Positions 1 to 64,000 of a stretch of 64,000 nucleotides of DNA are shown in pieces (the first letter of the stretch is position 1; every line of letters begins with the position of its first letter). The position numbers and the translations under genes are program-made. The DNA is from Synechococcus sp. CCY 0621 (GTDB lineage Bacteria > Cyanobacteriota > Cyanobacteriia > PCC-6307 > Cyanobiaceae), in the NCBI RefSeq assembly GCF_019038465.1, contig NZ_JAFKRH010000010.1:62001-126000 (forward strand), given 5' to 3'. Below the pieces are notes generated by a model. It did no database searches, was not told the DNA's origin, and saw only the letters and a list, made by a program, of their open reading frames with translations.

Positions 1-81
1 CGCCTTGAGGCGTCGGTGGCCCATCTGCGCCGTAATGGCATTGCTCCCGACTGGCAGGCGCCCCGGCCGGAGCGGTACTAA
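1..81 (+). CDS. C-terminal end of an unidentified protein (cut by window edge)
   Basis: Frame 1 is open from the first base and ends at TAA 79-81. It encodes 26 residues ending in PRPERY. The end is convergent with the histidine kinase gene and overlaps its stop by four bases, as is common in this compact genome. Too little is visible to assign a family. The reading frame could be chance, but its composition resembles a normal protein end. Confidence 0.4.
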   Translation, partial: RLEASVAHLRRNGIAPDWQAPRPERY

Positions 82-1580
82 GCCGCCGGCAGGTGGATGT
101 GGAAGCGGCTCCCGACCGCGATCTCGCTCTCGACGTCGATGGAGCCCCCCATCGCCTCCACCAATAGCTTCACCACCGACAGGCCCAGCCCTGAGCCCCG
201 CTCATGCTCGATGGCGTTGCGGCCGCGGTGGAAGCGGTCAAACACCTTGGGGATGTCCTCGGGGGCGATGCCGATGCCCTGGTCCTGGACGCTGATGCAG
301 AGCGTCCCTGCGCCCTGGGACAGGTCGAGGTTGATCGGCCGGCCAGGAGGCGAATACTTGTCGGCGTTTTCGATCAGGTTGAGCAGCACCTGCTGCAGGC
401 GGTCGGTTTCGGCCACGGCCTTGATCGGCCCTTCGGCGGCCTCCTTGGGCAGGGTGAGCAGCAGCGGGCGTGACAGCTGGCTGCGGGCCAGGTCGCAGGC
501 GGTGGTGAGCACCTCATCCACCGCCACCGGCGTCAGCACCATCTGCAACTGGCCGGATTCGCTGCGGGAAAGATCCAGCAGGTCGTTGAGCATCCGGGTG
601 ATGCGGTGGGTCTCGGCCTCGGTGGTGGCCAGGGCACGCATCTGCTCCGGATCCAGGTTCTGGCCGCGGCGCTGCAGGCGGCGCAGATAGCCGCCGATGA
701 TCATCAAGGGGTTGCGCAACTCGTGCGAGACAAGCCCCACGAAGTGCCGCTGCTGACTCCAGGCCAGGGCCAGCCGGTCGAGGAGGTCATTGAAGGACCC
801 TGCCAGTTCCGCCACCTCCAGGGGGGCCCGCTCCAGCTTGAGGTGGCTGGTGGCGAGGCTTTCCGACGTCACACCAGCCGCCATCAGATGGAGATCCCGC
901 AGGGGCTGGAGGAGGCGTCGCGTCAGGATCGAGATCGCCACCAGGGTGAGGACCAGGCACAGGATCCAGACCCCGAGCAGACCCAGCAGGATGGTGCGCA
1001 GCGTGGTGATGTTGGGGCTGATGTCCTCGGCCACCCACAGCTGGCTGCCTTCGGCGGAGCGATGCAGGGGATGGCTGAGGTAGCTGTTGCCCTCAAGATC
1101 CTTCACCAGCCGGTAGTCCGTCCCGATCAACAGCGGCGTGATGCTGGGCCCGGGCCAGGGGCCCTTGGGCGCCGCCATGGACTGCTCGACGAGCCCTGAA
1201 AAGGCAGTGGTCTGGCTGGAACTGGGCCTTGGCACCACCAGGGAGCCGTCGCTGTGCTGCACCCAGAAGAAGCGCTCCTTGACGCTGAGGCGATCCAGTT
1301 CCTGGCGCAGGTGGCTGGCATTTCCAGGGGAGGGGTCGCTGCTGCTCTGATCGAGTGAGAGCGTGAGCGATCCCGCCGTCAGCCGTTGCCCCGCCTGTTG
1401 CTGGCGCAGCAGGCACTGCTGATTGATCAGCAGGGTGAAAGCAGAAGCGGCGGTGAATCCAAGGAACACCGACGTGAAGGCCGCCAGCCTGAGCTGGCCG
1501 AGCAGGCTGCCGAACAGGCGGTGCCGCCAGCGATGGGCAGGTGACCCAGCCTGGGGGGGGACGGGTGGCTGGGTCGTCAC
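78..1580 (-). CDS. Membrane sensor histidine kinase (HAMP-HisKA-HATPase)
   Basis: This 500-residue protein is a transmembrane two-component sensor kinase. A first membrane segment lies near residues 30-52, an extracytoplasmic region of about 140 residues follows, and a second membrane segment sits near 195-220. A HAMP linker leads to a HisKA domain with the phosphorylatable His at about 286 in SHELRNP. The ATPase part shows the N box (LLNLIENADKYS), the G1 box (DQGIGIAP) and the G2 box (GSGLGLSVVK). No PAS domain is visible, and the protein is shorter than NblS-type kinases. Its start overlaps the stop of the upstream response regulator (ATGA), so the two are almost certainly co-translated and are probable partners. 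The signal sensed cannot be inferred. Confidence 0.9.
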   Translation of the reverse strand: MTTQPPVPPQAGSPAHRWRHRLFGSLLGQLRLAAFTSVFLGFTAASAFTLLINQQCLLRQQQAGQRLTAGSLTLSLDQSSSDPSPGNASHLRQELDRLSVKERFFWVQHSDGSLVVPRPSSSQTTAFSGLVEQSMAAPKGPWPGPSITPLLIGTDYRLVKDLEGNSYLSHPLHRSAEGSQLWVAEDISPNITTLRTILLGLLGVWILCLVLTLVAISILTRRLLQPLRDLHLMAAGVTSESLATSHLKLERAPLEVAELAGSFNDLLDRLALAWSQQRHFVGLVSHELRNPLMIIGGYLRRLQRRGQNLDPEQMRALATTEAETHRITRMLNDLLDLSRSESGQLQMVLTPVAVDEVLTTACDLARSQLSRPLLLTLPKEAAEGPIKAVAETDRLQQVLLNLIENADKYSPPGRPINLDLSQGAGTLCISVQDQGIGIAPEDIPKVFDRFHRGRNAIEHERGSGLGLSVVKLLVEAMGGSIDVESEIAVGSRFHIHLPAA

Positions 1581-2056
1581 AGGGGACTGTTCTCGCTCCG
1601 CTTGGGCAGGAGCCGCTCCAGCAGATCGGGCAGCTTGGCGAGAAGTTCGTGTTTCAGCACGTAGTCGTCGGCGCCGGCCTCCTGGGCCTGTCGGCGCCGT
1701 TCGGGATCGTTCAAGGAGGTGAAGATCACCACCGGTACGGTGAAACCGTGGGCGCGCAGATCACGCAGGCATTCGATGCCGTCGCAGTCGGGCATCTGCA
1801 CGTCGAGGATGACGAGATCGATTCCCCCTTCTCCCAGCACCTTCTGAAGGCCCAGGCCATCGGTGAGGGTGCGGACGTCGCAGCCGGCATCCGCCAGCTC
1901 TTCGGCCACCATGGCGCGGATGTGGGGGTCATCGTCGACGATCGAGACGGTGGGTCGTTCGGACGTTGGCCGTTCAGGGCAGGTCATGACCTGGGTGGCG
2001 GTGGGGACGATCGCCCGCTGTGCCGAACGACCCTGAAGGGAGAGGGGTGAGTTCAT
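1577..2056 (-). CDS. Single-domain response regulator
   Basis: This is a 159-residue receiver domain with no output domain. The acidic pocket is the DDD run near residues 41-43. The phosphoacceptor is Asp 85 in ILDVQMPD, the conserved Thr/Ser is in IFTSLN near 113, and the conserved Lys is about 135 in YVLKHE. The first 30 or so residues are not receiver-like, so translation may start at Met 24 instead. The gene ends in an ATGA overlap with the histidine kinase. The likely role is phosphotransfer or protein-protein output rather than DNA binding, because nothing follows the receiver fold. Confidence 0.85.
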   Translation of the reverse strand: MNSPLSLQGRSAQRAIVPTATQVMTCPERPTSERPTVSIVDDDPHIRAMVAEELADAGCDVRTLTDGLGLQKVLGEGGIDLVILDVQMPDCDGIECLRDLRAHGFTVPVVIFTSLNDPERRRQAQEAGADDYVLKHELLAKLPDLLERLLPKRSENSPL

Positions 2057-2133
2057 GGCGCCTGGAACCGTGCTTCATCTTGGCGTGATCCGAGTCAATC
2101 GGCAGGGATGAAAAGTGGCTGAAAAAAACCAGA

Positions 2134-3318
2134 TCATGCCGCCACCGGTTGGGGGCAGAGCTCCTGGTAAAGCTTCTCCAGAGCGTCAATGTTGCCGGTC
2201 AGGGTGTAGCGCTCCAGGGCTCTGTTGCGGGCCCGCCGTCCCAGTTCCGCCGTCAGCACCGGTTGGTCCCGCAACACCGGCAGCAGGGTGCGCAGCTGGG
2301 TGGTGACACCCTGGGTGCTGATCACGATGCCCGCACCGCCCTCCAGCACCTCCCCATCGGCACCGGCATCGGTGGCCACGCAGGCGGTGCCGCAGGCCAT
2401 GGCCTCCAGCAGGGCCAGGGAGAGCCCCTCCACGAGTGAGGGCAGCAGGAACACCTCGGCGAGCTGCAGCAGGGCCACTCGCCTGGCCCGGCTGGCCTCG
2501 TAGCCCCACCAGATCACGTCGGCCTCCGTTCCGCTCTGCAGGGAGGAGCGCAGGGGGCCGTCCCCCACGATCACGAGCACACAGCCCTGGGGGCGCACCA
2601 GCCGCCAGGCCTTCAGCAGGGCCTCAACGTTCTTTTCCGTGGCCACCCGGCCCATGTAGAGGAACACGCGTCGGCCGCCCACCCTCAGGCGCAGCTGGGC
2701 CAGTTCGGGTTCGCTGCCCGGGACCGCTGGCGCCCAGGTGTCGGTGTCCACGCCATTGGGAATCACCGCCAGCCGCTCCCGACGCACCCCCAGGCGCACC
2801 AACACCTCGGCCTGCAGCTCGGAGAACACGATCACCCGATCGAACTTCGCCAGGGAGGGCGCGTAGAGCTGGTAGGTCAGCTGCTGGGTGCCCGCGGTGA
2901 GGTTGCGCAGCCCGGCGTCGAAGGGGGGATGGAAGGTGGCCACCAACGGCAGCCCCAGCTGCTGACAGAGGTCGGGCAGCCGGAAGTCGAGGGGGGAGAG
3001 GGTGAGGCTGGCGTGCACGAGATCGGGCCGCTGCCGCTCCAAAGACTCCCGCAACTCCCTCTGGGCGCCAGGGGAGGGAATCGTGTACACCTGCGACTTC
3101 ACCAGGTAAGGCAGGGCCACCTCGGGGTTCTCGTCCGGGCGCCCGAGCACGCTGAGCTCGCCCGCCCCCGCTTCCGGCCGGCCCAGGGAGGGGGAGGGGG
3201 TGTCGAAGTGAATGAAGCTCACCGAGTGGCCGCGTTGCCGCAGAGCTTCGGTGGTGCTCAGGCCGTAGGTGACGTTGCCGCAGAACGGGGATTTCTTTCC
3301 CAACCAGGCAATGTGCAT
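2134..3318 (-). CDS. GT4-family glycosyltransferase
   Basis: This is a group 1 (GT4, GT-B fold) glycosyltransferase of about 394 residues. The start is taken at the internal Met that gives MHIAWLGKKSPFCGN, because the seven residues before it do not look like protein. The N-terminal acceptor half contains VATFHPPFD and VIVFSELQAEVLV. The nucleotide-sugar half has the family hallmarks VIPNGVDTDTWAP, FLYMGRVATEKNVEAL and the E-x7-E region PSLVEGLSLALLEAMACGT. GT4 enzymes transfer sugars from NDP- or lipid-linked donors to lipids, glycans or small molecules; the substrate is not visible here. A cell-envelope or glycolipid role is possible. Confidence 0.85.
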   Translation of the reverse strand: MHIAWLGKKSPFCGNVTYGLSTTEALRQRGHSVSFIHFDTPSPSLGRPEAGAGELSVLGRPDENPEVALPYLVKSQVYTIPSPGAQRELRESLERQRPDLVHASLTLSPLDFRLPDLCQQLGLPLVATFHPPFDAGLRNLTAGTQQLTYQLYAPSLAKFDRVIVFSELQAEVLVRLGVRRERLAVIPNGVDTDTWAPAVPGSEPELAQLRLRVGGRRVFLYMGRVATEKNVEALLKAWRLVRPQGCVLVIVGDGPLRSSLQSGTEADVIWWGYEASRARRVALLQLAEVFLLPSLVEGLSLALLEAMACGTACVATDAGADGEVLEGGAGIVISTQGVTTQLRTLLPVLRDQPVLTAELGRRARNRALERYTLTGNIDALEKLYQELCPQPVAA

Positions 3319-3369
3319 CACCTGTATGGCATCACGCAACAGCCGAATTTAGCAGCGCCATGCGAGCCA

Positions 3370-4710
3370 TCAACTGCTGCGCCAGGGGCGTTCACTCAGG
3401 GCGGCGATGGCCGCGATGGCCGCCAGCCCCCACAGCACCGGCAGCAGCCCATAGCGGCTGACCACGGTGCCCGCCAGCACCAGGGGCAGGCTGAGGGCGA
3501 TGTTGATCAGGTTGTTCTGCAGGCCGAACACCCGGCCACGCTGGTTTTCCGGGGTGTCTTCCTGGATTGTGGTCTGGGCGGGGATCGCCAGCAGGGCCGC
3601 GCCCACCCCCAGCAGGCCGCAGAGCAGCAGGGTGAACACCAGGTTGCCGCGCAGCTGGCCCAGCAGCACCAGGCACCAGGCGATGGTTCCCAGTCCCGCA
3701 CTGGCCAGGCCCCGCCGGCTGAAACGTTCGCCCAGCTGGGCCATCGCCAGGGCCCCCACCGCCAACCCCAGCCCGCTCATGGCCAGCAGCACCCCGAAGC
3801 GGGTGGGACCCAGCCCGCCGATCGCCGCCGCCAGGCTGATGGCCAGCACGTAGAGGGCCGCGAGCAGGCTGTAGAGCAGCACCAGCTGGATCATGGCGCT
3901 GCGCACTTTGGGACGCTCCCGCAGCACCTGCACCCCTTCGCCGATCTCCTCCCAGACGGAGATGGAGCGGGGCTCCCGCGGCGGTTCAGAGATCTCGATG
4001 CCGGCGATGGCCACGGCCGCAGCGCCGTAACAGAGCGGCAACAGCACGAATTCGCCGCCGGGGATGCCCACCTGGGCCAGGAGGGTGCGCAGCAGGCGCA
4101 GAATCGGATCACCGAGGGCGAAACCGACGATGGTGGCGGCCATGCTGGTGGCCTGGTACACCGAATTGGCGGCGAGCAGCTGGGGATAGCCCACCAGCAG
4201 GGGGATGGCCGCCTGCTCGGCCGGCGCGAAGAACTGGGTCAGCACCGATTCAAAGAACGTCATGACCACCAGGGCCCAGTAGCCCCAGCTGAGCCCCAGC
4301 CACATCGGCCCCGGCAGCAGGCACAGGGGGGCCAGCATCACCAGAGCCGCACGCAGGCCGTTGGAGGCCACCATCACGGTGCGCTTCGGCCAGCGGTCGG
4401 CCCAGACGCCCGCCACCGTCCCCAGCAGCATCGCCGGCACGGTGTTGGCCACGTAGATGCCGGTGGCCAGCAGGGTGATCATCTGGGCCCGGGTCTCGAA
4501 GCTCATCCGGAAGGCCGCGGCCGCCTCGGCGAGGGCCGCGTTGCTCTGCGGCGTGTCCGTCACCCAGTACTGGGCGATCAGGAACACCATCAGCACGATG
4601 TAGAACTTGTCCGCCAGCTGGGAAAACACCTGGCCGATCCAAAGCCGCCGGAACCCCGGCAGCGCAAGGACTCCGGCCAGTCCCCTTTCGGTCTTGCCGC
4701 TCGGGCTCAT
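3370..4710 (-). CDS. MFS transporter
   Basis: This is a major facilitator superfamily protein of about 446 residues with around twelve hydrophobic segments. The cytoplasmic loop GVWADRWPKRTVM matches the MFS motif A position between helices 2 and 3. The start is placed at the ATG at 4710-4708 (MSPSGKTERGL), because it overlaps the recO stop as ATGA; the longer open frame upstream only shadows recO. It resembles MFS proteins of the MFS_3/enterobactin-exporter type, but the substrate cannot be told from sequence. Coupling with recO looks like compact cyanobacterial gene packing rather than functional linkage. Confidence 0.85.
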   Translation of the reverse strand: MSPSGKTERGLAGVLALPGFRRLWIGQVFSQLADKFYIVLMVFLIAQYWVTDTPQSNAALAEAAAAFRMSFETRAQMITLLATGIYVANTVPAMLLGTVAGVWADRWPKRTVMVASNGLRAALVMLAPLCLLPGPMWLGLSWGYWALVVMTFFESVLTQFFAPAEQAAIPLLVGYPQLLAANSVYQATSMAATIVGFALGDPILRLLRTLLAQVGIPGGEFVLLPLCYGAAAVAIAGIEISEPPREPRSISVWEEIGEGVQVLRERPKVRSAMIQLVLLYSLLAALYVLAISLAAAIGGLGPTRFGVLLAMSGLGLAVGALAMAQLGERFSRRGLASAGLGTIAWCLVLLGQLRGNLVFTLLLCGLLGVGAALLAIPAQTTIQEDTPENQRGRVFGLQNNLINIALSLPLVLAGTVVSRYGLLPVLWGLAAIAAIAALSERPWRSS

Positions 4711-5513
4711 GCTGGCTCGGACGGTTGGGAGGGCATGGGGTCGCAGGCGGTCCGCAGCAGTCTGAAGGCTCGGGGTCTCTGACCGAGATGCTCCCCGCAC
4801 CAGGACTCCACCAGATCCAGCAGGTGCAGCCACACCACCTCCGGCCCCATCAGCTGGCCGTCGCGGCGGCGGGGCGGGGCGGGGCGCGTCAGCCGCTGCA
4901 GCAGGGCCAGCTCGGAGGGGTTGAGCATCACCCGGGCCCCCGGTATGGCGCCGATCGCCAGCCCCTCGCTGGGCAGCAGGCTGCAGCGCCAGGCCCAGTC
5001 GCCGATCGGCGGCAGCAGCGGGGCGCCACTGCGGACGCAGTGCTGCAGGGGCAGGGCGAAGCCCCCGAGGGCCAGCAGGTGGACGCTTCCCTGCACGGCC
5101 ACCGCCAGGGCCTCCACCCGCTCAGCGCGGTCGGTCACCACCGCCTCCAGACGCCCCAGCTGGAGCAGCAGGTCGGCGAGCACGCCCGGGGCGGGAGCAT
5201 CGGCGGGAACGAGTTTCAGGCAGAGCTCAGCCAGGGCCTGGGCGGCGGCCAGGGTCTCCAGCCGCTGGGCCAGGCCGCTGTAATTGCGCAGCATCCGCAG
5301 CTGGCGCACCCGCCGCAGGCCACTGCCGCCCCCCACCTGAACAAACAGGTGGGCCAGGGGCACCGCCGCCGCCAGGCTGCTCTTCGGACGGCGTGCCCCC
5401 GGCACCGCCAGCCGGGTGAGTCCTTCGGCCTCGCTGAGCAGGGTGAGCAGCCGGTCGTGTTCCCCCAGGGGGCGACAGGTGAGCGCCAGTCCCTCGAGGT
5501 GGCCTTCAGGCAC
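4707..5513 (-). CDS. recO: DNA repair protein RecO
   Basis: RecO works in the RecFOR pathway, loading RecA onto SSB-coated gapped DNA. The 268-residue length and the N-terminal OB-fold with LTCRPLGEHDRLLTLLSE followed by GLTRLAVPGARRPKS are typical. An alpha-helical core follows. The usual zinc-binding cysteines of many RecO proteins are largely absent, which is normal for several cyanobacteria. The gene starts inside the end of deoC and ends in an ATGA overlap with the MFS gene, so deoC-recO-MFS form one translationally coupled run. Confidence 0.88.
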   Translation of the reverse strand: MPEGHLEGLALTCRPLGEHDRLLTLLSEAEGLTRLAVPGARRPKSSLAAAVPLAHLFVQVGGGSGLRRVRQLRMLRNYSGLAQRLETLAAAQALAELCLKLVPADAPAPGVLADLLLQLGRLEAVVTDRAERVEALAVAVQGSVHLLALGGFALPLQHCVRSGAPLLPPIGDWAWRCSLLPSEGLAIGAIPGARVMLNPSELALLQRLTRPAPPRRRDGQLMGPEVVWLHLLDLVESWCGEHLGQRPRAFRLLRTACDPMPSQPSEPA

Positions 5514-6183
5514 CGGCGCGCAGGGCCTGCATCAGGGCCACGCCCCGGCTCGTCCCCAGCCGGCTGGCTCCGGCTGCCACCAGGGCCAGCGCCTGCTCCA
5601 GATCGGCAATGCCGCCGGAGGCCTTCACCGCGGCGCGGCCCCGGGCCAGGGCCATCAGCTGGCCCACCTGATCGGTCGTCACCGGGGGGCCGAAACCGCT
5701 GCCTGTCTTGAGGTAACGCACGCCGGCATCGATGCTGATCTCCACCAGCAGGGCCAGGGCTTCGGGCTCGAGGCGGCCCACCTCCAGGATCACCTTCACC
5801 GGCAGTCCGAGATCGGTGATGGCCGCCAGGTCGTCGAGCACGGCGGTGCCATCACCATCGGCGAGGGCGCCGAAATCCGGCACCACGTCCAGTTCGTCAG
5901 CACCGGCGGCGGCGGCCCACTCCGCCTCCGCCCGTTTGATCGCCGCAGGGATGGCTCCAAAGGGGAACCCCACCACGGCGATCAGTTTCACCGCCCCGTC
6001 GACCGGCAGCCGTTCGCGGGCCAGCGGCAGCCAGCGCGAGGCCAGGCAGACGCCTGCAAAGCCGAAGTGACGGGCCTCATCGCAGCAGCGCAGGATCGCC
6101 TCCTGGCCCCGGTGCGGGTCCAGAAGGGCGTGGTCGATCAGGGGCGCGAGATCGGGACGTTCCGCTTGCCGTTCAGGTGTCAC
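5506..6183 (-). CDS. deoC: Deoxyribose-phosphate aldolase
   Basis: DeoC cleaves 2-deoxy-D-ribose 5-phosphate to glyceraldehyde 3-phosphate and acetaldehyde in nucleoside catabolism. The class I aldolase barrel is evident: LIDHALLDP near the start, AVVGFPFGA, ELDVVPDFG, then the Schiff-base lysine motif RYLKTGSGF and the second active-site lysine in AAVKASGGI. A GTG start at 6183-6181 (VTPERQAERPD) is chosen; the upstream extension is the antisense of hpf. The gene overlaps the end of hpf by 11 bases and the start of recO by 8 bases, giving a coupled hpf-deoC-recO order. Confidence 0.9.
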   Translation of the reverse strand: MTPERQAERPDLAPLIDHALLDPHRGQEAILRCCDEARHFGFAGVCLASRWLPLARERLPVDGAVKLIAVVGFPFGAIPAAIKRAEAEWAAAAGADELDVVPDFGALADGDGTAVLDDLAAITDLGLPVKVILEVGRLEPEALALLVEISIDAGVRYLKTGSGFGPPVTTDQVGQLMALARGRAAVKASGGIADLEQALALVAAGASRLGTSRGVALMQALRAGA

Positions 6184-6760
6184 GGGCCTGGATGACGCCG
6201 AATCCACCGTGGTTGCGTCGGTAGACCACCTGGATCTGGCCCGTGACCGCATCGCGGAACATGTAGAAGTCGTGGTCGATCAGATCCAGCTGGTGCAGGG
6301 CCTCCTCCAGCTCCATCGCCGGCATGGCGAAGTACTTGCGACGCACGCCGCGGTGGGGCACGGCGGGCACGAGACCATCGGTGAGCGAGTCCCCGGGATT
6401 GGGCAACGTGGCGGCTCCAGCCTCCTCGGCGGCGGCCGAGCGGTGCACCGGTCCCTGGGTGCGCTCCTGCAGACGGTCCTTGTAACGGGTCAGCTGGCGG
6501 CTCAGCTTCGTGGCCACCATGTCGATGCTGGCGTAGAGGTTCTCGCTGCGTTCCTGGGCCCGGATCACCACGCCGTTGGCGAAAACAGTGACCTCGGCCG
6601 TCTGCTGCGGAACCCTGGGGTTGCGGGCCACCGACAGATGCACGTCGGCTTCCTTGACGATGCCATCGAAGTGGCTGATGGCGCGGTTGAGCTTGGTTTC
6701 GGTGTACTCCCTGATCGCTGGTGTGACGTCGAGGTTGCGGCCGTGGATCAGCAGTTTCAT
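6173..6760 (-). CDS. hpf: Ribosome hibernation promoting factor, long form (LrtA type)
   Basis: This 195-residue protein stabilises inactive ribosomes, which the long form dimerises into 100S particles. The N-terminal HPF/YfiA domain starts MKLLIHGRNLDVTPAIREY and continues through HLSVARNP and FANGVVIRAQERSENLYASID. A variable linker of about 50 residues follows. The C-terminal dimerisation domain has RRKYFAMPAMELEEALHQL and FYMFRDAVTGQIQVVYRR. This is the protein known in cyanobacteria as LrtA, from a light-repressed transcript. The start is the ATG at 6760-6758, divergent from lipB with about 63 bases between them, which must hold both promoters. Confidence 0.93.
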   Translation of the reverse strand: MKLLIHGRNLDVTPAIREYTETKLNRAISHFDGIVKEADVHLSVARNPRVPQQTAEVTVFANGVVIRAQERSENLYASIDMVATKLSRQLTRYKDRLQERTQGPVHRSAAAEEAGAATLPNPGDSLTDGLVPAVPHRGVRRKYFAMPAMELEEALHQLDLIDHDFYMFRDAVTGQIQVVYRRNHGGFGVIQARDT

Positions 6761-6823
6761 TCGGGTGCTCGTCTCCAGAGGAATTCTGGCTCTGGGACGA
6801 CCCCAGGCTAGGAACGCAGGTGC

Positions 6824-7534
6824 ATGGCCCCCAACACTCCCGCAATTCTTTTTGAAGCCCAGGGCCCGGTGCCGTTCCCGTTGGCCTGGGACTGGCAGCG
6901 CCGTCTGCAGCGCCGCCGGCTCGACGACCCCTCCGCTCCCGACGCCCTGCTGCTGCTGCAGCACACCCCCTGCTACACCCTGGGCCGTGGGGCGAGCCTG
7001 TCCCACCTCGGTTTCGACCCTGACCACCCGCCCCTGCCCCTTTACCGCATCGATCGGGGCGGGGAAGTCACCCACCACGGGCCCGGCCAGCTGGTGCTCT
7101 ATCCGGTGCTCGACCTCCAACGCCACGGCGGTGACCTGCACCTTTATCTGAGGGCGCTTGAGGACGTGGTGCTGGCCGTGCTGCAGGAGCTGGGGCTGGA
7201 GGGGGAGCGCCTCGAGGGCCTCACCGGCGTGTGGCTCGAGGGCCGCAAGCTGGCGGCGATCGGGGTGGGGGCCCGGCGCTGGATCAGCCAGCACGGCCTG
7301 GCCCTGAACGTCAACGGCTCCCTGGAAGGCTTCGACGCCATCGTCCCCTGTGGTCTGGCCAACCGGCCGGTGGGACGGCTGGCGGACTGGCGGACTGGCC
7401 TCACCCCCGAGCAGGTGGCACCGCTGCTGCTGGCGGCCTTCGCCCGCCGCTTCGGTCTGACCCTGCGGCCGCCCGCGCCGGAAGAAGACTGGGAGAATCC
7501 TGACCATCCGTTGCCCTGCGCCGGCCGCCCATGA
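6824..7534 (+). CDS. lipB: Octanoyl-[acyl-carrier-protein]:protein octanoyltransferase
   Basis: LipB moves an octanoyl group from acyl carrier protein to lipoyl domains such as that of pyruvate dehydrogenase E2, which is encoded about 3 kb downstream. The 236-residue protein shows [16 protein letters not shown] near residues 83-100, the conserved lysine region GRKLAAIGV, and the thioester cysteine in [12 protein letters not shown]. It ends in a four-base ATGA overlap with the acyl-ACP synthetase gene. The start ATG 6824 is the first in frame after the hpf-lipB divergent region. Confidence 0.92.
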
Positions 7535-9470
7535 ACGCCAGAGCCGAGATCCACTGGAGCGGGAGCGACCAGGACCGCCGCGCCCTTGCCAGCCGCCGCG
7601 ACTGGAGCCAGCTCAAGGGGCTGGAAGGTCTCTGGCCTGAGCTGGAGCGCCTCTATGGCTCCGAGGTGGCGCTGGATGCGCCCCATGGCCGCCATCCGGA
7701 AACACTGCGATTCGACGAGCTGCGCCAGGCGATCGATCGGGCCGCAGCGGCCTTCGCCGATCTGGGGGTCGCCAGCGGCGACGTGGTGGCCCTGTTTGCC
7801 GAAAACGGCCCCCGCTGGCTCGTGGCCGACCAGGGACTGATGCGGGCCGGAGCGGCCGATGCCGTGCGCGGCAGCGCGGCGCCGGCCGAGGAGCTGCGCT
7901 ACATCCTCGAGGACGCCGGCGCTGTCGGCCTGGTGCTGGAGTCGGCAGCCCTGCTGGAGCGGCTGGCCCTCGATGGCCCGGCCCTGGAGCGGCTGCGCTT
8001 CGTGGTGCTGCTGGAGGGCGAGGCCCCACCACCCCGGTGGCCCTGCCCTGCCTCACCTGGGCGGAGTTCCTCTCCCGTGGTGCCTCCAGCCCCTTGCCGC
8101 CCTCCCCCACGGGGGGGCCTGGGCGGCTGGCCACCCTGCTGTACACCTCCGGCACCACGGGCCAGCCCAAGGGGGTGCCCCTCAGCCACGCCAACCTGCT
8201 GCACCAGCTGGGCACCCTCGGGGTGGCGGTGTCGCCGAGCCCAGGGGATCACGTGCTTTCGGTGCTGCCGATCTGGCATGCCTACGAGCGCACGGCCGAA
8301 TACTTCCTGCTGAGCTGCGGCTGCCGCCAGACCTACACCACCCTCAAGCAACTGCGCGCCGACCTGCAGAAGGTGCGTCCCCAGTACCTGATCAGCGTGC
8401 CGCGGCTGTGGGAGGCCCTGCTCTCCGGTTTCGAAGACGCCCTGGCGGCCATGCCGGCCTCCCGCCAGCGTCTGCTGCGCAAGGCCCTGGCCGCCAGCCG
8501 GTCCTTCCACCGGCGCCAGCGGGTGGCCCTCAATCTCACCCTGACGCAGGAATCTCCTGCCACCAGGCTGGTGGCCGCGGCGGGTGCCCTGCTGATCTGG
8601 CCGCTGCATGCCACGGCCGGGGCCCTGCTCTGGCCGAAGGTGCGCGGCCAGCTGGTGGGGGGGCGGCTGCGCACCGCCATCAGCGGCGGTGGGGCCCTGG
8701 CCATCCACGTCGATGGCTTCTTCGAGGCCGTCGGCATCGAGCTGCTGGTGGGCTACGGGCTCACCGAGACCAGCCCGGTGCTCGCCTGCCGCAGGCCCTG
8801 GAGCAACCGCCGCGGCAGCGCCGGGCTGCCGCTGCCGGACACCAGCCTGAAGGTGGTGGATCCCGCCACCAGGGCCCTGCTGCCGGTGGGCGAGCGGGGG
8901 CTGGTGCTGGCGAAGGGGCCCCAGGTGATGGCGGGCTACCACAACAAGCCCGAGGCCACGGCCAAGGTGCTGGATGGCGAAGGCTGGTTCGACACCGGCG
9001 ATCTGGGGCTGCTGCTGGCCGATGGAACCCTGGTGCTCACCGGCCGCGCCAAGGACACGATCGTGCTCAGCAGCGGCGAGAACATCGAGCCCGGCCCCCT
9101 GGAGGAGGCCCTGGTGGCCTCGCCGCTGGTGGAGCAGGTGATGCTGGTGGGCCAGGACCGCAAGCAGCTGGGTGCCCTGGTGGTGCCGAAGGCGGAGACC
9201 CTGCAGGCTTTCGCCGCCGAGGCCAATCTCCCGTATCCCAGCGCCGATCCAGCCCTGCTGCGGGCCCTCTGCCGGGAGTGCAATCGTCTGCTGGCGGCCC
9301 GTCCCGGGTCCCGCCCGGACGAGCGCCTCAGCGGCGTGACGCTGGTGGAGCCCTTCAGCATCGACAACGGCCTGCTCACCCAGACCCTGAAGCAACGACG
9401 GGATCGCATCGCCGACCGGGACCGGGCCGCCATCGCGGCGCTCTACGGGGAGAGCGGATCCCATGGTTGA
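7531..9470 (+). pseudogene. aas: Long-chain acyl-ACP/acyl-CoA synthetase, frameshifted
   Basis: AMP-forming fatty-acid ligases activate free fatty acids; in cyanobacteria the single enzyme acts as acyl-ACP synthetase and recycles membrane fatty acids. Two adjacent frames together give one protein of about 646 residues. The first (from ATG 7531) covers the N-terminal domain to about 8030. The second (from about 8031, TAA-free to TGA 9470) contains the AMP-binding loop LLYTSGTTGQPKGVPL, the GYGLTETSPVL motif and GWFDTGDLG. Moving from one frame to the other requires a single missing base, probably in the CCACCACCCC run at 8027-8035. Either the gene is truly broken or there is a sequencing indel; loss would be surprising for a usually single-copy cyanobacterial gene. 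The start overlaps lipB by ATGA. Confidence 0.85.
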
Positions 9471-9517
9471 CCGGATCGCCCGTGGCCTGACAGCCTGACG
9501 CCTGCACCTGCAGTCCC

Positions 9518-9961
9518 ATGGCCGACGGCAACAGCCTGAACATCAAGCGATCGATCACGGTGCGAGCCGTGGTGACGCCGCGCTGGAAGGAGGATGCCGA
9601 GCGGGAGCTCAGCAATGCGCTCACCAATTTCGACCAGCAGCTGGCCCAGCTGGAGCAGGAGGGGCAGCGGCTGATCGACGAGATCCGCCGCCAGAGCGCC
9701 AATCCCCTCGATCCCCGGGTGCAGGAGCAGGTGGGCTCGGTGCAGCAGCAGGTGGCGGCCAAGCGGGCCGAGTTTGAGGAGCAGAAGCGCCAGGTGCTGG
9801 AACAGCAGCGCCAGGTGCGGGAACTGGAGATGGAGCAGGTGGTGGAGCAGGGGCAGATCGAGAGCTTCTGCGATGTCCAGGTGGGAGACAACCTGGTGCA
9901 GAAGCTGCAGGTGTCTGTGCTGGTGCGGGACGGTGTGATCGAGGCGATTGAGGGGGGCTGA
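9518..9961 (+). CDS. YlqD-family coiled-coil protein
   Basis: This 147-residue protein is conserved in cyanobacteria and Firmicutes, with no established function. It begins with a short beta-like part (LNIKRSITVRAVVTPRWKE). A long, charged and glutamine-rich coiled coil follows from roughly residue 25 to 110, and the end is a small beta region (VQVGDNLVQKLQVSVLVRDG). This architecture is that of YlqD. It lies between aas and pdhC on the same strand with short gaps. Confidence 0.75.
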   Translation: MADGNSLNIKRSITVRAVVTPRWKEDAERELSNALTNFDQQLAQLEQEGQRLIDEIRRQSANPLDPRVQEQVGSVQQQVAAKRAEFEEQKRQVLEQQRQVRELEMEQVVEQGQIESFCDVQVGDNLVQKLQVSVLVRDGVIEAIEGG

Positions 9962-10007
9962 TCCTTCCGCCGCCTAAAATCCCCCCCATCACAGAGGCAG
10001 TCCCCCG

Positions 10008-11351
10008 TTGGCCACCCACGAAATCTTCATGCCGGCCCTCAGCTCCACCATGACGGAGGGCAAGATCGTGGAGTGGCTCAAGAAGCCCGGTGAGCGCGTC
10101 GAACGGGGCGAGTCGGTGCTCGTGGTCGAGTCCGACAAGGCGGACATGGACGTGGAGGCTTTCCAGGAGGGCTTCCTGGCGGCTGTGCTGATGGAGGCGG
10201 GCAGCACCGCCCCGGTGGGTGAAACGATCGGCCTGATCGTGGAAACCGAAGCGGAGATCGCGGCGGCCAAGGCGGCCGCTCCCGCACCGGCAGCTGCCGC
10301 CGCGGCGGCTCCGGCTCCGGCGGCGCCTGCTGCCGTGCCCCCCACCCCGGCACCAGCGCCGGTGGCCCCAGCGCCCCCGGTGCCTGCCCCCGTCGCCGCT
10401 CCCCAGCCAGTGGCCGTGCCGGCCAGGGCCGGCGATGGCCGCGTCGTGGCCACCCCCCGGGCCCGCAAGCTTGCCGCCCAACTGGGGGTGGACCTGGCTG
10501 CCGTGCGGGGCAGTGGACCGAATGGCCGGATCCAGGCCGAGGATGTGGAACAGGCCACCGGCCAGCCCGTCAGCGTGCCGCGGGTGGCTGAGGGCACCGC
10601 TCCGGCGATGGCGGTCGCTGCGGGCAATGGCGCCGCCGCCGCTCCGGCCGCGCCAGCGGGCCAGGCCTTCGGCCGCGCCGGTGAAACGGTGGCCTTCAAC
10701 ACCCTGCAGCAGGCCGTCGTTCGCAACATGAACGCCAGCCTGGCGGTCCCCTGCTTCCATGTTGGCTACACAATCACCACCGACCGGCTCGACGCCTTCT
10801 ACAAGCAGGTGAAGGCCAAGGGCGTCACGATGACGGCCCTGCTGGCCAAGGCCGTCGGCCAGACCCTGGCCCGCCACCCCCAGCTCAACGCCTCGGCCAG
10901 CGACGCGGGCATGGCCTACCCGGCCTCCGTCAACGTGGCCGTGGCCGTCGCCATGGATGATGGCGGCCTGATCACCCCGGTGCTGGCCGCCGCCGACCGC
11001 ACCGACCTCTATTCGCTCTCCCGCCAGTGGGCCGATCTGGTGGCCCGCTCCCGCTCCAAGCAGCTCAAGCCGGAGGAGTACACCACCGGCACCTTCACCC
11101 TTTCCAACCTGGGCATGTTCGGCGTCGATCGCTTCGACGCGATCCTGCCCCCGGGCACCGGTGCGATCCTGGCGGTCGCCGCCTCCAGGCCCGTCGTCGC
11201 CGCCCTCAAGGACGGTTCAATCGCGGTGCGGCGCCAGATGCAGGTGAACCTCACCGCCGATCACCGCGTCATCTACGGCACCCATGCGGCGGCCTTCCTC
11301 AAGGATCTGGCCGACCTGATCGAGAACCGCCCCGAAAGTCTGGCCCTCTGA
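10008..11351 (+). CDS. pdhC: Pyruvate dehydrogenase E2, dihydrolipoyl acetyltransferase
   Basis: E2 transfers the acetyl group from its lipoyl arm to CoA in the pyruvate dehydrogenase complex. The 447-residue protein has one lipoyl domain (residues 1-78; lipoylated Lys in VESDKADMDVEAF) and an Ala/Pro-rich swinging linker (about 85-140). A peripheral subunit-binding domain follows (RARKLAAQLGVDLAAVRGSG), then the acyltransferase core with the catalytic His in LTADHRVIYG. Translation starts at TTG 10008, since ATHEIFMPALSSTM directly after it is the conserved cyanobacterial beginning and no ATG is nearby. The single lipoyl domain is normal for cyanobacteria. Confidence 0.93.
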   Translation: MATHEIFMPALSSTMTEGKIVEWLKKPGERVERGESVLVVESDKADMDVEAFQEGFLAAVLMEAGSTAPVGETIGLIVETEAEIAAAKAAAPAPAAAAAAAPAPAAPAAVPPTPAPAPVAPAPPVPAPVAAPQPVAVPARAGDGRVVATPRARKLAAQLGVDLAAVRGSGPNGRIQAEDVEQATGQPVSVPRVAEGTAPAMAVAAGNGAAAAPAAPAGQAFGRAGETVAFNTLQQAVVRNMNASLAVPCFHVGYTITTDRLDAFYKQVKAKGVTMTALLAKAVGQTLARHPQLNASASDAGMAYPASVNVAVAVAMDDGGLITPVLAAADRTDLYSLSRQWADLVARSRSKQLKPEEYTTGTFTLSNLGMFGVDRFDAILPPGTGAILAVAASRPVVAALKDGSIAVRRQMQVNLTADHRVIYGTHAAAFLKDLADLIENRPESLAL

Positions 11352-11354
11352 TCC

Positions 11355-12614
11355 ATGGCTGTTGTCGAGGCGTTTCCCTCGGCGGATCCGCCTGACGACC
11401 AGTTCGCTGATCCGACGATGCAGGCTGGCGAGTCTGGCCCGACGCGGTCCACCCCCGCGCTGTCCGCTGATCTAGATCCGGATCTGCGGCTCTCCAGCTA
11501 CGACTTCATCCTTCCTGAGGGCGCCATCGCCCAGCGGCCGGTGGAGCCCCGCCATGCCGCGCGGCTGCTGGCCGTCGAGCCCTCTGGAGTACCGGCTCCC
11601 GGGGCCCTGCATCGGACCGTCTGGGACCTGCAGCACGAGCTCCACAGTGGCGATCTGCTGGTGGTGAACGACACCCGCGTGCTTCAGGCGCGGCTGACGG
11701 CGCGGCGCGCCTCGGGTGGCTCGGTGGAGCTGCTGGTGCTGCAACCCCGGCAGCGAACCGCCAGCGGAGAGGGCGAGGACAGCTGCTGGCTCTGCCTGGC
11801 CCGGCCGGCCAGGCGCCTGAGGCCGGGCGACGTGCTCCAGCTGGAGGCGCCTGGTCAGCCGGCGCTTGATCTGCCCGTTGAGGCTATCGATGCGGCCAGC
11901 GGCGGCCGGGTGATCCGCTTTCCGCCCGAATGCACCAACGCCGAGCGCATCGAGGGGTTGCTGGCGCGCTACGGCACCATGCCGCTGCCGCCCTACATCC
12001 ACGAGCACGACGATTCCGACCGCAGCCGCTACCAGACCCGCTATGCCCAGCGCCCCGGGGCGGTGGCCGCCCCCACGGCGGGCTTGCACCTGAGCGATGA
12101 GCTGCTGGCGGTCCTGGCCGATCGGGGGGTGACGATCGCCCGGATCACACTGCACGTGGGCCTCGGCACCTTCCGCCCGGTGGAGCAGGAGGACCTCACG
12201 GACCTGGAGCTCCATGACGAATGGGTCGAGGTGGGCCCCGAGGTGGTGTCAGCTGTGGAGCGGGCCCGCAGCGGCGGCCATCGGGTGATCGCGATCGGTA
12301 CCACCAGCGTGCGGGCGCTCGAAGGGGTGGCAGCCCTTCATGGCGGCACGCTGGCCCCCTACATCGGTCCGGTGAGTCTGGTGATTCAGCCCGGCTTCCG
12401 CTTCCAGGTGGTGCAGGGGCTGCTCACGAACTTCCACCTGCCCCGCTCCTCACTGCTCCTGCTGGTGAGCGCGATGCTGGGCCGCGAGCGGCTGCTCGCT
12501 CTCTACGGCGAGGCGATCGAGAGCGGCTATCGCTTCTTCTCCTACGGCGATGCCATGTGGATTGCACCGAAGGCGGTGCTCAGCTCAGCCGCTCCACCCC
12601 CGCAAACAGGCTGA
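11355..12614 (+). CDS. queA: tRNA preQ1(34) S-adenosylmethionine ribosyltransferase-isomerase
   Basis: QueA transfers and isomerises the ribosyl moiety of SAM onto preQ1 in tRNA, giving epoxyqueuosine, the penultimate step of queuosine synthesis. Conserved parts are [82 protein letters not shown] and the end [12 protein letters not shown]. About 48 residues precede the family's usual beginning at LRLSSYDF, so the true start may be an internal Met. The 3' end overlaps the convergent VapC-like gene by 35 bases. Confidence 0.92.
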
Positions 12615-12969
12615 ACGCTGGATCGGTCGTCGCGAGGACCAGCTCCTGCTGCGCTGCCTGGGCAGCCAGGATGCGGTCAAACGGATCCCTGTGGTCGACC
12701 TGCCAGAGGCCAGCGCGTAGGGCGGCCTCGCCGCTGATCGGCAGTTCGGTGGCGGCCAGGCCATGAATCGCCTGGTGGTAGTTGTGCACGACAGAGGCCG
12801 CATGGGCCAGTTTGCCCAACCGCCATTTGGTGGCGATTTCCCAGGCGCTGGCGGCACTGACCAGCAGCTCGTGGCGGCTGTCCTCAAGGGTCCCGCGTAG
12901 GTGGGACGAGAGTTTGTGGGGTTCAAGCACGGCCCAAAGCAGCACGTGGGTATCGAGCAGCAGCCTCAT
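12580..12969 (-). CDS. PIN-domain toxin, VapC-like
   Basis: This is a 129-residue PIN-domain protein, the family of VapC toxin ribonucleases. The acidic active-site residues are recognisable: Asp in [10 protein letters not shown] at the N-terminus, Glu in [11 protein letters not shown] near 44, and Asp in [13 protein letters not shown] near 93-97. The closing ATTDPAF matches the C-terminal acidic position. It starts in an ATGA overlap with the Phd/YefM-type antitoxin upstream, the standard coupled layout of type II toxin-antitoxin pairs. Expected activity is cleavage of RNA when the antitoxin is lost; the target is unknown. Confidence 0.85.
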
Positions 12970-13244
12970 ACGCCCCAGCTCTGAAGCTCGTCCTCCGGCA
13001 GGGGATCGAAGAAGCTCTCATCCACGGACCCCTGCATGAAGCCCAGCTGGCGTCGGGGTTCGGGGTCGAGAGGAATCAGCTGGGCACAGGGTTTGCCATT
13101 GCGAGCCAGGACGATTCGCTCGCCGCTGGCCACCCTCGCCAGCAGGGCCGAGAGGTGGGTTTTGGCCTCCTGCACATTCACGGTCCTGACGGCCGCTGTC
13201 CTGTTGGCCGCCTGTCTGTCGGTTCGCGGCCGGGAGGCGGGCAT
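12966..13244 (-). CDS. Phd/YefM-type antitoxin
   Basis: This is the antitoxin partner of the PIN toxin. The core TVNVQEAKTHLSALLARVASGERIVLARNGKPCAQLIPL is the Phd/YefM DNA-binding and dimerisation domain. It is followed by a C-terminal tail (DESFFDPLPEDELQSW) that would wrap the toxin. The start is set at ATG 13244, giving a 92-residue protein. A GTG at 13181-13179, directly before the conserved VNVQEAK, is an equally plausible start. An inverted repeat 10-30 bases upstream of the ATG is a good autoregulatory operator candidate. Confidence 0.8.
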   Translation of the reverse strand: MPASRPRTDRQAANRTAAVRTVNVQEAKTHLSALLARVASGERIVLARNGKPCAQLIPLDPEPRRQLGFMQGSVDESFFDPLPEDELQSWGV

Positions 13245-13253
13245 GGATATCTG

Positions 13254-13274
13254 GTCTGGTTTGTCTGACCAGAC
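13254..13274. promoter_or_regulatory. Inverted repeat, candidate antitoxin operator
   Basis: The sequence has 6-base arms GTCTGG and CCAGAC separated by nine bases, just upstream of the antitoxin ATG. Phd/YefM antitoxins usually bind palindromes in their own promoter, so an operator role is inferred. It touches the stop codon of the small upstream ORF. Confidence 0.4.
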
Positions 13275-13411
13275 TAACTTGGCTTCGGGTCGGAACAGGC
13301 CCCGGCAGGAGCGGTGCAAGCGCCCTTGGGCTCCTTCATCAGCGTTTGGAAGCCGCCGAAATCCGCGTCGATCCTGTCGACCGGGGAGCCGATGGGATTG
13401 ACCGGCGCCAT
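13274..13411 (-). CDS. Possible 45-residue peptide with two cysteines
   Basis: This ORF starts at ATG 13411-13409, preceded by a good ribosome site (CAGGAG, about eight bases upstream), and ends at TAG 13276-13274. The product begins MAPVNPIGSPVDRIDADFGG and ends GACTAPAGACSDPKPS, with two Cys near the end. It is on the same strand as, and about 30 bases upstream of, the antitoxin gene. No family is recognised. The layout (amphipathic start, small-residue and Cys-containing end) would fit a small secreted or modified peptide, but this is only a guess, and the ORF could be non-coding. Confidence 0.35.
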   Translation of the reverse strand: MAPVNPIGSPVDRIDADFGGFQTLMKEPKGACTAPAGACSDPKPS

Positions 13412-13459
13412 CGCTACAACTCCTGAGGAGAAGGCAAGGGGAGCTGGCTGGTGGTGGAG

Positions 13460-13593
13460 TTAGCTGATGAGGGAGCGATCGATTTTGAGAATGTCGAAGC
13501 TGAAGTGCTGCAGGTAGGAGAGGGAGGCGTAGCCGGTGCCGAAGTCGCCGATGGCGATGCGGATTCCATGCTGCTGGAGATTGTTGTCAAATG
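13460..13593 (-). pseudogene. EAL-domain (cyclic-di-GMP phosphodiesterase) fragment
   Basis: Minus-strand reading gives about 43 residues, including [20 protein letters not shown] and FDILKIDRS, ending at TAA 13462-13460. This is the part of an EAL domain containing the DDFGTGYSSL and KIDRSF motifs. The first of the paired metal-binding aspartates is replaced by Gly (IGDFGTGY). Nothing of the rest of the domain is present, and the sodB terminator lies directly upstream, so this is a relic. Confidence 0.75.
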
Positions 13594-13597
13594 AAAA

Positions 13598-13620
13598 GCC
13601 CCTGTCCACTGGACAGGGGC
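13598..13620 (-). terminator. Intrinsic terminator of sodB
   Basis: A perfect 10-base stem (GCCCCTGTCC / GGACAGGGGC) with a 3-base loop is followed on the minus strand by TTTTCATTT. It lies 31 bases downstream of the sodB stop. Confidence 0.85.
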
Positions 13621-13651
13621 CTGAGGAGATGGGTTGGAAAAGAGGCCGTGA

Positions 13652-14251
13652 TCAGGCGGCGGCCAGGTTCGCCGCCACAAAGTCCCAGTTGACCAGCTTG
13701 TCGAGGTAGGTGGTCATGTAGTCGGGACGGCGGTTCTGGTAGTCGAGGTAATAGGCGTGCTCCCACACATCCATGGTGAGCAGGGCCTTCTGGCCATGGG
13801 CCAGGGGCAGGTCGGCGTTGGCGGTCTTGGTGATCTTCAGGGTGCCACCATCCAGCACCAGCCAGGCCCAGCCGCTGCCGAACTGGGTGGCGCCGGCGGT
13901 CTTGAACTGCTCGCTGAAGGCCTCGAAGCTGCCGAAGTCGGCGGCGATCTTGTCGGCCAGGGCGCCGCTGGGGGCGCCGCCGCCACCGGGCTTGATGCAC
14001 TGCCAGTAGAAGCTGTGGTTCCAGACCTGGGCGGCGTTGTTGAACACGCCCGCCTTGGTGGCGTCACCGGCGACGGCCAGGATCACCTCTTCGAGGCTCT
14101 TGGCTTCGAGGTCACCGCCTTCGATCAGCTTGTTGAGGTTGGTGACGTAGGCGGCGTGGTGCTTGCCGTGGTGGAACTCGAGGGTCTGCCGGGAAATGTG
14201 GGGCTCGAGTGCGTCGAGGCCGTAGGGCAGTTCGGGCAGCTGGTGAGCCAT
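13652..14251 (-). CDS. sodB: Iron superoxide dismutase
   Basis: This 199-residue enzyme dismutates superoxide to hydrogen peroxide and oxygen. The metal ligands are visible: His near 27 (EFHHGKHHAAYV), His in VWNHSFYW near 75, and Asp and His in DVWEHAYYLDYQNRRPDY near 157-161. The GGGGAPSG stretch and AQVWNHSF point to the iron rather than manganese subtype. There is no signal peptide, so it is cytosolic, as expected for protection of photosynthetic iron-sulphur centres. A strong intrinsic terminator follows, indicating a monocistronic transcript. Confidence 0.93.
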   Translation of the reverse strand: MAHQLPELPYGLDALEPHISRQTLEFHHGKHHAAYVTNLNKLIEGGDLEAKSLEEVILAVAGDATKAGVFNNAAQVWNHSFYWQCIKPGGGGAPSGALADKIAADFGSFEAFSEQFKTAGATQFGSGWAWLVLDGGTLKITKTANADLPLAHGQKALLTMDVWEHAYYLDYQNRRPDYMTTYLDKLVNWDFVAANLAAA

Positions 14252-14320
14252 GGAAAACGTTTGTGGTGTCGAGGCATTGTAACGATCGTCACCCGATGCC
14301 TGGCCGCCGGGCGCCGGTGC

Positions 14321-14971
14321 TCAGCCCTTGATCTCCAGCAGTTCCACCTCGAACACCAGGGTGGCATTGGGGGGGATCACGCCACCGGCGCCACGCTCGC
14401 CGTAGGCCAGATCGGGCGGGATGACCAGCTTGCGCTTGCCGCCCACCTTCATCCCGGCCACGCCCTCGTCCCAGCCCCGGATCACACGGCCGGCGCCGAG
14501 GGGAAAGCTGAACGGACCACGGCCGTAGCTGCTGTCGAACTCCTTGCCGCTGGTGAGGGTGCCGCGGTAGTTGACCACCACGGTCTGGCCGCTCTTGGCT
14601 TCGGGGCCTTCGCCCAGGGCCAGGTCGGTGATGCGCAGCCCGCTGGGGGTGGTGCGCTCGGTGGGGGAGACGAGCTCCCCGCCCAGGGCCGCAGCGCCGC
14701 TGGAGGCCATTTCGGCGCTGGAGGAATCTGGGGCCATGGTGAACAGGGTGGGGTTGGGGACGTCGGGGTCGAGTTCAAGGGGCGCCGCCACAGCGGGGCG
14801 GGCCTCCGGTGCGGTGGGGGCAGGGCCGGAGCGGGCCAGCGCCTGCTGAACGCCAGCGTCGGCGGGGGCCGGCGCAGCCGCTTCCACCACCGAGGGGGAC
14901 ACCAGCTGGCTCACCAGGGCGAGCATCAGGCAGGCCACACAGACGAACGAGCTGATCAGGATGTCGCGCAT
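14321..14971 (-). CDS. FKBP-type peptidyl-prolyl cis-trans isomerase, exported
   Basis: This 216-residue protein has an N-terminal hydrophobic export signal (residues 5-30, ending SPSVVEAAA) and an Ala/Pro-rich linker. The C-terminal FKBP domain (about 105-216) shows [57 protein letters not shown] and [16 protein letters not shown]. These hold the standard catalytic-pocket residues. It probably assists folding in the periplasm or thylakoid lumen. The gene is unlinked to sodB except by orientation. Confidence 0.9.
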
Positions 14972-15009
14972 GCGGAAAGTCCCTGGATGGGGCGATTCTG
15001 CCAGTGCGA

Positions 15010-15351
15010 TCAGTCGCTGCTTTCGCCGTTGTTCTGGCGCTGTCGCAGGGCCTGTTCCAGGCGATCAATGCGGCCACGCAGTTCGTCCAGCTCCCGCTGG
15101 CGGGCCAGGCCCAGGTCCTGCAGCAGCTGGTCGCGGTTGCGCTCCAGCTGGCGTTCCGCCTGCTGTTCCACCTCCGGCGTCTCGCCCCGCAGGGCGCGCA
15201 TCACATCCTCCACCAGCGCGGAGGCGTGGTTGGGGTCGAGGCGGCCGCTGCTCACCCATTCCTGGCTGACGTACTTGAGCCGGTCGGCCACCAGCGAGGT
15301 GGTGCCGAGGCCGCGCAGCAGCAGCATCTGCAGCAGATTGCCCTGGTCCAT
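15010..15351 (-). CDS. Small coiled-coil protein, phasin-like
   Basis: This 113-residue protein starts [20 protein letters not shown] at ATG 15351-15349, with AAGGAAA as ribosome site. The longer upstream open frame is only antisense of lnt. The first half is a small helical domain; residues 65-105 form a heptad-rich coiled coil ([14 protein letters not shown] and following). The overall form resembles PhaF/phasin-like or DUF-type coiled-coil proteins of cyanobacteria, with no catalytic features. Function unknown. Confidence 0.7.
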
Positions 15352-15416
15352 GAAAAAGTTTCCTTGGAGGAACAGCGTCACTGTCTCGACCTTGGCGCCT
15401 CCAGCGCCGACTGACC

Positions 15417-16898
15417 ATGGGCAATGACCGTCGTGCCGGTTGGGCCATCGCCGGGGCCGCCGGGCTCCTGGCGGGGGTGGCCTTGCCGCCCCTGGGCTGG
15501 CCCTGGTTGCTCTGGCCCGGCCTGATCGTGCTCTGGTCCCTGACGGCGAGTCGCGGTGGCACTGCACCGTCCAGGTTCTGGCGCGGCGGGCTGTGGGGGC
15601 TGGCGGCGGTGCTGGTGAGCCACCGCTGGCTGCTCTGGCTCCACCCCCTCGACTGGATTGGCGTTCCCGGCCCGCTGAGCCTGCCGATCTGCCTGGCGCT
15701 GTGGCTGGCCATCGGTCTGACCGCCGGTCTGCTGGTGGGGGCCTGGACGGTGCTGGTGGGCCGACTCGAGCCCGCACGGCCCAGCACGGCGCTGCTGGCG
15801 GCGACCCTGTGGGGGCTGGCCGAGGTGCTGCTGGCCCGCGGTCCCCTGTTCTGGCTGGGGCTGGGGGTGGCGTCGCTGCCGGGGGATCGGGCCCTGGCGG
15901 GTCTGGCGGCCCTGGGGGGAGCCGGGCTGCTTGCAGCGGTTCAGCTGCTGATCAGCTGGGGGCTGTGGCGCACGGTGACGGCGACGGCCCGACCGCTGCG
16001 CCGGGCAGGCGTGACCCTGGTCCTGGTTCTGGCGGCCCATCTCCTGGGCCTGGCGCTCCTCGGCGCCGTCGCCGTCGCGGACGGGCCGGTGGAGCGGTGG
16101 CTGGTTCTCCAGCCGGCCACCCCCACCCGCCAGAAGTTTCTGCCGGAGCAGCAGCGGCGCTTGCTGCGCCAGCTGGCCGCGGCCCAGCGGCAGGCCCTGC
16201 TCCCTGAGGACGCGCCGGCGCCGATGGCGATCACGGGGCTGCTGCTGCCCGAAGGGGCGCTGGCCCTGGGCCAGCCCCTGCCGGAGCCGGCGACCGTGGA
16301 GGTGCTCAGTGGCGGCTTCCGCCGTGAGGGTCTCGAGCAGCGCAGCAGCGTGCTGCGCTTCGCGCCCGGCGCGTGGCTGCCCAGCAGCTGGATCGACAAG
16401 CACCGGGTGGTGCCGCTCGGGGAGTGGGTGCCGCTGGCGGGGCTGTGGCGCTGGAGCGGATTGTCGGCGGTGGGTGGGATCGAGCCGGGGGCGGCCTCCC
16501 GGCTGCTGGACCGTCCGGGCGGGCCGGTGGGGGTGGCCATCTGCTACGAGATCTCCGATGGTGCCGCCCTGGCGGCCGCCAGCAGGGAGGGGGCCCGCTG
16601 GCTGCTGGCGACGGCCAATCTGGATCCCTATCCGTTGATGCTGCAGGGGCAGTTCCGGGCGCTGGCCCAGCTGCGGGCGATCGAGACCGGCCGCTGGCTG
16701 ATCAGTGCGGCCAATACGGGCCCGAGCCTGGTGGTCGATGCCCATGGGCGGATCGGAGACCAGCTGCCGGCCGGCCGGCCTGGCTCCGGGATCCTCACGG
16801 TGCGGCAGCGCTCCGCCCTGACGCCCTACGCCAGCTGGGGAGAGTGGCCCCTGCTGGGGATCGCCGCTGTGGCTGGCCTCTGGCGCTGGCGCTTCTGA
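15417..16898 (+). CDS. lnt: Apolipoprotein N-acyltransferase
   Basis: Lnt adds the third acyl chain to the N-terminal cysteine of lipoproteins. The 493-residue protein has about six membrane helices in its first 215 residues and a nitrilase-fold domain afterwards. The catalytic triad is visible: Glu in LLLPEGALALG (about 280), Lys in WIDKHRVVPLGEWVP (about 328) and Cys in VAICYEISDG (about 378). The C-terminal anchoring helix is short. It is divergent from the small coiled-coil gene, with 65 bases between the starts. Confidence 0.88.
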   Translation: MGNDRRAGWAIAGAAGLLAGVALPPLGWPWLLWPGLIVLWSLTASRGGTAPSRFWRGGLWGLAAVLVSHRWLLWLHPLDWIGVPGPLSLPICLALWLAIGLTAGLLVGAWTVLVGRLEPARPSTALLAATLWGLAEVLLARGPLFWLGLGVASLPGDRALAGLAALGGAGLLAAVQLLISWGLWRTVTATARPLRRAGVTLVLVLAAHLLGLALLGAVAVADGPVERWLVLQPATPTRQKFLPEQQRRLLRQLAAAQRQALLPEDAPAPMAITGLLLPEGALALGQPLPEPATVEVLSGGFRREGLEQRSSVLRFAPGAWLPSSWIDKHRVVPLGEWVPLAGLWRWSGLSAVGGIEPGAASRLLDRPGGPVGVAICYEISDGAALAAASREGARWLLATANLDPYPLMLQGQFRALAQLRAIETGRWLISAANTGPSLVVDAHGRIGDQLPAGRPGSGILTVRQRSALTPYASWGEWPLLGIAAVAGLWRWRF

Positions 16899-16923
16899 AG
16901 GACCTCAGGACTTCGGCCGAGCT

Positions 16924-17985
16924 TCAGGCGGCCTGGGCCTGGGCTGTGGCCCGCTCCAGATAGAGGGTCTGGGTGGGATAGGCGAAGGCGATGGCCTGCT
17001 CCTCGAAACGGCTGAGGATGCCGAGGTTGATCTTCTGCTGCAGATCGAGAAACAGCACCATGTCGCCATCGGGGACGAAGAACACGAACTCGAATTCCAG
17101 GGCGCTGTCGGTGAAGCCGGTGAAGTGGCAGCGGTCGAATTCGGCGGGAGGATGGTCGTTAACGACCCGGGCCACGAGCTCGGGGATGGCGGCCACCTGC
17201 TCCACGGGCGTCTGGTAGACCACGCCGATGGTGTGGGCCACCCGCCGCCGTGGCAGGTCACCGAAGTTGCGGATGGTCTGGGTCAGCAGCTCCTCGTTGC
17301 TGATCACGATCCGCTCACCGCTCAGGCTGCGGATGATCGAGGAGCGCAGTCCCACCCGTTCCACCGGCCCGAGCACGTCGCCGAAAACGATGAAGTCGCC
17401 GATGTGGAAGGGCTCATCCAGCAGGATCGTGATGTAGTTGATGAAGTTGGTGAACGGGCCCCGCAGGGCCAGGCCGAGGCCGATGCCGGCGCCGGCCAGG
17501 GAGGCATAGACGGCCCCCAGCTCCACCCCCTGGTTCTGGAAAAACACCAGCAGGCCGATGATCCAGATGATCGTGCGGATCATGGGGGCCAGCCCATTGA
17601 GGGTGGCCAGCTGTTCGTGGCGCCCCAGCCGCAGCATCGATCGATTGAGCAGCAGCAGCAGCGTTCTGTTGACCAGCCGCACCACCAGCAGGATCGCCAC
17701 CAGAAAAACGGCACCCCCCACGAACCGGTGCGGTCCCTGGTCGAACGTCAGGCCGTCCCAGCCCCTGACGACGGTCTGCCAGCCCCAGAAGAACATGGCC
17801 AGATACCCGAGGGGGGCGATGGTGCCGAGCACCAGCCGCATCAGGGTGTCGTCGGTGCTGCTGGCGGTGCGGCGGGTGATCCGCCTCAGGAAGCGCCCCA
17901 GCAGCATCGTCACCAGCCAGACGACGGCCGAGCCCGCCACAAACTGGATCGTGGCCGTGAGGAACGTGACGCCGAGGGTCGTCAT
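16924..17985 (-). CDS. MscS-family mechanosensitive channel (short)
   Basis: This is a channel protein of about 353 residues. The start is taken at ATG 17985 (MTTLGVTFLTATIQFVAGS), since the eight residues before it are not conserved-looking. It has about four to five N-terminal membrane helices, then the pore-lining helix GAGIGLGLALRGPFTNFINY. The MscS beta domain starts LLDEPFHIGDFIVFGDVLGPVERVGLRSS and continues into the alpha-beta vestibule. It would open on membrane tension or serve as an ion leak valve. A second, larger MscS gene follows upstream on the same strand. Confidence 0.88.
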   Translation of the reverse strand: MTTLGVTFLTATIQFVAGSAVVWLVTMLLGRFLRRITRRTASSTDDTLMRLVLGTIAPLGYLAMFFWGWQTVVRGWDGLTFDQGPHRFVGGAVFLVAILLVVRLVNRTLLLLLNRSMLRLGRHEQLATLNGLAPMIRTIIWIIGLLVFFQNQGVELGAVYASLAGAGIGLGLALRGPFTNFINYITILLDEPFHIGDFIVFGDVLGPVERVGLRSSIIRSLSGERIVISNEELLTQTIRNFGDLPRRRVAHTIGVVYQTPVEQVAAIPELVARVVNDHPPAEFDRCHFTGFTDSALEFEFVFFVPDGDMVLFLDLQQKINLGILSRFEEQAIAFAYPTQTLYLERATAQAQAA

Positions 17986-18041
17986 GGGTTCTTGGTCGGC
18001 TCTTGACACCTTTGCACAGGCGGTCGGTGGACCGACGCGCC

Positions 18042-19616
18042 TCAGGCTTCCGCTTCCGGTGGTGGTGGGGACAGGCGCGCGATCAGAGCGTCGGTGATGT
18101 CGGCGGGAAAGGCCACCTGGATCTGCTCATTGCGCAGATGCAGATCCCGCTGGGGGAAAGGGATCGTCAGATCGTGGCGGCGCAGCATGGCTTCGATGCG
18201 GAAGTTGAGCTCACTGCGGATCTCATACTGGCGCCTTGGCTGGTTGATCCAGACCAGCAGAAGAAAATCGAGGGAGCTCTCACCGAAGCCGTTGAAGAAT
18301 ACCTTCGGCGGTGGTGCCGCGAGAATGTCGGGGAAGCCCTCGCAGGCGTCCAGCAGGGCCTGGCGCACCAGCTGGCAATCGGAGCCGTAGGCCACGCCCA
18401 CAGGAATTCTCAGGCGCGAGATCGGGCTGCCGTGACTCCAGTTGACAACGCGGGATTCGAGAAACTCCGCATTGGGAACGATGATCGAAATGCGGTCGAG
18501 GGTGACCACCTCGGTGCTGCGCAGATTGACACGGGTCACGGTGCCTTGCAGGTCGCCCACTTCGACGAAATCATTCACCTGAATGGGCCGCTCGAACATG
18601 ATGATCAGGCCGCTGATCAGGTTCTTGGCGATGCCCTGCAGGCCGAGCCCCACCCCCACTCCCAGGACGCTGGCAAACAGGGCGAGGGAGGTGAGATTGA
18701 GGCCCCACAGCTGCAGAAGCACCAGCGTTCCGAGGAACAGCAGCCCGTATTGAAGGATGAAGGCGATCGCTTCCTGGGAGCCCGGTTCGATGCCCGTGCG
18801 CTGCAGAACGCGGGTGCGGAGCATGCCCGTCAGGAATGCCACCCCGCGCACCAGCACCAGGAAGAGCGCCACCAGGATGACGGCGTCCAGCACCGAATAG
18901 CTGCGTCCTCCCAAGGGCAGGAAGGGGGATCCCAGGCTCTCGGTGACCGCCTCGAACAGGCGGCCGATCAGCAACCGGGTGGCTGGAAAGAAACCGGCGA
19001 TCACCCGGACCGCCGCCACCCAGACCCCGAACTGCAGCACCACCAGCACCCCGTGCAGCAGCCAGTCCATGCCCCGCAGAGGCCGGACACTGCCGGGCTC
19101 GCTGGTCAGCGGCTGGGTGAGGGCCGAAGGCAGGAACCGTTGCCACAGCAGCCGCAGCAGCCGCTGCAAAAGGAACGCCAGCCCCAGGATTCCGACGGAC
19201 ACGGGGATCATCCGGGCCACGTAGGTGGGCTGACGCTGGGCCCGTCCCCGGGCGATGGACGACGCGATGGTCCGGCGCCACAGTTCGGCCTGTTGCCCGA
19301 CGGCCATGCTCTCGGGAGTATCCCGGCGGGTGACCGTGAGGATCACCTCGCCATCGAGGGTGATCACGGGCAGGTTGTTCAGCTCCCTGACGCCGATCTT
19401 TCCCGGCTGCTTCGACGCCACGACCTCCTGCAGCAGCCTGTTGGCCCGCTCCACCCGCTGCTTGGCCGAGTAGTCCTTCGAGGCGGTGACCTCGAACAGA
19501 CGGTGGCCATCCAGCTCCAGGAACGCCGGGATCTCAGGCCGGGCCTGGGCCCTGGCGCCATGCAAGGGTGCCACCACCAGCAGGGTCGCAAGGGCCAGGA
19601 GGCTGGCCAGCCTCAC
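18042..19616 (-). CDS. MscS-family mechanosensitive channel with signal peptide
   Basis: This 524-residue protein begins with a cleavable export signal (MRLASLLALATLLVVAP, ending in ARAQA). A periplasmic domain of about 110 residues follows, then four or five membrane helices. The pore helix is LGVGVGLGLQGIAKNLISG, followed by the beta domain FERPIQVNDFVEVGDLQGTVTRVNLRS and the C-terminal vestibule. It resembles the larger YbdG/YnaI-like or cyanobacterial MscS paralogues. It is not coupled to the neighbouring short MscS (about 56-base gap), but shares its strand and may be co-transcribed. Confidence 0.88.
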   Translation of the reverse strand: MRLASLLALATLLVVAPLHGARAQARPEIPAFLELDGHRLFEVTASKDYSAKQRVERANRLLQEVVASKQPGKIGVRELNNLPVITLDGEVILTVTRRDTPESMAVGQQAELWRRTIASSIARGRAQRQPTYVARMIPVSVGILGLAFLLQRLLRLLWQRFLPSALTQPLTSEPGSVRPLRGMDWLLHGVLVVLQFGVWVAAVRVIAGFFPATRLLIGRLFEAVTESLGSPFLPLGGRSYSVLDAVILVALFLVLVRGVAFLTGMLRTRVLQRTGIEPGSQEAIAFILQYGLLFLGTLVLLQLWGLNLTSLALFASVLGVGVGLGLQGIAKNLISGLIIMFERPIQVNDFVEVGDLQGTVTRVNLRSTEVVTLDRISIIVPNAEFLESRVVNWSHGSPISRLRIPVGVAYGSDCQLVRQALLDACEGFPDILAAPPPKVFFNGFGESSLDFLLLVWINQPRRQYEIRSELNFRIEAMLRRHDLTIPFPQRDLHLRNEQIQVAFPADITDALIARLSPPPPEAEA

Positions 19617-19663
19617 CAGACGCCCCCGGCGGCGACCGGACCAGGTGCGCGGTGCCGGGGGGC

Positions 19664-20305
19664 TCAGGTGAGGGCCGGCAGGGTGCCCAGGCCCGCCGGC
19701 CTGGGCACCAGGATCTTGCGCAGGGCCAGGCGAGCGGTCCCATCGGCCTGATCTTCGCGCCCATCGAGGCCGGCACCGTCCTGCTCGGAGCGCAGATGGT
19801 GTCCATCCTCCTCGGTGTCCCGGGGGTCGAGCAGATCGATCACGGCCTGGCGCACCCCCGCCAGGCGCCGCTCCATCCTCTGCCGTGCCCGCTGCTCCTG
19901 CTCCAGCTCCAGCAGAAGTGCCTGACGCTGGCGTTCGGCGGCCTCCTCCCGCAGGCGGTCCCGCTCCCGCTCGGCCTCCTCCAGGGCCGCCTGCTCCTGC
20001 TCGGCGATGGCCAGCTGCTGGCGCACGGCCTCGTGGAAGCTCTCCACCTCCGCTTCGGCCAGGCGTCGGCCCTCCCGAGCCTCGCCCAGTTCGGCCTCAA
20101 GCCTTTCCAGCACCAGCCGGGCCTCCTCCTGCTGGGCGGCCACCTCATGGGCCCTGACGGCGGCGGCGGCCTCCAGGTGGCGCCGGAAACGGCGCTCCTG
20201 CTCCAGTTCCTCACGCAGGGCGTCGACTTCGGCGGTGGTGGCAGCGATCAGGGTCTGGGCCTGGGCGGTGAGGGCCTCGACCGCCTGGGTGAAGGAGGGG
20301 GACAT
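19664..20305 (-). CDS. Long coiled-coil protein of unknown function
   Basis: The coding frame starts at ATG 20305-20303 (MSPSFTQAVEALTAQAQTLI) and gives 213 residues. Residues 25-160 are an almost continuous, Glu/Arg/Ala-rich coiled coil. The tail holds AVIDLLDPRDTEEDG and ends KILVPRPAGLGTLPALT. There is no signal peptide or catalytic motif. It could be a structural or scaffolding protein; nothing more can be said. Confidence 0.6.
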   Translation of the reverse strand: MSPSFTQAVEALTAQAQTLIAATTAEVDALREELEQERRFRRHLEAAAAVRAHEVAAQQEEARLVLERLEAELGEAREGRRLAEAEVESFHEAVRQQLAIAEQEQAALEEAERERDRLREEAAERQRQALLLELEQEQRARQRMERRLAGVRQAVIDLLDPRDTEEDGHHLRSEQDGAGLDGREDQADGTARLALRKILVPRPAGLGTLPALT

Positions 20306-20337
20306 CGGCGTGCGCAGGGGAGAACGGTGATAACCCT

Positions 20338-21414
20338 CTAAGTCTGCGAGGGGTGCCCTGTCGGTAGCGATCGGCTCTTCGCATGGGTGGCAGCGTTGCT
20401 GCAACCCCAGGTGTTGGTGCGCGACCGGCGCAGCAGGACGGAGGGGGCGATGCCGTAGCGCCGCTGAAAGCTGGCGGCGAAGGAGGACATCTGGACGAAG
20501 CCGTGGCGGCGGGCGATGGCGGCCACGGTCTCGCCGGGCTGGGCCCGTTGCAGATCGGCGTGCACGGCGCTGAGCCGCTGGCGCTTCACCCACTGCATGG
20601 GGCTGCAGCCGAACCGCCGCTGGAACAGATACTGCAGGTTGCGCTGCGAGTAGGCGCTGCGGCGACTGAGCTCCGTAGGGGTGATCGGCGTGTGCAGATG
20701 GGCCTGGATCCACTCCAGCAGGTCGTCGAAGGGGCGATCGCCGCGGTGGTCGGGGACAGGCCGATCCGTCCCCCCGACCGCGCCCGGGCAGACGATCGCG
20801 GCCACCAGCCGGAACAGCAGATCTTCCAGCTGGCAGGCCCTGAGTCCTCCCACCGACCGCAGCAGCGGGGCCTCCAGCATCCGCAGCGCCAGGTGGAGAT
20901 GGCGCAGCAACTCGGCCTGCTCCGATGCGGTGCTGCCATCCACCCGCAGGGCGCGCTCGAAGGCCGGCACCCAGGACTCGGCGCTGTCGCCGAATCCCCC
21001 CATGGCGGCGGCGGTGTCGACCAGCCGCCGACGATCGAGGCAGATCATCACCTCCTCGAAGGCCCCGGTGCTGGCCGTGAAGGCGGCGCCGGGCAGATAG
21101 GCCGCCATCGGGCCGGCCTCGAGCTTCAGCCGCTGGCCGTCGCTTGTCACCTCGCCAACGCCGGACAGCGGCAGGGTGAGGGTGGCGACCGGGGAATCGT
21201 CGAAACCGATCTCCAGGGGGGAGTGGCGGCTGCAGGACACCGCGATCTGCCCCACGTGGAGGATGCCGCTGCGATGGAAGAAGCCACCGCTCCGGGGGGA
21301 CTCCAGGAAGGCGTTGAGGGGGAAGTCCAGCGCCACCCGATCGAGCAGGGCGGCGGGGTCGTCGACCTCCACCGCCCGTGACTCCAGCAGCGTGAGCGGA
21401 ACCGTGGCCGTCAT
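20338..21414 (-). CDS. AraC-family transcriptional regulator
   Basis: This 358-residue protein starts MTATVPLTLLESRAVEVDD at ATG 21414. The N-terminal half is an AraC-binding-like cupin region (SRHSPLEIGFDDSPVATLTL). The C-terminal 100 residues form the double helix-turn-helix: TPTELSRRSAYSQRNLQYLF, then ETVAAIARRHGFVQMSSFAA with FQRRYGIAPSVLLRR. It is probably a ligand-dependent activator. Its start overlaps the end of the small upstream gene by ATGA. The sulfatase and its activating enzyme lie about 600 bases away in the opposite direction and are plausible, unproven targets. Confidence 0.85.
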   Translation of the reverse strand: MTATVPLTLLESRAVEVDDPAALLDRVALDFPLNAFLESPRSGGFFHRSGILHVGQIAVSCSRHSPLEIGFDDSPVATLTLPLSGVGEVTSDGQRLKLEAGPMAAYLPGAAFTASTGAFEEVMICLDRRRLVDTAAAMGGFGDSAESWVPAFERALRVDGSTASEQAELLRHLHLALRMLEAPLLRSVGGLRACQLEDLLFRLVAAIVCPGAVGGTDRPVPDHRGDRPFDDLLEWIQAHLHTPITPTELSRRSAYSQRNLQYLFQRRFGCSPMQWVKRQRLSAVHADLQRAQPGETVAAIARRHGFVQMSSFAASFQRRYGIAPSVLLRRSRTNTWGCSNAATHAKSRSLPTGHPSQT

Positions 21415-21650
21415 TCGTTGACGATCGAGGCCGTGACTTCGACTGAGCCGTCGCCGCATTGCACGATCCGGCCGGTCGGATGGGCCAACAGGCTGCCGAG
21501 CACGAGCTGGGGGTCCGCTGGACGGATCTGGCCCGGCTGGATGTTCATGCAGATGATCGTCGTGATTTTGGGATTCTGGGTGGGGGTGAGGAAGGCCGCG
21601 CCCACGTAGGCATTGAGCTGACCCACCTTGGGCGACTGGGCTGTAATCAC
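21411..21650 (-). CDS. Hypothetical protein, start uncertain
   Basis: The frame ends in ATGA overlap with the AraC gene and reads ITAQSPKVGQLNAYVGAAFL, then CMNIQPGQIRPADPQLVLG and CGDGSVEVTASIVNE. Protein-like sequence continues upstream to about 21790 (IQQDFGITLPASFNDAVRTT) without an obvious ATG before a TGA near 21797. The gene therefore either starts at GTG 21650, uses a rare start, or has lost its 5' end. No family was recognised. Between 21797 and 21998 nothing coding is evident; that stretch must contain the promoters for this unit and the FGE gene. Confidence 0.5.
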   Translation of the reverse strand: MITAQSPKVGQLNAYVGAAFLTPTQNPKITTIICMNIQPGQIRPADPQLVLGSLLAHPTGRIVQCGDGSVEVTASIVNE

Positions 21651-21998
21651 ATAGCTGTAGGCCGCTTCGGTGGTGGTGCGAACGGCGTCGTTGAAGGACG
21701 CCGGCAGGGTGATGCCGAAATCCTGCTGGATGGTCGAGACCGTGGCGGCGGTCTGTACCTCCGCCGCCTCCTGGCCTGGGTCTGATCTTGGGATGAGTCA
21801 GCGTGCCACGTTTCACGCCTTTTCTGACAGGATCCGCGCCGCATTTCTGCGCCGCTGCGACAGTCTTGCCGTCCTGCGTTCATGGGCCGCCGCAGCCCGT
21901 GCCAACGAGTGTGTCGAAGGTGATCGATGCGACCCTGAACCGCTCATTGACGCCCCCACAATGCGGGCCGTGAGCCATCTGCGGGCCGCAGCGAATCC

Positions 21999-23018
21999 TT
22001 GCTTGTTCATCGTCCAGAGGCTTGGAGCTTTCCGGTGCTGGCCGCCCTGCTGATCCTGGTTCTGGGGATGGGGGTGGTACTGCTGTGGCCCGCTCCCGCC
22101 CCGGCGGCGGAGAGCTGCCCGCCGTCGATGGCCCCCATCCCCGGCGGCCATTACCGCATCGGCGCGGCAGGGCGCCTGCCGGAGGAGGCGGAGGCGCCGG
22201 TGCGGCTGCAGCCCTTCTGCATCGGCCGCACGGAGGTGACCAACCGCGAGTTCGCCGCCTTCGTGGCCGCCACCGGCTACCGGACCCAGGCGGAGCGGCC
22301 CTTGCCCCAGGATCAGTTCCCGGAGCTCTCCGTCGCCGAGCGCCGCCCAGGCTCGGTGGTGTTCCGGCCGCCCTCCCCAGGGGAACCCCTGCAGGAACTC
22401 AGCTGGTGGCAGTGGGTGCCGGGGGCCGACTGGCGCCACCCCGAGGGCCCCGGCAGTTCCATCGACGGGCGACTCGACCATCCGGTGGTGCAGGTGTCCC
22501 TGGCGGATGCCGAGGCCTACGCGGCCTGGGCCGGCGCCGCCCTCCCCAGCGAGGCCCAGTGGGAGTTCGCCGCCCGGGGCGGCCTGCGGGATCGGGCCTT
22601 CAGCTGGGGCGACCGCTGGCGCCCCGGCCTGGCCAACACCTGGCAGGGGGAGTTCCCCGTCAGCAACACCGGCGAGGATGGCTTCACCGGCACCGCTCCG
22701 GTGGGCAGCTTCCCCCCCAATGGCTATGGACTTCAGGACATGACCGGCAATGTCTGGGAGTGGACGGCGGACTGGTACCTCCCTGGTCACGATCGCCTCG
22801 CCGGCCAGGACGACCCGGTGCTGGCCGACCCGGCCGCCAGCAGCGATCCGCGGGAGCCCGGGGTGGCCAAGCACGTCATCAAGGGGGGCTCCTTCCTGTG
22901 CGCCCCGAACTACTGCAGCCGCTACCGGCCGGCGGCACGGGAAGCCGAAAGCCCCGACACCGGCACCTCCCACATCGGATTCCGTCTCGCTTCCCCTGTC
23001 CTGACGACCCATGGCTGA
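21999..23018 (+). CDS. Formylglycine-generating enzyme (sulfatase activator, SUMF1/FGE)
   Basis: FGE oxidises the active-site cysteine of sulfatases to formylglycine. The 339-residue protein has an N-terminal membrane or export segment (FPVLAALLILVLGMGVVLLW). The FGE fold follows: MAPIPGGHYRIG, CIGRTEVTNREFAAFV, LPSEAQWEFAARGG, DMTGNVWEWTADWY and GGSFLCAPNYCSRYRPAAR. The two copper-binding catalytic cysteines correspond to residues 301 and 306 in that last motif, so it is the true aerobic FGE rather than a cysteine-less relative. The start is uncertain: TTG 21999 or GTG 22035, the latter directly before the signal. It overlaps the sulfatase gene by eight bases. Confidence 0.88.
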   Translation: MLVHRPEAWSFPVLAALLILVLGMGVVLLWPAPAPAAESCPPSMAPIPGGHYRIGAAGRLPEEAEAPVRLQPFCIGRTEVTNREFAAFVAATGYRTQAERPLPQDQFPELSVAERRPGSVVFRPPSPGEPLQELSWWQWVPGADWRHPEGPGSSIDGRLDHPVVQVSLADAEAYAAWAGAALPSEAQWEFAARGGLRDRAFSWGDRWRPGLANTWQGEFPVSNTGEDGFTGTAPVGSFPPNGYGLQDMTGNVWEWTADWYLPGHDRLAGQDDPVLADPAASSDPREPGVAKHVIKGGSFLCAPNYCSRYRPAAREAESPDTGTSHIGFRLASPVLTTHG

Positions 23019-25575
23019 GCGTCCCCTGACCCGTCTGAGCGCCGTGCTCGGCCGCCTGCTGCGGCGCCTGGTGCCGGCGGGCCTGGCCCTGGCTCTGTTG
23101 GGCTGGTCGTTCGGCGCCGTGCCGGCCCTGGCCCAGCGGATCACCGGCACGCCGGGAGCCCCCAACGCCACCACCACGATCTCCGGCACCCAGCTGCCGG
23201 CCCCGGCGCCCCCCTTCGGCGGGGTGATCCAGGACGGCGCCCAGCAATCGAAGCCCTGGTGGGCGCCGCGGATCACGCCGCCGCCGAGCGCGCCCAACGT
23301 GCTGCTGATCATCACCGACGACGCCGGTTTCGGGGTGCCCAGCACCTTCGGCGGCGTGATCCCCACCCCGGCCATGGATCGGGTCGCCAAGGCGGGCCTC
23401 CGGTACAACCGCATGTTCTCCACGGCGCTGTGCTCCCCCACCCGCGCCGCCCTGATCACCGGCCGCAACCACCACTCCGCCGGTTTCGGAGTGGTCTCGG
23501 AGCAGTCCACCGGCTTCCCCGGCTACAACAGCATCATCGAGCGCGACAAGGCCACGATCGGCCGCCTGCTCAAGGACAACGGCTACTCCACGGCATGGTT
23601 CGGTAAGGACCACAACACCCCCGCCTTCCAGGCCAGCCAGAGCGGCCCGTTCGATCAGTGGCCCACGGGCATGGGGTTCGAATACTTCTACGGCTTCGTG
23701 GGCGGTGACGCCAACCAGTGGCAGCCCAATCTGTTCCGCAACACCACCCAGATCTATCCCTTCGAGGGCAAGGAGCCCGGCAGCTGGAACCTGGTGACGG
23801 CGATGGCCGATGACGCCATCGACTACATGGCGCGGATGCACCAGATCAACCCCAGCAAGCCGCTGTTCATCAAGTACGCCCCCGGGGCCACCCATGCGCC
23901 CCACCACCCCACCAAGGAGTGGGTGGACAGGATCCATGCGATGCATCTCTTCGATGACGGCTACGAGAAGCTGAGGGAGCGCATCTTCGCCAACCAGAAG
24001 AAACTCGGCGTGATTGCCAAGGACGCCAAGCTGGAACCCTGGCCCGCCGACCTGATCACGCCCTGGGACAAATTGAGCCCGGAGGCCCAGAAACTGTTCA
24101 TCCGCCAGGTGGAGGTGTTCGCCGCCTATGCCGCCTACAGCGACAACGAAATCGGCCGGGTGATCCAGCAGTTCGACGACCTCGGCAAGCTCGACAACAC
24201 GCTGATCGTCTATATCAACGGCGACAACGGCACCAGCGCCGAAGGCGGGCCGTTGGGCACGCCCAATGAGGTGGCCTGGTTCAACGGCCTCAGCAAGCTG
24301 CCGGTTGAGGTGCAGATGAAGTTCTACGACGTGTGGGGCACCGAGTTCACCTACAACCACATGTCGGCGGGCTGGAGCTGGGCCTTCGACACCCCGTTCA
24401 GCTGGTTCAAGCAGAACGCCTCCAGGCTCGGTGGCGTCAACCAGAACATGGTGGTGTCGTGGCCGGCGCGCATCAAGGACAAGGGCGGTCTGCGCGAGCA
24501 GTTTGTGCACGTGATCGACGTGGTGCCGACGATCCTGGAGGCGGCTGGCCTGAAGGCGCCGGAGGTGGTGGACGGCTTCCCGCAGAAGCCGATCGAGGGC
24601 ACCAGCTTCCTTTACACCTTCGATTCCAAGAATGCCAAGGTGCCCTCCCGCCACAAGACCCAGTACTTCGAGATGATGGGCCAGTGGGCGCTCTACGACG
24701 AGGGCTGGCTGCTGAGCACGAAGGTGAACCGGGCCCCCTGGGACGCCTTTGGCCCGGCCAACCCGGATCCGCTCAACAACCAGACCCTGGAGCTGTACAA
24801 CCTCAACACTGATTTCAGCCAGACCACCGACCTGGCGGCCCAGAATCCCGGCAAGCTGAAGGAGATGAAGGCGGCGTTCATCGCCGAGGCCAAGAAGTAT
24901 CAGGTGTTCCCGCTCGATGCCTCAGTGGCGGCGCGGATCGTGGCGCCCCGGCCCAGCATCGCCGCCGGACGCACCGAGTTTGTCTACACCCATCCGATGG
25001 TGGGGCTGCCCCAGGGCGCTTCGCCCATGCTGCTCAACACCTCCTACACCGTCACCGCCGACATCGACGTGCCGGCCGGCGGCGCCGAGGGCATGCTGCT
25101 CACCTCCGGCGGCCGCTTCGGCGGCTACGGCTTCTACCTGAAGAACAACAAACCAGTGTGGCTGTGGAACATGGTCGATCTGGAGCGCCTCAAGTGGGAG
25201 GGCACCGAGCCCCTTACCCCCGGCAAACACAAGGTGGAGTTCGATTTCGTCTACGACGGCAAGGGGGCCGGCACCCTGGCCTTCAACAACTTCAGCGGCG
25301 TCGGCCGCCCAGGTACCGGCAGCCTCAAGGTGGACGGCAAGGTGGTGGCCACCAAGACCATGCCCAAGACCCTGCCGATGATCCTGCAGTGGGATGAAAG
25401 CTTCGACGTGGGCTCCGACACCCTCACCGGCGTCAACGATGCCGACTACCAGCCGCCCTTCCGCTTCACCGGCAACCTAGAGAAGCTCACCCTCAAGCTG
25501 GATCGGCCCAAGCTGTCGCCGGAAGAAATCAGGACCCTGGAGGCGGCGATGCGCACCAAGGCGGCGAGTGAGTGA
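23011..25575 (+). CDS. Exported arylsulfatase
   Basis: This 854-residue sulfatase hydrolyses sulfate esters outside the cytoplasm. It has an export signal (about residues 15-40, VPAGLALALLGWSFGAVPALA) and the metal-binding LLIITDDAGFG. The signature CSPTRAALITGR begins at Cys 141, which FGE would convert to formylglycine. Further motifs are AWFGKDHNTP, NGDNGTSAEGG, and a C-terminal jelly-roll-like domain from about residue 640. The length fits the large aryl/choline-type sulfatases seen in proteobacteria and some cyanobacteria. It is coupled to the FGE gene by overlap, so enzyme and activator are made together. The substrate is unknown; sulfate scavenging from organic esters is the simplest role. 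Confidence 0.92.
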   Translation: MAERPLTRLSAVLGRLLRRLVPAGLALALLGWSFGAVPALAQRITGTPGAPNATTTISGTQLPAPAPPFGGVIQDGAQQSKPWWAPRITPPPSAPNVLLIITDDAGFGVPSTFGGVIPTPAMDRVAKAGLRYNRMFSTALCSPTRAALITGRNHHSAGFGVVSEQSTGFPGYNSIIERDKATIGRLLKDNGYSTAWFGKDHNTPAFQASQSGPFDQWPTGMGFEYFYGFVGGDANQWQPNLFRNTTQIYPFEGKEPGSWNLVTAMADDAIDYMARMHQINPSKPLFIKYAPGATHAPHHPTKEWVDRIHAMHLFDDGYEKLRERIFANQKKLGVIAKDAKLEPWPADLITPWDKLSPEAQKLFIRQVEVFAAYAAYSDNEIGRVIQQFDDLGKLDNTLIVYINGDNGTSAEGGPLGTPNEVAWFNGLSKLPVEVQMKFYDVWGTEFTYNHMSAGWSWAFDTPFSWFKQNASRLGGVNQNMVVSWPARIKDKGGLREQFVHVIDVVPTILEAAGLKAPEVVDGFPQKPIEGTSFLYTFDSKNAKVPSRHKTQYFEMMGQWALYDEGWLLSTKVNRAPWDAFGPANPDPLNNQTLELYNLNTDFSQTTDLAAQNPGKLKEMKAAFIAEAKKYQVFPLDASVAARIVAPRPSIAAGRTEFVYTHPMVGLPQGASPMLLNTSYTVTADIDVPAGGAEGMLLTSGGRFGGYGFYLKNNKPVWLWNMVDLERLKWEGTEPLTPGKHKVEFDFVYDGKGAGTLAFNNFSGVGRPGTGSLKVDGKVVATKTMPKTLPMILQWDESFDVGSDTLTGVNDADYQPPFRFTGNLEKLTLKLDRPKLSPEEIRTLEAAMRTKAASE

Positions 25576-25617
25576 CCCCGACGCCCAGGCTCCTGTGGTG
25601 CCTCAATCCGAGGTGCC

Positions 25618-25995
25618 TCAGGGCCTGGCTGGGCAGAGCCGCCGCCATTCCCCCAGGGCCTCTCCGGCGGCGTAGTACTTGCGCAGGCTTAGTGCCGCGT
25701 CGTAGCGCTGCTTCTGCAGCGAGCCGGCCCAGGTGGCGGCGGGGCAGGGCTGGGGTGTGGCTCCAGTCTTGGGCGGCTGTTCGGCTGCATCCACACCCAG
25801 CCGCAGGCGGAACAGGCTTTCCTGGCCGTACTGCTGCCGGAAGGCTTCGCGATCGATCGGCGCCAGGGAACCGTTGCCGGGTTCCACGATTCCCTGCGCC
25901 CGGCCGACAGACAGGATGACGGGCGGGACAAGCAGCGCCAGGCCCGCCGCGAGGCCGGCGGTCCGACGTCGCCGCCACGGAGCTCGGGGAGTCAA
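25618..25995 (-). CDS. Small exported or membrane-anchored hypothetical protein
   Basis: This 125-residue protein has an arginine-rich start (MTPRAPWRRRRTAG) and one hydrophobic segment (LAAGLALLVPPVILSVG), compatible with a signal anchor or export signal. A soluble part follows with AFRQQYGQESLFRLRLGVD and QKQRYDAALSLRKYYAAGEA. There are two Cys. No family is recognised. It is convergent with the sulfatase gene, with a 42-base gap. Confidence 0.6.
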   Translation of the reverse strand: MTPRAPWRRRRTAGLAAGLALLVPPVILSVGRAQGIVEPGNGSLAPIDREAFRQQYGQESLFRLRLGVDAAEQPPKTGATPQPCPAATWAGSLQKQRYDAALSLRKYYAAGEALGEWRRLCPARP

Positions 25996-26095
25996 GGGCC
26001 AGTGGCAGGGGATTCGGCCATGCTGTTACCCGCCCCGGGGCCGGCCATTTCCAGCTCAGCCAGCTTGCCCACAGCACCATGGCCGGGAGGCGATC

Positions 26096-26120
26096 ACAAA
26101 AGCCCCATGGGGCCGTTTGT
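26096..26120 (-). terminator. Terminator following the tRNA-Ala copy
   Basis: The hairpin is GCCCC-AT-GGGGC flanked by ACAAA and TTTGT. On the minus strand a TTTTGT tract follows the stem. It begins nine bases beyond the 3' end of the tRNA-Ala fragment, so it is probably that tRNA's original terminator. Confidence 0.7.
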
Positions 26121-26128
26121 AAATGAAA

Positions 26129-26190
26129 TGGAGCCAAGCGGATTCGAACCGCTGACCCCCTGCATGCCATGCAGGTTCTCTATCAGCTCA
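26129..26190 (-). tRNA. 3' portion of tRNA-Ala(GGC), probable island attachment site
   Basis: The minus strand contains an anticodon arm CCUGC-AUGGCAU-GCAGG with anticodon GGC. A proper T arm (AGCGG-TTCGAAT-CCGCT) and the 3' acceptor strand TGGCTCC with discriminator A at 26129 follow. A D-loop remnant (AGCTGATAGAG) is present. The 5' acceptor strand is missing: the seven bases where it should be (about 26195-26201) do not pair with TGGCTCC. The tRNA is therefore broken at its 5' side. A 3' tRNA copy next to low-GC foreign genes is the usual mark left by an integrase-driven island. Confidence 0.65.
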
Positions 26191-26310
26191 GACCGCTTGC
26201 TGCAGCTTGGCTTAGGGTGATCAGTACGCGGCAGCGTGTGCAAAAACGTGTGTAATGTTCTCGCGGTGGTCAAGTCGCGAGCAGATTAAGAAACTACGAG
26301 TGGATGCCAT

Positions 26311-27306
26311 TCAAGCTAGGCCAAGTTTCCTTTTCAGATCTGTGGGGATGTTCTTTGCGCCAGCGAGATTTTCCTTGGGAGGCCAGCTCGTTTGTTCATC
26401 CCAGCTGACATTGTAAAGATCGGCATTGATTAGAGTGGCGTTCTTCAGCTTGGCACCAGCGAACTTGGCCGAAGTGAGATCGGCTCCGTCTAGAGTGGTA
26501 TAGATGAGGCGCGCTTCGGTAAAATTGGTCGCGATAAGAACCGCTTCGGTTAGGTTAGACCCAAATAGATTTACCCCACTTAAGTTGGCAAGAGACAGAT
26601 CGATCTTCTCCAAAGAAACTGCAACAAGCGAGGCCCCCGCTAGGTTGGCTCCACCAAGGTCGATCTTGAGCTTGTCGAGGATGAAACTCTCAATCAAGAA
26701 GCGAATCACACTTTCCTTCCGGTTTGGATCATCTGAGAATCTCTGAAGTACAGAAAGAGTTCTTGCTCTAACTATTGCCTGAGCTGATTCCACAAGATGC
26801 TTTTCCTGCTCTGACTTCACTTCCTTGGTTGCAATGGCAAGTGATAGCTTCTCAATGAGAAGTTCAGAAAGTCTATCGATGTAGAGCTGGAGAACTTCTT
26901 CCTTCTCAGATTCTTCGGCTTTGGCTCTTTGCAGTTTTGCGTCGGCCTCGATCTTATCGCTTAGGAGCTTTGCATCGGCTGCGGACTTATTGCTCTGCAA
27001 TTCTAGATCGTCTGCGGCTTTCTGTTGCTGAATGCGCTGAAGAGCATAGCCAAGAATGGCAAGAGTAATAGGTACGCCCAGAAGGCTTAACCAATCCCAT
27101 GCGGTCTTGCCTTGTTCTACCTTGTAACTTCGTTTGATGATGCTTCCTTGCTTATCTTTCTCAATTGTGGATAGCGACTCACCCCCCTGTATCCCGCTCC
27201 CTCCAGGAGATATCCATGGGTTGAGGATCATGACTGCAACAATTGCCACGAGGGCGACCACGATAAAAACCTTTCCTCTCTCAGGGCGTGGGGTTAGCTT
27301 CTGCAT
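26311..27306 (-). CDS. Membrane-anchored pentapeptide-repeat protein
   Basis: From ATG 27306 (MQKLTPRPERGKVFIVVALV) the product has about 331 residues; in-frame starts at ATG 27393 and TTG 27456 are possible. It has a membrane segment near residues 13-30 and a second hydrophobic stretch (TAWDWLSLLGVPITLAILGY). A charged coiled coil follows (residues about 110-190, rich in Lys/Glu/Ala). The C-terminal run of about 17 pentapeptide repeats (A-D/N-L-x-x, for example GGANLAGASLVAVSLEKIDL) forms a right-handed quadrilateral helix. Base composition is clearly lower in GC than the core genes. It is the last gene of the minus-strand island unit below the dynamin-like pair and could be a membrane partner of it; this is inference. 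Confidence 0.8.
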   Translation of the reverse strand: MQKLTPRPERGKVFIVVALVAIVAVMILNPWISPGGSGIQGGESLSTIEKDKQGSIIKRSYKVEQGKTAWDWLSLLGVPITLAILGYALQRIQQQKAADDLELQSNKSAADAKLLSDKIEADAKLQRAKAEESEKEEVLQLYIDRLSELLIEKLSLAIATKEVKSEQEKHLVESAQAIVRARTLSVLQRFSDDPNRKESVIRFLIESFILDKLKIDLGGANLAGASLVAVSLEKIDLSLANLSGVNLFGSNLTEAVLIATNFTEARLIYTTLDGADLTSAKFAGAKLKNATLINADLYNVSWDEQTSWPPKENLAGAKNIPTDLKRKLGLA

Positions 27307-27612
27307 CCTGGCCTCATCGTCAACGTTGCCAACGTTGCCACCATTCTGTACCAGCTGATAGTGCCCTTGCTGCCTGCCGGTGGGATCGCACATACAACTT
27401 CTAGTTTTGCATCCTCCGCCAGTGACTCTGCAATCAATGCAGGGAAGGTTGCGCAACCACTATCAAGATCAGCCCTACTCAAAGATGGAAACGGTTTGAG
27501 CGCCAGCCGTGGAGTAGCTATGCGATCAGAATGCGCCACTGAGGTGGGTCGCTTTTATTGGACAGACTGGGCCTCTGACATCGTTAACACAGGGCGGGAG
27601 GCAGAAACAGGG

Positions 27613-27730
27613 TCAGTTTTTACCGTAGACATCATGGGTAGTTTTGCCTCCCAAGGAGCTGTTCGGTCTTACATGGCCATACCTCCAGAAGAAGCGGGCC
27701 AGGCTGATCTCGCCTTCCCTAGTGACCATC
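27613..27730 (-). pseudogene. IS3-family transposase C-terminal remnant
   Basis: The minus frame reads ISLARFFWRYGHVRPNSSLG and GKTTHDVYG before its stop at 27613. This matches the conserved end of IS3-family transposases (YN..RPHSSLGG.TP.E.Y). No catalytic core is present upstream, so it is a scar. The rest of the stretch from 27307 to 27880 shows no convincing gene. Confidence 0.6.
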
Positions 27731-27880
27731 CGGCACCACAGTGATGGCAGAATGATAGTGATCATCCTATAAGTTATAATGCGATCTTGGTTTGACTTTG
27801 CTGCCACACCATCCAGCCAGCCAATCGGTTCAGACCGCTACAAAAGCGAAGTGGCTTTGAGGTTAATATCTAATCGGCGA

Positions 27881-29614
27881 CTATGTCGGCCGCTGACGAA
27901 GTAGGGATGCAAGTTCAGCTTCGAAGCGTATGAGCTCTGATAGCTGAGCAGCGAGAGCTTGCTTGGCTGGTAGGTGGATCTTTTCTTGCTGGTCGAGCCA
28001 TTCACTAAAGGTCCCCGTCATCTCTCCCATGCCGGTCTTCGCCTCGTCCTCAACTTCGGCGGCAGCGCCGCGGAGTGCATCGCGGAGCTTCTGCCTCTGA
28101 TGAGCCTTCTTCTCTGCCTCTATAGCCGAAAGTACGTCACTACCTATGTCATAGAGTAGCGGACCAAGTTGCTCCATGATTGGACCAACGCTGTCTAATG
28201 CCTCAGCCCACTTGACATATTTGCTGGCTTTTTTTGCCACTTCTTCAGTCGGAAAGTTCTTGACATTGTGTGCCTTCCGAAACTCATCCCATCCAAGACC
28301 CGACTGTTTCCATTCCCTAACGAACTTTGCTGCTTCTTCAAGGGACATGCTTAGGTCCACACGGGCATATGCCTTGAAGCCATCTCGGAAGGCCCGAGAG
28401 AACTGGCTGGCGCGCTTCTTGGCCTTCCCTTCTCCACTGGTCTTTGTCGAATCGGATTCGGCCGCGCCCATCTCGAGTATCAGTTCTCTAAGCCGCCTCA
28501 TAGCAGGACTTCGACCACGCTCGCTGGCCTCTTGGTCTGCTGACGCAGCAAGGTTCTCGAATTCTGCATAGGCTTGTTCGCTCCATTGATCCAACGCTTC
28601 AACCAGTCGAGTCTGTAACGCCTCTGCTGCAGATACCGTTCCTATTCTGATTGCGCTCAATAGCTCGTCCTCCATGAGACGGTGGAGGTCTGCTTCGCAC
28701 TTGCGCCGTAGCGCGTCGAGACTGGTGCGCAAAAGAGCAACGCGCTCGAGCTCGTTCTCGCACGTTGCTATGGCCTCCTCGCGCAATGCTTGCTCGACTT
28801 TCACCATCTGAGTGAAGCTGGTGATCGCATGAGATGCAAAGCGGTACCCGGACAATGTCCGCAACTCGGGGACACTTAGCTGAGCTTGTGTAAGCGCTTC
28901 TCGAAGCTCCTCCACCCCGTCCCAGCCAGACCCCATTTCGTAGAGGCTGGCATCCGGCTGCTCGTTCCCAACACTCTGGTAGGGGTCAGCGCTAATAGGG
29001 TGAACACCCCATCGGGGGCTTGTTGAACCGATCGCGTCCAAGAGAGACTTGAACTCAGCCTGTTTGCGTGAGCATAGACTCCGGAACCCCTCTGGGTTTT
29101 CAGAGGGGTCGATACCTGCTTCGTCGATGCGTGAGATGACGGCGAGGAGCGAGTCTGTGACGTGATCTCCCGTAACACCAAATCTTTCACCGGTCACGAT
29201 CGCGTCGAAGGTTTCTTTGTTACTCGTGACGAGCTGTGGTGGAAGAACCCAAATAAGCAGGTCCGCGAGATCAAGGCTTTCAAGTGCCTTTATGTCGTGC
29301 TCATCATTGCCGCCTGCAAAGCCTGGACTGTCGCGGAATGTCCATGTGGATCCTGTGATCTCGTCAACTGAGAACGTTTCACGGCGACCGGACACCGTGA
29401 TCTCAGAGGGAACAGCTACTCCATCCTCAAACAGCAGGCGCTTGAGAAGAGAGGATTTACCAGCATCATAAGCGCCATAAATTGCGGCTACCGGTTTTTC
29501 CCTGGACTGATGGTCTCGCCAAGCAGACTCAAGCTTATCAACTACATCGCCTGTGGGAATATCGCGAAGAGAAGTCCATACCAAATCGATCCATCCATCT
29601 CTGTCTAGATTCAT
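27881..29614 (-). CDS. Dynamin-like GTPase, Eleos LeoA-like
   Basis: This is a GTPase of about 577 residues. The start is ATG 29614 because GGGAGGAA lies just upstream and the ATG overlaps the stop of the preceding gene as ATGA. Near the N-terminus are the P-loop GAYDAGKSSLLKRLL, switch/G3 FRDSPGFAGG and a possible G4 element ISRIDEAG. The remainder is long amphipathic helix, including a coiled stretch and a C-terminal helical bundle, as in bacterial dynamin-like proteins. In Eleos phage defence, LeoA works with a larger fused LeoBC, and the size and order here match that pair. Alternative: an uncharacterised GTPase pair outside Eleos. Confidence 0.75.
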   Translation of the reverse strand: MNLDRDGWIDLVWTSLRDIPTGDVVDKLESAWRDHQSREKPVAAIYGAYDAGKSSLLKRLLFEDGVAVPSEITVSGRRETFSVDEITGSTWTFRDSPGFAGGNDEHDIKALESLDLADLLIWVLPPQLVTSNKETFDAIVTGERFGVTGDHVTDSLLAVISRIDEAGIDPSENPEGFRSLCSRKQAEFKSLLDAIGSTSPRWGVHPISADPYQSVGNEQPDASLYEMGSGWDGVEELREALTQAQLSVPELRTLSGYRFASHAITSFTQMVKVEQALREEAIATCENELERVALLRTSLDALRRKCEADLHRLMEDELLSAIRIGTVSAAEALQTRLVEALDQWSEQAYAEFENLAASADQEASERGRSPAMRRLRELILEMGAAESDSTKTSGEGKAKKRASQFSRAFRDGFKAYARVDLSMSLEEAAKFVREWKQSGLGWDEFRKAHNVKNFPTEEVAKKASKYVKWAEALDSVGPIMEQLGPLLYDIGSDVLSAIEAEKKAHQRQKLRDALRGAAAEVEDEAKTGMGEMTGTFSEWLDQQEKIHLPAKQALAAQLSELIRFEAELASLLRQRPT

Positions 29615-32600
29615 CGTTCCTCCCATAGGTGTCCGCCGAGCGATTGCTCGGCGCTATCGCCGAGTACCGCATAGAGTTCTCTTTGCTTCTCAATCGAAGC
29701 AATCTCCTGCATTTTGGCAATCTTCTCTGTCTCAAGCTCTATCGAGTAGGAGTTGAGCAGCCCGATGTATTTACCAGCCGCCATGATCAGACCGCACTCT
29801 TCGGCGTCGCCATCAGCAATAGCTGCTACGACGCGGGGTACCGTCTGAGCTAGCCATTCCGCGAGCTTTTTCCGATCTTCTTCGCGCCTCTCATGGAGAT
29901 GCTCCTCCCAGAAAATAAATGCGATATCTAATACTACTCCTACGACTGACATCACGGCTCCAAGTTTTCCGAGAGATCGAGCGACTTTTACTGCTCCCCA
30001 CGGCTTGAACTTGAATCCAAGTCCTTTTCCAATGCCATATACCACGTCTCTCGATGCTCCACCTGCGAAACGGCTCGTCTTGTCAAAGGCGTCGTGAAAC
30101 CACGCCTTACCCTTCGAATCGCTGGGCGATGCTGGACCATCTCCGACTGTGGGATCAGGAAAGGCATGGGCAAACTCTGCTGAGGCGAAGCGTCGGTTAA
30201 TGACTTCCTCTGTCTGGGTTCGCCAAGTTTCGAGTTCCTTCTGTGCGACTTTTCCCCACTGCTCTAATTCGACCGCTAGAGCCTTGTCCTCCCACCACTT
30301 TTGTAAGTTCGAGGCCTTCAGCTTGAGCCGCACTGGATCGGTCTCAGAGAGCACTTCATCCCGGAGAGACGCAGCCTGCTCTTCGACCCGCCGGTGCAAC
30401 CTTGCGCGATGGTCGTCTGCGAGGCGCTTCCCTTCTCCCTTCTGCTCTGTGACGAGGCTGAGGAGCCTCCCTATGGCATCAGCCTGAGCAACAAGCTGAT
30501 TCATTACTGCGCCTTGTCGTGCGTCGAGACGAGCTAGTCGGGCCAACCCTCCTTCTAGCAGCGATCTGTCAACACCAGTTTGTAGTAACTCGGCCTCGAT
30601 CTCTCGGTAGGCCCGCGTGAACTGATCGAAGCCATCCCATGAGCGGTTGGAGTCATATGACTCTGATGTTGCATCCCTTCGATCTCCGACTAGACCAAAC
30701 GGATCGCTCGCCATGCAAAGAATCCGTTTAGGGGACATCGAGATGCCACGGCTCCCAAGCGCCTCGGACAACTCCCGTTGCTTACGCACTGCAAGCTCCC
30801 TGTAGCGTGTTGGGTTGTCCACAGGATCGACGCCAAGTTCATCTGAACGGTTCACGATGAAAAATGTCCTTGAAGCTTTCGGGACAAGAAGTTGATCTCG
30901 GCTTCCCTTCAAGACGAGTTGCATAGATGCATCGTCACCAGTCAGTAGATTAGGTTGGAAGAGGTAAAGGATCGCCGAGGCGTCAGGGAATGAGCGACGA
31001 GCCGCCTCTGTATGGCTCTCGTGCGAGCTCTGGAAACCTGGAGTGTCTACGAGATCGAGACTTCCCCACTCATAGATTATCTCTTTGTCCGTCGTGGGAT
31101 TTGCACGGATGTGAAGGTCGGCTGGGACAGGCTGCCCGACGTCCAAGAGCAGCCGCTTAATGAAGCTTGACTTACCTGTGTTGTAGTCACCTACTAAGTG
31201 TAATCGTGGACGACCACGAACTGCGATGGCATTGAGTTCCGCGAATGCGGTCTTTGCTAAATCATCACCGGTCAGAGCTTGGTTAGCCTGGTCAAGCCAC
31301 CTTCTACCTGAACCTGGCTTGACGTCGCTCGTCACGTGTGCCCAGACATCTCTGAAGGTGGAGAACAAGCTTTCAAGGACTCCTGGATCGCTGAATGTGC
31401 TTCTCTTATGCTCTCCAAGGTGAAAAGCCTGTTGGAGACCCTCGGGGTCATCGATCCACGAGTCACCGAGCCAGTACTTTGAAGAGACGTTGGGATCACC
31501 ATCCTCCACCGAACGTTCACTGGCTTCTTTCGCTTCCCACAACAGACGTTGCGGATTTGTCTTCTCCGGCAACTCAGCTTTTATTGAATGCGCACGGAGT
31601 GCGATCTTCTCGCCTGCAGATCCAAGACTGCGGAGATCAAGCGCTTGGTTGACAGCTGGTAGGACGACCCTTCCGGCAGAAGAGGAAGCAATTTTCTCCG
31701 CTTCTTGCGAGACACTATCTTTGAACTCGTCGTAGACGGTGTAAACACTTTGGCGGACGTTCGCGAGCGCCTCCCGGCGGGCTTTGAGCTTCTGCGCCTC
31801 GGCACGCTTTCTGGACTCTCCTCCTAGCCATCCCAGCAACCATGCGGCTCCACTTCCCACTACGGCCACACCAGCCGCTGCTCCTGCAGCCCAACCGAGC
31901 GGATTCCAGAAGTTCGTGACCGCCATAGTCCCCAACGATGCCGCGATGCCCCCTAGGACGCCTGCTGCCTTCAGACTCCAGGACCCGTATTTCCATCCCG
32001 CACCGGCGTCCCCAGTCACATCTTTCGCATCAAGTAACCGTGCCTTCAGGTCTGCAATGCTGTCTTGGTACGCCAACCGTGTACGGCGACTGATGAATTC
32101 ATGGGCCTCAGCCAAGACAGACTTGGCTGCCGTCTCCATCTCTGAGGTTGATATGCAATTCTTCCGCACCTGCTCTCCGGTGATTCGTTCTCCTCGATCG
32201 AAGGCACTTGCAATAGTTTCCTCGGCGGCGTCTAGAGACTTCGACCTCAGTGCTCCTAGCTCTGCTGTCAGGCGCTGTTGGACGAACACCTTGAACTCCC
32301 CGACGCTCGGCGCTTGGAATCGTCCTCGAAGTCTTTCCAGAGCTTCGAGACGATCCACCCCTTCGCAGAAGTAAGCCATTCGAGCAGCATCTGTCACGGG
32401 GTAGCCCAGGAGACATAGCAGCGGTTCTATGGTCTGGGCCTCCAGGACACTGGACTCAGCGATGGCTTCTTTAGATGTCGCATCCATGTCTTCGCAAAGT
32501 GCGTTAAGAACACCGCGAAGCTGATCATGGAGTGCGCCCATGCGGAGCGCAACAGCGTTTTCTTCGATGCAACGAACGAGAAGCCCTTCGAGGATGGGTA

Positions 32601-33450
32601 AGTTTGACCACAACTCAAGCTTCTTGGCACCATACTTCTGACGGTGCAATTCCAGTGTTTCGCGATCTGGGCCGTGATAGGGCAATGTGGCCCGTGCAAA
32701 AAGTGCACGTTTTGATGCGACCGCCACCACTGGAACTCCAAGCATAGATACACTTGCCAGTTCGTCCTGAATATTGCCAGCGTGCTGAGCTACGGTTCTT
32801 GAAAGGCTTGCTCTGGCGCTACCGATTGGCACTCGTGGCGGCAGCCGCCATACCGAGTTGCGATTGTTCAAGACAGCGATTACAGGTTTGTTGAACTGAT
32901 TTACCCACTCAGCGACTTTTGTGAACTCCGAAGCTTGTTGGCTTTGACTGTCAAAGCAAACAAGTACAAAGTCTGCCACCTCTACTGCGTAACGGGCACG
33001 CTGTTCAAGGTCGACTCGTTTGTTCATCCGACCCCATCCATTGACCCCCGGTGTGTCGTACACCTTGCACGATTCCCAGTCCTTAGGCTCCACATTGGTT
33101 GTCCAGTCGCTCTCACCATGCGAAACGGGTAGTCCATTTCCTCTTGTGAGTGCTTCGATCAGTGTGCTTTTGCCAGTACCTGTCCGTCCGAACAGAACGA
33201 TGTTGAAGCTTTCGGCCACACCCGCCTGCTTGGCAAACAGCCGCTCAATCTCTGCTGTTCGCTCTTGAATATGACTTATAAATCGACCAGAAGCCTTATC
33301 AGGTGTTGAGGAACTGAGCCGAACGATCTGTTCGTTCATGCTGCTGATCAACGACTGGGCCTCTCGCTGTGTTGACGCAAGTGCCTCCCGACTAGCTTTG
33401 ACGGCCTCCCGAGTCGATTGTTCCAGGCTCTTCATCTTCATCTTACTCAT
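29611..33450 (-). CDS. Double-GTPase dynamin-like protein, Eleos LeoBC-like
   Basis: This protein of about 1,279 residues contains two GTPase modules. The first has P-loop VLFGRTGTGKSTLIEAL (Lys near 94) and G3 VYDTPGVNGWG. The second, near residue 760, has VGDYNTGKSSFIKRLL, LVDTPGFQS and a G4-like FIVNRSDELG; it resembles the single GTPase of the downstream protein. Between them, near residues 495-550, lies a hydrophobic hairpin (AAGVLGGIAASLGTMAV, then GAAAGVAVVGSGAAWLLGWL), and another hydrophobic stretch is near 1,190. Both would fit membrane insertion. Low-GC composition and coupling to the LeoA-like gene support transfer as a unit. Expected role: membrane remodelling or surveillance during phage infection. 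Confidence 0.75.
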   Translation of the reverse strand: MSKMKMKSLEQSTREAVKASREALASTQREAQSLISSMNEQIVRLSSSTPDKASGRFISHIQERTAEIERLFAKQAGVAESFNIVLFGRTGTGKSTLIEALTRGNGLPVSHGESDWTTNVEPKDWESCKVYDTPGVNGWGRMNKRVDLEQRARYAVEVADFVLVCFDSQSQQASEFTKVAEWVNQFNKPVIAVLNNRNSVWRLPPRVPIGSARASLSRTVAQHAGNIQDELASVSMLGVPVVAVASKRALFARATLPYHGPDRETLELHRQKYGAKKLELWSNLPILEGLLVRCIEENAVALRMGALHDQLRGVLNALCEDMDATSKEAIAESSVLEAQTIEPLLCLLGYPVTDAARMAYFCEGVDRLEALERLRGRFQAPSVGEFKVFVQQRLTAELGALRSKSLDAAEETIASAFDRGERITGEQVRKNCISTSEMETAAKSVLAEAHEFISRRTRLAYQDSIADLKARLLDAKDVTGDAGAGWKYGSWSLKAAGVLGGIAASLGTMAVTNFWNPLGWAAGAAAGVAVVGSGAAWLLGWLGGESRKRAEAQKLKARREALANVRQSVYTVYDEFKDSVSQEAEKIASSSAGRVVLPAVNQALDLRSLGSAGEKIALRAHSIKAELPEKTNPQRLLWEAKEASERSVEDGDPNVSSKYWLGDSWIDDPEGLQQAFHLGEHKRSTFSDPGVLESLFSTFRDVWAHVTSDVKPGSGRRWLDQANQALTGDDLAKTAFAELNAIAVRGRPRLHLVGDYNTGKSSFIKRLLLDVGQPVPADLHIRANPTTDKEIIYEWGSLDLVDTPGFQSSHESHTEAARRSFPDASAILYLFQPNLLTGDDASMQLVLKGSRDQLLVPKASRTFFIVNRSDELGVDPVDNPTRYRELAVRKQRELSEALGSRGISMSPKRILCMASDPFGLVGDRRDATSESYDSNRSWDGFDQFTRAYREIEAELLQTGVDRSLLEGGLARLARLDARQGAVMNQLVAQADAIGRLLSLVTEQKGEGKRLADDHRARLHRRVEEQAASLRDEVLSETDPVRLKLKASNLQKWWEDKALAVELEQWGKVAQKELETWRTQTEEVINRRFASAEFAHAFPDPTVGDGPASPSDSKGKAWFHDAFDKTSRFAGGASRDVVYGIGKGLGFKFKPWGAVKVARSLGKLGAVMSVVGVVLDIAFIFWEEHLHERREEDRKKLAEWLAQTVPRVVAAIADGDAEECGLIMAAGKYIGLLNSYSIELETEKIAKMQEIASIEKQRELYAVLGDSAEQSLGGHLWEER

Positions 33451-33456
33451 GCACAA

Positions 33457-33915
33457 TTCTGATCTGCAAATTTACTGGGGATGATTTCTACAGTTAGTTG
33501 TGGCAGGCATTCATAAATGGCCATCAGGGTGCTAACCCATCATTTTTAGGATGAGGTGCCCATTGGCCACGGTGTTTCTCCCATGTATTGGTTTTGGTGA
33601 GTATTGACTCACGCCAGAGTTGCTTGCGGCTCAAGTTGGAGTTGCTCTTGAGGGGCAGCTGGCCCGTATGCTGCCAGCAGTTGCGATTGTGGTTCACATG
33701 GTTGGCAACGTCACCCAAACACCAGACGAGTTGCCTGATGGGATTATCGTTGCGATCCAGACTGAGAATCTTATCGAGTACGAGGGCCTTCACGATCTTA
33801 GACTGGCCCTCATTAAACAGTTAGTATTGATCGTGACTGTCAGTAACCAGATTGTGCGCCCGATGCAAGGAGTCGAATTGGGCCAGCCGAACAACACGGC
33901 AGCTCTCTTGATGGC
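33457..33915. other. Gene-free stretch upstream of the dynamin-like operon
   Basis: These 459 bases have intermediate GC and only short overlapping ORFs on both strands, none resembling a family. They should contain the promoter of the dynamin-like operon and probably the right junction of the low-GC island with the core-type genes that start at 33916. No intact tRNA-Ala was seen here. Confidence 0.5.
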
Positions 33916-34555
<640 letters not shown>

Positions 34556-34569
<14 letters not shown>

Positions 34570-35812
34570 CGTTTTCCTCATAGACGTTGGCGCTGGAGCG
34601 CATCGACTCACGGCTGAGGCGCTTGCGGCTGCGGTTGGGATCGCTTTCAAGCAGCTCCAGCTTTTCGCTGAGAAGCTTTCGTTCTCGGCTCACGCTGGGG
34701 CTGGCAGGCATGGCCATGAAGCGGGCGTGCAGGGAGCGCAGGCTGGCACCAGCGGCCATGACATCGCCCCGATCGAGTTCCTCGATCACCCGCCTGCGTT
34801 CACGGTTGGCCTTGAAGAGGGCCAGTTGTTCAGCCACCGCCTCATCGGGGTCCAGTGCCCCGAGCTCCTCGCTTTCCATCACCGGCAACTGCAGATGCTC
34901 GATCAGCGACTGGCGTTCGCTGCTGCCGGGGGCATCCCAGGCCAGGCGCACGCTCAGGATCTCCTGATTGGGTAGCCAGGCGGGGAGCTTGAGCTGCACA
35001 CCCACGTTCAGCTCCTGGCCGGCGCGCAGGTTGGGGAGCTGGTGATTGCCGGCGCCGGTGGGCTTGAGGTCGTTGAGCAGATCGACCACCTCGGCACCGT
35101 GTTTGCCCCGTAGACCGATGCTGACTCGCCGCCCGATGGTGGTGGCCAGGCCCTGAAGCTCGGAGGCGTAGAGATCCGCCAGCTGGCTGGGAGTTTCGAT
35201 GTGGGCCAGGGTGCCATCACCTGCAGCGGCCATGGCGCCCATCAGGTCCTCGTCAAAGTCATTACCCAGGCCAAAGGCACTGGTGCTGATGCCCCGCTGG
35301 GTCAGGCCCGCCACCTTGTCGGCAATCTCCCCTTGATTGGTGAGGCCCTCGTTGGCCTGGCCATCGGAGAGCAGCAGCACTCGGTTGAGCTGGGTGGGAT
35401 CGACGTGCTCCGCAACCTGGGTGGCTCCGGCCAGCCAGCCATCGAAGAGGGCCGTGCAGCCACCGCTGTGGATCGTGTTGATCGCGGCGATGAAGGGCTG
35501 AGGATCGACTACCGGAGCTGAGGGAACGACCACCTTCACCTCGCCGTCGAAGGTGACGATGGCGAGGCGATCACGGCTGGTGAGCTCTCCTGCCAGGAAG
35601 CGGGCGGCCTTGCGGGCAAAGCTGAGCTTGGTACCGCTCATCGAGCCGGAGCGGTCTATCACCAGGGCCAGGTTCAGGGGCGGTCGCTGCTGTCGCTGGG
35701 GTTCTGCTTCCGAGGCAGGGGGGGTGATGGTGATCAGCAGGTCGAGGGTGGAGGCGCCATCGGCCGCCACCGCCGGGCGAAGGGGCCGGAAGCGCAGGGT
35801 GGGATTGGACAT
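34556..35812 (-). CDS. VWA-domain protein
   Basis: This 418-residue protein has a von Willebrand factor A domain near residues 45-220, with the metal-ion-dependent adhesion site VIDRSGSMSGTKLS (DxSxS) and supporting VLLLSDGQANEG. A beta-rich middle and a charged, helical C-terminus follow. There is no signal peptide, so it is likely cytoplasmic. Coupled to a PPP phosphatase and preceded by a MerR regulator, it resembles cyanobacterial VWA/phosphatase signalling modules whose purpose is unknown. Confidence 0.85.
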
Positions 35813-35849
35813 GGGGGTTCGTTGGCGGTTGGGTGCTTGGGAAAAGAAT

Positions 35850-36533
35850 TCAGGGGGAGAGTTCGTCGAGCTGGTCGCTGAGGCGTTCGAGCAGGCGTTG
35901 CATCCAGATCCGGCGACGGGAGCCGGCGGGGGGGATGGAGACGGACTCGCGCAGGTGCAGTTCGATGCCGGGGGCGAGGGACAGGCGATGCCAGCGGCTA
36001 TTGGTATCGCTGGAGCGAGAGGAAGATCCCGAGCGGGAGCGGGAGGAGCGGGTGAGGGAAGAAAGGGGTGTACTGAGCATCCCGAGAACGGGGCTCATGG
36101 AGCTGTTTTTTCGTGCGAACAACGGGGGCTCGCTGGCTTGAACGTCGGCGTCGCCGGCTGGAGACGACAGATCCCTCAAGTAGTCGAGAGCCTCGTTGCC
36201 TGCTGGAGCGGAAGGGACGATGGCCGTCGCCCCATCCCCGTCCAGCTGCTCCAGCTGCTGCTCCAACTCCGCATCGGCCAGAACGCAGAGGGGAGCAATC
36301 GCCGAGAGGCTCAGACCGCGCCGGGCCAGGGCGCGCACCAGCATCAGTTGCAGAAGATGGCGGTGGCTATAGACCGCACTGCGTCCCTCCTTGCCGGGGC
36401 GATCGATCAACCCCTGGGTGGCATAGAGACGCACGGTGCGGGGTGAGATCTCTTCCCCCAGCAGGTCGCCCGCGGCCGTGAGGAGATCCTCGAGGCCATA
36501 GCGGGCGTCAGCGGTAGCGGAGACCTTCGCCAT
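35850..36533 (-). CDS. MerR-family transcriptional regulator
   Basis: This 227-residue protein has an N-terminal winged helix of the MerR type: YGLEDLLTAAGDLLGEEISP, VRLYATQGLIDRP and AVYSHRHLLQLMLVRALA. The middle is acidic and helical, and a serine/arginine-rich linker (SLTRSSRSRSGSSSRSS) precedes a basic end. It is first in the three-gene unit with the VWA protein and phosphatase and probably regulates it. Its gene is divergent from the nuclease gene at 36690. Confidence 0.82.
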   Translation of the reverse strand: MAKVSATADARYGLEDLLTAAGDLLGEEISPRTVRLYATQGLIDRPGKEGRSAVYSHRHLLQLMLVRALARRGLSLSAIAPLCVLADAELEQQLEQLDGDGATAIVPSAPAGNEALDYLRDLSSPAGDADVQASEPPLFARKNSSMSPVLGMLSTPLSSLTRSSRSRSGSSSRSSDTNSRWHRLSLAPGIELHLRESVSIPPAGSRRRIWMQRLLERLSDQLDELSP

Positions 36534-36689
36534 GAACTAAGTATGCACACTTGCAGTGCAGGTGTCAAGCAACTGTGCAAGTGTCTTTATCGCGTCACTG
36601 CTTTGCAAAAGTGCCTGGCCATGGAAGCGGGACGGCCCGCGGCCTCTGCGAAGAGGGGCCTCAGGGTGAAGCCCAGCCAGACTTTTGCG

Positions 36690-37340
36690 ATGAATCGCCT
36701 TCCTCTGCTGCTCTTGGGTCTGACGCTGGCGACTTGGCTTAGCTGTGCTGCCAGCAGGGCACAATCCATCCGCGCCACGGTGCTCTCGATCGGCGATGGC
36801 GACACGATCAGGGTGCAGCAGGGCCAACAGCGGATCACGGTGCGGCTGGCCTGCATCGATGCACCGGAGATGGCGCAGGCTCCCGATGGTGCCAACGCCC
36901 GCCGCTATCTGCAGACCCGCTTGCGGCTGGGCTCCAGCGTGACCCTCAGGCCCCAGACGGTAGATCGTTACGGCCGCACGGTAGCGGAGGTGATCGGGGA
37001 GGTGAATCTGAACCTGGCGCTGGTGGAGGACGGCATGGCGTTTGCTTACCGGAAGTACCTGGGCCAGTGCGACGCCAGGGAGTATGTGGAGGCCGAGTCC
37101 CGGGCTTCCCGCAGCCGCTACGGGGTGTGGAGGGTGCCGGGTGGCATCACCCGCCCCTGGGAGTTTCGACGTGGCAGAACAGCGGGGCGATCAGCCAGCA
37201 CCGCCGAATCGATTCCTGGTGGCAGGAGGTTACGTTGCCGAGAGATCGGCTCCTTTGCACGCGCCCAGGAGTTACTGCGCCAAGGCCACACCTACCTGGA
37301 TGGGGACGGTAATGGCGTGGCTTGCGAAAGCCTCCGCTGA
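36690..37340 (+). CDS. Exported staphylococcal-type nuclease with excalibur motif
   Basis: This 216-residue protein has a signal peptide (MNRLPLLLLGLTLATWLSCA). An SNase domain of about 120 residues follows: VLSIGDGDTIRVQQ, RLACIDAPEMAQ, VDRYGRTVAEV and LVEDGMAFAY. The C-terminal calcium-binding excalibur motif is YLDGDGNGVACE. It would degrade extracellular or periplasmic nucleic acid. The start is ATG 36690; the ORF extends further upstream, but without signal-peptide logic. Confidence 0.9.
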   Translation: MNRLPLLLLGLTLATWLSCAASRAQSIRATVLSIGDGDTIRVQQGQQRITVRLACIDAPEMAQAPDGANARRYLQTRLRLGSSVTLRPQTVDRYGRTVAEVIGEVNLNLALVEDGMAFAYRKYLGQCDAREYVEAESRASRSRYGVWRVPGGITRPWEFRRGRTAGRSASTAESIPGGRRLRCREIGSFARAQELLRQGHTYLDGDGNGVACESLR

Positions 37341-37420
37341 TGGGGCGGGCAACCGCCCCTTGTCGCTCTGGCCAACATCGGCATGTTCGTTATGGTCGAG
37401 CTAATCGATGCTGCACCAAC

Positions 37421-37792
37421 ATGGCCCTCACTGGATCTGACCTGCTGACCAAAGTCAAGGAGCAGGGCGATGCCTCCAAGTCCGACCTGGTCCGGGCTGC
37501 TGGCTACGTCAGCACCAAGAAAGATGGCAGTGAACGGCTGAACTTTACCGCCTTCTATGAGGCATTGCTGGAGGCCAAGGGGGTGAGTCTCGGAGAGGGT
37601 GGCGGTAACGGTAAGGGTCGCGGTGGCCGCAGCCTGAGCTATGTGGCCACGGTGCAGGGCAACGGCAACCTGCTGGTGGGCAAGGCCTACACCGCCATGC
37701 TGGATCTCAGGCCCGGCGATGAATTCGAGATCAAGCTGGGTCGCAAGCAGATCCGCCTGGTGCCGGCCGGAGGGGCTGACGAGGAGGAGTGA
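37421..37792 (+). CDS. Cyanobacterial AbrB-like regulator (cyAbrB)
   Basis: This 123-residue protein starts MALTGSDLLTKVKEQGDASK. Its N-terminal half is the cyanobacterial-specific region (SDLVRAAGYVSTKKDGSERL). Its C-terminal half is the AbrB-like swapped-hairpin DNA-binding part (VGKAYTAMLDLRPGDEFEIK). cyAbrB proteins influence carbon/nitrogen balance and other global responses. It ends with an acidic tail. It stands alone, downstream of the nuclease gene. Confidence 0.9.
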   Translation: MALTGSDLLTKVKEQGDASKSDLVRAAGYVSTKKDGSERLNFTAFYEALLEAKGVSLGEGGGNGKGRGGRSLSYVATVQGNGNLLVGKAYTAMLDLRPGDEFEIKLGRKQIRLVPAGGADEEE

Positions 37793-37823
37793 ACCCTCCG
37801 GAAGCAGGCGCTTCACGCCGAGG

Positions 37824-38285
37824 TCACCGCAACGGCTGACACGACACCAGAAACCCGGTGACATGGTCGGGCCACTGGGCCAGCACCAGTAGCTCACGGG
37901 GGTCTCGGGCAAAGCCTTTCTGGGAAAGGGCCGCGAATTGGGCCAGGTTGTCGTGGGTGACCAGCGCCCCACGAGCTTCGGCGACCTCGATGGCATCGAG
38001 GAACTCCTGGCCTTGTTCGGCAAGGCAGCGTTGGTAGGCCTCCTCGAAGCTCACCCCCTGCTCCTGCAGCCGCACGAAGGCATCGAACTCCGGTGGACTG
38101 TGCTCTAGGAAGGCGGGCAAGCTCCTCACCGGACCGATCGTGATGCCTTCCACCTGGGTGTGGATGATCGCCACCGTGGCGTCCAACGACCAGCTGGGAA
38201 GGTCGAGCAGCTTGCCCGCGGCGATCTGCAGATGCCAGCGGTAGTCCTCAGCGAGGTCCTGGTGGGTCCGGGCGATGTCAGCCAT
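37824..38285 (-). CDS. Hypothetical protein
   Basis: From ATG 38285 (MADIARTHQDLAEDYRWHLQ) the product has 153 residues. It is soluble and mainly helical, with AIIHTQVEGITIGPVRSLPA, DAIEVAEARGALVTHDNLAQ and LLVLAQWPDHVTGFLVSCQP. No catalytic pattern is visible. GC is like the core genes and it converges with cyAbrB. A strong hairpin lies just upstream. The function was not recognised. Confidence 0.6.
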   Translation of the reverse strand: MADIARTHQDLAEDYRWHLQIAAGKLLDLPSWSLDATVAIIHTQVEGITIGPVRSLPAFLEHSPPEFDAFVRLQEQGVSFEEAYQRCLAEQGQEFLDAIEVAEARGALVTHDNLAQFAALSQKGFARDPRELLVLAQWPDHVTGFLVSCQPLR

Positions 38286-38303
38286 GGAACAGGGGATCAC
38301 GAC

Positions 38304-38332
38304 AGAGCCCGGTGACGAGGCCACCGGGCTCT
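38304..38332. other. Strong GC-rich hairpin
   Basis: Eleven-base arms AGAGCCCGGTG and CACCGGGCTCT flank a 7-base loop. No T tract follows on either strand. It lies 19 bases upstream of the hypothetical gene's ATG, where it could act as a leader structure or a bidirectional transcription barrier. Confidence 0.4.
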
Positions 38333-38667
38333 GAAGGATTCTGGTTGGAGGGGCGGAGTGACTGACGTTTGCACCTGGGGCCAGGGTTCCAATGGGGCTT
38401 CCCGATGGGTCCGGGGCACCTATGGCGGTGCAATGGACGGCGACGGCTTGACACGCCAGGGAAGCCAGAGATCCGATGAGAGTGTTTGAGCAGGGGCCGG
38501 ATCGTCAGCGCGCTCCTGACGCGTGCTGAGGTGGGGTGTCGTCCATGCTCTGGAGCCTCCCGGTTGTTGATGCCGTCACCATCGGACGGCCTGGGGACGG
38601 GGGCAAGGCCTGGGACGCGATTAACACCCGTCTTCACCGGGGGCAACGGGTCTTCATGGAGGCGACT

Positions 38668-38922
38668 TCACGGATGAGGAGACGTCCCTCGTGGTGGGTC
38701 AGACATCAGCCTCAGCCGCTTCAGACTGGCCTTGCAAAGCTGCTCACACTTCGAGGCATCAGCAGTGCCAGCGATGGTGATCTTGATGGCAAAGCGCCTT
38801 ATGCGCTGCCCCTGCTGCACCACCCCCTCAAGCCCTGCCCAGCGGGGAGAGATCTCCCTCCCCTTCACCCCATCCCGCACCGAAAAAGGCTCCCCGCAAA
38901 GCGGCATCAATACTGTGACCAC
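38668..38922 (-). CDS. Possible small hypothetical ORF
   Basis: An 84-residue frame (MVTVLMPLCGEPFSVRDGVK to SDPPRGTSPHP) contains IRRFAIKITIAGTADASKCE. The context is decayed intergenic DNA and no family is recognised, so it may be a remnant. The region 38333-38667 shows only short opposing frames and nothing assignable. Confidence 0.25.
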   Translation of the reverse strand: MVTVLMPLCGEPFSVRDGVKGREISPRWAGLEGVVQQGQRIRRFAIKITIAGTADASKCEQLCKASLKRLRLMSDPPRGTSPHP

Positions 38923-38971
38923 AGGAGCTAGGCAAGCTCAAGCTCAACGGTCCTCTGCAACGGCATGAACA

Positions 38972-39190
38972 ATGAGCAAAGAGAATGGAACACGCAACGA
39001 AGTCGGCCTAGCAGGGGAGTTCTAAGTCCTTGCTCAGTTTTGCTGGCACGGCTACAGCGCTAATCCAACTCTCGGCAACACCAAAGCGATGGACATCCTC
39101 GTCGTGGATGAGGAGTCTGGCCACATGCTCAAGGTGGAGAAAAAGAGCGCATCCGATGCCATGCGGGCGCCCACAAAGCGCCCCTGGTGA
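38972..39190 (+). pseudogene. Broken PDDEXK-like nuclease-fold gene
   Basis: The frame MSKENGTRNEVGLAGEF-stop-VLAQFCWHGYSANPTLGNTKAM continues through MDILVVDEESGHMLKVEKKS to TGA 39190. It has the ordering of small restriction-endonuclease-like proteins: an N-terminal G-x-x-GEF helix, GNTKAMDILV with the acidic residue, then a beta strand ending in a x-V-x-K-like position. Here that reads VEKK instead of VQVK. The internal TAA at about 39023 and the early end show it is dead. Downstream to 39666 only further scraps are seen. Confidence 0.55.
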
Positions 39191-39666
39191 TGTCGGACTG
39201 TTGGCAACAGAGCGGAGAAAATTGGGTCTCATAATCTCGTCTACTTCTTCTTTCAGCTAGTAGCGGTCAGCGCCTTACCCCGTATCCCCCTGGTTCAATA
39301 CGAGGTGGACGTGGTGTACTGTAAAGAAGAGCATATCAAGTTTTTCGAGCAGGCCGCCTGGAGAACTACGGAAGCGGCTCAACACCTGCATCCCAAACTT
39401 CTGACTCTACGGCGCCTATTATAGCCAAAGAACGACTAGGGAGTTTCTGAAGTGGAAGCCAGAAAATCTATCCGCATGAGAAGCAGCTTTGACCCCTGCC
39501 AGACAACGCCACTCATGACCATCAAAGTATCCACTGCCATGCTCGCGGAGCTGCACCGGCTTGCGGCCTCGGCCGTCGGTCGCCACTGGTCAGTTGACGA
39601 CGGGACCCGTGATCACGGATAGTTGAAGGGTTGCAAGCGCAACACAGCCTGGCCAAAAGCCCGACT

Positions 39667-39740
39667 GGGACTGTAGTTCAACCGGTTAGAGCACCGCCCT
39701 GTCACGGCGGAAGTTGCGGGTTCGAATCCCGTCAGTCCCG
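39667..39740 (+). tRNA. tRNA-Asp(GTC)
   Basis: This is a complete cloverleaf: acceptor GGGACTG pairs with CAGTCCC, the D loop contains AACCGGTTAGA, the anticodon arm is GCCCT-GTCACGG-style with GTC anticodon, and the T loop is TTCGAAT. The discriminator is G; CCA is not encoded. The BREX operon begins about 800 bases downstream, a common arrangement for islands next to tRNAs. Confidence 0.93.
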
Positions 39741-39848
39741 TTCACTCACCAGCTGAAGAGCCTCACGTGCCGGTTGCCGAGCCTGATCGAGTGCTCTTAG
39801 AGCCCAGCCCCACCGCCTCAGCCGCAATGACCCTTACTACCTTCTTAA

Positions 39849-39976
39849 GGGCACCTAGAAAAAGCCAAACATACGCGATTCCCATTTTGGGATTCCTCTA
39901 GACTCATTTTGCTGCAGCAAGTCTACTTTCAAGTCTTCCTGGACTAAGCCAATGTCTTGGGTTTTTCGAGGTGCCC
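39849..39976. mobile_element. MITE-like palindromic element
   Basis: Two near-identical inverted ends were found: GGGCACCTAGAAAAAGCC at 39849-39866 and, on the other strand, GGGCACCTCGAAAAACCC reading inward from 39976. Similarity extends to about 20 of 22 positions. The left flank is TTAA and the right flank TCAA. The 128-base interior has no gene but contains nested palindromes (TAGACT...GCTGCAGC...AGTCTA). Short length, terminal repeats and foldback structure fit a miniature inverted-repeat element mobilised by an IS elsewhere. Confidence 0.6.
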
Positions 39977-40541
39977 TCAAGCCATAAGCGTTAGTAGTCT
40001 TGTGTCATGGCCATGAGCAACGTGGGTGCGTCGAAATATCCAATCGAAGGTTGCCCTGTCTAATCCTCAATGACTTGTCAGTCCCGAGGCGGTGACTTTT
40101 GCTCTGGAAGCAATGGCCAAGAGACATCCAGGCGCTTTTGAAGGGTCCAGGGCTTGCAAGATCTTTGTGGTGGTTTTTGCATTCTTCAAATCAGATGACT
40201 TTCCAAATTGGCTGATGATTTGGTGAAGGCCCTGAGGTTTTGGGCAATTATCCGCCTTCGTCAATGATCTGCAACTAAGCCGACCATGCCCTTGGATTAG
40301 TTAAAGACAGGATTACTCCAAAGGCAGGCGCTGTGGATGAATCTAGCAATCAGAGGCTTGAGCATTCCAGCAGGGAAAGTTTCTCAACCGTATTCTGACG
40401 CAGCACAATAGTTGTGAATTGGCCAGATATGGGTAGTTCAATTTATGGCAGATCGCCCAAAGGCAAGGCAGGATGACCAGTGTGACGGCCGAGCCTCGAG
40501 CCTCTTCACCCCCATGATCCCGCGGCAGCTCCTTCTACTTC
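39977..40541. other. Gene-free stretch before the BREX operon
   Basis: There are 565 bases of intermediate GC. Short ORFs are present (for example a 65-residue minus-strand frame ending at 40067), but none is convincing. A 10-base match to the 3' end of tRNA-Asp (GTCAGTCCCG) lies at 40077-40086. The operon promoter must be here, but no clear -35/-10 pair could be defended. Confidence 0.4.
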
Positions 40542-41102
40542 ATGAACTTAGCCCTGCTCTTCAAGCTCCGACTGGTGGTGGCTGCCTTGGGGGGAAGCCA
40601 GCGTCTCGGCTGGTGGAACGCGGACGTTCTGACTAATACTGGCGAGTACCTCTTCAAGCAGGGCTTCCACCGCTCAGCACCCTTTGCCCAGACCAGGGCT
40701 GGCTTCCGGGCGGCCCAGCTGGCCTGCGATGAGGCCCTGGCCATCCAGCCCAGCCCAGGCGGACCGATCACCTGCCACCTGTTCCGGCTGACGCCGGTAA
40801 TAGAAGACGCCTTCGAGAACGAACGCAACCGCTGGATGGATGAGCCCGAGGCCTGGACAGACACCTTCCAGCAGGCCTGGGCGCTCACGCCTGAGCAGTG
40901 GCCTCAGGCCCTGATCGATCTGGCGGGTCTCGGAGCCGACAGTCTGGCCTGGGCGCGCGAGCAAACACCGCAAACCGCTAAGGCGCTGCGGCTGGCCGAT
41001 CGGGCAGAGATCCATCAGGGGCATCTGGAGAAACTGGCCGCCGGGTTCCTCTCCAGCCAACCAGGCCAGCTGGTGGTGCCCTACTTGCAGGTGGCGGACT
41101 GA
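40542..41102 (+). CDS. brxE: BrxE-like protein of the BREX operon
   Basis: This 186-residue soluble protein begins LLFKLRLVVAALGGSQRLGW and continues with WNADVLTNTGEYLFKQGF, FAQTRAGFRAAQLACDEA and AFENERNRWMDEPEAW. This pattern matches, from memory, the BrxE family described in type 6 BREX systems, where it also directly precedes brxA. Its biochemical role is unknown. It overlaps brxA by one base (TGATG), so it is part of the operon. No clear Shine-Dalgarno is seen before ATG 40542. The alternative is an unrelated BREX-associated small protein. Confidence 0.65.
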   Translation: MNLALLFKLRLVVAALGGSQRLGWWNADVLTNTGEYLFKQGFHRSAPFAQTRAGFRAAQLACDEALAIQPSPGGPITCHLFRLTPVIEDAFENERNRWMDEPEAWTDTFQQAWALTPEQWPQALIDLAGLGADSLAWAREQTPQTAKALRLADRAEIHQGHLEKLAAGFLSSQPGQLVVPYLQVAD

Positions 41103-42013
41103 TGACCGTGATCAAAACGGTTAGGCCCAAAGCTACCTCTGGCAAAAACATAGCTAGTCAGGAGAAGTCATTGGCTCTGACAGCAACCACTTCGAAATCC
41201 AAGCCCAAGGCGAACAGCAAGCCCAATCGCAAAGAGAAAGCCCCTGCCATCTCCCCCTACAGCAGCTACGGGCTGATCAAGGGCGCCTTGATCGACGACA
41301 CCCTGCAAATGTTCCAGGGTTGGGAGCTGGAAGCGAGCAAGCAGGTCAACCTGGATCAGGTGCGCGCCAGCAACAGCATCGGAGCCTCCACGCAGGCCTG
41401 GCTGAAGCAGGTGTGCAGCACGTTCAGCCGCCGCTTCGACCCAAGCGGTCGGGATCGCGCCCTGGCCCTGGCGGTGCTGACCGCCACCGGCCGGCGTCAC
41501 TGGAAACCTCTACTGCTCTGGCACATGGCCATCAGCGAGGGCCTGTTAGGCGATGGCCTGTCGTGGGCCTGGACGGAGTTCGAAGCCGGTGGTGATCTGC
41601 TCCAGACCCCCCAGGCCCTCGACTGGCTGGAGGGCCAAGCCGGGCATGGTCATCCGGAGGTGACCGACTGGAGCGAAGCCACCCGCAAGCGTGTCGCTGG
41701 CGGCCTGCTCAAGGCTGGGGTTGACTTCGGGCTGCTGCAGGGCCGGGTGAAACGCCGCTTCACCGCCTACTACTTGGCCGATGAGCCATTGCTCTATGTG
41801 CTCCTACAGGCCCTGGCCAGCAATGCCACTACGGCGGCGGCGCTGGCCGACCCCCGCTGGCTGTGGTTCCGCCTGCCGGAGACAGAGCTGGAGCATCGGC
41901 TGTTGCAGCTGCACCAGGCCAAGGTGATCAGCTACTACCGTGCCGGCTCGGTGGTGGATCTCAAGCTGCCGGCTAGCTGCGCTGAGGCCCTAGTCCAGAA
42001 GGTGTGGACATGA
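41102..42013 (+). CDS. brxA: BrxA (DUF1819), BREX protein
   Basis: This 303-residue protein has a Lys/Ser/Thr-rich, probably disordered N-terminus of about 55 residues. The BrxA domain follows from SPYSSYGLIKGALIDDTLQM onward, with FSRRFDPSGRDRALALAVLT, RHWKPLLLWHMAISEGL and a winged-helix-like end. BrxA is a small DNA-binding component of BREX (about 200 residues usually); the extra length here is the N-terminal tail. It ends in an ATGA overlap with brxB. Confidence 0.85.
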   Translation: MTVIKTVRPKATSGKNIASQEKSLALTATTSKSKPKANSKPNRKEKAPAISPYSSYGLIKGALIDDTLQMFQGWELEASKQVNLDQVRASNSIGASTQAWLKQVCSTFSRRFDPSGRDRALALAVLTATGRRHWKPLLLWHMAISEGLLGDGLSWAWTEFEAGGDLLQTPQALDWLEGQAGHGHPEVTDWSEATRKRVAGGLLKAGVDFGLLQGRVKRRFTAYYLADEPLLYVLLQALASNATTAAALADPRWLWFRLPETELEHRLLQLHQAKVISYYRAGSVVDLKLPASCAEALVQKVWT

Positions 42014-42618
42014 GCGGCATGGGCCAGAAGGAATGGAATCGCTGCCTGGAGCTGCAGCTCGAACCGGTGCTTATTGCGGCTGACTCCGGCGCGGGCCTGA
42101 GCACGTACACCGACATGCCCTTCGGGATCTTCCTCTACCCCCCCGACGACGAGTGGGAGCTGCGCCAGGAACTGCGCAACCTGGTGATCCGCCTCGAGAA
42201 TGCCGGCAAGACCGTGCAGAGGCTGTCGATGGCCCAGCTGTTGGAGCAGGCCCTCGCTGCCGCGGGGCTGTCGATGGAGGAGATCGCCGACGGGGAGAAA
42301 ACGGTGGGGCTGGAGATGGTGCGCGACACTATCCGCGACGTACTAAGCGGCAAGGCCGCGGGCTCCACCCCGCTTGATGAGCTGGTGGTCCAGGCTGTGG
42401 ACGCGTCCAAGCCCACCAGCAGCCACATCGTGTTTCTAGAGCGGGTAGGAGTGCTGTTCGATCTTCACCGCCCCTCGGCGCTGCTGGAGAACCTGCGCAC
42501 GAAGGTTATCCATCCGGTGGTGCTCTTCTACCCGGGGCAGCGGGATGGCCCTGCGGGCCTGCGCTTCATGGATGAAGCAGAAGCCGACCACAACTACCGC
42601 CCCAAACTTTTCGCCTGA
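42010..42618 (+). CDS. brxB: BrxB (DUF1788), BREX protein
   Basis: The start is ATG 42010, overlapping the brxA stop as ATGA; GTG 42004 is also possible. The product has about 202 residues: MPFGIFLYPPDDEWELRQEL, NAGKTVQRLSMAQLLEQAL, then SHIVFLERVGVLFDLHRPSA. The end is LLENLRTKVIHPVVLFYPGQ, YRPKLFA. The conserved gatekeeper-like regions (PxxEWxxR-like, and HPVVLFYPG near the C-terminus) are those of BrxB. It probably links other BREX subunits. brxC follows after two bases. Confidence 0.9.
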   Translation: MSGMGQKEWNRCLELQLEPVLIAADSGAGLSTYTDMPFGIFLYPPDDEWELRQELRNLVIRLENAGKTVQRLSMAQLLEQALAAAGLSMEEIADGEKTVGLEMVRDTIRDVLSGKAAGSTPLDELVVQAVDASKPTSSHIVFLERVGVLFDLHRPSALLENLRTKVIHPVVLFYPGQRDGPAGLRFMDEAEADHNYRPKLFA

Positions 42619-42620
42619 CC

Positions 42621-45600
42621 ATGCCCACCCAAGCCATCCGCCAGCTTTTCCCCCCCGGCCGGATCGACCGCAAGATCGAGGAGGTGATCAAGGTCGACCA
42701 GGACGACGTCGCCATCGTGCGCCAGGAGATCGACGACTACATCCTCACCGAATCGATTGAGCGCAACATGCTGCGCGTGTTGGAGGGCTATCGGGAGGCG
42801 CCCAACCGTCCGAGCGGTGACATTGCGATCTGGGTGGCGGGCTTCTTCGGGGCGGGCAAATCGAGCTTTGCCAAGTACCTGGGCCTGGCGATCAGCAACC
42901 GCGACCTGGGTGGTGAGAGCGCGGGTGATCTACTGGCCCAGAGGGCCAACAGCTTGCAGATCAAGGCCCTGCTCGGCGCCATCAAAGAGCAGATCCCTAC
43001 AGAGGCGATCATTTTCGACGTGTCGGCCGATCGCAACGTCAACGCCAGTGAGGCGCTCACCAAGATCTTCTACCGCAAGCTACTCGATCACCTTGGCTAC
43101 TCGAGCAGCCTAGAGGTGGCGGAATTGGAGATTGAGCTGGAGCAGCAGGAAAGAATCCAAGCCTTCCTGGATGGCTTTGCCGAGCTCTATCCCAACGAAG
43201 ACTGGGCTGTCGCCAAAACACGCCTACTACAAGCGATGCCCAGGGCCAGTGCGGTGATGCACGCCCTGGAACCGCAGACCTATGCCGAGAAGGACAGCTG
43301 GCTGAAAAACGCCCGCGAAGAAAACGTGCCGATCACGCCCGCGAGCCTGGCCGAGCGCACGATCGAACTGCTGGAACGCAAGCACCCCGGCAAGCAGCTG
43401 ATCTTCGTGGTGGATGAGGTCGGCCAGTACGTGGCGCGCGACATCCAGAAAATGCTTGACCTGCAGGCGATCGTGCAGCAGCTAGGCGTGAAGGGTCGAG
43501 GCAGGGTGTGGGTGATGGTCACCTCCCAGGAGAGGCTCTCCGATGTGGTCGGAGCCCTCGACGACAACCGCCCGGAACTGGCCCGGCTGCAGGACCGCTT
43601 TCCCTACAAGCCGCTGCTGGAGCCCTCTGACATCGCTGAGGTCACCAGCCGGCGGGTGTTGGGTAAGAGCAGCCAGGGAGAAGCAGCACTGCAGGCGCTG
43701 TTTCAGCAACACCAGGGCCGCCTGGCCACCCACACAAAGCTCGACACCAAGATCCGTTTGCCGGAGCTCACCGCCAAGGCCTTCGCCGATCTCTACCCGC
43801 TATTGCCGTATCAGATCGAGCTGATCATCATGGTGGTGTCGGGCCTGCGGCTCTCCGGCGGCGCCAGCAAGCAGTTCGGTGGTGCTAACCGGGCGATCAT
43901 CAAGTTGGCCCAGGAGCTGCTCACTAATCCCCAGAGCGGCCTGGCGGACCAGTCCGTGGGCGAACTGGTGACGCTCGATCGGGTCTACGACCTGCAGAGC
44001 AACAACATCGACTCCCAGTACCGGGGGAAGATCAGCGACATCGCCACCAAGGCCAGCCACCCGTTGGCGGCGTCGGTGGCCAAGGCGATCTGTCTGCTGC
44101 AGTTCGCCGATCAGGTGCCGGTGAGCGAGCGCAACATCGCCGTGGTGCTGCATCCACGGGTGGATGCCGATTCGCTCGAATCAGAGGTTCGGGAAGCCTG
44201 TGAACATCTGGTGGATCGCAACCTGATCCGCAAGGCCGATGGCCAATACCGGATCCCCAAGCCTGAAGAAGAAGACTGGGAGCAGGTGCGCAGCCAGCAG
44301 GCGCCTTCCGCCCAGGATCGTCATGGGCTACTGGCTGAAGCGCTCAAGCGAATCTGGGAACCAGTGCCGAGCGCTGCCCTGGGCCATGGTGTGAAGACCT
44401 TCAAGGCGGGGCTGCTGTTCCGTGGCACGGAGGAGGTCAAGGGCGATGTGCCTGTGCGGGTGGAGCGGGTGGATGGCAGCGAAGACTTCGACAACCGAGT
44501 GGAACAGCTGCGCCAGCAAAGCCAGAAAGACGCCAACACCTTCTTCTGGGCGATGCGACCCAGCCCCGAGCTGGAGCGGGCCCTTGGGGAATGGTTCCGC
44601 TCCCAGAAGGTGATCGATCTCAAGGGCCGCGATGCCAGCAGCAAGGGCCAGGTGCAGCTGGTGAGTGAGGAGCGCCGCAAGCTCGATGGCTTCCGCCAGC
44701 AGGCCTGCCAGCTGGTGGACCAGGCCCTGATCCATGGGGCAATCCTGCTCAACGGAGGCCCCTGCAACGGGCCGGCCAATCCAGCGGCCGCGGTGGTAGT
44801 GATGCGCGAGGTTCTGCGGGAGGGGCTGGCGCAGATCTACGGGCGCTTTTGCGATGCGCCGGTGAACCCCAGCGGCGATGAGCTCACCGATCTGCTCAAT
44901 GCCGACAACCTCAAAGGGCTCACGGGCAGCATCGAAACCCTGAAGTTATGCAAGGAGGAGGGTGGCCAATGGCTGATCGACACCAGTCGCCCCGCGTTGA
45001 AGGAGGTGCTCAACCGCATCCGGCTCAAGGGCGGCCAGAGCGGCAAGGAGCTGGTGGAGTGGTTTGGGGATGCCCCCTTCGGCTGGACATTGGATGCCGT
45101 GCGGTTTCTGATGGCAGCATTGCAGCACGCCAACCAGCTCAAGGCCACCCACAACGCCCAGAGCTACGTGGGCACGGCCAATCCACAGGTGCGGCCTCTG
45201 TTCACCAACAACACCAGCTTTCGGGCCACGGCCTTCGCCATCCATGAGGCCAGCCTCAGCCACCAAGCAGTGCTGGAAGCCAGCCAACTGTTCAACCAGT
45301 TCGCTGGCAAAACGGTGCTCGGTATTGCGCCGGGGCCATTGGCCAAGGAGATCCGCAGCTCAACGGTGGCGCTGACTGCCGAGATCAATGCCGTGAGCCG
45401 AGCGATGACTCCGTTGGATCTGCCCGGCCGTGAAGCCATCGATAAGGCAATCGAGCAGCTCTCCACGTGGCAGGACAGCGACGACGAGGAGGTGGTGAAG
45501 GGCTTCCGTGCCAGTGCTGCTGCGGTGAAGGAACAGTGGCAGCGAGCTCTCGCGATCAAGGAGGTGCTTGAGGCCCGCAGCACCGACCTCAAACGCGCCC

Positions 45601-46154
45601 GCCACGCACTGAGCGAACAGCTCTGGGGCCAGCTGCAGAAGGAGAGCGATCTGCCCGCTGAGCTGGAAGAGGCCCACGAAGATCTGAGCGATCGGATGAA
45701 GGCCCTGAGTTTCTACGAGAAGTTGCCCGAAATCGATCAGCTCACCAAAAAGCTGGAAGTCGCCTACGACGAGCGGCGGGAGCAGGCCCAGCAGGCGCTA
45801 GCGACGGGGGTGCAACAGCGCCTCACCGAGCTGGAGCGGACCCCCGGCTTTGCCGCTCTCGATCCCCAGGTGAAGGAGCAGCTGCGCCAACCTTTGCAGA
45901 AGAAAGCTAGCGATGGCGAAGGAATGGATCTGGTGCGGCTACGGGATCAACCGGCCATGCTCGAGGGGCTGCTCCGCCAGCAGAAGGACACCGCTCTGAA
46001 CATCACCTACCCACCGCAGGAGGTGAGCACCGTGAGTGTGCGGGAGCTGTGCAGGGAACCCTTCGATGCAGAGGGATTGGAGGAGGTGCTCGATCGCATC
46101 CGCCAGCGCTGCGAAGAGGAGCTCGGCAACGATCGCAAGGTCTTGCTGCAGTGA
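42621..46154 (+). CDS. brxC: BrxC, BREX P-loop ATPase
   Basis: This 1,177-residue ATPase is the largest conserved BREX component. Walker A is WVAGFFGAGKSSFAKYLG, with Lys near 80. A Walker B/sensor region follows in QLIFVVDEVGQYVARDIQ near 260-275, and TSQERLSDVVGALDDNRPEL lies downstream. The middle has helical linkers, and the last 250 residues contain long coiled coils. The N-terminal start IRQLFPPGRIDRKIEEVIKV is typical of BrxC/PglY. The protein is full length with no interruptions. Confidence 0.93.
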   Translation: MPTQAIRQLFPPGRIDRKIEEVIKVDQDDVAIVRQEIDDYILTESIERNMLRVLEGYREAPNRPSGDIAIWVAGFFGAGKSSFAKYLGLAISNRDLGGESAGDLLAQRANSLQIKALLGAIKEQIPTEAIIFDVSADRNVNASEALTKIFYRKLLDHLGYSSSLEVAELEIELEQQERIQAFLDGFAELYPNEDWAVAKTRLLQAMPRASAVMHALEPQTYAEKDSWLKNAREENVPITPASLAERTIELLERKHPGKQLIFVVDEVGQYVARDIQKMLDLQAIVQQLGVKGRGRVWVMVTSQERLSDVVGALDDNRPELARLQDRFPYKPLLEPSDIAEVTSRRVLGKSSQGEAALQALFQQHQGRLATHTKLDTKIRLPELTAKAFADLYPLLPYQIELIIMVVSGLRLSGGASKQFGGANRAIIKLAQELLTNPQSGLADQSVGELVTLDRVYDLQSNNIDSQYRGKISDIATKASHPLAASVAKAICLLQFADQVPVSERNIAVVLHPRVDADSLESEVREACEHLVDRNLIRKADGQYRIPKPEEEDWEQVRSQQAPSAQDRHGLLAEALKRIWEPVPSAALGHGVKTFKAGLLFRGTEEVKGDVPVRVERVDGSEDFDNRVEQLRQQSQKDANTFFWAMRPSPELERALGEWFRSQKVIDLKGRDASSKGQVQLVSEERRKLDGFRQQACQLVDQALIHGAILLNGGPCNGPANPAAAVVVMREVLREGLAQIYGRFCDAPVNPSGDELTDLLNADNLKGLTGSIETLKLCKEEGGQWLIDTSRPALKEVLNRIRLKGGQSGKELVEWFGDAPFGWTLDAVRFLMAALQHANQLKATHNAQSYVGTANPQVRPLFTNNTSFRATAFAIHEASLSHQAVLEASQLFNQFAGKTVLGIAPGPLAKEIRSSTVALTAEINAVSRAMTPLDLPGREAIDKAIEQLSTWQDSDDEEVVKGFRASAAAVKEQWQRALAIKEVLEARSTDLKRARHALSEQLWGQLQKESDLPAELEEAHEDLSDRMKALSFYEKLPEIDQLTKKLEVAYDERREQAQQALATGVQQRLTELERTPGFAALDPQVKEQLRQPLQKKASDGEGMDLVRLRDQPAMLEGLLRQQKDTALNITYPPQEVSTVSVRELCREPFDAEGLEEVLDRIRQRCEEELGNDRKVLLQ

Positions 46155-46168
46155 GAAGGTCCTGAAGC

Positions 46169-49100
46169 ATGGAGAAAGAACAACGCAACAGGCTGCAGAA
46201 AGCCACCCAAGATGCCCGCCGTCTGCTTGAAGACGAGTTCCGCAGCCAGTTGCTGCAGACCTACGACATTGATGTGGAGAAGGTGCGCTGGGCGGAGGAG
46301 CCCGGTGCGCACCTGCAGGCTGAACAGCGGTTGATCCGCGAAAAGCTTATGGCCTGGATCGGGCACAAGGAAGCGCAGATCAACGACCGCAAGGAGGCTC
46401 TGCTGCTGGCCCTTCGGGAGATGGCGTTCACGGCGTTAAACCGATTTGTGGCGCTTAAGCTGATGGAAGCCCGCGAGTTGGTGCGGCCCTGCGTGAGCAG
46501 CGGGCTGGAAAGCGAAGGGTTCCAGGAGTTCACCGCTGTGGCCCAGGGACTGCTGGCCGATCAGGAGGGCAGCTACCGGCTTTACCTGGAAACAATCTTT
46601 GAGGATGTGAGCCGCGAGCTGCGGGCGCTGTTTGACCCACGGGATCCAGCCAGCCTGCTGTGGCCAAAGCGCTCGGCGCTGTTGGAGCTGCTGGTGATCC
46701 TCAACCGGACCGAGCTGGATGAACTTTGGGAAGAAGACGAAACCCTGGGCTGGGTTTACCAGTACTTCAATGGCGACGCCGAGCGCAAGAAGATGCGTGA
46801 GGAATCGGCGGCACCGCGAAACAGCCGCGAGCTGGCAGTACGCAACCAGTTCTTCACGCCGCGCTATGTGGTGGAGTTCCTCACCGATAACACCCTGGGC
46901 CGGATCTGGCATGAGATGCGGCAGGGCAATTCAGGATTGAAGGATCGCTGCCGCTATCTGGTGCGGCGACCGAATGAGATCTGGTTGCTACCAGGAGAAA
47001 AGGCCCCAGCGGGGGCCGTTGCCGACAAAGCCCTTAGCCAGGAAGAACTGCTCCAGCAGCCGGTGCACACCCCCCATCGGCCACTGAAAGACCCGCGGGA
47101 GATCCGCATGCTCGATCCAGCCTGCGGATCGATGCACTTTGGCCTCTATGCCTTTGATCTCTATCTGGAGATCTACGCCGAAGCATGGGAGATCGCGCAG
47201 GGTTCAGATGAGCAGGCCAAGCAAGGAGAGGCCTTTGCACCCTTTGTTACCTACGCCGCCAGCTTTGCTGACAAGGTCTCTTTCCTGCGAGAAATGCCGC
47301 GGCTGATCCTGCAGCACAATATCCACGGCATCGACATTGATCCACGCGCTACCCAGATCGCTCGGCTCACTCTATGGCTGCGAGCACAACGGGCCTGGCA
47401 GGAGCAACAGGTTGAGAATGCTGGACCCGGACGCCCACAAATCACCCGCTCCAATGTGGTGTGTGCCGAGCCGATGCCAGGCGAGCGGGAGCTGCTGGCT
47501 GATTTTGTTGACCAACAGTTCCCAGAGGAAGAACGAGGCCTTGTTCAGCAGTTGCTGGAGGCGATCTTCGACAAGATGCAGCTTGCGGGAGAAGCCGGAT
47601 CCCTGCTCAAGATCGAGGAAGAGATCCGTGATGCCATTGATGAGGCGCGCAGGAAATGGCAACAGCTCGCCATCCAGCAAGGGGATCTCTTCAGTCCTGC
47701 CGAATTGGCGGCACTGGGCCAGGTCGGATCTTCGCTAAATACTGATCTTCAGAACCTCACAAAAGATTTTTGGGTTGACCTCGAGAGAAGAATCTACAAA
47801 GCATTGAGAGATTATGCCTACCAAGCAGAAAGCCAAGGAAATTTCCAGTCTCGACTGTTTGCTGAAGATGCCGCAGCAGGTTTTGCGTTCATTGAAACAA
47901 GCCAAATCCGCTATGATGTCGTATTAATGAATCCTCCGTTTGGGGAGGCGGCGGGAAGGTCTGAAAGCCTATTTTCAGACAGCTACGCTTACTGGGCAAA
48001 GAATATACTTTGCGCATTTATTGGCCGATGCTCGGGCATGCTTAAAGCTTGCGGAATGCTAGGAGTTATTGCAGACAGGACAGTCGCAATAAAATCTACA
48101 TATGAGGAGTTCCGCAAAAAAGTAATTTTAGGCGATTTCCGCCTAGAAACTGTCCTTGACCTTGGATGGGGGGTTCTCGATGCCAATGTAGAAACAATAT
48201 CGATGACGCTATGCAAATACAAAAATCAAGCAAGCGCTATTTGTATTGACAAGCGAGAGTCGCATGTGAAATCTGAATTAGAGCCTATCATTCACGGTCT
48301 ACTCTCTACTTCGAATCCGGTTAGCGATACGCAAGTCAGGTTTGCGCAAACCGCATTATTTCATCGCCTTCCAAATTCTGTATTGGGTTTTGATTTCCCT
48401 GAATTCCTGGTCCGAGCATTTGGGGCTTTCTCATCGCTTGAAGAGACAGGTTTTCGTGCTTACGGAGGCCATTCATTAAAGGCTGATCGACATAACAGGG
48501 TTTGGTGGGAACTCTCGCAGGTAAGCCCGCCAGATCAGCTTTGGCCAATGTTTAACGGGTCCGGTTTTTCCCCATACTCAATCTCATTTAGGGAAGTTGC
48601 TATATCCCCATGTGCACTGCAAGACTTCCCAATCGACTCTGCAACGGTCCTAAGAAATACTCAGATCCACGGAAGGCATGGACTTTGTTTTGCAAAGAGA
48701 GGCGAGTACTTCTGCGCACATGTTGCTCCCGCAGGCCTATTATTCACGCAAGAAGGCAGACCTCTTCCTATTGCTGACAAGAGCAAAGCGTTGCTGCTGC
48801 TAGCCTATCTCAATACACCCCTTATAAGATATTCGCTCAACAAGTACTGTGGCCAACATAAGACTTCTGGCTACGTAAACCTTCTTCCTATTGCCCCAGA
48901 TTTTAGCGAGATCCGGTCGCAGCTTAATAATGTGATGGAAGTCTGCGCGATCGCAACCGATATTAAGGGCTACGACGAAACTTCGATTGAATATTCGAAT
49001 TTTCTCTCCACTCTTGCCAGAAACGGCATCTCCCCAATTGAAGCGCTAAATTCAAAACTGGCTAAGTACATAAATATGAGCACCTCGCTAGAGCAGGACT

Positions 49101-50602
49101 GTGAACAGATGATTGAGTCAATGTACTCCGTCAGTAACCAAGAAGCAGAGCTACTTGAGGCGTTTTCGCGCTATCAGCCTAAGCGACTTCTCCCAATAGA
49201 AGACTTAGAGCTTGATGCAGTCCCATCTTTTTATTTTAGGTCTTTAATATCTGAAATGCTTGGCCATGCGTTTGGTCGTTGGAATGTCCAGAACAAAGAC
49301 GAGGATATTGCACCGCAAGAATTCTTTGACCCTTTTGCAGCGTTGCCATTATTGCCGTCAGTTCAATTAATCAACGGCTTGAGATCTCCTGCCATTCCTG
49401 ACGACTTGCCAGCTGACTACCCCCTGATTGTACCTTGGGAAGGCATCCTCGTGGATGACCCGAGCCATCCCTTGGATATCGAACTACGCATCCGCGAGGT
49501 CATCAACATCATTTGGAATAGCAAAGGCGGTGACAATGCTTTTGCTATCACCAACGAGGCCTGCGAAACCCTTGGAGTCGCAACCCTCCGCGACTATTTC
49601 CGCCGCCCTACCAACTTCTTCGCCGATCACCTCAAGCGCTATTCCAAGAGCCGCCGCCAGGCCCCCATCTACTGGCAGCTCTCAGCCGGCAGTGGCAGCT
49701 ATTCCGTCTGGCTTTACTACCACCGATTCACTACTGACACGCTCTATCAAGTCCTCGGCATAGTGAAACTCCGGCTTGAGGAGGCCGAACGAGAGATAAG
49801 CGATCTTGGAGCACATGGCGCCCTCTCAGTTGATGCCGCCAACTGCCTCCAAGAGGCTCAATGCCTGCTAGCAGATCTACGGATACTCAAGAGTGAGCTG
49901 GATCTCGTTTCCCCGCTCTGGAATCCCTATCTCAACGATGGCGTGATCATCAACCACGCCGTCCTCTGGCGGATTACGCCTTTCACCCCTTGGCAAAAAA
50001 AGTGCAAGGAGTGTTGGGACAAGTTGGTCAACGGCGATTACGACTGGGGCCACCTCGCCTTCCACCTCTGGCCCGAGCGGGTGATCAAGAAATGCCAGTC
50101 CGATCGCAGCCTCGCCATCGCCCACGGCTTGGAAGAGCGCCTCTGGCAGGAAACCAACAAGGGCAATTGGCTACCGCGTAAGGTGTCGGAGTCCGAGCTG
50201 CAGGCCCTGATCGCCGAGCACAGCAAGCCTGCGGTGCAGAACGCTCTGGAGCGCTTCCTGTCTGCACCGCCACCGGTGGCAGCCGCTCGCATCCGCGCCC
50301 CACGGGCAGAGAAGTCGTCCTTCAACGGCACGACCCGTCGATCTCGCGGGTCTGCCACACCAATCGATGCGGAAGCCTCCCGCCAGACCCTGCTCGTGCT
50401 CACCGCCGCCCCAGCCGAAGGCCTTGGCAGGAATGCCATCGCCGATCTGCTGGATGTGGAGGCCGCCTCGCTCACGGCTGTGATCAAGCAGCTCAAGGAG
50501 AGCGGTCAGATCGAGCAGCTCGGGGCTGCAAAGGGCACCAAGTACCGGCTTACGGAGCAGGGGCGGGCGGCTCTTGCAAGCCAGGCTGGAGAGGAAGACT
50601 GA
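46169..50602 (+). CDS. pglX: PglX, BREX adenine-specific DNA methyltransferase
   Basis: PglX methylates the host BREX motif (N6-adenine) and is needed for self/non-self discrimination. The 1,477-residue protein has a helical N-terminal part, SAM-binding motif I DPACGSMHFG from Asp 316, FDIDPRATQIARL-type motif IDIDPRATQIARLTLWLRAQ, and catalytic NPPF at 588-591. A large specificity region and a C-terminal winged-helix (LLDVEAASLTAVIKQLKES, GTKYRLTEQGRAAL) complete it. It is longer than usual (about 1,200), mostly from the C-terminal extension. The segment about 47,740-49,330 is much richer in A+T than the rest of the gene. The stop overlaps the pglZ start by one base. Confidence 0.93.
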   Translation: MEKEQRNRLQKATQDARRLLEDEFRSQLLQTYDIDVEKVRWAEEPGAHLQAEQRLIREKLMAWIGHKEAQINDRKEALLLALREMAFTALNRFVALKLMEARELVRPCVSSGLESEGFQEFTAVAQGLLADQEGSYRLYLETIFEDVSRELRALFDPRDPASLLWPKRSALLELLVILNRTELDELWEEDETLGWVYQYFNGDAERKKMREESAAPRNSRELAVRNQFFTPRYVVEFLTDNTLGRIWHEMRQGNSGLKDRCRYLVRRPNEIWLLPGEKAPAGAVADKALSQEELLQQPVHTPHRPLKDPREIRMLDPACGSMHFGLYAFDLYLEIYAEAWEIAQGSDEQAKQGEAFAPFVTYAASFADKVSFLREMPRLILQHNIHGIDIDPRATQIARLTLWLRAQRAWQEQQVENAGPGRPQITRSNVVCAEPMPGERELLADFVDQQFPEEERGLVQQLLEAIFDKMQLAGEAGSLLKIEEEIRDAIDEARRKWQQLAIQQGDLFSPAELAALGQVGSSLNTDLQNLTKDFWVDLERRIYKALRDYAYQAESQGNFQSRLFAEDAAAGFAFIETSQIRYDVVLMNPPFGEAAGRSESLFSDSYAYWAKNILCAFIGRCSGMLKACGMLGVIADRTVAIKSTYEEFRKKVILGDFRLETVLDLGWGVLDANVETISMTLCKYKNQASAICIDKRESHVKSELEPIIHGLLSTSNPVSDTQVRFAQTALFHRLPNSVLGFDFPEFLVRAFGAFSSLEETGFRAYGGHSLKADRHNRVWWELSQVSPPDQLWPMFNGSGFSPYSISFREVAISPCALQDFPIDSATVLRNTQIHGRHGLCFAKRGEYFCAHVAPAGLLFTQEGRPLPIADKSKALLLLAYLNTPLIRYSLNKYCGQHKTSGYVNLLPIAPDFSEIRSQLNNVMEVCAIATDIKGYDETSIEYSNFLSTLARNGISPIEALNSKLAKYINMSTSLEQDCEQMIESMYSVSNQEAELLEAFSRYQPKRLLPIEDLELDAVPSFYFRSLISEMLGHAFGRWNVQNKDEDIAPQEFFDPFAALPLLPSVQLINGLRSPAIPDDLPADYPLIVPWEGILVDDPSHPLDIELRIREVINIIWNSKGGDNAFAITNEACETLGVATLRDYFRRPTNFFADHLKRYSKSRRQAPIYWQLSAGSGSYSVWLYYHRFTTDTLYQVLGIVKLRLEEAEREISDLGAHGALSVDAANCLQEAQCLLADLRILKSELDLVSPLWNPYLNDGVIINHAVLWRITPFTPWQKKCKECWDKLVNGDYDWGHLAFHLWPERVIKKCQSDRSLAIAHGLEERLWQETNKGNWLPRKVSESELQALIAEHSKPAVQNALERFLSAPPPVAAARIRAPRAEKSSFNGTTRRSRGSATPIDAEASRQTLLVLTAAPAEGLGRNAIADLLDVEAASLTAVIKQLKESGQIEQLGAAKGTKYRLTEQGRAALASQAGEED

Positions 50603-53295
50603 TGGCAGCAGAAGCGCCCAACAAGCTCCACCGCCGCCTTTGCCAGGAGCTGGCGAAACAGCTCAGAGACCATCGGGTGCTGCTGGTCTTTGATCCGGGT
50701 CAGCAGATGCGCCCCTTCCTTGATGACGTCGCCTCGACCCAGCCCAGCGCTGGTGAACCCGGCGCCCTGAACCTGGGCGAACAGCAGCCCCGCTGGCTGG
50801 TGGCCGGATCCAGCTTCTACCAGTTGCGCAGCCAGCTGGAACCCTTTGTGGCCAAGGATCTGCCCGATCCCCTGCTCATCTACCTGCCCGATCGCCAGGA
50901 AGCCGAGGGGCGCGACGTGCTGCTGGAACTGATCCGGGCGGGCGCTTGCTTCGACATCCAGCTGGTCAATCGTGCCCGGGTCTACCTGCGCGAGGTGCTG
51001 GAGCCCGACAAGGTGCAGCAGCTGCTCCAGCGCCCAGACCTCACCTATCGCGACGTCGCCCTAGCCCTGGAGCAATCCGGGGATGGGGGCTTCAGCCAGC
51101 TCAAGGCCCTGTTTCAGAAGGAGCTGCAGCGCAACACCTCCCCCGAGAACGCCGAGCTGGCCCGCTTCTGGCTGGCGTCCGATGCGCTCGATGCCGCGAT
51201 CACTACCAAGGGCCTGCAGAACGAGCTGCAGGATCTGCTCCACAGCCGTTGGGGTCTCGGCTTTCCTGAAGACACATCCCTGGCCGACTGGCGCCAGCGC
51301 GCCCAGCGGGCCCTGCTGCTGCATGAGTTCCTGCACGACTGGCACGGCGATGAGCTCACCTCCTTCGCCAGACAATCGCTTCCGGTAGGCAAGGCCGCCG
51401 AAGAAAACGGCCTCGCCGATGTGCAAGGCCTGCGCCGCAGTCACGCCGATGTCTACATCGCCATCGCCTCCCGCATCGAAGCCGAACTGGAACTGCCCGA
51501 GCTGATCAGCGGTGAGCGGCCCGGCGTGCTCGGCTCGATCGACACCTTCCCCTGCGAAGAGCAGTTTCTGCTGCGCAGCGTTGATGCCTTCATCGCCAAG
51601 GGCGAGGTCGCCAAGGCCAAGGAGCTGGTGGCTGCCCGAAATAACAGCTTCTGGTTGGTGGGTCAGCCCACCGACGAACAGCAGTCGAAGCGCCGGCTGC
51701 AGTGGGCCTTGGCCAGCACCGCCGCCTACCTCGGCCTGGCGCTCAATCAGGCGCAGGCACAGCTGCCCAAAGCGGCAGCCCCCGTTGAAGCCTGGTTGGC
51801 CTATCAGGCGGAGGTCGCTCATCACGTCGATGGCCTGCAGCGACACCTCGAGCAACAGGTGGCTGAGCTCTCGGCCTCAGAGGTGGAGATCGCCCAGGGG
51901 CTGGAGCAGCTGCGGGGTCGCTATGAGGCCCTGCTGGAGCAGCAGACCCAGCGCTTCACCGATGCCCTTCAGCAGGCCGGCTGGTTAATCCCCGGCGCCT
52001 TCCCCCAAACGCGCACTTGGGCTGAGCGGGTGCAGCCAGGCGCCGGCAGAGCGGTGGTGTTCTGGGTGGATGCCCTGCGCTACGAGATGGGTGCCACCCT
52101 GCACGAGCGCTTCAGCGGCTGGAGCCGCGAGCAGCTCACCGACCTCAAGCTGGAGATCGCCCAGGCGGCCCTGCCCTCGATCACGCCCGTCGGCATGGCG
52201 GCCCTGCTGCCCGGCGCCGAACGCAGCTTTGCCGTGGAAGACGTAATTGGCTCCCCCTGCTCCGTGGTGGATGGGGTACCGGTGGGCTGGAGCGAAGGCA
52301 AGGCCAAACGCTTGGCCCATCTGCAGCAACGGGTGCCTACAGCCGTAGTGATCTCGTTGGTTGATCTGATCCGCAGCAAGGAGGCCGTACTGATCGAGAA
52401 GCTGTCCGGTAGCGGTCCGGTGGTGGTCACCAGCGTCGGCATCGACAACGCTGGCGAGCGCGACACCGACGAGAACCTCGCCAACGTGCGCACCGATATG
52501 CAGCGCGAGCTCGACACCATCGAGGACGCCGTGCGGCGCCTGTCAGCCCTGCCGCTTGAGCAGCCGCTGGAGCGTTTCGTGATCACGGCGGATCACGGCT
52601 TCCTCCATCTGCCCCTGGGCCGTGAGCCGGCCATGCGCATCGATCCGCCCGACGGAAAGCTGTTCAAGTTGGAGCGCCGCTGTTGGCTGGGTCATCCATC
52701 TGCCGTGAAGGCCCCCTGTGTGGAGATCCAGCCCGCTGCTCTGGGCTATGGACGAGAGGGTCTCACGGTGGTGGTGCCGCGCTCCTCAGGCGTGCTCAAG
52801 GCCGGCGGCAGCCTCTGCTATCACCATGGCGGCAGCAGTATCCAGGAGCTGCTGATCCCGCTACTGAGCTTCCGTTGCCCCCCGGCTGCGGGAGCAGAAG
52901 GAGTTGGAACTGCCTCAGCCACCGGCAGCACGGGCAAGTCCAAAAAGCAGAAGCCCTGGCCAGGAACACTGGTGGAGAAGGTCACCAACCGCATCCTGAT
53001 GGTGCCGATCGAACTGACCGTCGACCTGCTCAACCAGGGCCACACTCGCCAGACAGTGCTCGCCGCCTACGACTGCAAAACGCAAGAGCTGGTGGCAACC
53101 CCCATCCAGGCCATCGGCGCCGAGCTCGACCGCGACACCAACCGCCTCACCCTCACCCCCGGCCAGGCCGCCACCATTGGCCTGATGCTGCCCGCCGAGG
53201 TGAGCGCTAAGAAGCTCTACCTGGAGCTCCGTGATGCCGCCACCGATCTGGTGCTGTTCAAGAGCCCCGATCTGGCGGTGGATCTGATCGGGTGA
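50602..53295 (+). CDS. pglZ: PglZ, BREX alkaline-phosphatase-fold protein
   Basis: This 897-residue protein has a helical N-terminal region of about 470 residues. The PglZ domain of the alkaline phosphatase superfamily follows. Metal-site motifs are VVFWVDALRYEMGATL (Asp near 490) and FVITADHGFLHLP (Asp-His-Gly at 664-666). The C-terminus has a small beta domain (KLYLELRDAATDLVLFKSPD). PglZ is present in all BREX types and its nuclease/phosphatase-like site is essential for defence in studied systems. Uninterrupted and in operon with pglX; 146 bases separate it from brxL. Confidence 0.93.
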   Translation: MAAEAPNKLHRRLCQELAKQLRDHRVLLVFDPGQQMRPFLDDVASTQPSAGEPGALNLGEQQPRWLVAGSSFYQLRSQLEPFVAKDLPDPLLIYLPDRQEAEGRDVLLELIRAGACFDIQLVNRARVYLREVLEPDKVQQLLQRPDLTYRDVALALEQSGDGGFSQLKALFQKELQRNTSPENAELARFWLASDALDAAITTKGLQNELQDLLHSRWGLGFPEDTSLADWRQRAQRALLLHEFLHDWHGDELTSFARQSLPVGKAAEENGLADVQGLRRSHADVYIAIASRIEAELELPELISGERPGVLGSIDTFPCEEQFLLRSVDAFIAKGEVAKAKELVAARNNSFWLVGQPTDEQQSKRRLQWALASTAAYLGLALNQAQAQLPKAAAPVEAWLAYQAEVAHHVDGLQRHLEQQVAELSASEVEIAQGLEQLRGRYEALLEQQTQRFTDALQQAGWLIPGAFPQTRTWAERVQPGAGRAVVFWVDALRYEMGATLHERFSGWSREQLTDLKLEIAQAALPSITPVGMAALLPGAERSFAVEDVIGSPCSVVDGVPVGWSEGKAKRLAHLQQRVPTAVVISLVDLIRSKEAVLIEKLSGSGPVVVTSVGIDNAGERDTDENLANVRTDMQRELDTIEDAVRRLSALPLEQPLERFVITADHGFLHLPLGREPAMRIDPPDGKLFKLERRCWLGHPSAVKAPCVEIQPAALGYGREGLTVVVPRSSGVLKAGGSLCYHHGGSSIQELLIPLLSFRCPPAAGAEGVGTASATGSTGKSKKQKPWPGTLVEKVTNRILMVPIELTVDLLNQGHTRQTVLAAYDCKTQELVATPIQAIGAELDRDTNRLTLTPGQAATIGLMLPAEVSAKKLYLELRDAATDLVLFKSPDLAVDLIG

Positions 53296-53441
53296 TGGCC
53301 ATGAAGCAGGAGCGACAGCCCCCAGGGGCAGAGAGACTTCCAGGCATGACGCCTGAACCTGTTGGGGCGCTCGGTACAGATCCGTAATCCGCAGGCCCTA
53401 GAGGCCACATCGCAGCGTTCCCCTTAATCCCCCGCTCCGTC

Positions 53442-55463
53442 ATGATCCCTGCCCGCGACGCTCTCGACGACAAGGTCAATCAGGTCTTCGCGGGTAAATG
53501 CGTCCGCAAGGACCTGGTGCGGGCCGTAAAAGTCGGCGCCAACGTGCCGGTGTTCGTGCTCGAGTACCTGCTGGGCAAGTACTGCGCCTCCTCCGATTCC
53601 ACTGCCATTGAGCTGGGCCTGGCCGTGGTGCGCGACACCCTGGCCAACAACTACATTCGCCCCGACGAGGCCACCAAGGCCCAGAGCAAGGTTAAGCAAA
53701 AGGGGCGCTACACCTTCATCGACAAGGTCAAGGTGCGCCTGGTGGGCTCCACCTATGTGGCTGAGTGCGTGAACTTTGGCAGCAGCAACCTTCGCATCGC
53801 CGACGAAGACGTCCATTCCTTTGAGCGGCTTCTGACTGGAGGGGTGTGGGCACAGGTGGAGGTGGAGTGGGATGAGAGCGACAGCAAAGCGCCCTTCTCG
53901 ATCGGTCAGCTCACGCCCATCCAACTGGCCACCTTCAACCTGGAGGAGTACCGAAAGCTGCGGACTCAATTCACCACCGAAGAGTGGATTGATCTGCTGA
54001 TCCGCTCGATCGGCTATGAGCCAGCGGAAATGAGCCAGCGGCTCAAGCTCCTGTTTCTCCTGCGCCTGATCCCGCTCTGTGAGCGCAATTACAACTTGGT
54101 GGAGCTGGGACCCCGTGGCACCGGCAAGAGCTTTGCCGTTCAGGAGCTCTCCCCTTATGCAGCCCTCCTTACAGGCCCTACCACCGTGGCCAACCTCTTC
54201 GGCCACATGAGCGGCAAGGTCAAGGGGATGGTGTCGATCTGGGACGTGGTGGGCTTCGACGAGGTGGCTGACCTCCAGAAAATGCCCAAGGAGGTCATCA
54301 CCACCATGAAGACCTACTGCGAATCCGGGCAGTTTCAACGTGGTGCCGAGAGCTTTGCTGGCGACGCCAGCATCGCCATGTTCGGCAACACCCAGCAGCC
54401 GATCGATGTGATGGTGCAGACCGGGCACCTGTTCGCGCCGATGCCCGATGTGATCCGCGATGACATGGCCTTCATTGACCGGCTGCACTGCTACCTGCCG
54501 GGCTGGGAAATCCCGAAGATGCGTAATGAGTTCTTCACCGACCACTATGGCTTCGTGATCGACTATCTCGCTGAGGCCCTGCGAGATCTGAGAAAACTCA
54601 ACTACACCGAGTTGTGCGATACCTACTTCGGTATGGGCACCCACCTCAATACCCGCGATCGCAAGGCTGTACGTCGCACCGTATCGGGACTCGTCAAGAT
54701 CATCCATCCCCACGGGGCACCTTCCAAGGAAGACCTGGAGGAAATCCTCAAGCTGGCGATCGAGGGCAGACGCCGCGTCAAGGAACAGCTCAAGAAGATG
54801 GGGTCGTTCGAGTACAGCCAAACGTCATTCAGTTATTCCGACAACGAGACGGGCGAGGAGCACTTCGTGGGCGTACCCGAGCAGGGCGGTCAGGACCTCA
54901 TCGCTGCAGAACCCATGGCGCCCGGTTCCATTTACGCCACCTCCGTCACTGGAGACGGCACCGTCGGTCTGTTCCGCTTGGAGGTATCGATTGCGGCTGG
55001 CAGCGGCAAGCTCAAACCCGCCGGAGGCATAAGCGGGGCGATGAAGGAGTCGATCACCCGTGCATTTGCCTATCTGCAGGCCAACAAGCATGCGTTCTCG
55101 ATCGGCCATGAGGCCGACATCTACGACTTCAACGTTGAGGCCATCGACCTACTGGGCAACAAAGTAGAAGCCGAGGTGGGCGTTGCCTTTTTCATCGCGG
55201 CTTTCTCCGCTATTCGTCGTGCCCCGGCTCGCGCCGGCATGCTGGTGATCGGAGACATGAGCATCCAGGGCAACATCAAGGCCGCGCGCTCCCTAGTCGA
55301 ACCGCTTCAGGTTGCGATGGACAATGGGGCCCGTTGTGCCCTTATCCCCGCTGAGAACAAGCGGAGTTTCCTGGAAGTGAGCACGGATGTGATCGACAAG
55401 ATTGACCCGATCTTTTACAACGATGTGAAGACGGCGACCTTCAAGGCGCTGGAGATGAACTGA
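53442..55463 (+). CDS. brxL: BrxL, Lon-like AAA+ protein of type 1 BREX
   Basis: This 673-residue protein combines an N-terminal DNA-binding region (starting DALDDKVNQVFAGKCVRKDL), an AAA+ ATPase and a Lon-like C-terminal domain. The Walker A motif is LGPRGTGKSFAVQEL (Lys 229), and Walker B lies in VVGFDEVADLQ. The C-terminal part contains GAFSAIRRAPA-type sequence FSAIRRAPARAGMLVIGDMS then IQGNIKAARSL. BrxL is the hallmark of type 1 BREX. The 146-base gap upstream may hold its own promoter. It closes the operon. Confidence 0.93.
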   Translation: MIPARDALDDKVNQVFAGKCVRKDLVRAVKVGANVPVFVLEYLLGKYCASSDSTAIELGLAVVRDTLANNYIRPDEATKAQSKVKQKGRYTFIDKVKVRLVGSTYVAECVNFGSSNLRIADEDVHSFERLLTGGVWAQVEVEWDESDSKAPFSIGQLTPIQLATFNLEEYRKLRTQFTTEEWIDLLIRSIGYEPAEMSQRLKLLFLLRLIPLCERNYNLVELGPRGTGKSFAVQELSPYAALLTGPTTVANLFGHMSGKVKGMVSIWDVVGFDEVADLQKMPKEVITTMKTYCESGQFQRGAESFAGDASIAMFGNTQQPIDVMVQTGHLFAPMPDVIRDDMAFIDRLHCYLPGWEIPKMRNEFFTDHYGFVIDYLAEALRDLRKLNYTELCDTYFGMGTHLNTRDRKAVRRTVSGLVKIIHPHGAPSKEDLEEILKLAIEGRRRVKEQLKKMGSFEYSQTSFSYSDNETGEEHFVGVPEQGGQDLIAAEPMAPGSIYATSVTGDGTVGLFRLEVSIAAGSGKLKPAGGISGAMKESITRAFAYLQANKHAFSIGHEADIYDFNVEAIDLLGNKVEAEVGVAFFIAAFSAIRRAPARAGMLVIGDMSIQGNIKAARSLVEPLQVAMDNGARCALIPAENKRSFLEVSTDVIDKIDPIFYNDVKTATFKALEMN

Positions 55464-55570
55464 ATCTTTCAGGGCTGCCTGGTGCCTGGGTAACGGTGCC
55501 TGCATGTCAGATCAGTACAATTAGAATCAAGTAGTCTCTACTTCTATCGCCAACTTCTCACACAAGTCTC

Positions 55571-56209
55571 CTATTGGCCAGTAGCAGTGTCAAGGAGCCT
55601 GGCCCCTTTGCGCATGTTTTCCAATGCTGCCAGCACGCGCAGATTGTCCGGATGATGCATGCCGCCAGCAGCTAGTGGCTGAATGTGATCAACGTGGTAG
55701 CTAATGCGCCCCTCCGCCTGGTTGAGGGAGTCCCGAAGACCATAGATGTGGTTCAGCCGCACCTTCTCATCCTCCGACAGTGCCGGCGACTGGGCCAGGA
55801 TGCGCGCCTTTCTCCGCAGAAGACCGGAGACTCCCTTCTGTCGATTAGCCTCATAGACAGCCTTCGGTTGAGGGCAGCTTTCCTGGCTTACATCAACAAC
55901 TTGTCCGCTCATCATCCACATCTCTTGCCTGAGCTGGTGGGAGCACCATTGATGGAAGCAACTTTGTCCCTGCAGATCAATGACCTCTCGAAATTGTGTC
56001 ACCTCATAGACAAAGTCCTGCCCTAGGACCTCTCCCGTCCAGCGCGTCCAGCAGCGGGCTAGATAGCGCATTGGCTTCTTGACCCAGATAAAGAGGGTTG
56101 GCAGCTCGAGCTGCTCCTCCCCCTTGGCAGGCTTGCGGCGCGCATAGGTTCGATCGCCCACCTTGGTAAGCAAGCCGTGATCATTCGACTGGATCACCCG
56201 AAACTTCAT
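55571..56209 (-). CDS. HNH endonuclease
   Basis: This 212-residue protein carries a C-terminal HNH nuclease domain: YHVDHIQPLAAGGMHHPDNL with Asn in RVLAALENMRKGA. Its N-terminus (residues 1-140) has paired Cys/His-containing parts but no recognised fold. The ATG overlaps the stop of the extended upstream PDDEXK-like frame as ATGA, indicating the two were once translated in tandem. It is convergent with brxL and may be an additional restriction or homing-type nuclease beside the BREX operon. Confidence 0.75.
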   Translation of the reverse strand: MKFRVIQSNDHGLLTKVGDRTYARRKPAKGEEQLELPTLFIWVKKPMRYLARCWTRWTGEVLGQDFVYEVTQFREVIDLQGQSCFHQWCSHQLRQEMWMMSGQVVDVSQESCPQPKAVYEANRQKGVSGLLRRKARILAQSPALSEDEKVRLNHIYGLRDSLNQAEGRISYHVDHIQPLAAGGMHHPDNLRVLAALENMRKGARLLDTATGQ

Positions 56210-56340
56210 GCAGACTCCAGCTTCTGTTCTCGGACCTTGCGAGGCAAGAGTATTCCAAGATCGCTGGCTATCTGCTCGAAACCTTCCTCGTCGCGGAACG
56301 CTTGAATCTCATCCTCCAGGCCCTTTAGCAGTACTTTCTG

Positions 56341-56751
56341 CTAACTTGAGCTGGACTGGTGGTGCTCTTTGATAAAGGCTTGTGGGAGTGTGAAGAACTC
56401 GGGCTCTCTGGCGCCGCTGCTGCCATCGTTTTTGCCGTTGTAATTGCCGATGTTCAGAAAGGGCACCACCAGATAGTCAAAGGCGTCGAGACTCTTGTCC
56501 TTCACCGGAAAGCTGCGACCGCAGTCGCTGGCGTACCGGCTTTTCACCTGCACCCGGATCTGCGCTTTCTCGTCAGGCCCCGGTTGATGGCGTGCGTCGG
56601 GATTTAGGCAGACCAGGTCGTAGCCCTCATTCCCCGGTGGGGCCTTGTAGGTGAGGATGTTGCGTCGCATCAGATGACCCATTACGAGGTACTCCGAGCC
56701 AGCCGAGACCACCGGGAGGCGGAGCCAGTCGCGTTCTCCTGCTGCCATCAA
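56341..56751 (-). CDS. PDDEXK-like nuclease-fold protein, cut by an amber codon
   Basis: This 136-residue frame shows a restriction-endonuclease-like pattern: GSEYLVMGHLMRRNI helix, GYDLVCLNPDARHQ with the acidic residue, then strand IRVQVKSRYASD with the K of (D/E)xK. It ends KEHHQSSSS-TAG. The same frame continues without further stops to 56206 (QKVLLKGLEDEIQAFRDEEG, FEQIASDLGI), 182 codons in all, and meets the HNH start as ATGA. TAG may therefore replace a TGG. It starts in an ATGA overlap with the Nif11-like gene. Confidence 0.6.
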   Translation of the reverse strand: MMAAGERDWLRLPVVSAGSEYLVMGHLMRRNILTYKAPPGNEGYDLVCLNPDARHQPGPDEKAQIRVQVKSRYASDCGRSFPVKDKSLDAFDYLVVPFLNIGNYNGKNDGSSGAREPEFFTLPQAFIKEHHQSSSS

Positions 56752-56966
56752 CCCTCGAGCGCGCTGGTGCGGATGGTGCGATTCTCAGCTTCCTGATTCG
56801 GGTCCTCCTTCCGGGCTCGTTGGATATCCACCCGGGTGATGCGAAAACCCCGCCGGCGGGCGGCAACCACCAGTTCCTGCATGGACCGGGAGTGCCTCAG
56901 GGCCCGGGGGAGGTCCCTGTCGTTCTCCGCTTCGGCCACCAGCCGCTCCAGTTCACTCCAGCTCAT
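56748..56966 (-). CDS. Nif11-like domain protein
   Basis: From ATG 56966 the 72-residue product starts MSWSELERLVAEAENDRDLP and includes ALRHSRSMQELVVAARRRGF, ITRVDIQRA. The pattern (short helix, D-L/P-x2-L, A-x2-E-L-V-x-x-A-R-x-x-G-F-x-I-T-x-x-D) is that of the Nif11 family. That family is abundant in cyanobacteria, both as leader peptides of modified natural products and as stand-alone small proteins. There is no GG-type leader cleavage site and no cysteine-rich core, so it is not a classic precursor. It is coupled to the nuclease-like gene by ATGA. Confidence 0.65.
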   Translation of the reverse strand: MSWSELERLVAEAENDRDLPRALRHSRSMQELVVAARRRGFRITRVDIQRARKEDPNQEAENRTIRTSALEG

Positions 56967-57148
56967 CAGGCCTGACCGGTGAGCCCACACTGCAGCCAGC
57001 CGCGATGGCCCGCAAGGTGCCACCCGCAGGTTTCCAATTTCTGCCAGCCTGGCCCGACGAACCACCCGGTCTGAGACAGCGGTCGATGAAATGAACGATG
57101 GATGCGCAGGACCACTTAGGTGGAGAGGGCCTCTCCTCACGGCTCCCC

Positions 57149-57297
57149 CTACCCAGGCGCCTCCGGACAGATCAAATCCGCCGCCTGCCGCGCCTCGCTG
57201 AGCACCTGAAACAGCACCCTGCGCGATTCCTTGAGCAGCTCGACCCAATGGCTCAGATAGGCGGCATGGCTCTCGATCTCGCTGCCGATCTCCTCTT
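57149..57297 (-). pseudogene. ArdC-like antirestriction/MPTase C-terminal remnant
   Basis: The minus frame between TAA (about 57298) and TAG 57149 reads EEIGSEIESHAAYLSHWVEL, LKESRRVLFQVLSEARQAAD. This matches the C-terminal end of ArdC-type ssDNA-binding/zincin antirestriction proteins (ENHAxYIxxWLxxLKxDKRxxFxAAxxAQxAADxI). Only this end is left. Confidence 0.65.
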
Positions 57298-57727
57298 AAC
57301 TGCTAGTTGGGTAGTTGATTCGGCCGCAACGAAAGCCGGACACGCCGCCAGCTGCACTGCAGCCAACTCACCACCAGCCAGACCCGTCAAGGCGGGCGCA
57401 CCCGGCTCCGAGGCCCGGGGGTTGGTATTGCCCGCCGGACTCCGACATTCCCGGCCGGGCACCACCACTGATGCCCACCACCGAAACCACCGACCTGGCG
57501 CTCCTGCTGGCCCTGGTCGTCGCAGCCATCACAGTCGAGGCCGTAGCCCAGCTGCTCCGGCCCCATGGTGGCCCGCAGCGTGAACCTGCTGCTCAGCATC
57601 GCCGGCTGGCGTCCATCCAGCTCCAGGCCCTCCTCATGGGTGCTGAAGATGGCCCCAGCACCACCCACCGCCCGAGCCATCCCTCCGGCATCCATCGCTG
57701 CCACAGGTGCGCTCGTCGCCCAGCTAG
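57298..57727. other. Stretch between ArdC remnant and insertion sequence
   Basis: These 430 GC-rich bases contain a plus-strand frame from ATG 57471 (MPTTETTDLALLLALVVAAI TVEAVAQLL) that could be the beginning of a small membrane protein, interrupted by the IS insertion at 57727. An opposing minus-strand frame (57387-57776) is also open. Neither can be assigned. Confidence 0.3.
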
Positions 57728-57740
57728 GAGGCTGCTGAAA
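57728..57740 (+). repeat. IS left terminal inverted repeat
   Basis: GAGGCTGCTGAAA directly follows CTAG 57724-57727. Confidence 0.8.
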
Positions 57741-57813
57741 AACCATCCCAGCTGCGGGAGAATGGCCCAACGGCACTGAGCGAATGCGCGGCTAGCAGGA
57801 ACGCACCGGCCCC

Positions 57814-58920
57814 TTGTTCTCGTACATCTCCACAGAAGACCGGATTCCGTCCGGCCATCCCCTGCGCCAGGTCAGGCGGCTGGCGGATCAGGCCTTGGAT
57901 CGGCTCAACCCCACCTTCTGCAGGCTCTACCCCGAGGGCGGCAGGCCCTCGATCCCGCCGGAGCAACTGCTGCTAGCCCTGTTGCTGCAGGCGATCTACG
58001 GCATCCGCTCGGAGCGGATGCTGATGGAACAGCTGGACTACAACCTGCTGTTCCGCTGGTTTGTCGGCCTCAATCCCGACGACGTCGTCTGGCATCCCAC
58101 GACATTCACCAAGAACCGCGATCGGCTGCTCAACGAGGAGCTCATGGCGAAGTTTCTGGAGCTGCTGCTGGCCTCACCGGAGGTCAAGCCGCTGCTGAGC
58201 TCTGAGCACTTCTCGGTCGATGGCACCTTGCTGAGGGCCTGGGCCTCTCACAGCTCACTGGAGCGGATCGAGGGGATCGACGACGATCCACCACCACCCA
58301 GTGGCGGCAAGGGGTTCGGTAGCTCAGCCGGCCAGGGGAAGCAGCGAGCCAAGGGTGATTTCAGAGGACTGCTGCTCTCCAACCAGACCCATCGCTCCGT
58401 CACCGACGGGGACGCCCGGCTGTTTCGCAAGTCCGGTGGCACTGGGGCATTCCTGAGCTACCTGGACCACTGCCTCACGGAGAACCGCCATGGTCTGGTG
58501 GTGGCCAGTGAGGTGACCCCAGCGGATGGCTATGGGGAGCGGGCTGCGGCCGTGCGGATGGCGCGTTCGCTCCCGGGTGCTCACCAGAAGACGCTGGGAG
58601 CCGACAAGGGCTACGACACCAGGGATTTCGTGGCCGACATCCGCTTTGCCGGGATCACGCCGCATGTGGCGCAGAACATCCAGGCCCGCCGCCGCTCCGC
58701 GATCGATGCCCGCACCGTTCGTCATCAGGGTTACGCCCGCTCGATCAACGCCAGGAAGCGGATCGAGCAGGTGTTTGGCTGGATGAAACAGGCCGCCGGC
58801 CTGCGGCAGCTCAAGGCCCGGGGTCGATCACGGGTCGGCGCAGTGTTCAGGCTGCATGTGGTGGCCTACAACCTGATCCGCCTAGCCAACCTGCTCAGCC
58901 CGAGGGAGGTCCTGGCATGA
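57814..58920 (+). CDS. IS5-group DDE transposase, early amber codon
   Basis: The ORF of 368 residues begins (as scored) at TTG 57814, giving [20 protein letters not shown]. Related transposases normally start about ten codons earlier. Here an ATG at 57784 gives MRG followed by TAG at 57793, so the natural start appears to carry a nonsense mutation, and use of TTG would be required. DDE residues are visible: Asp in [14 protein letters not shown], Asp in [12 protein letters not shown] and Glu in [14 protein letters not shown]. The insert [17 protein letters not shown] is a low-complexity linker. Confidence 0.85.
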
Positions 58921-59076
58921 AGGTGGTGGAGCGGGCCGAGCGGCGGAGATCGACCAGCTGGGAATCGATACGGACGCCATGAAGGACCGCCGGATTGGCG
59001 GAGCAAGCCTCCCGGCAGGAAAGCCACAAGGCCCACAGGGCCCAATCTGCTCTGGAGGGTCTTGGATTGGAGGCTA

Positions 59077-59089
59077 TTTCAGCAGCCTC
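59077..59089 (-). repeat. IS right terminal inverted repeat
   Basis: The complement reads GAGGCTGCTGAAA and is followed by CTAG 59090-59093. Confidence 0.8.
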
Positions 59090-59224
59090 CTAGGCCGGAG
59101 CCGCCCCCGGCGGGGAGTACCCTCCAGTCCTGGACTGCCACAGGTGGCAACCAGTGATCCCGGTGCTTCACCCCCCGGTGATCGAGATGATTGTCCTTTC
59201 CGGGAGTTGGCGCCTGGCGCCGTG

Positions 59225-60025
59225 ATGGATTCTCAGGCTGCCCGTTCCTTCCTTCGCGACGACCGGTCGGACGCCCGCAGGAAGGCGGCGAGTCTGCGGA
59301 TCACGGGCACCGATGTGAGCGGCGAGGCCTCCGGGGCCAGCTGCGTGATCACCACCGACAGCGAGGGCAGGCGCCTGGCGCGCCAGTCGAGCCACGTGCA
59401 GTCGATCGAGCTGCGCACCTACGTCTTCCTGGATTCGCTGCAGCCCCAGCTGGCGTCCTACATGGGCACGGTGTCCCATGGCTTCCTGCCGATTCCCGGC
59501 GATGCCTGCCTGTGGCTGGAGGTGTCGCCGGGGATGGCGGTGCACCGGGTCACCGACATCGCCCTGAAGGCCAGCACGGTGCGACTCGGCCAGATGGTGG
59601 TGGAGCGGGCCTTCGGTTCCCTGGCGCTCTACCACCGGGATCAGAGCAACGTGCTCCACTCCGGTGACGTGGTGCTGGAGGCCATCGGCAGCCGGGTGGA
59701 GCTGCGCAGCCGCTGCGAGGTCACCTGGACCGAGATCATCCGGGCGATCACCCCCGATCACGCCGTGCTGATCAACCGCCAGAACCGCCGCGGCTCGATG
59801 ATCCAGGCCGGCATGAGCATGTTCATCCTCGAGACCGAGCCGGCCGGCTACGTGCTGATCGCCGCCAATGAGGCGGAGAAGGGCTCCAACATCACCGTGG
59901 TCGACGTCAAGGCCGTCGGGGCCTTCGGCCGCCTCACCCTGGCGGGCAAGGAGGGCGATGTGGAGGAGGCCGCCGCCGCCGCCATGCGCGCCGTGGCCCA
60001 GATCAACGCCGGCGCCCGCGGCTGA
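59225..60025 (+). CDS. csoS1D: CsoS1D, tandem-BMC carboxysome shell protein
   Basis: CsoS1D forms double-stacked pseudohexameric trimers with a gated pore in the alpha-carboxysome shell and is thought to control metabolite passage. From ATG 59225 ([20 protein letters not shown]) the protein has 266 residues: a variable N-terminal extension of about 50, then two BMC domains. The first ([20 protein letters not shown]) and the second ([20 protein letters not shown], then LILVAANEAEK-type [20 protein letters not shown]) show the usual BMC fold. Length and sequence match the CsoS1D of marine picocyanobacteria. No other carboxysome gene is present in the window. Confidence 0.88.
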
Positions 60026-60044
60026 GCCTCGGCACCCGGCCGGC

Positions 60045-60410
60045 TCAGCCCAGGCCCAGCAGACGTTTCAGCCCCGGGGCCATGGCCCGGGCGGCCTTGC
60101 CCCGGCTGCCCAGCCGGCTCCTGAGGTGCTCCCCCATCTCCGCATAGCTGCAACCGGCTTCGCGCACATGGAAGAGCGGGTCATAGCCGCCGCCATGGCC
60201 CGAGGGCTGCCGCAGGATCAGCCCCCGGCAGAGCCCCTCCGACTCCAGAACCACCGCGCCGGCGGGGTCGGCCAGGGCCATCGCGCTCACGAAAGTGCCG
60301 CCGCGGTAGAGGGAATCGCCGAGTTCGTGCAGCAACCGGTGGATCTTCTCGTGGTCGGTGGGGGCATAGCGGGCCGAATGCAGACCCGGGCGGCCATCGA
60401 GGGCATCCAC
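60045..60410 (-). pseudogene. rdgB: RdgB/Ham1 (non-canonical purine NTP pyrophosphatase), 5' end missing
   Basis: The frame holds the C-terminal two thirds of an XTP/dITP pyrophosphatase: VDALDGRPGLHSARYAPTDH, FVSAMALADPAGAVVLESEG, GHGGGYDPLFHVREAG and YAEMGEHLRSRLGSRGKAAR. The first 65 or so residues, including the nucleotide-binding start and DDSG motif, are absent. Sequence before VDALDG is E then TAG, and homology ends at about 60411. In Prochlorococcus, ham1 lies between csoS1D and csoS1, in the same relative orientation. The truncation therefore marks where foreign DNA joined. Confidence 0.8.
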
Positions 60411-60412
60411 CT

Positions 60413-60521
60413 CCTAGAGGCCTTTCGAGTCCGTGAGCTGCGCCAGCTGGCCCGCACGGCTGGCCACCGCTCCCTGGCCCGCTCCGGCCGCCGTCAGCAG
60501 CTGCTGGAGGTGCTCGCGTGA
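60413..60521 (+). pseudogene. C-terminal fragment with SAP/Rho-N-like motif
   Basis: From the rdgB junction the plus frame reads LLEAFRVRELRQLARTAGHR, SLARSGRRQQLLEVLA-stop. The V-R-E-L-R-x-L-A-x-x-x-G pattern resembles a SAP or Rho-N DNA/RNA-binding end. Its 5' part is gone, so it came from a gene cut by the same junction. Confidence 0.4.
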
Positions 60522-60703
60522 CCCGCCCACCCCGCTACCTGCTGGAGGGGATCCCCGGCCTCGGTGGGGCTTCTCCCAAGGAGTGGGACAGGCCCCAGCT
60601 GCAGCTGGCTGACCCATCACAGCAGGGGGTCATCCCCTTCTCAGATGGAAGCCACCTGGGACCGCTGTTCAACACCATCACCGCCACCGAGACCACGCCA
60701 TGA
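60518..60703 (+). CDS. Small hypothetical ORF
   Basis: This is a 61-residue frame from GTG 60518, overlapping the stop of the preceding fragment (GTGA), that reads TRPPRYLLEGIPGLGGASPK and ends TATETTP. A further 34-codon frame overlaps its stop as ATGA at 60700. The coupled packing suggests former genes of an accessory element; no family is recognised. Confidence 0.35.
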   Translation: MTRPPRYLLEGIPGLGGASPKEWDRPQLQLADPSQQGVIPFSDGSHLGPLFNTITATETTP

Positions 60704-60834
60704 CCACCACCACTCGCTCAGCGGCAGTCCCGCAAACGACCGATACCGGCTCACCCGTTCCGGGGCGAGGCCAACCGCGGCAGTGCAGGGGGTCTGCTGT
60801 CCCGTAATTCTGTTCTGATTCGGTTGGGGAGCAT

Positions 60835-60990
60835 CCGCCGTTTGCGGAACTGCATAGGGCTTGCATCGGCTACGGCAGGGTCTCCACCGCCGACCAAGAC
60901 GCCCAGGCTCAGGTGCTCCGGCTGGAGGCGGCCGGCTGCACCCGCACCTTCACCGAGACGATCAGCAGCAGGATCAAGGACCGGCCGCAG
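60835..60990 (+). pseudogene. Serine recombinase (resolvase/invertase) N-terminal fragment
   Basis: The plus frame contains ACIGYGRVSTADQDAQAQVL, LEAAGCTRTFTETISSRIKD-RPQ. GYGRVST with the nucleophilic Ser and D-Q-x-x-x-x-Q are the start of the resolvase/invertase catalytic domain. Homology stops after about 45 residues; no start codon in good context and no DNA-binding domain follow. Confidence 0.75.
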
Positions 60991-61013
60991 CCACCACCTG
61001 CCGCTACCAGCCC

Positions 61014-61301
61014 CTACGGCTGGCCCTCCACCGGCGGGTCGAGGGGGGAGGGCCGGCCGGCGAGGCCCGCCCGGATCACCCGGCTCAGGTTGTCCAACTG
61101 CCGCCGCTGGATCTCCGCCGCCTGCACTTCGAGCTGCTCCAGGTACTCACGGCCGCCCGGCATCGCCCGTACCTGCTCCTCAGCACAGGCGACCACCTGG
61201 GCGATGTGCACGGCGATCGGGTCAGGAGGTGCCACCTCCGGCGGCTGCAGACCCGCCCGGATGGCTCGGTCTAGATCAGCCCACGGGTCCGGGGTGCTCA
61301 C
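61014..61301 (-). CDS. Small hypothetical protein downstream of terminase-like gene
   Basis: This 95-residue protein (MSTPDPWADLDRAIRAGLQP to DPPVEGQP) is helical, with VACAEEQVRAMPGGREYLEQ and LDNLSRVIRAGLAGRP. The two short D-x-x-x-R-A/V-I-R-A-G-L repeats at its ends are noteworthy. It overlaps the preceding gene by ATGA. Function unknown; its place after a terminase-small-subunit-like gene hints at phage or satellite origin. Confidence 0.5.
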   Translation of the reverse strand: MSTPDPWADLDRAIRAGLQPPEVAPPDPIAVHIAQVVACAEEQVRAMPGGREYLEQLEVQAAEIQRRQLDNLSRVIRAGLAGRPSPLDPPVEGQP

Positions 61302-62029
61302 TTGCCGGCCTCCTGCTGCTGCTTCCGCACCTGATCGTCAATACCCGCTTTGTGGCCGGCGGACAGCTCTACCAGGGTTCGATGGATGGCCTCCTGAAGA
61401 ACTATCCCCATGGCACCCAGATCGCCCTGGCACCGCTTCAGCTCCGGCGGCAGCAGCACCGCCATCCGCTGGAAAGCATCCCTGGCCCGGCGGGTTTCCT
61501 CGAAGATCATCCTCTTCATGGCCTCCCGGTCCACCAGGGAGCCTTCCAACCTGCGCAGGGCCAGCCCCTCCTTTTCGGCTAGGTAGAACTCACGCCTGGC
61601 GCGACTATCGGCCCAAGGTGGGACTTTCTCCCCGGGATGGGGAATATCCTCCAGGTCGTCGGGGGGGAGCTGCTTGCGGGTGGAACTCTCCGCCTCCGCC
61701 ATCCGATGCAGCCGCTCCACCGTTTCGGCATTGCCCATCTGTTGCCCCACGATCGATAGGTAGCCCTCCACCAGCCCATCGCGGTGGTACACGGTCCGCT
61801 CGTTGCGAACCTCCGCCAGGCCAAGGGCCTGCAGCGTCTCGCGATGCCTTCCCAGGCTCCGCTCGGAGATGCCCAGCAGCTTCGCAGCATCACGGCGGGT
61901 GAGTTGATTCAAGGGCCAGAAATGCGGCTCGTCTATTATATCTTGATCCGCCTCGTTATTAGGCGCGCTGCCCGCAGATAGTATGGGGGCCTGGGGGTTC
62001 CTGTTGCTGCAGTGGGTTTCGCTGCCCAC
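61298..62029 (-). CDS. Helix-turn-helix protein resembling phage terminase small subunit (Nu1-like)
   Basis: The frame is 243 residues; the first 35 (MGSETHCSNRNPQAPIL and on) may precede the true start. A helix-turn-helix is clear: LNQLTRRDAAKLLGISERSL, GRHRETLQALGL. The second half is helical, with LAEKEGLALRRLEGSLVDRE and RARDAFQRMAVLLPPELK. This order (HTH, 'gaLv' helix, then a run with ARDAxxxLPxxL) is that of Nu1/DUF1441 terminase small subunits. No large terminase follows: downstream is the 95-residue gene, then the recombinase fragment. A plasmid or island regulator is the alternative. Confidence 0.5.
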   Translation of the reverse strand: MGSETHCSNRNPQAPILSAGSAPNNEADQDIIDEPHFWPLNQLTRRDAAKLLGISERSLGRHRETLQALGLAEVRNERTVYHRDGLVEGYLSIVGQQMGNAETVERLHRMAEAESSTRKQLPPDDLEDIPHPGEKVPPWADSRARREFYLAEKEGLALRRLEGSLVDREAMKRMIFEETRRARDAFQRMAVLLPPELKRCQGDLGAMGIVLQEAIHRTLVELSAGHKAGIDDQVRKQQQEAGK

Positions 62030-62269
62030 AAGTAGGACACGTTGGCGCGTCTATCCCAGGCGAAAACATGCGACACGGTGGCCACGGAAGGTTATACACC
62101 GGGAAGGACCCTGAAACGCCCCCACCGCGTAGCCGTCCCCCTGGCGCGTAGTGTTGCAGGGGTGAATGGTGTTTCACATAAGAGAATGTTTCCCGCCTCT
62201 TCTTCCCTGGGCTCAGTGAAGCGAACGAGAGCACAACGCGAGGCGAGCACCTTTCTTCATGTCGTGAGG
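62030..62269. other. Intergenic stretch with no assignable gene
   Basis: Short ORFs on both strands were examined, including a minus-strand 91-residue frame ending at 61959 with CPTCGQRNP. None is convincing. The part next to 62030 should hold the promoter of the terminase-like gene. Confidence 0.3.
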
Positions 62270-62407
62270 CTATTCGTCTAGGTCAGAGAATAGATCGGTT
62301 GGGTTTCCGGGAAGGTTTTCGTAATCGTTGAGTGTTTCAAGTGAGTCGGGATGACATTGAAGCGCCAACGCCAACACCCGCAATGCGCCCAACACGTCAG
62401 GGTGCAT
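62270..62407 (-). CDS. Possible 45-residue acidic peptide
   Basis: ATG 62407 to TAG 62270 encodes MHPDVLGALRVLALALQCHP, then ETLNDYENLPGNPTDLFSDL. It has an amphipathic helical start and a strongly acidic end, as seen in small regulators or antitoxins. No close family is recognised and the ribosome site is weak. Between it and 62660 nothing else was found. Confidence 0.35.
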   Translation of the reverse strand: MHPDVLGALRVLALALQCHPDSLETLNDYENLPGNPTDLFSDLDE

Positions 62408-62659
62408 TGTGCGTTCTGTTGATCAACCCGACGCATTCGGTCTGGGTTTAATCAGTGAAAACCATACCGCGAACTACGCCGGTCGGGGGTAATTAGTTGG
62501 ACATGGCCAGCAGTGGGGACTTGGCCGTGGCAGCCCCGCCCCATGTCGGGGGTGGGAGGGTAGGACCGGCGAGCAGGCGTGCCTGGGCGATGGTGTGTTG
62601 GGTTGGCAAGGGGGAGGGTGCCGGTAGAATGGAGTATCTAATTGAAGGGGATTAAAGTC

Positions 62660-63469
62660 ATGCAAGAGAAAAAGCCAAGACGAACCTCTTATAGTTTTAC
62701 GACAGCCGACAAGGTTGATAATATCGAGATAGGAGTAAGAAGCGGAAAAGATGGGACCCTTGAGGTTTGCCCGGTCACTGAGGTAAAAGAAGCTCATGTC
62801 ACTACTCAATATGAGAGACCGAAGAAACCAAAAATTCTTACCAAAGTTCCCACTGGAGATCGCCCTGCCAAGGTTAATATTAATGAGGCTATCGCAGACT
62901 ACGATTTGCTATTGGCAGTAGATACCAATACTAAAGAGGTTGCAGGCTATAGACTATCTGTGACGTCTGTGGTTATGGCAAGGCTTGTTCCTACGCCCAA
63001 CGCTGGCTTGTCATGCAATTATGAGATACCACTGAGTATCGAATTCACATCAATCCACGGAAACCCAGAGCGAATTGGATGGGTTCTTGCACTGAAGGAG
63101 CTTTTGCGCTGTAGTCTCATCAATCAAAGTTCTAGGATTGGAATGGTTGTTGATTCAGAGTTGGGCCTGCTTGCAGAGTTTAATAGCCGAAGACAGCCCC
63201 TCTTTGGGTGTGACTTTCTTCTTGGCGGTGTTGAACTAATATACGGCGGCTCCGATGGTGGTGCTGAGCTAATTCCAAACAAGCTCATACGGAAGGCTGA
63301 AAAAGCTTCAGCCGCTCTACTTAAGGAAATTGTTGCTGGAGCCAAGCATGGCTCACTGAGAACACTTACTCCTAGAAGTGCTTGTACATCTCTTGCTTTT
63401 CATTGGAACAGACCTTCTGCTGGGGCAATCCAGCATCAAGATGCAGTGGGCGGCTCCAATCATGCCTGA
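62660..63469 (+). CDS. Low-GC hypothetical protein
   Basis: The start ATG 62660 has AAGGGG about eight bases upstream, so it is preferred over TTG 62642. The 269-residue product begins MQEKKPRRTSYSFTTADKVD and contains IADYDLLLAVDTNTKEVAGY, LSIEFTSIHGNPERIGWVLA and VVDSELGLLAEFNSRRQPLF. Its composition is much poorer in GC than core genes. IADYDLLLAVDTNTK, followed by VVDSELG, may be strands with acidic active-site residues (the order resembles an RNase H-like fold), but this is speculative. No family is recognised. Confidence 0.65.
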   Translation: MQEKKPRRTSYSFTTADKVDNIEIGVRSGKDGTLEVCPVTEVKEAHVTTQYERPKKPKILTKVPTGDRPAKVNINEAIADYDLLLAVDTNTKEVAGYRLSVTSVVMARLVPTPNAGLSCNYEIPLSIEFTSIHGNPERIGWVLALKELLRCSLINQSSRIGMVVDSELGLLAEFNSRRQPLFGCDFLLGGVELIYGGSDGGAELIPNKLIRKAEKASAALLKEIVAGAKHGSLRTLTPRSACTSLAFHWNRPSAGAIQHQDAVGGSNHA

Positions 63470-63833
63470 AGTGTATGCAGGGCGACTGTCCTCCGCTGAT
63501 CTTGAGCGATGGATGGCACCCCCACAGACGAAGAGCCCCCCCATCGGCTGATGGAGGTACCCCGTCGCGGGTTAGGGGGGCAGGGTCTCAGACCCAGGCA
63601 CTTCGAATCGGTGAACCACAGCTACGAACTGGAGGCTGCAGACAAAACCCCTTTCAGCAAGATTGCTTCGGCTCTCACCTGCGGTTACTCTCTCTGTGTT
63701 TCACGGAAAGGGAGATGAAGATGCCGGCAGCTCTCGGGACTACCTAATCAATTGCGAAAAAGGCTGCCGAGAACACCTGATTAAGAGTCGACTTGGCATC
63801 CTGCAATCCGTTTCCCCACGTCTTTGGACAATC
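63470..63833. other. Intergenic stretch before the SIR2-like gene
   Basis: These 364 bases have only short frames (the longest about 70 residues, 63509-63718 plus), with no recognisable protein. It presumably includes the promoter of the SIR2-like gene. Confidence 0.35.
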
Positions 63834-64000
63834 ATGACTATCGATCCAATGCTCTCTTTGAGCTTTTCAATGAGTGCAAGCCCCGGAGCCTATGCATTGC
63901 TTCTGGGATCAGGCATTTCGAGGTCAGCACAAATTCCTACTGGCTGGGAAATTACACTTGAATTAGTAAGGAGGATTGCGGTAGCAAATGGCAGCGAAGA
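63834..64000 (+). CDS. SIR2-domain protein, N-terminal part (cut by window edge)
   Basis: From ATG 63834 (with TTGGA just upstream) the visible 55 residues read MTIDPMLSLSFSMSASPGAY, ALLLGSGISRSAQIPTGWEI, TLELVRRIAVANGSE. G-A-Y-A-L-L-x-G-S-G-I-S-R-x-A-x-I-P-T-G-W-E is the NAD-binding beginning of SIR2-like (SIR2_2) domains. It is found in many prokaryotic defence proteins that deplete NAD+ on infection. The rest lies outside the window, so the system cannot be named. Confidence 0.75.
   Translation, partial: MTIDPMLSLSFSMSASPGAYALLLGSGISRSAQIPTGWEITLELVRRIAVANGSE

What the first reader, a model, noticed from the sequence alone, without database searches (positions are those of the whole stretch)
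47740..49330. AT-rich mosaic segment inside pglX covering the specificity region
Both ends of pglX are GC-rich like the rest of the operon, but about 1.6 kb in the middle (from near residue 520 to 1,050, including NPPF and the presumed target-recognition part) is visibly AT-rich with different codon use. Known: PglX determines the methylated motif, and specificity domains of methylases are often exchanged by recombination. Inference: the recognition module was replaced by a foreign one, changing the BREX motif while keeping the scaffold.
Basis: partly seen in the sequence, partly recalled or inferred. Interest (0 to 1): 0.7.

Follow-up and report, generated by a model that had tools for sequence, protein, structure and literature searches.

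The report
Swapped recognition module in BREX methylase
The middle of this cyanobacterial phage-defence methylase gene is very probably a replaced piece of DNA that sets which DNA word the system reads; related bacteria, and E. coli, carry different versions of the same piece inside an otherwise conserved gene.

Summary
(1) Low GC alone does not show a foreign source: 7 of 7 full-length family members fitted and 10 of 11 E. coli alleles have an AT-rich middle. (2) Better evidence shows replacement: flanks 66-92% and 61-87% identical around a core of 17-30%, codons near chance level inside the core, conflicting trees, and a close pair (G005/L073) whose DNA identity collapses just after the catalytic NPPF. 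(3) The exchanged unit exceeds the recognition domain: it begins 2-6 residues after motif IV and holds the second half of the methylase fold, the recognition domain and the spacer helices. Shoulders of synonymous divergence point to ordinary homologous recombination. E. coli has the same left edge. A changed methylation motif is inferred, not tested. The kind is known from restriction-modification enzymes; nine library searches showed no description of this unit in PglX.

The parts
46169..50602 (+). pglX, BREX adenine methyltransferase and specificity factor, 1477 aa
   Evidence: NCBIfam NF033452 BREX_1_MTaseX 561.5 bits, cut-off 500; PADLOC PglX E=0; Pfam Eco57I
46169..47725 (+). N-terminal scaffold (codons 1-519): N-terminal domain and SAM-binding half of the methylase
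   Evidence: GC3 0.71; residues 1-500 are 66-92% identical among 7 relatives
47114..47131 (+). Motif I DPACGS (residues 316-321), SAM binding; function from family knowledge
   Evidence: invariant in the 3-protein alignment A1
47726..49441 (+). AT-rich segment (codons 520-1091)
   Evidence: GC3 0.43; log-likelihood gain 59, shuffle maximum 13.1
47726..47941 (+). AT-rich left shoulder over conserved residues 520-591
   Evidence: GC3 14 of 41 at conserved columns, against 61 of 97 in codons 390-519, p=0.0027
47930..47941 (+). Catalytic motif IV NPPF (588-591); left limit of the exchanged core
   Evidence: MNPPFG shared by all 7 aligned relatives, identity lost directly after it; left change points 593-597 in 17 of 21 pairs
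47942..48397 (+). Exchanged core 1: post-motif-IV half of the methylase domain (residues 592-743)
   Evidence: mapped from E. coli PglX by alignment with published borders
48398..48925 (+). Exchanged core 2: target recognition domain (residues 744-919)
   Evidence: mapped as above
48926..49240 (+). Exchanged core 3: spacer helices (residues 920-1024)
   Evidence: mapped as above
49241..49441 (+). Right shoulder, start of the C-terminal domain (residues 1025-1091), AT-rich and partly conserved
49442..50602 (+). C-terminal scaffold (codons 1092 to stop)
   Evidence: GC3 0.72; residues 1141-1477 are 61-87% identical among 7 relatives
40542..41102 (+). BrxE-family gene
   Evidence: NF033447 99.8 bits, cut-off 40
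41102..42013 (+). brxA
   Evidence: PF08849 39.0 bits, cut-off 23
42004..42618 (+). brxB
   Evidence: PF08747 59 bits, cut-off 26.8
42621..46154 (+). brxC
   Evidence: NF033441 742 bits, cut-off 400
50602..53295 (+). pglZ
   Evidence: PF08665 57.7 bits, cut-off 25; below every NCBIfam PglZ subtype cut-off, best NF033443 BREX-6
53442..55463 (+). brxL
   Evidence: TIGR02653 943.4 bits, cut-off 628.25

Best explanation
The middle of pglX is an exchangeable specificity module. Homologous recombination between pglX alleles, with crossovers in the conserved flanks, replaces the stretch from just after catalytic motif IV to the end of the spacer helices (and often a little beyond). The incoming piece stays in frame with the kept SAM-binding half and the kept N- and C-terminal domains. 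Shown: the composition break in the window; replacement of the core among relatives, with near-saturated synonymous sites; conflicting trees; synonymous shoulders beside the core. Inferred: that the window's own tract is such an import together with part of its conserved flank; that the donor was another PglX allele written in more AT-rich codons; that the swap changed the methylated 6-bp motif and with it the phages restricted.
For: Scaffold 66-92% and 61-87%, core 17-30%, over all 21 pairs of 7 proteins. G005/L073: DNA identity mostly 0.87-0.98 before the edge, 0.37-0.73 inside, 0.87-0.98 from residue 1153. Codon identity at shared residues in the core 69 of 179 (chance 0.33) against 375 of 452 and 243 of 291 in the scaffolds; G273/G325 29 of 99 (chance 0.29) against 202 of 255 and 209 of 278. 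Core tree joins G000 and G325 (98/99) and rejects G273+G325 (p 0.005), which are sisters in N (91/89) and PglZ (100/99); the C part rejects G020+G293 (p 0.0009), which are sisters in N. Synonymous shoulders in E. coli on both sides and in cyanobacteria on the left. Within E. coli: L084/L085 are 99-100% identical in DNA to about codon 640, then about 0.44-0.74. Window: GC3 step at codon 520 inside conserved sequence, p=0.0027.
Against: No donor or close relative of the window's own core was found, so the swap in this very gene is inferred from composition, family pattern and tree. In five of six relatives the fitted low-GC3 segment starts further upstream than in the window (residues 181-414), so an early start is not peculiar to the window. 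Right-hand shoulder absent in the cyanobacterial set (Spearman -0.22, p 0.58). Four of 12 forced-clade tests were not below 0.05 (0.055, 0.085, 0.105, 0.107), and the clades were chosen after seeing the trees. The N-tree position of G000 has weak support (59/64). No methylome.
Confidence: 0.83

Rival explanations
1. In-place hypervariability: the recognition half diverges by mutation under diversifying selection, without exchange, and is AT-rich because codon selection is relaxed there.
For: The core is AT-rich in all 7 full-length family members fitted. Cores remain alignable over their length at about 20-27% identity, so they share a fold.
Against: Codons at residues shared inside the core are near chance (0.39 against 0.33; 0.29 against 0.29) while the scaffolds keep 0.75-0.84; L084/L085 are nearly identical up to about codon 640 and then unlike; L077 and L079 share core and C part on differing N parts.
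Confidence: 0.07
2. Larger exchange: the right half of the operon (core, C part, pglZ) came in as one block, and the core is only its AT-rich edge.
For: C part and PglZ place G000 with G211 (88/87 and 93/96), BrxC and N reject that pair (p 0.0014 and 0.027).
Against: The C part returns to scaffold composition (GC3 0.72), and the core tree pairs G000 with G325, not with the C-part partner (G211's core, whose frame is interrupted, was not in that tree).
Confidence: 0.07
3. A switch: site-specific inversion or a silent cassette store feeds alternative modules into pglX, as in invertible hsdS loci (recalled comparison).
For: pglX phase variation is reported (passages of PMC11341690 and PMC6326788); relative G211 has a G8 tract at a frame break in its core.
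Against: No inverted repeat of 25 nt or more in 40.4-56.3 kb; only one weak further match to the segment in the genome (28% over about 200 aa); none of the seven operon genes matched a recombinase model.
Confidence: 0.03

Closest known systems
BREX type 1 PglX/BrxX of Salmonella D23580 and E. coli HS (PDB 8c45/8q56, 9ewz/9ex7/9exh)
   Same: Same domain order and motifs; phmmer E=1.1e-25 to 8c45; profile alignment with 11 E. coli alleles E=1.8e-74 over 1109 columns. The TRD is the most variable part there too (passage of PMC11842806).
   Different: About 23% identity; the window protein has a longer insert before motif IV and about 200 more residues at the C-terminus. Published work describes TRD variability and engineered point changes; the passages seen do not describe a motif-IV-to-spacer exchange unit.
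E. coli HS against Salmonella StySA pglX divergence (PMC9009780)
   Same: The paper notes that the alignment of the two BREX systems diverges within pglX and links this to variable recognition domains (passage).
   Different: Two alleles only; the passages seen give no edges, composition or synonymous test.
TRD movement in Type I and Type III restriction-modification genes of Helicobacter pylori (PMC3983042 and work cited there)
   Same: Recognition sequences move by recombination at flanking repeats or at DNA encoding conserved methylase motifs (passage); here too the edge is a methylase motif.
   Different: Those are Type I S and Type III M genes, some with movement between positions or genes; here the piece stays in place, in a BREX methylase, and includes half of the methylase fold.
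MmeI, Type IIL restriction-modification enzyme
   Same: Closest structural homologue of PglX by DALI according to PMC11341690 (passage).
   Different: Has a nuclease domain; no MmeI sequences were compared here beyond a sub-threshold Pfam match (MmeI_Mtase, 23.6 bits, cut-off 27).

Membership tests
BREX type 1 | PglX of the BREX-1 model | tested here: met
   NF033452 561.5 bits, cut-off 500
BREX type 1 | brxA, brxB, brxC, pglX, pglZ, brxL in one operon | tested here: met
   Pfam, PADLOC and NCBIfam matches, same strand, 41102-55463
BREX type 1 | PglZ type A or B by NCBIfam cut-off | tested here: not met
   TIGR02687 100.6 bits of 270.35; NF033450 52.7 of 400
BREX type 6 | PglX over the BREX-6 cut-off | tested here: not met
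   NF033455 325.7 bits, cut-off 900
BREX type 6 | BrxE | tested here: inconclusive
   BrxE family met (99.8 of 40), BREX-6 BrxE equivalog not met (31.4 of 80)
BREX type 6 | brxD and brxHI (recalled) | not tested
   not searched for
Specificity-module exchange by recombination (as in R-M enzymes) | Conserved flanks with a non-conserved core in the same position among relatives | tested here: met
Specificity-module exchange by recombination (as in R-M enzymes) | Core replaced, not merely fast-evolving (synonymous saturation, tree conflict) | tested here: met
   for relatives; for the window by tree and composition only
Specificity-module exchange by recombination (as in R-M enzymes) | Different cores read different DNA motifs | not testable with these tools
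   needs methylomes
Domain movement within a gene (DoMo) | The same recognition sequence found at two positions, with flanking repeats | tested here: not met
   one weak other match in the genome; no inverted and only four short imperfect direct-repeat families in the operon
Invertible or cassette-switching specificity locus | Inverted repeats, silent copies, recombinase | tested here: not met
   the genome is in 101 contigs, so a copy in a gap is not excluded

The most novel reading that the evidence does not exclude
PglX carries a general, discrete exchange unit. Catalytic motif IV sets its left edge in bacteria as far apart as picocyanobacteria and E. coli; the post-motif-IV half of the methylase, the recognition domain and the spacer travel together as one AT-shifted piece among BREX alleles, so that BREX systems change their self/non-self word by ordinary homologous recombination while keeping the rest of the defence machine.
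Probability: 0.5. Interest if true: 0.55.

Novelty: new member of a known kind. Interest (0 to 1): 0.4.

Why it matters
Laboratory work has changed the BREX motif by point mutation; how it changes in nature is little described in what I could search. A defined exchange unit gives natural joints for module swaps, predicts from sequence which strains should read different motifs, and warns that an AT-rich patch in a defence methylase need not mean a foreign gene.

Tried and rejected
Structure: AlphaFold model of residues 140-1335 with a 5-sequence alignment had mean pLDDT 37.7 and was not used; no fold search was run; domain borders were carried over by alignment instead. Donor search: in 386 genomes of the phylum 4 matched the segment at E<=1e-10, one of them the window's own genome, the best other being G020, 44% over the first 162 residues; plasmids gave 20 records, all under 60% identity; phages none. 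Three viral-contig scans gave one further family member, L073; the second found the same contig again and the third none. The N part on plasmids gave 292 records, all under 60%, none used as a family member. Low GC as sole proof of foreign origin was rejected because the family shares it. Whole-gene import was rejected because both ends match the family in sequence and composition.

Rows dropped: E. coli L080 (internal stop, annotated as frameshifted) and L081 (identical to L075) before alignment; pair L077/L079 before the edge count, and the 7 pairs with G325, which lacks about its first 209 residues, when cyanobacterial edges are quoted; G211 (interrupted frame) from the full-length alignments, its two frames used apart; G033 (C part only) from all but the C tree; G115, G021, G030, G010, G038, G087, G004, G031 and G001 (distant or partial) from family counts, five of them used for composition only. 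Of 57 matching E. coli records 45 were listed and 12 fetched, plus the query allele L074. In one search a homopolymer scan of the window gene read the wrong record and printed nothing; it is not used. An earlier count said that G325 lacks a gene between pglX and pglZ; one search shows about 1.9 kb there and the report follows.
Full report
What is there. The window holds a BREX operon: a BrxE-family gene (40542-41102), brxA, brxB, brxC, pglX (46169-50602), pglZ and brxL (to 55463). PglX passes the BREX-1 model (561.5 of 500 bits) and fails the BREX-6 model (325.7 of 900). PglZ passes no NCBIfam subtype cut-off, its best match being BREX-6. So the operon is type-1-like with type-6 features. Named relatives (Synechococcus HJ21-Hayes, a Cyanobium MAG, Microcystis elabens) suggest a picocyanobacterium; that is inference.

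The observation. GC3 within pglX breaks at codons 520 and 1091 (47726 and 49441): 0.71, 0.43, 0.72. The log-likelihood gain is 59 against a maximum of 13.1 in 200 shuffles. The same amino acids in the scaffold's codons would have GC3 0.71. Synonymous usage differs with p=2e-28. None of 2807 windows of this length outside pglX is as AT-rich. A recursive split would begin the low segment at codon 390, so the left edge is the softer one.

Is low GC the mark of a foreign piece? Not by itself. By the same fit 7 of 7 family proteins (G000, G020, G273, G293, G002, G005, G325) have an AT-rich middle (gains 19-74); in five of the six relatives it starts further upstream than in the window, at residues 181-414 in window numbering, and in G005 at 508. 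L073 shows it too (GC3 0.76 in the N part, 0.43 in the core). In E. coli 10 of 11 distinct alleles drop from 0.45-0.46 to 0.34-0.37; L078 does not (0.45, 0.45, 0.46). In single genes from elsewhere the GC offset from the N part is -0.12 in Acinetobacter, -0.11 in Halomarina, -0.09 in a short Natrinema gene, and only -0.03 to -0.06 in Haladaptatus, Hymenobacter, Aulosira and the cyanobacterial PglX of G021, G030, G010, G038 and G087 (where no C-terminal landmark was found, the 'module' ran to the gene's end). The window's offset (-0.14) is the largest of the six family members in that table (the others -0.05 to -0.12); L073 has a like value (0.62 to 0.48). Core GC is about 0.46-0.53 in these cyanobacteria and mostly 0.34-0.37 in E. 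coli, so it goes with the host; one common AT-rich donor pool is not needed.

The window's shoulder. The AT-rich segment begins about 70 codons before motif IV, over conserved sequence. At conserved columns of codons 520-591 the window's GC3 is 14 of 41, against 61 of 97 in codons 390-519 (p=0.0027). Five of six relatives show no step there (p 0.46 to 0.85); G005 does, weakly (p=0.044). Against pooled relatives p=0.026. The simplest reading is that conserved donor flank came along with the core. The columns were chosen after the break point was seen, so these p-values are somewhat optimistic.

Replacement in the family. Identity over all 21 pairs of the seven proteins is 66-92% (residues 1-500), 17-30% (600-1050) and 61-87% (1141-1477). 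The loss comes directly after MNPPFG. The clearest case is G005 against L073: DNA identity per 20-codon bin is mostly 0.87-0.98 before the edge (one dip to 0.65 at codons 201-219, and 0.79-0.90 in the last bins), 0.37-0.73 inside, 0.57-0.77 over residues 1038-1150, then 0.87-0.98. If the core had only evolved fast, codons at residues shared by both proteins would match as they do in the scaffold. They do not: 69 of 179 (0.39, chance 0.33) in the core, 375 of 452 (0.83) and 243 of 291 (0.84) in the scaffolds. G273/G325 give 29 of 99 (0.29, chance 0.29), 202 of 255 and 209 of 278. In E. coli the median over 55 pairs is 0.45 in the core, 0.88 and 0.78 outside; chance level was not computed there. 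Residues 1051-1140 of G325 are 70% identical to G005 but 38-49% to the other five, although its N and C parts are nearer to G273; this marks another joint.

Trees. In the N part G273 and G325 are sisters (91/89), as are G020 and G293 (88/86); G000 stands near G002/G020/G293 with weak support (59/64). In the core G000 and G325 are sisters (98/99). In the C part and PglZ G000 and G211 are sisters (88/87, 93/96). Of 12 forced-clade tests 8 gave p below 0.05: the core rejects G273+G325 (0.005); the C part rejects G020+G293 (0.0009); N rejects G000+G211 (0.027) and G000+G325 (0.029); BrxC rejects G000+G211 (0.0014); PglZ rejects G000+G002+G020+G293 (0.0036) and G211+G002+G020+G293 (0.0008); BrxL rejects G000+G211 (0.028). 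Four did not: G020+G002 in N (0.085), G005+G211 in C (0.055), G000+G002+G020+G293 in C (0.105), G020+G293 in the core (0.107). The clades were picked after seeing the trees. The segments do not share one history, and the right half of the operon has a history of its own.

Extent of the unit. Change points on 21 pairs of eight proteins (the 7 pairs with the truncated G325 set aside) put the left edge at residue 593-597 in 17 and at 489-505 in 4, all with G002; right edges lie at 1036-1150. Alignment with E. coli PglX (hhalign E=1.8e-74, 1109 columns; positions from a joint MAFFT alignment) maps published borders onto the window: methylase domain to about 743, TRD 744-919, spacer 920-1024 (borders from a passage of PMC11341690). 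The unit therefore holds the post-motif-IV half of the methylase, the TRD and the spacer, and often the first part of the C-terminal domain. This fits two published points: a loop at 591-600 of the Salmonella methylase domain was among the regions targeted when its motif was changed, and the closed methylase domain reads the sixth base (passage of PMC11842806).

Control in a second phylum. A megablast of one E. coli plasmid pglX on 5426 E. coli genomes matched 57 records; 2 have a place covering at least 80% of the query, and 38 of the 45 listed match in two pieces covering 56-66%. Eleven distinct alleles have medians of 98% (1-500), 36% (520-960; 1 of 55 pairs over 90%) and 94% (970 on). Left edges lie at 511-520 in 34 of 54 pairs, 30 of them at 516, three residues past NPPY; the others at 521-600 (12), 601-660 (3) and 661-663 (5). 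Right edges run from 956 to 1018. L084 and L085 are 99-100% identical in DNA to about codon 640 and then 0.44-0.74 until about codon 1015. L077 (plasmid) and L079 (chromosome) are 99-100% identical from codon 361 on, while their first 360 codons differ by up to 7% per bin.

How the exchange happens. Codon identity at shared residues rises with distance from the core: in E. coli from 0.69 to 0.98 on the left (Spearman 0.85) and from 0.58 to 0.98 on the right (1.0, six bins); in five close cyanobacterial members on the left (0.84, p=8e-5) but not on the right (-0.22, p=0.58); for G005/L073 on the left (0.62, p=0.013), right not computed. Such shoulders are what homologous recombination in the flanks leaves behind. 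There are no inverted repeats of 25 nt or more, only one weak further match in the genome, and no recombinase model among the operon genes, which speaks against a switch. A caution: a change point in amino-acid identity marks where constraint ends as well as where crossovers fell; the codon test, L084/L085 and the shoulders are the evidence for exchange.

What it does. PglX gives the motif and is needed for methylation and defence (passages). That this swap changed the motif is a reasonable inference, not tested.

Is it new? TRD exchange in restriction enzymes is classical (passages), TRD variability in PglX is in print, and the divergence of E. coli HS and StySA within pglX was noted. In nine searches of an open-access library I saw no description of the motif-IV-to-spacer unit, its shoulders or its AT offset in PglX. 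The 2015 BREX paper is not held, and papers were seen as passages only. I file it as a new member of a known kind; the generality across phyla is the bolder part.

Noticed in passing
window 53442-55463; L037 (G005): BrxL has its own history: G005's BrxL is 96% identical to the window's, while its BrxC is 63% and PglZ 58%. BrxL groups G000 with G005 and G211 (100/100), so brxL too seems to be exchanged.
   Followed up: partly
L066 and L033 (G211), L033 about 6621: The pglX frame is interrupted at a run of eight G inside the core: phase variation, as reported for other pglX genes, or an assembly error in this MAG.
   Followed up: partly
L036, L065, L037, L066, L038, L067, between pglX and pglZ: A gene of about 560-670 aa (by eye only, AlbA_2/helix-turn-helix-like) lies between pglX and pglZ in five relatives, with more genes in L038, and about 1.9 kb lies there in L067; the window and G273 lack it.
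   Followed up: no
L073 / L093 (IMGVR_UViG_3300042301_006228): A contig filed as viral holds long frames in BREX order, pglX confirmed, with 92-93% identity to G005 in the N part: a mobile carrier or, more likely, a mislabelled host contig.
   Followed up: partly
window 26311-33456: A second AT-rich stretch (GC 0.51-0.56) with a pentapeptide-repeat protein, a GTPase and a 1281-aa dynamin-like protein with GTPase domains; perhaps another island.
   Followed up: no
window 57814-58920: A DDE transposase gene lies about 2.3 kb downstream of brxL.
   Followed up: no
L040 (G115): A more distant PglX is split into two frames of 817 and 676 aa, the first ending after the catalytic part (query residue 683) and the second starting at 731.
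   Followed up: no
window 40542-41102: A BrxE-family gene heads an operon that has brxL; 59-77% identical copies were found in six of seven relatives' stretches searched.
   Followed up: partly
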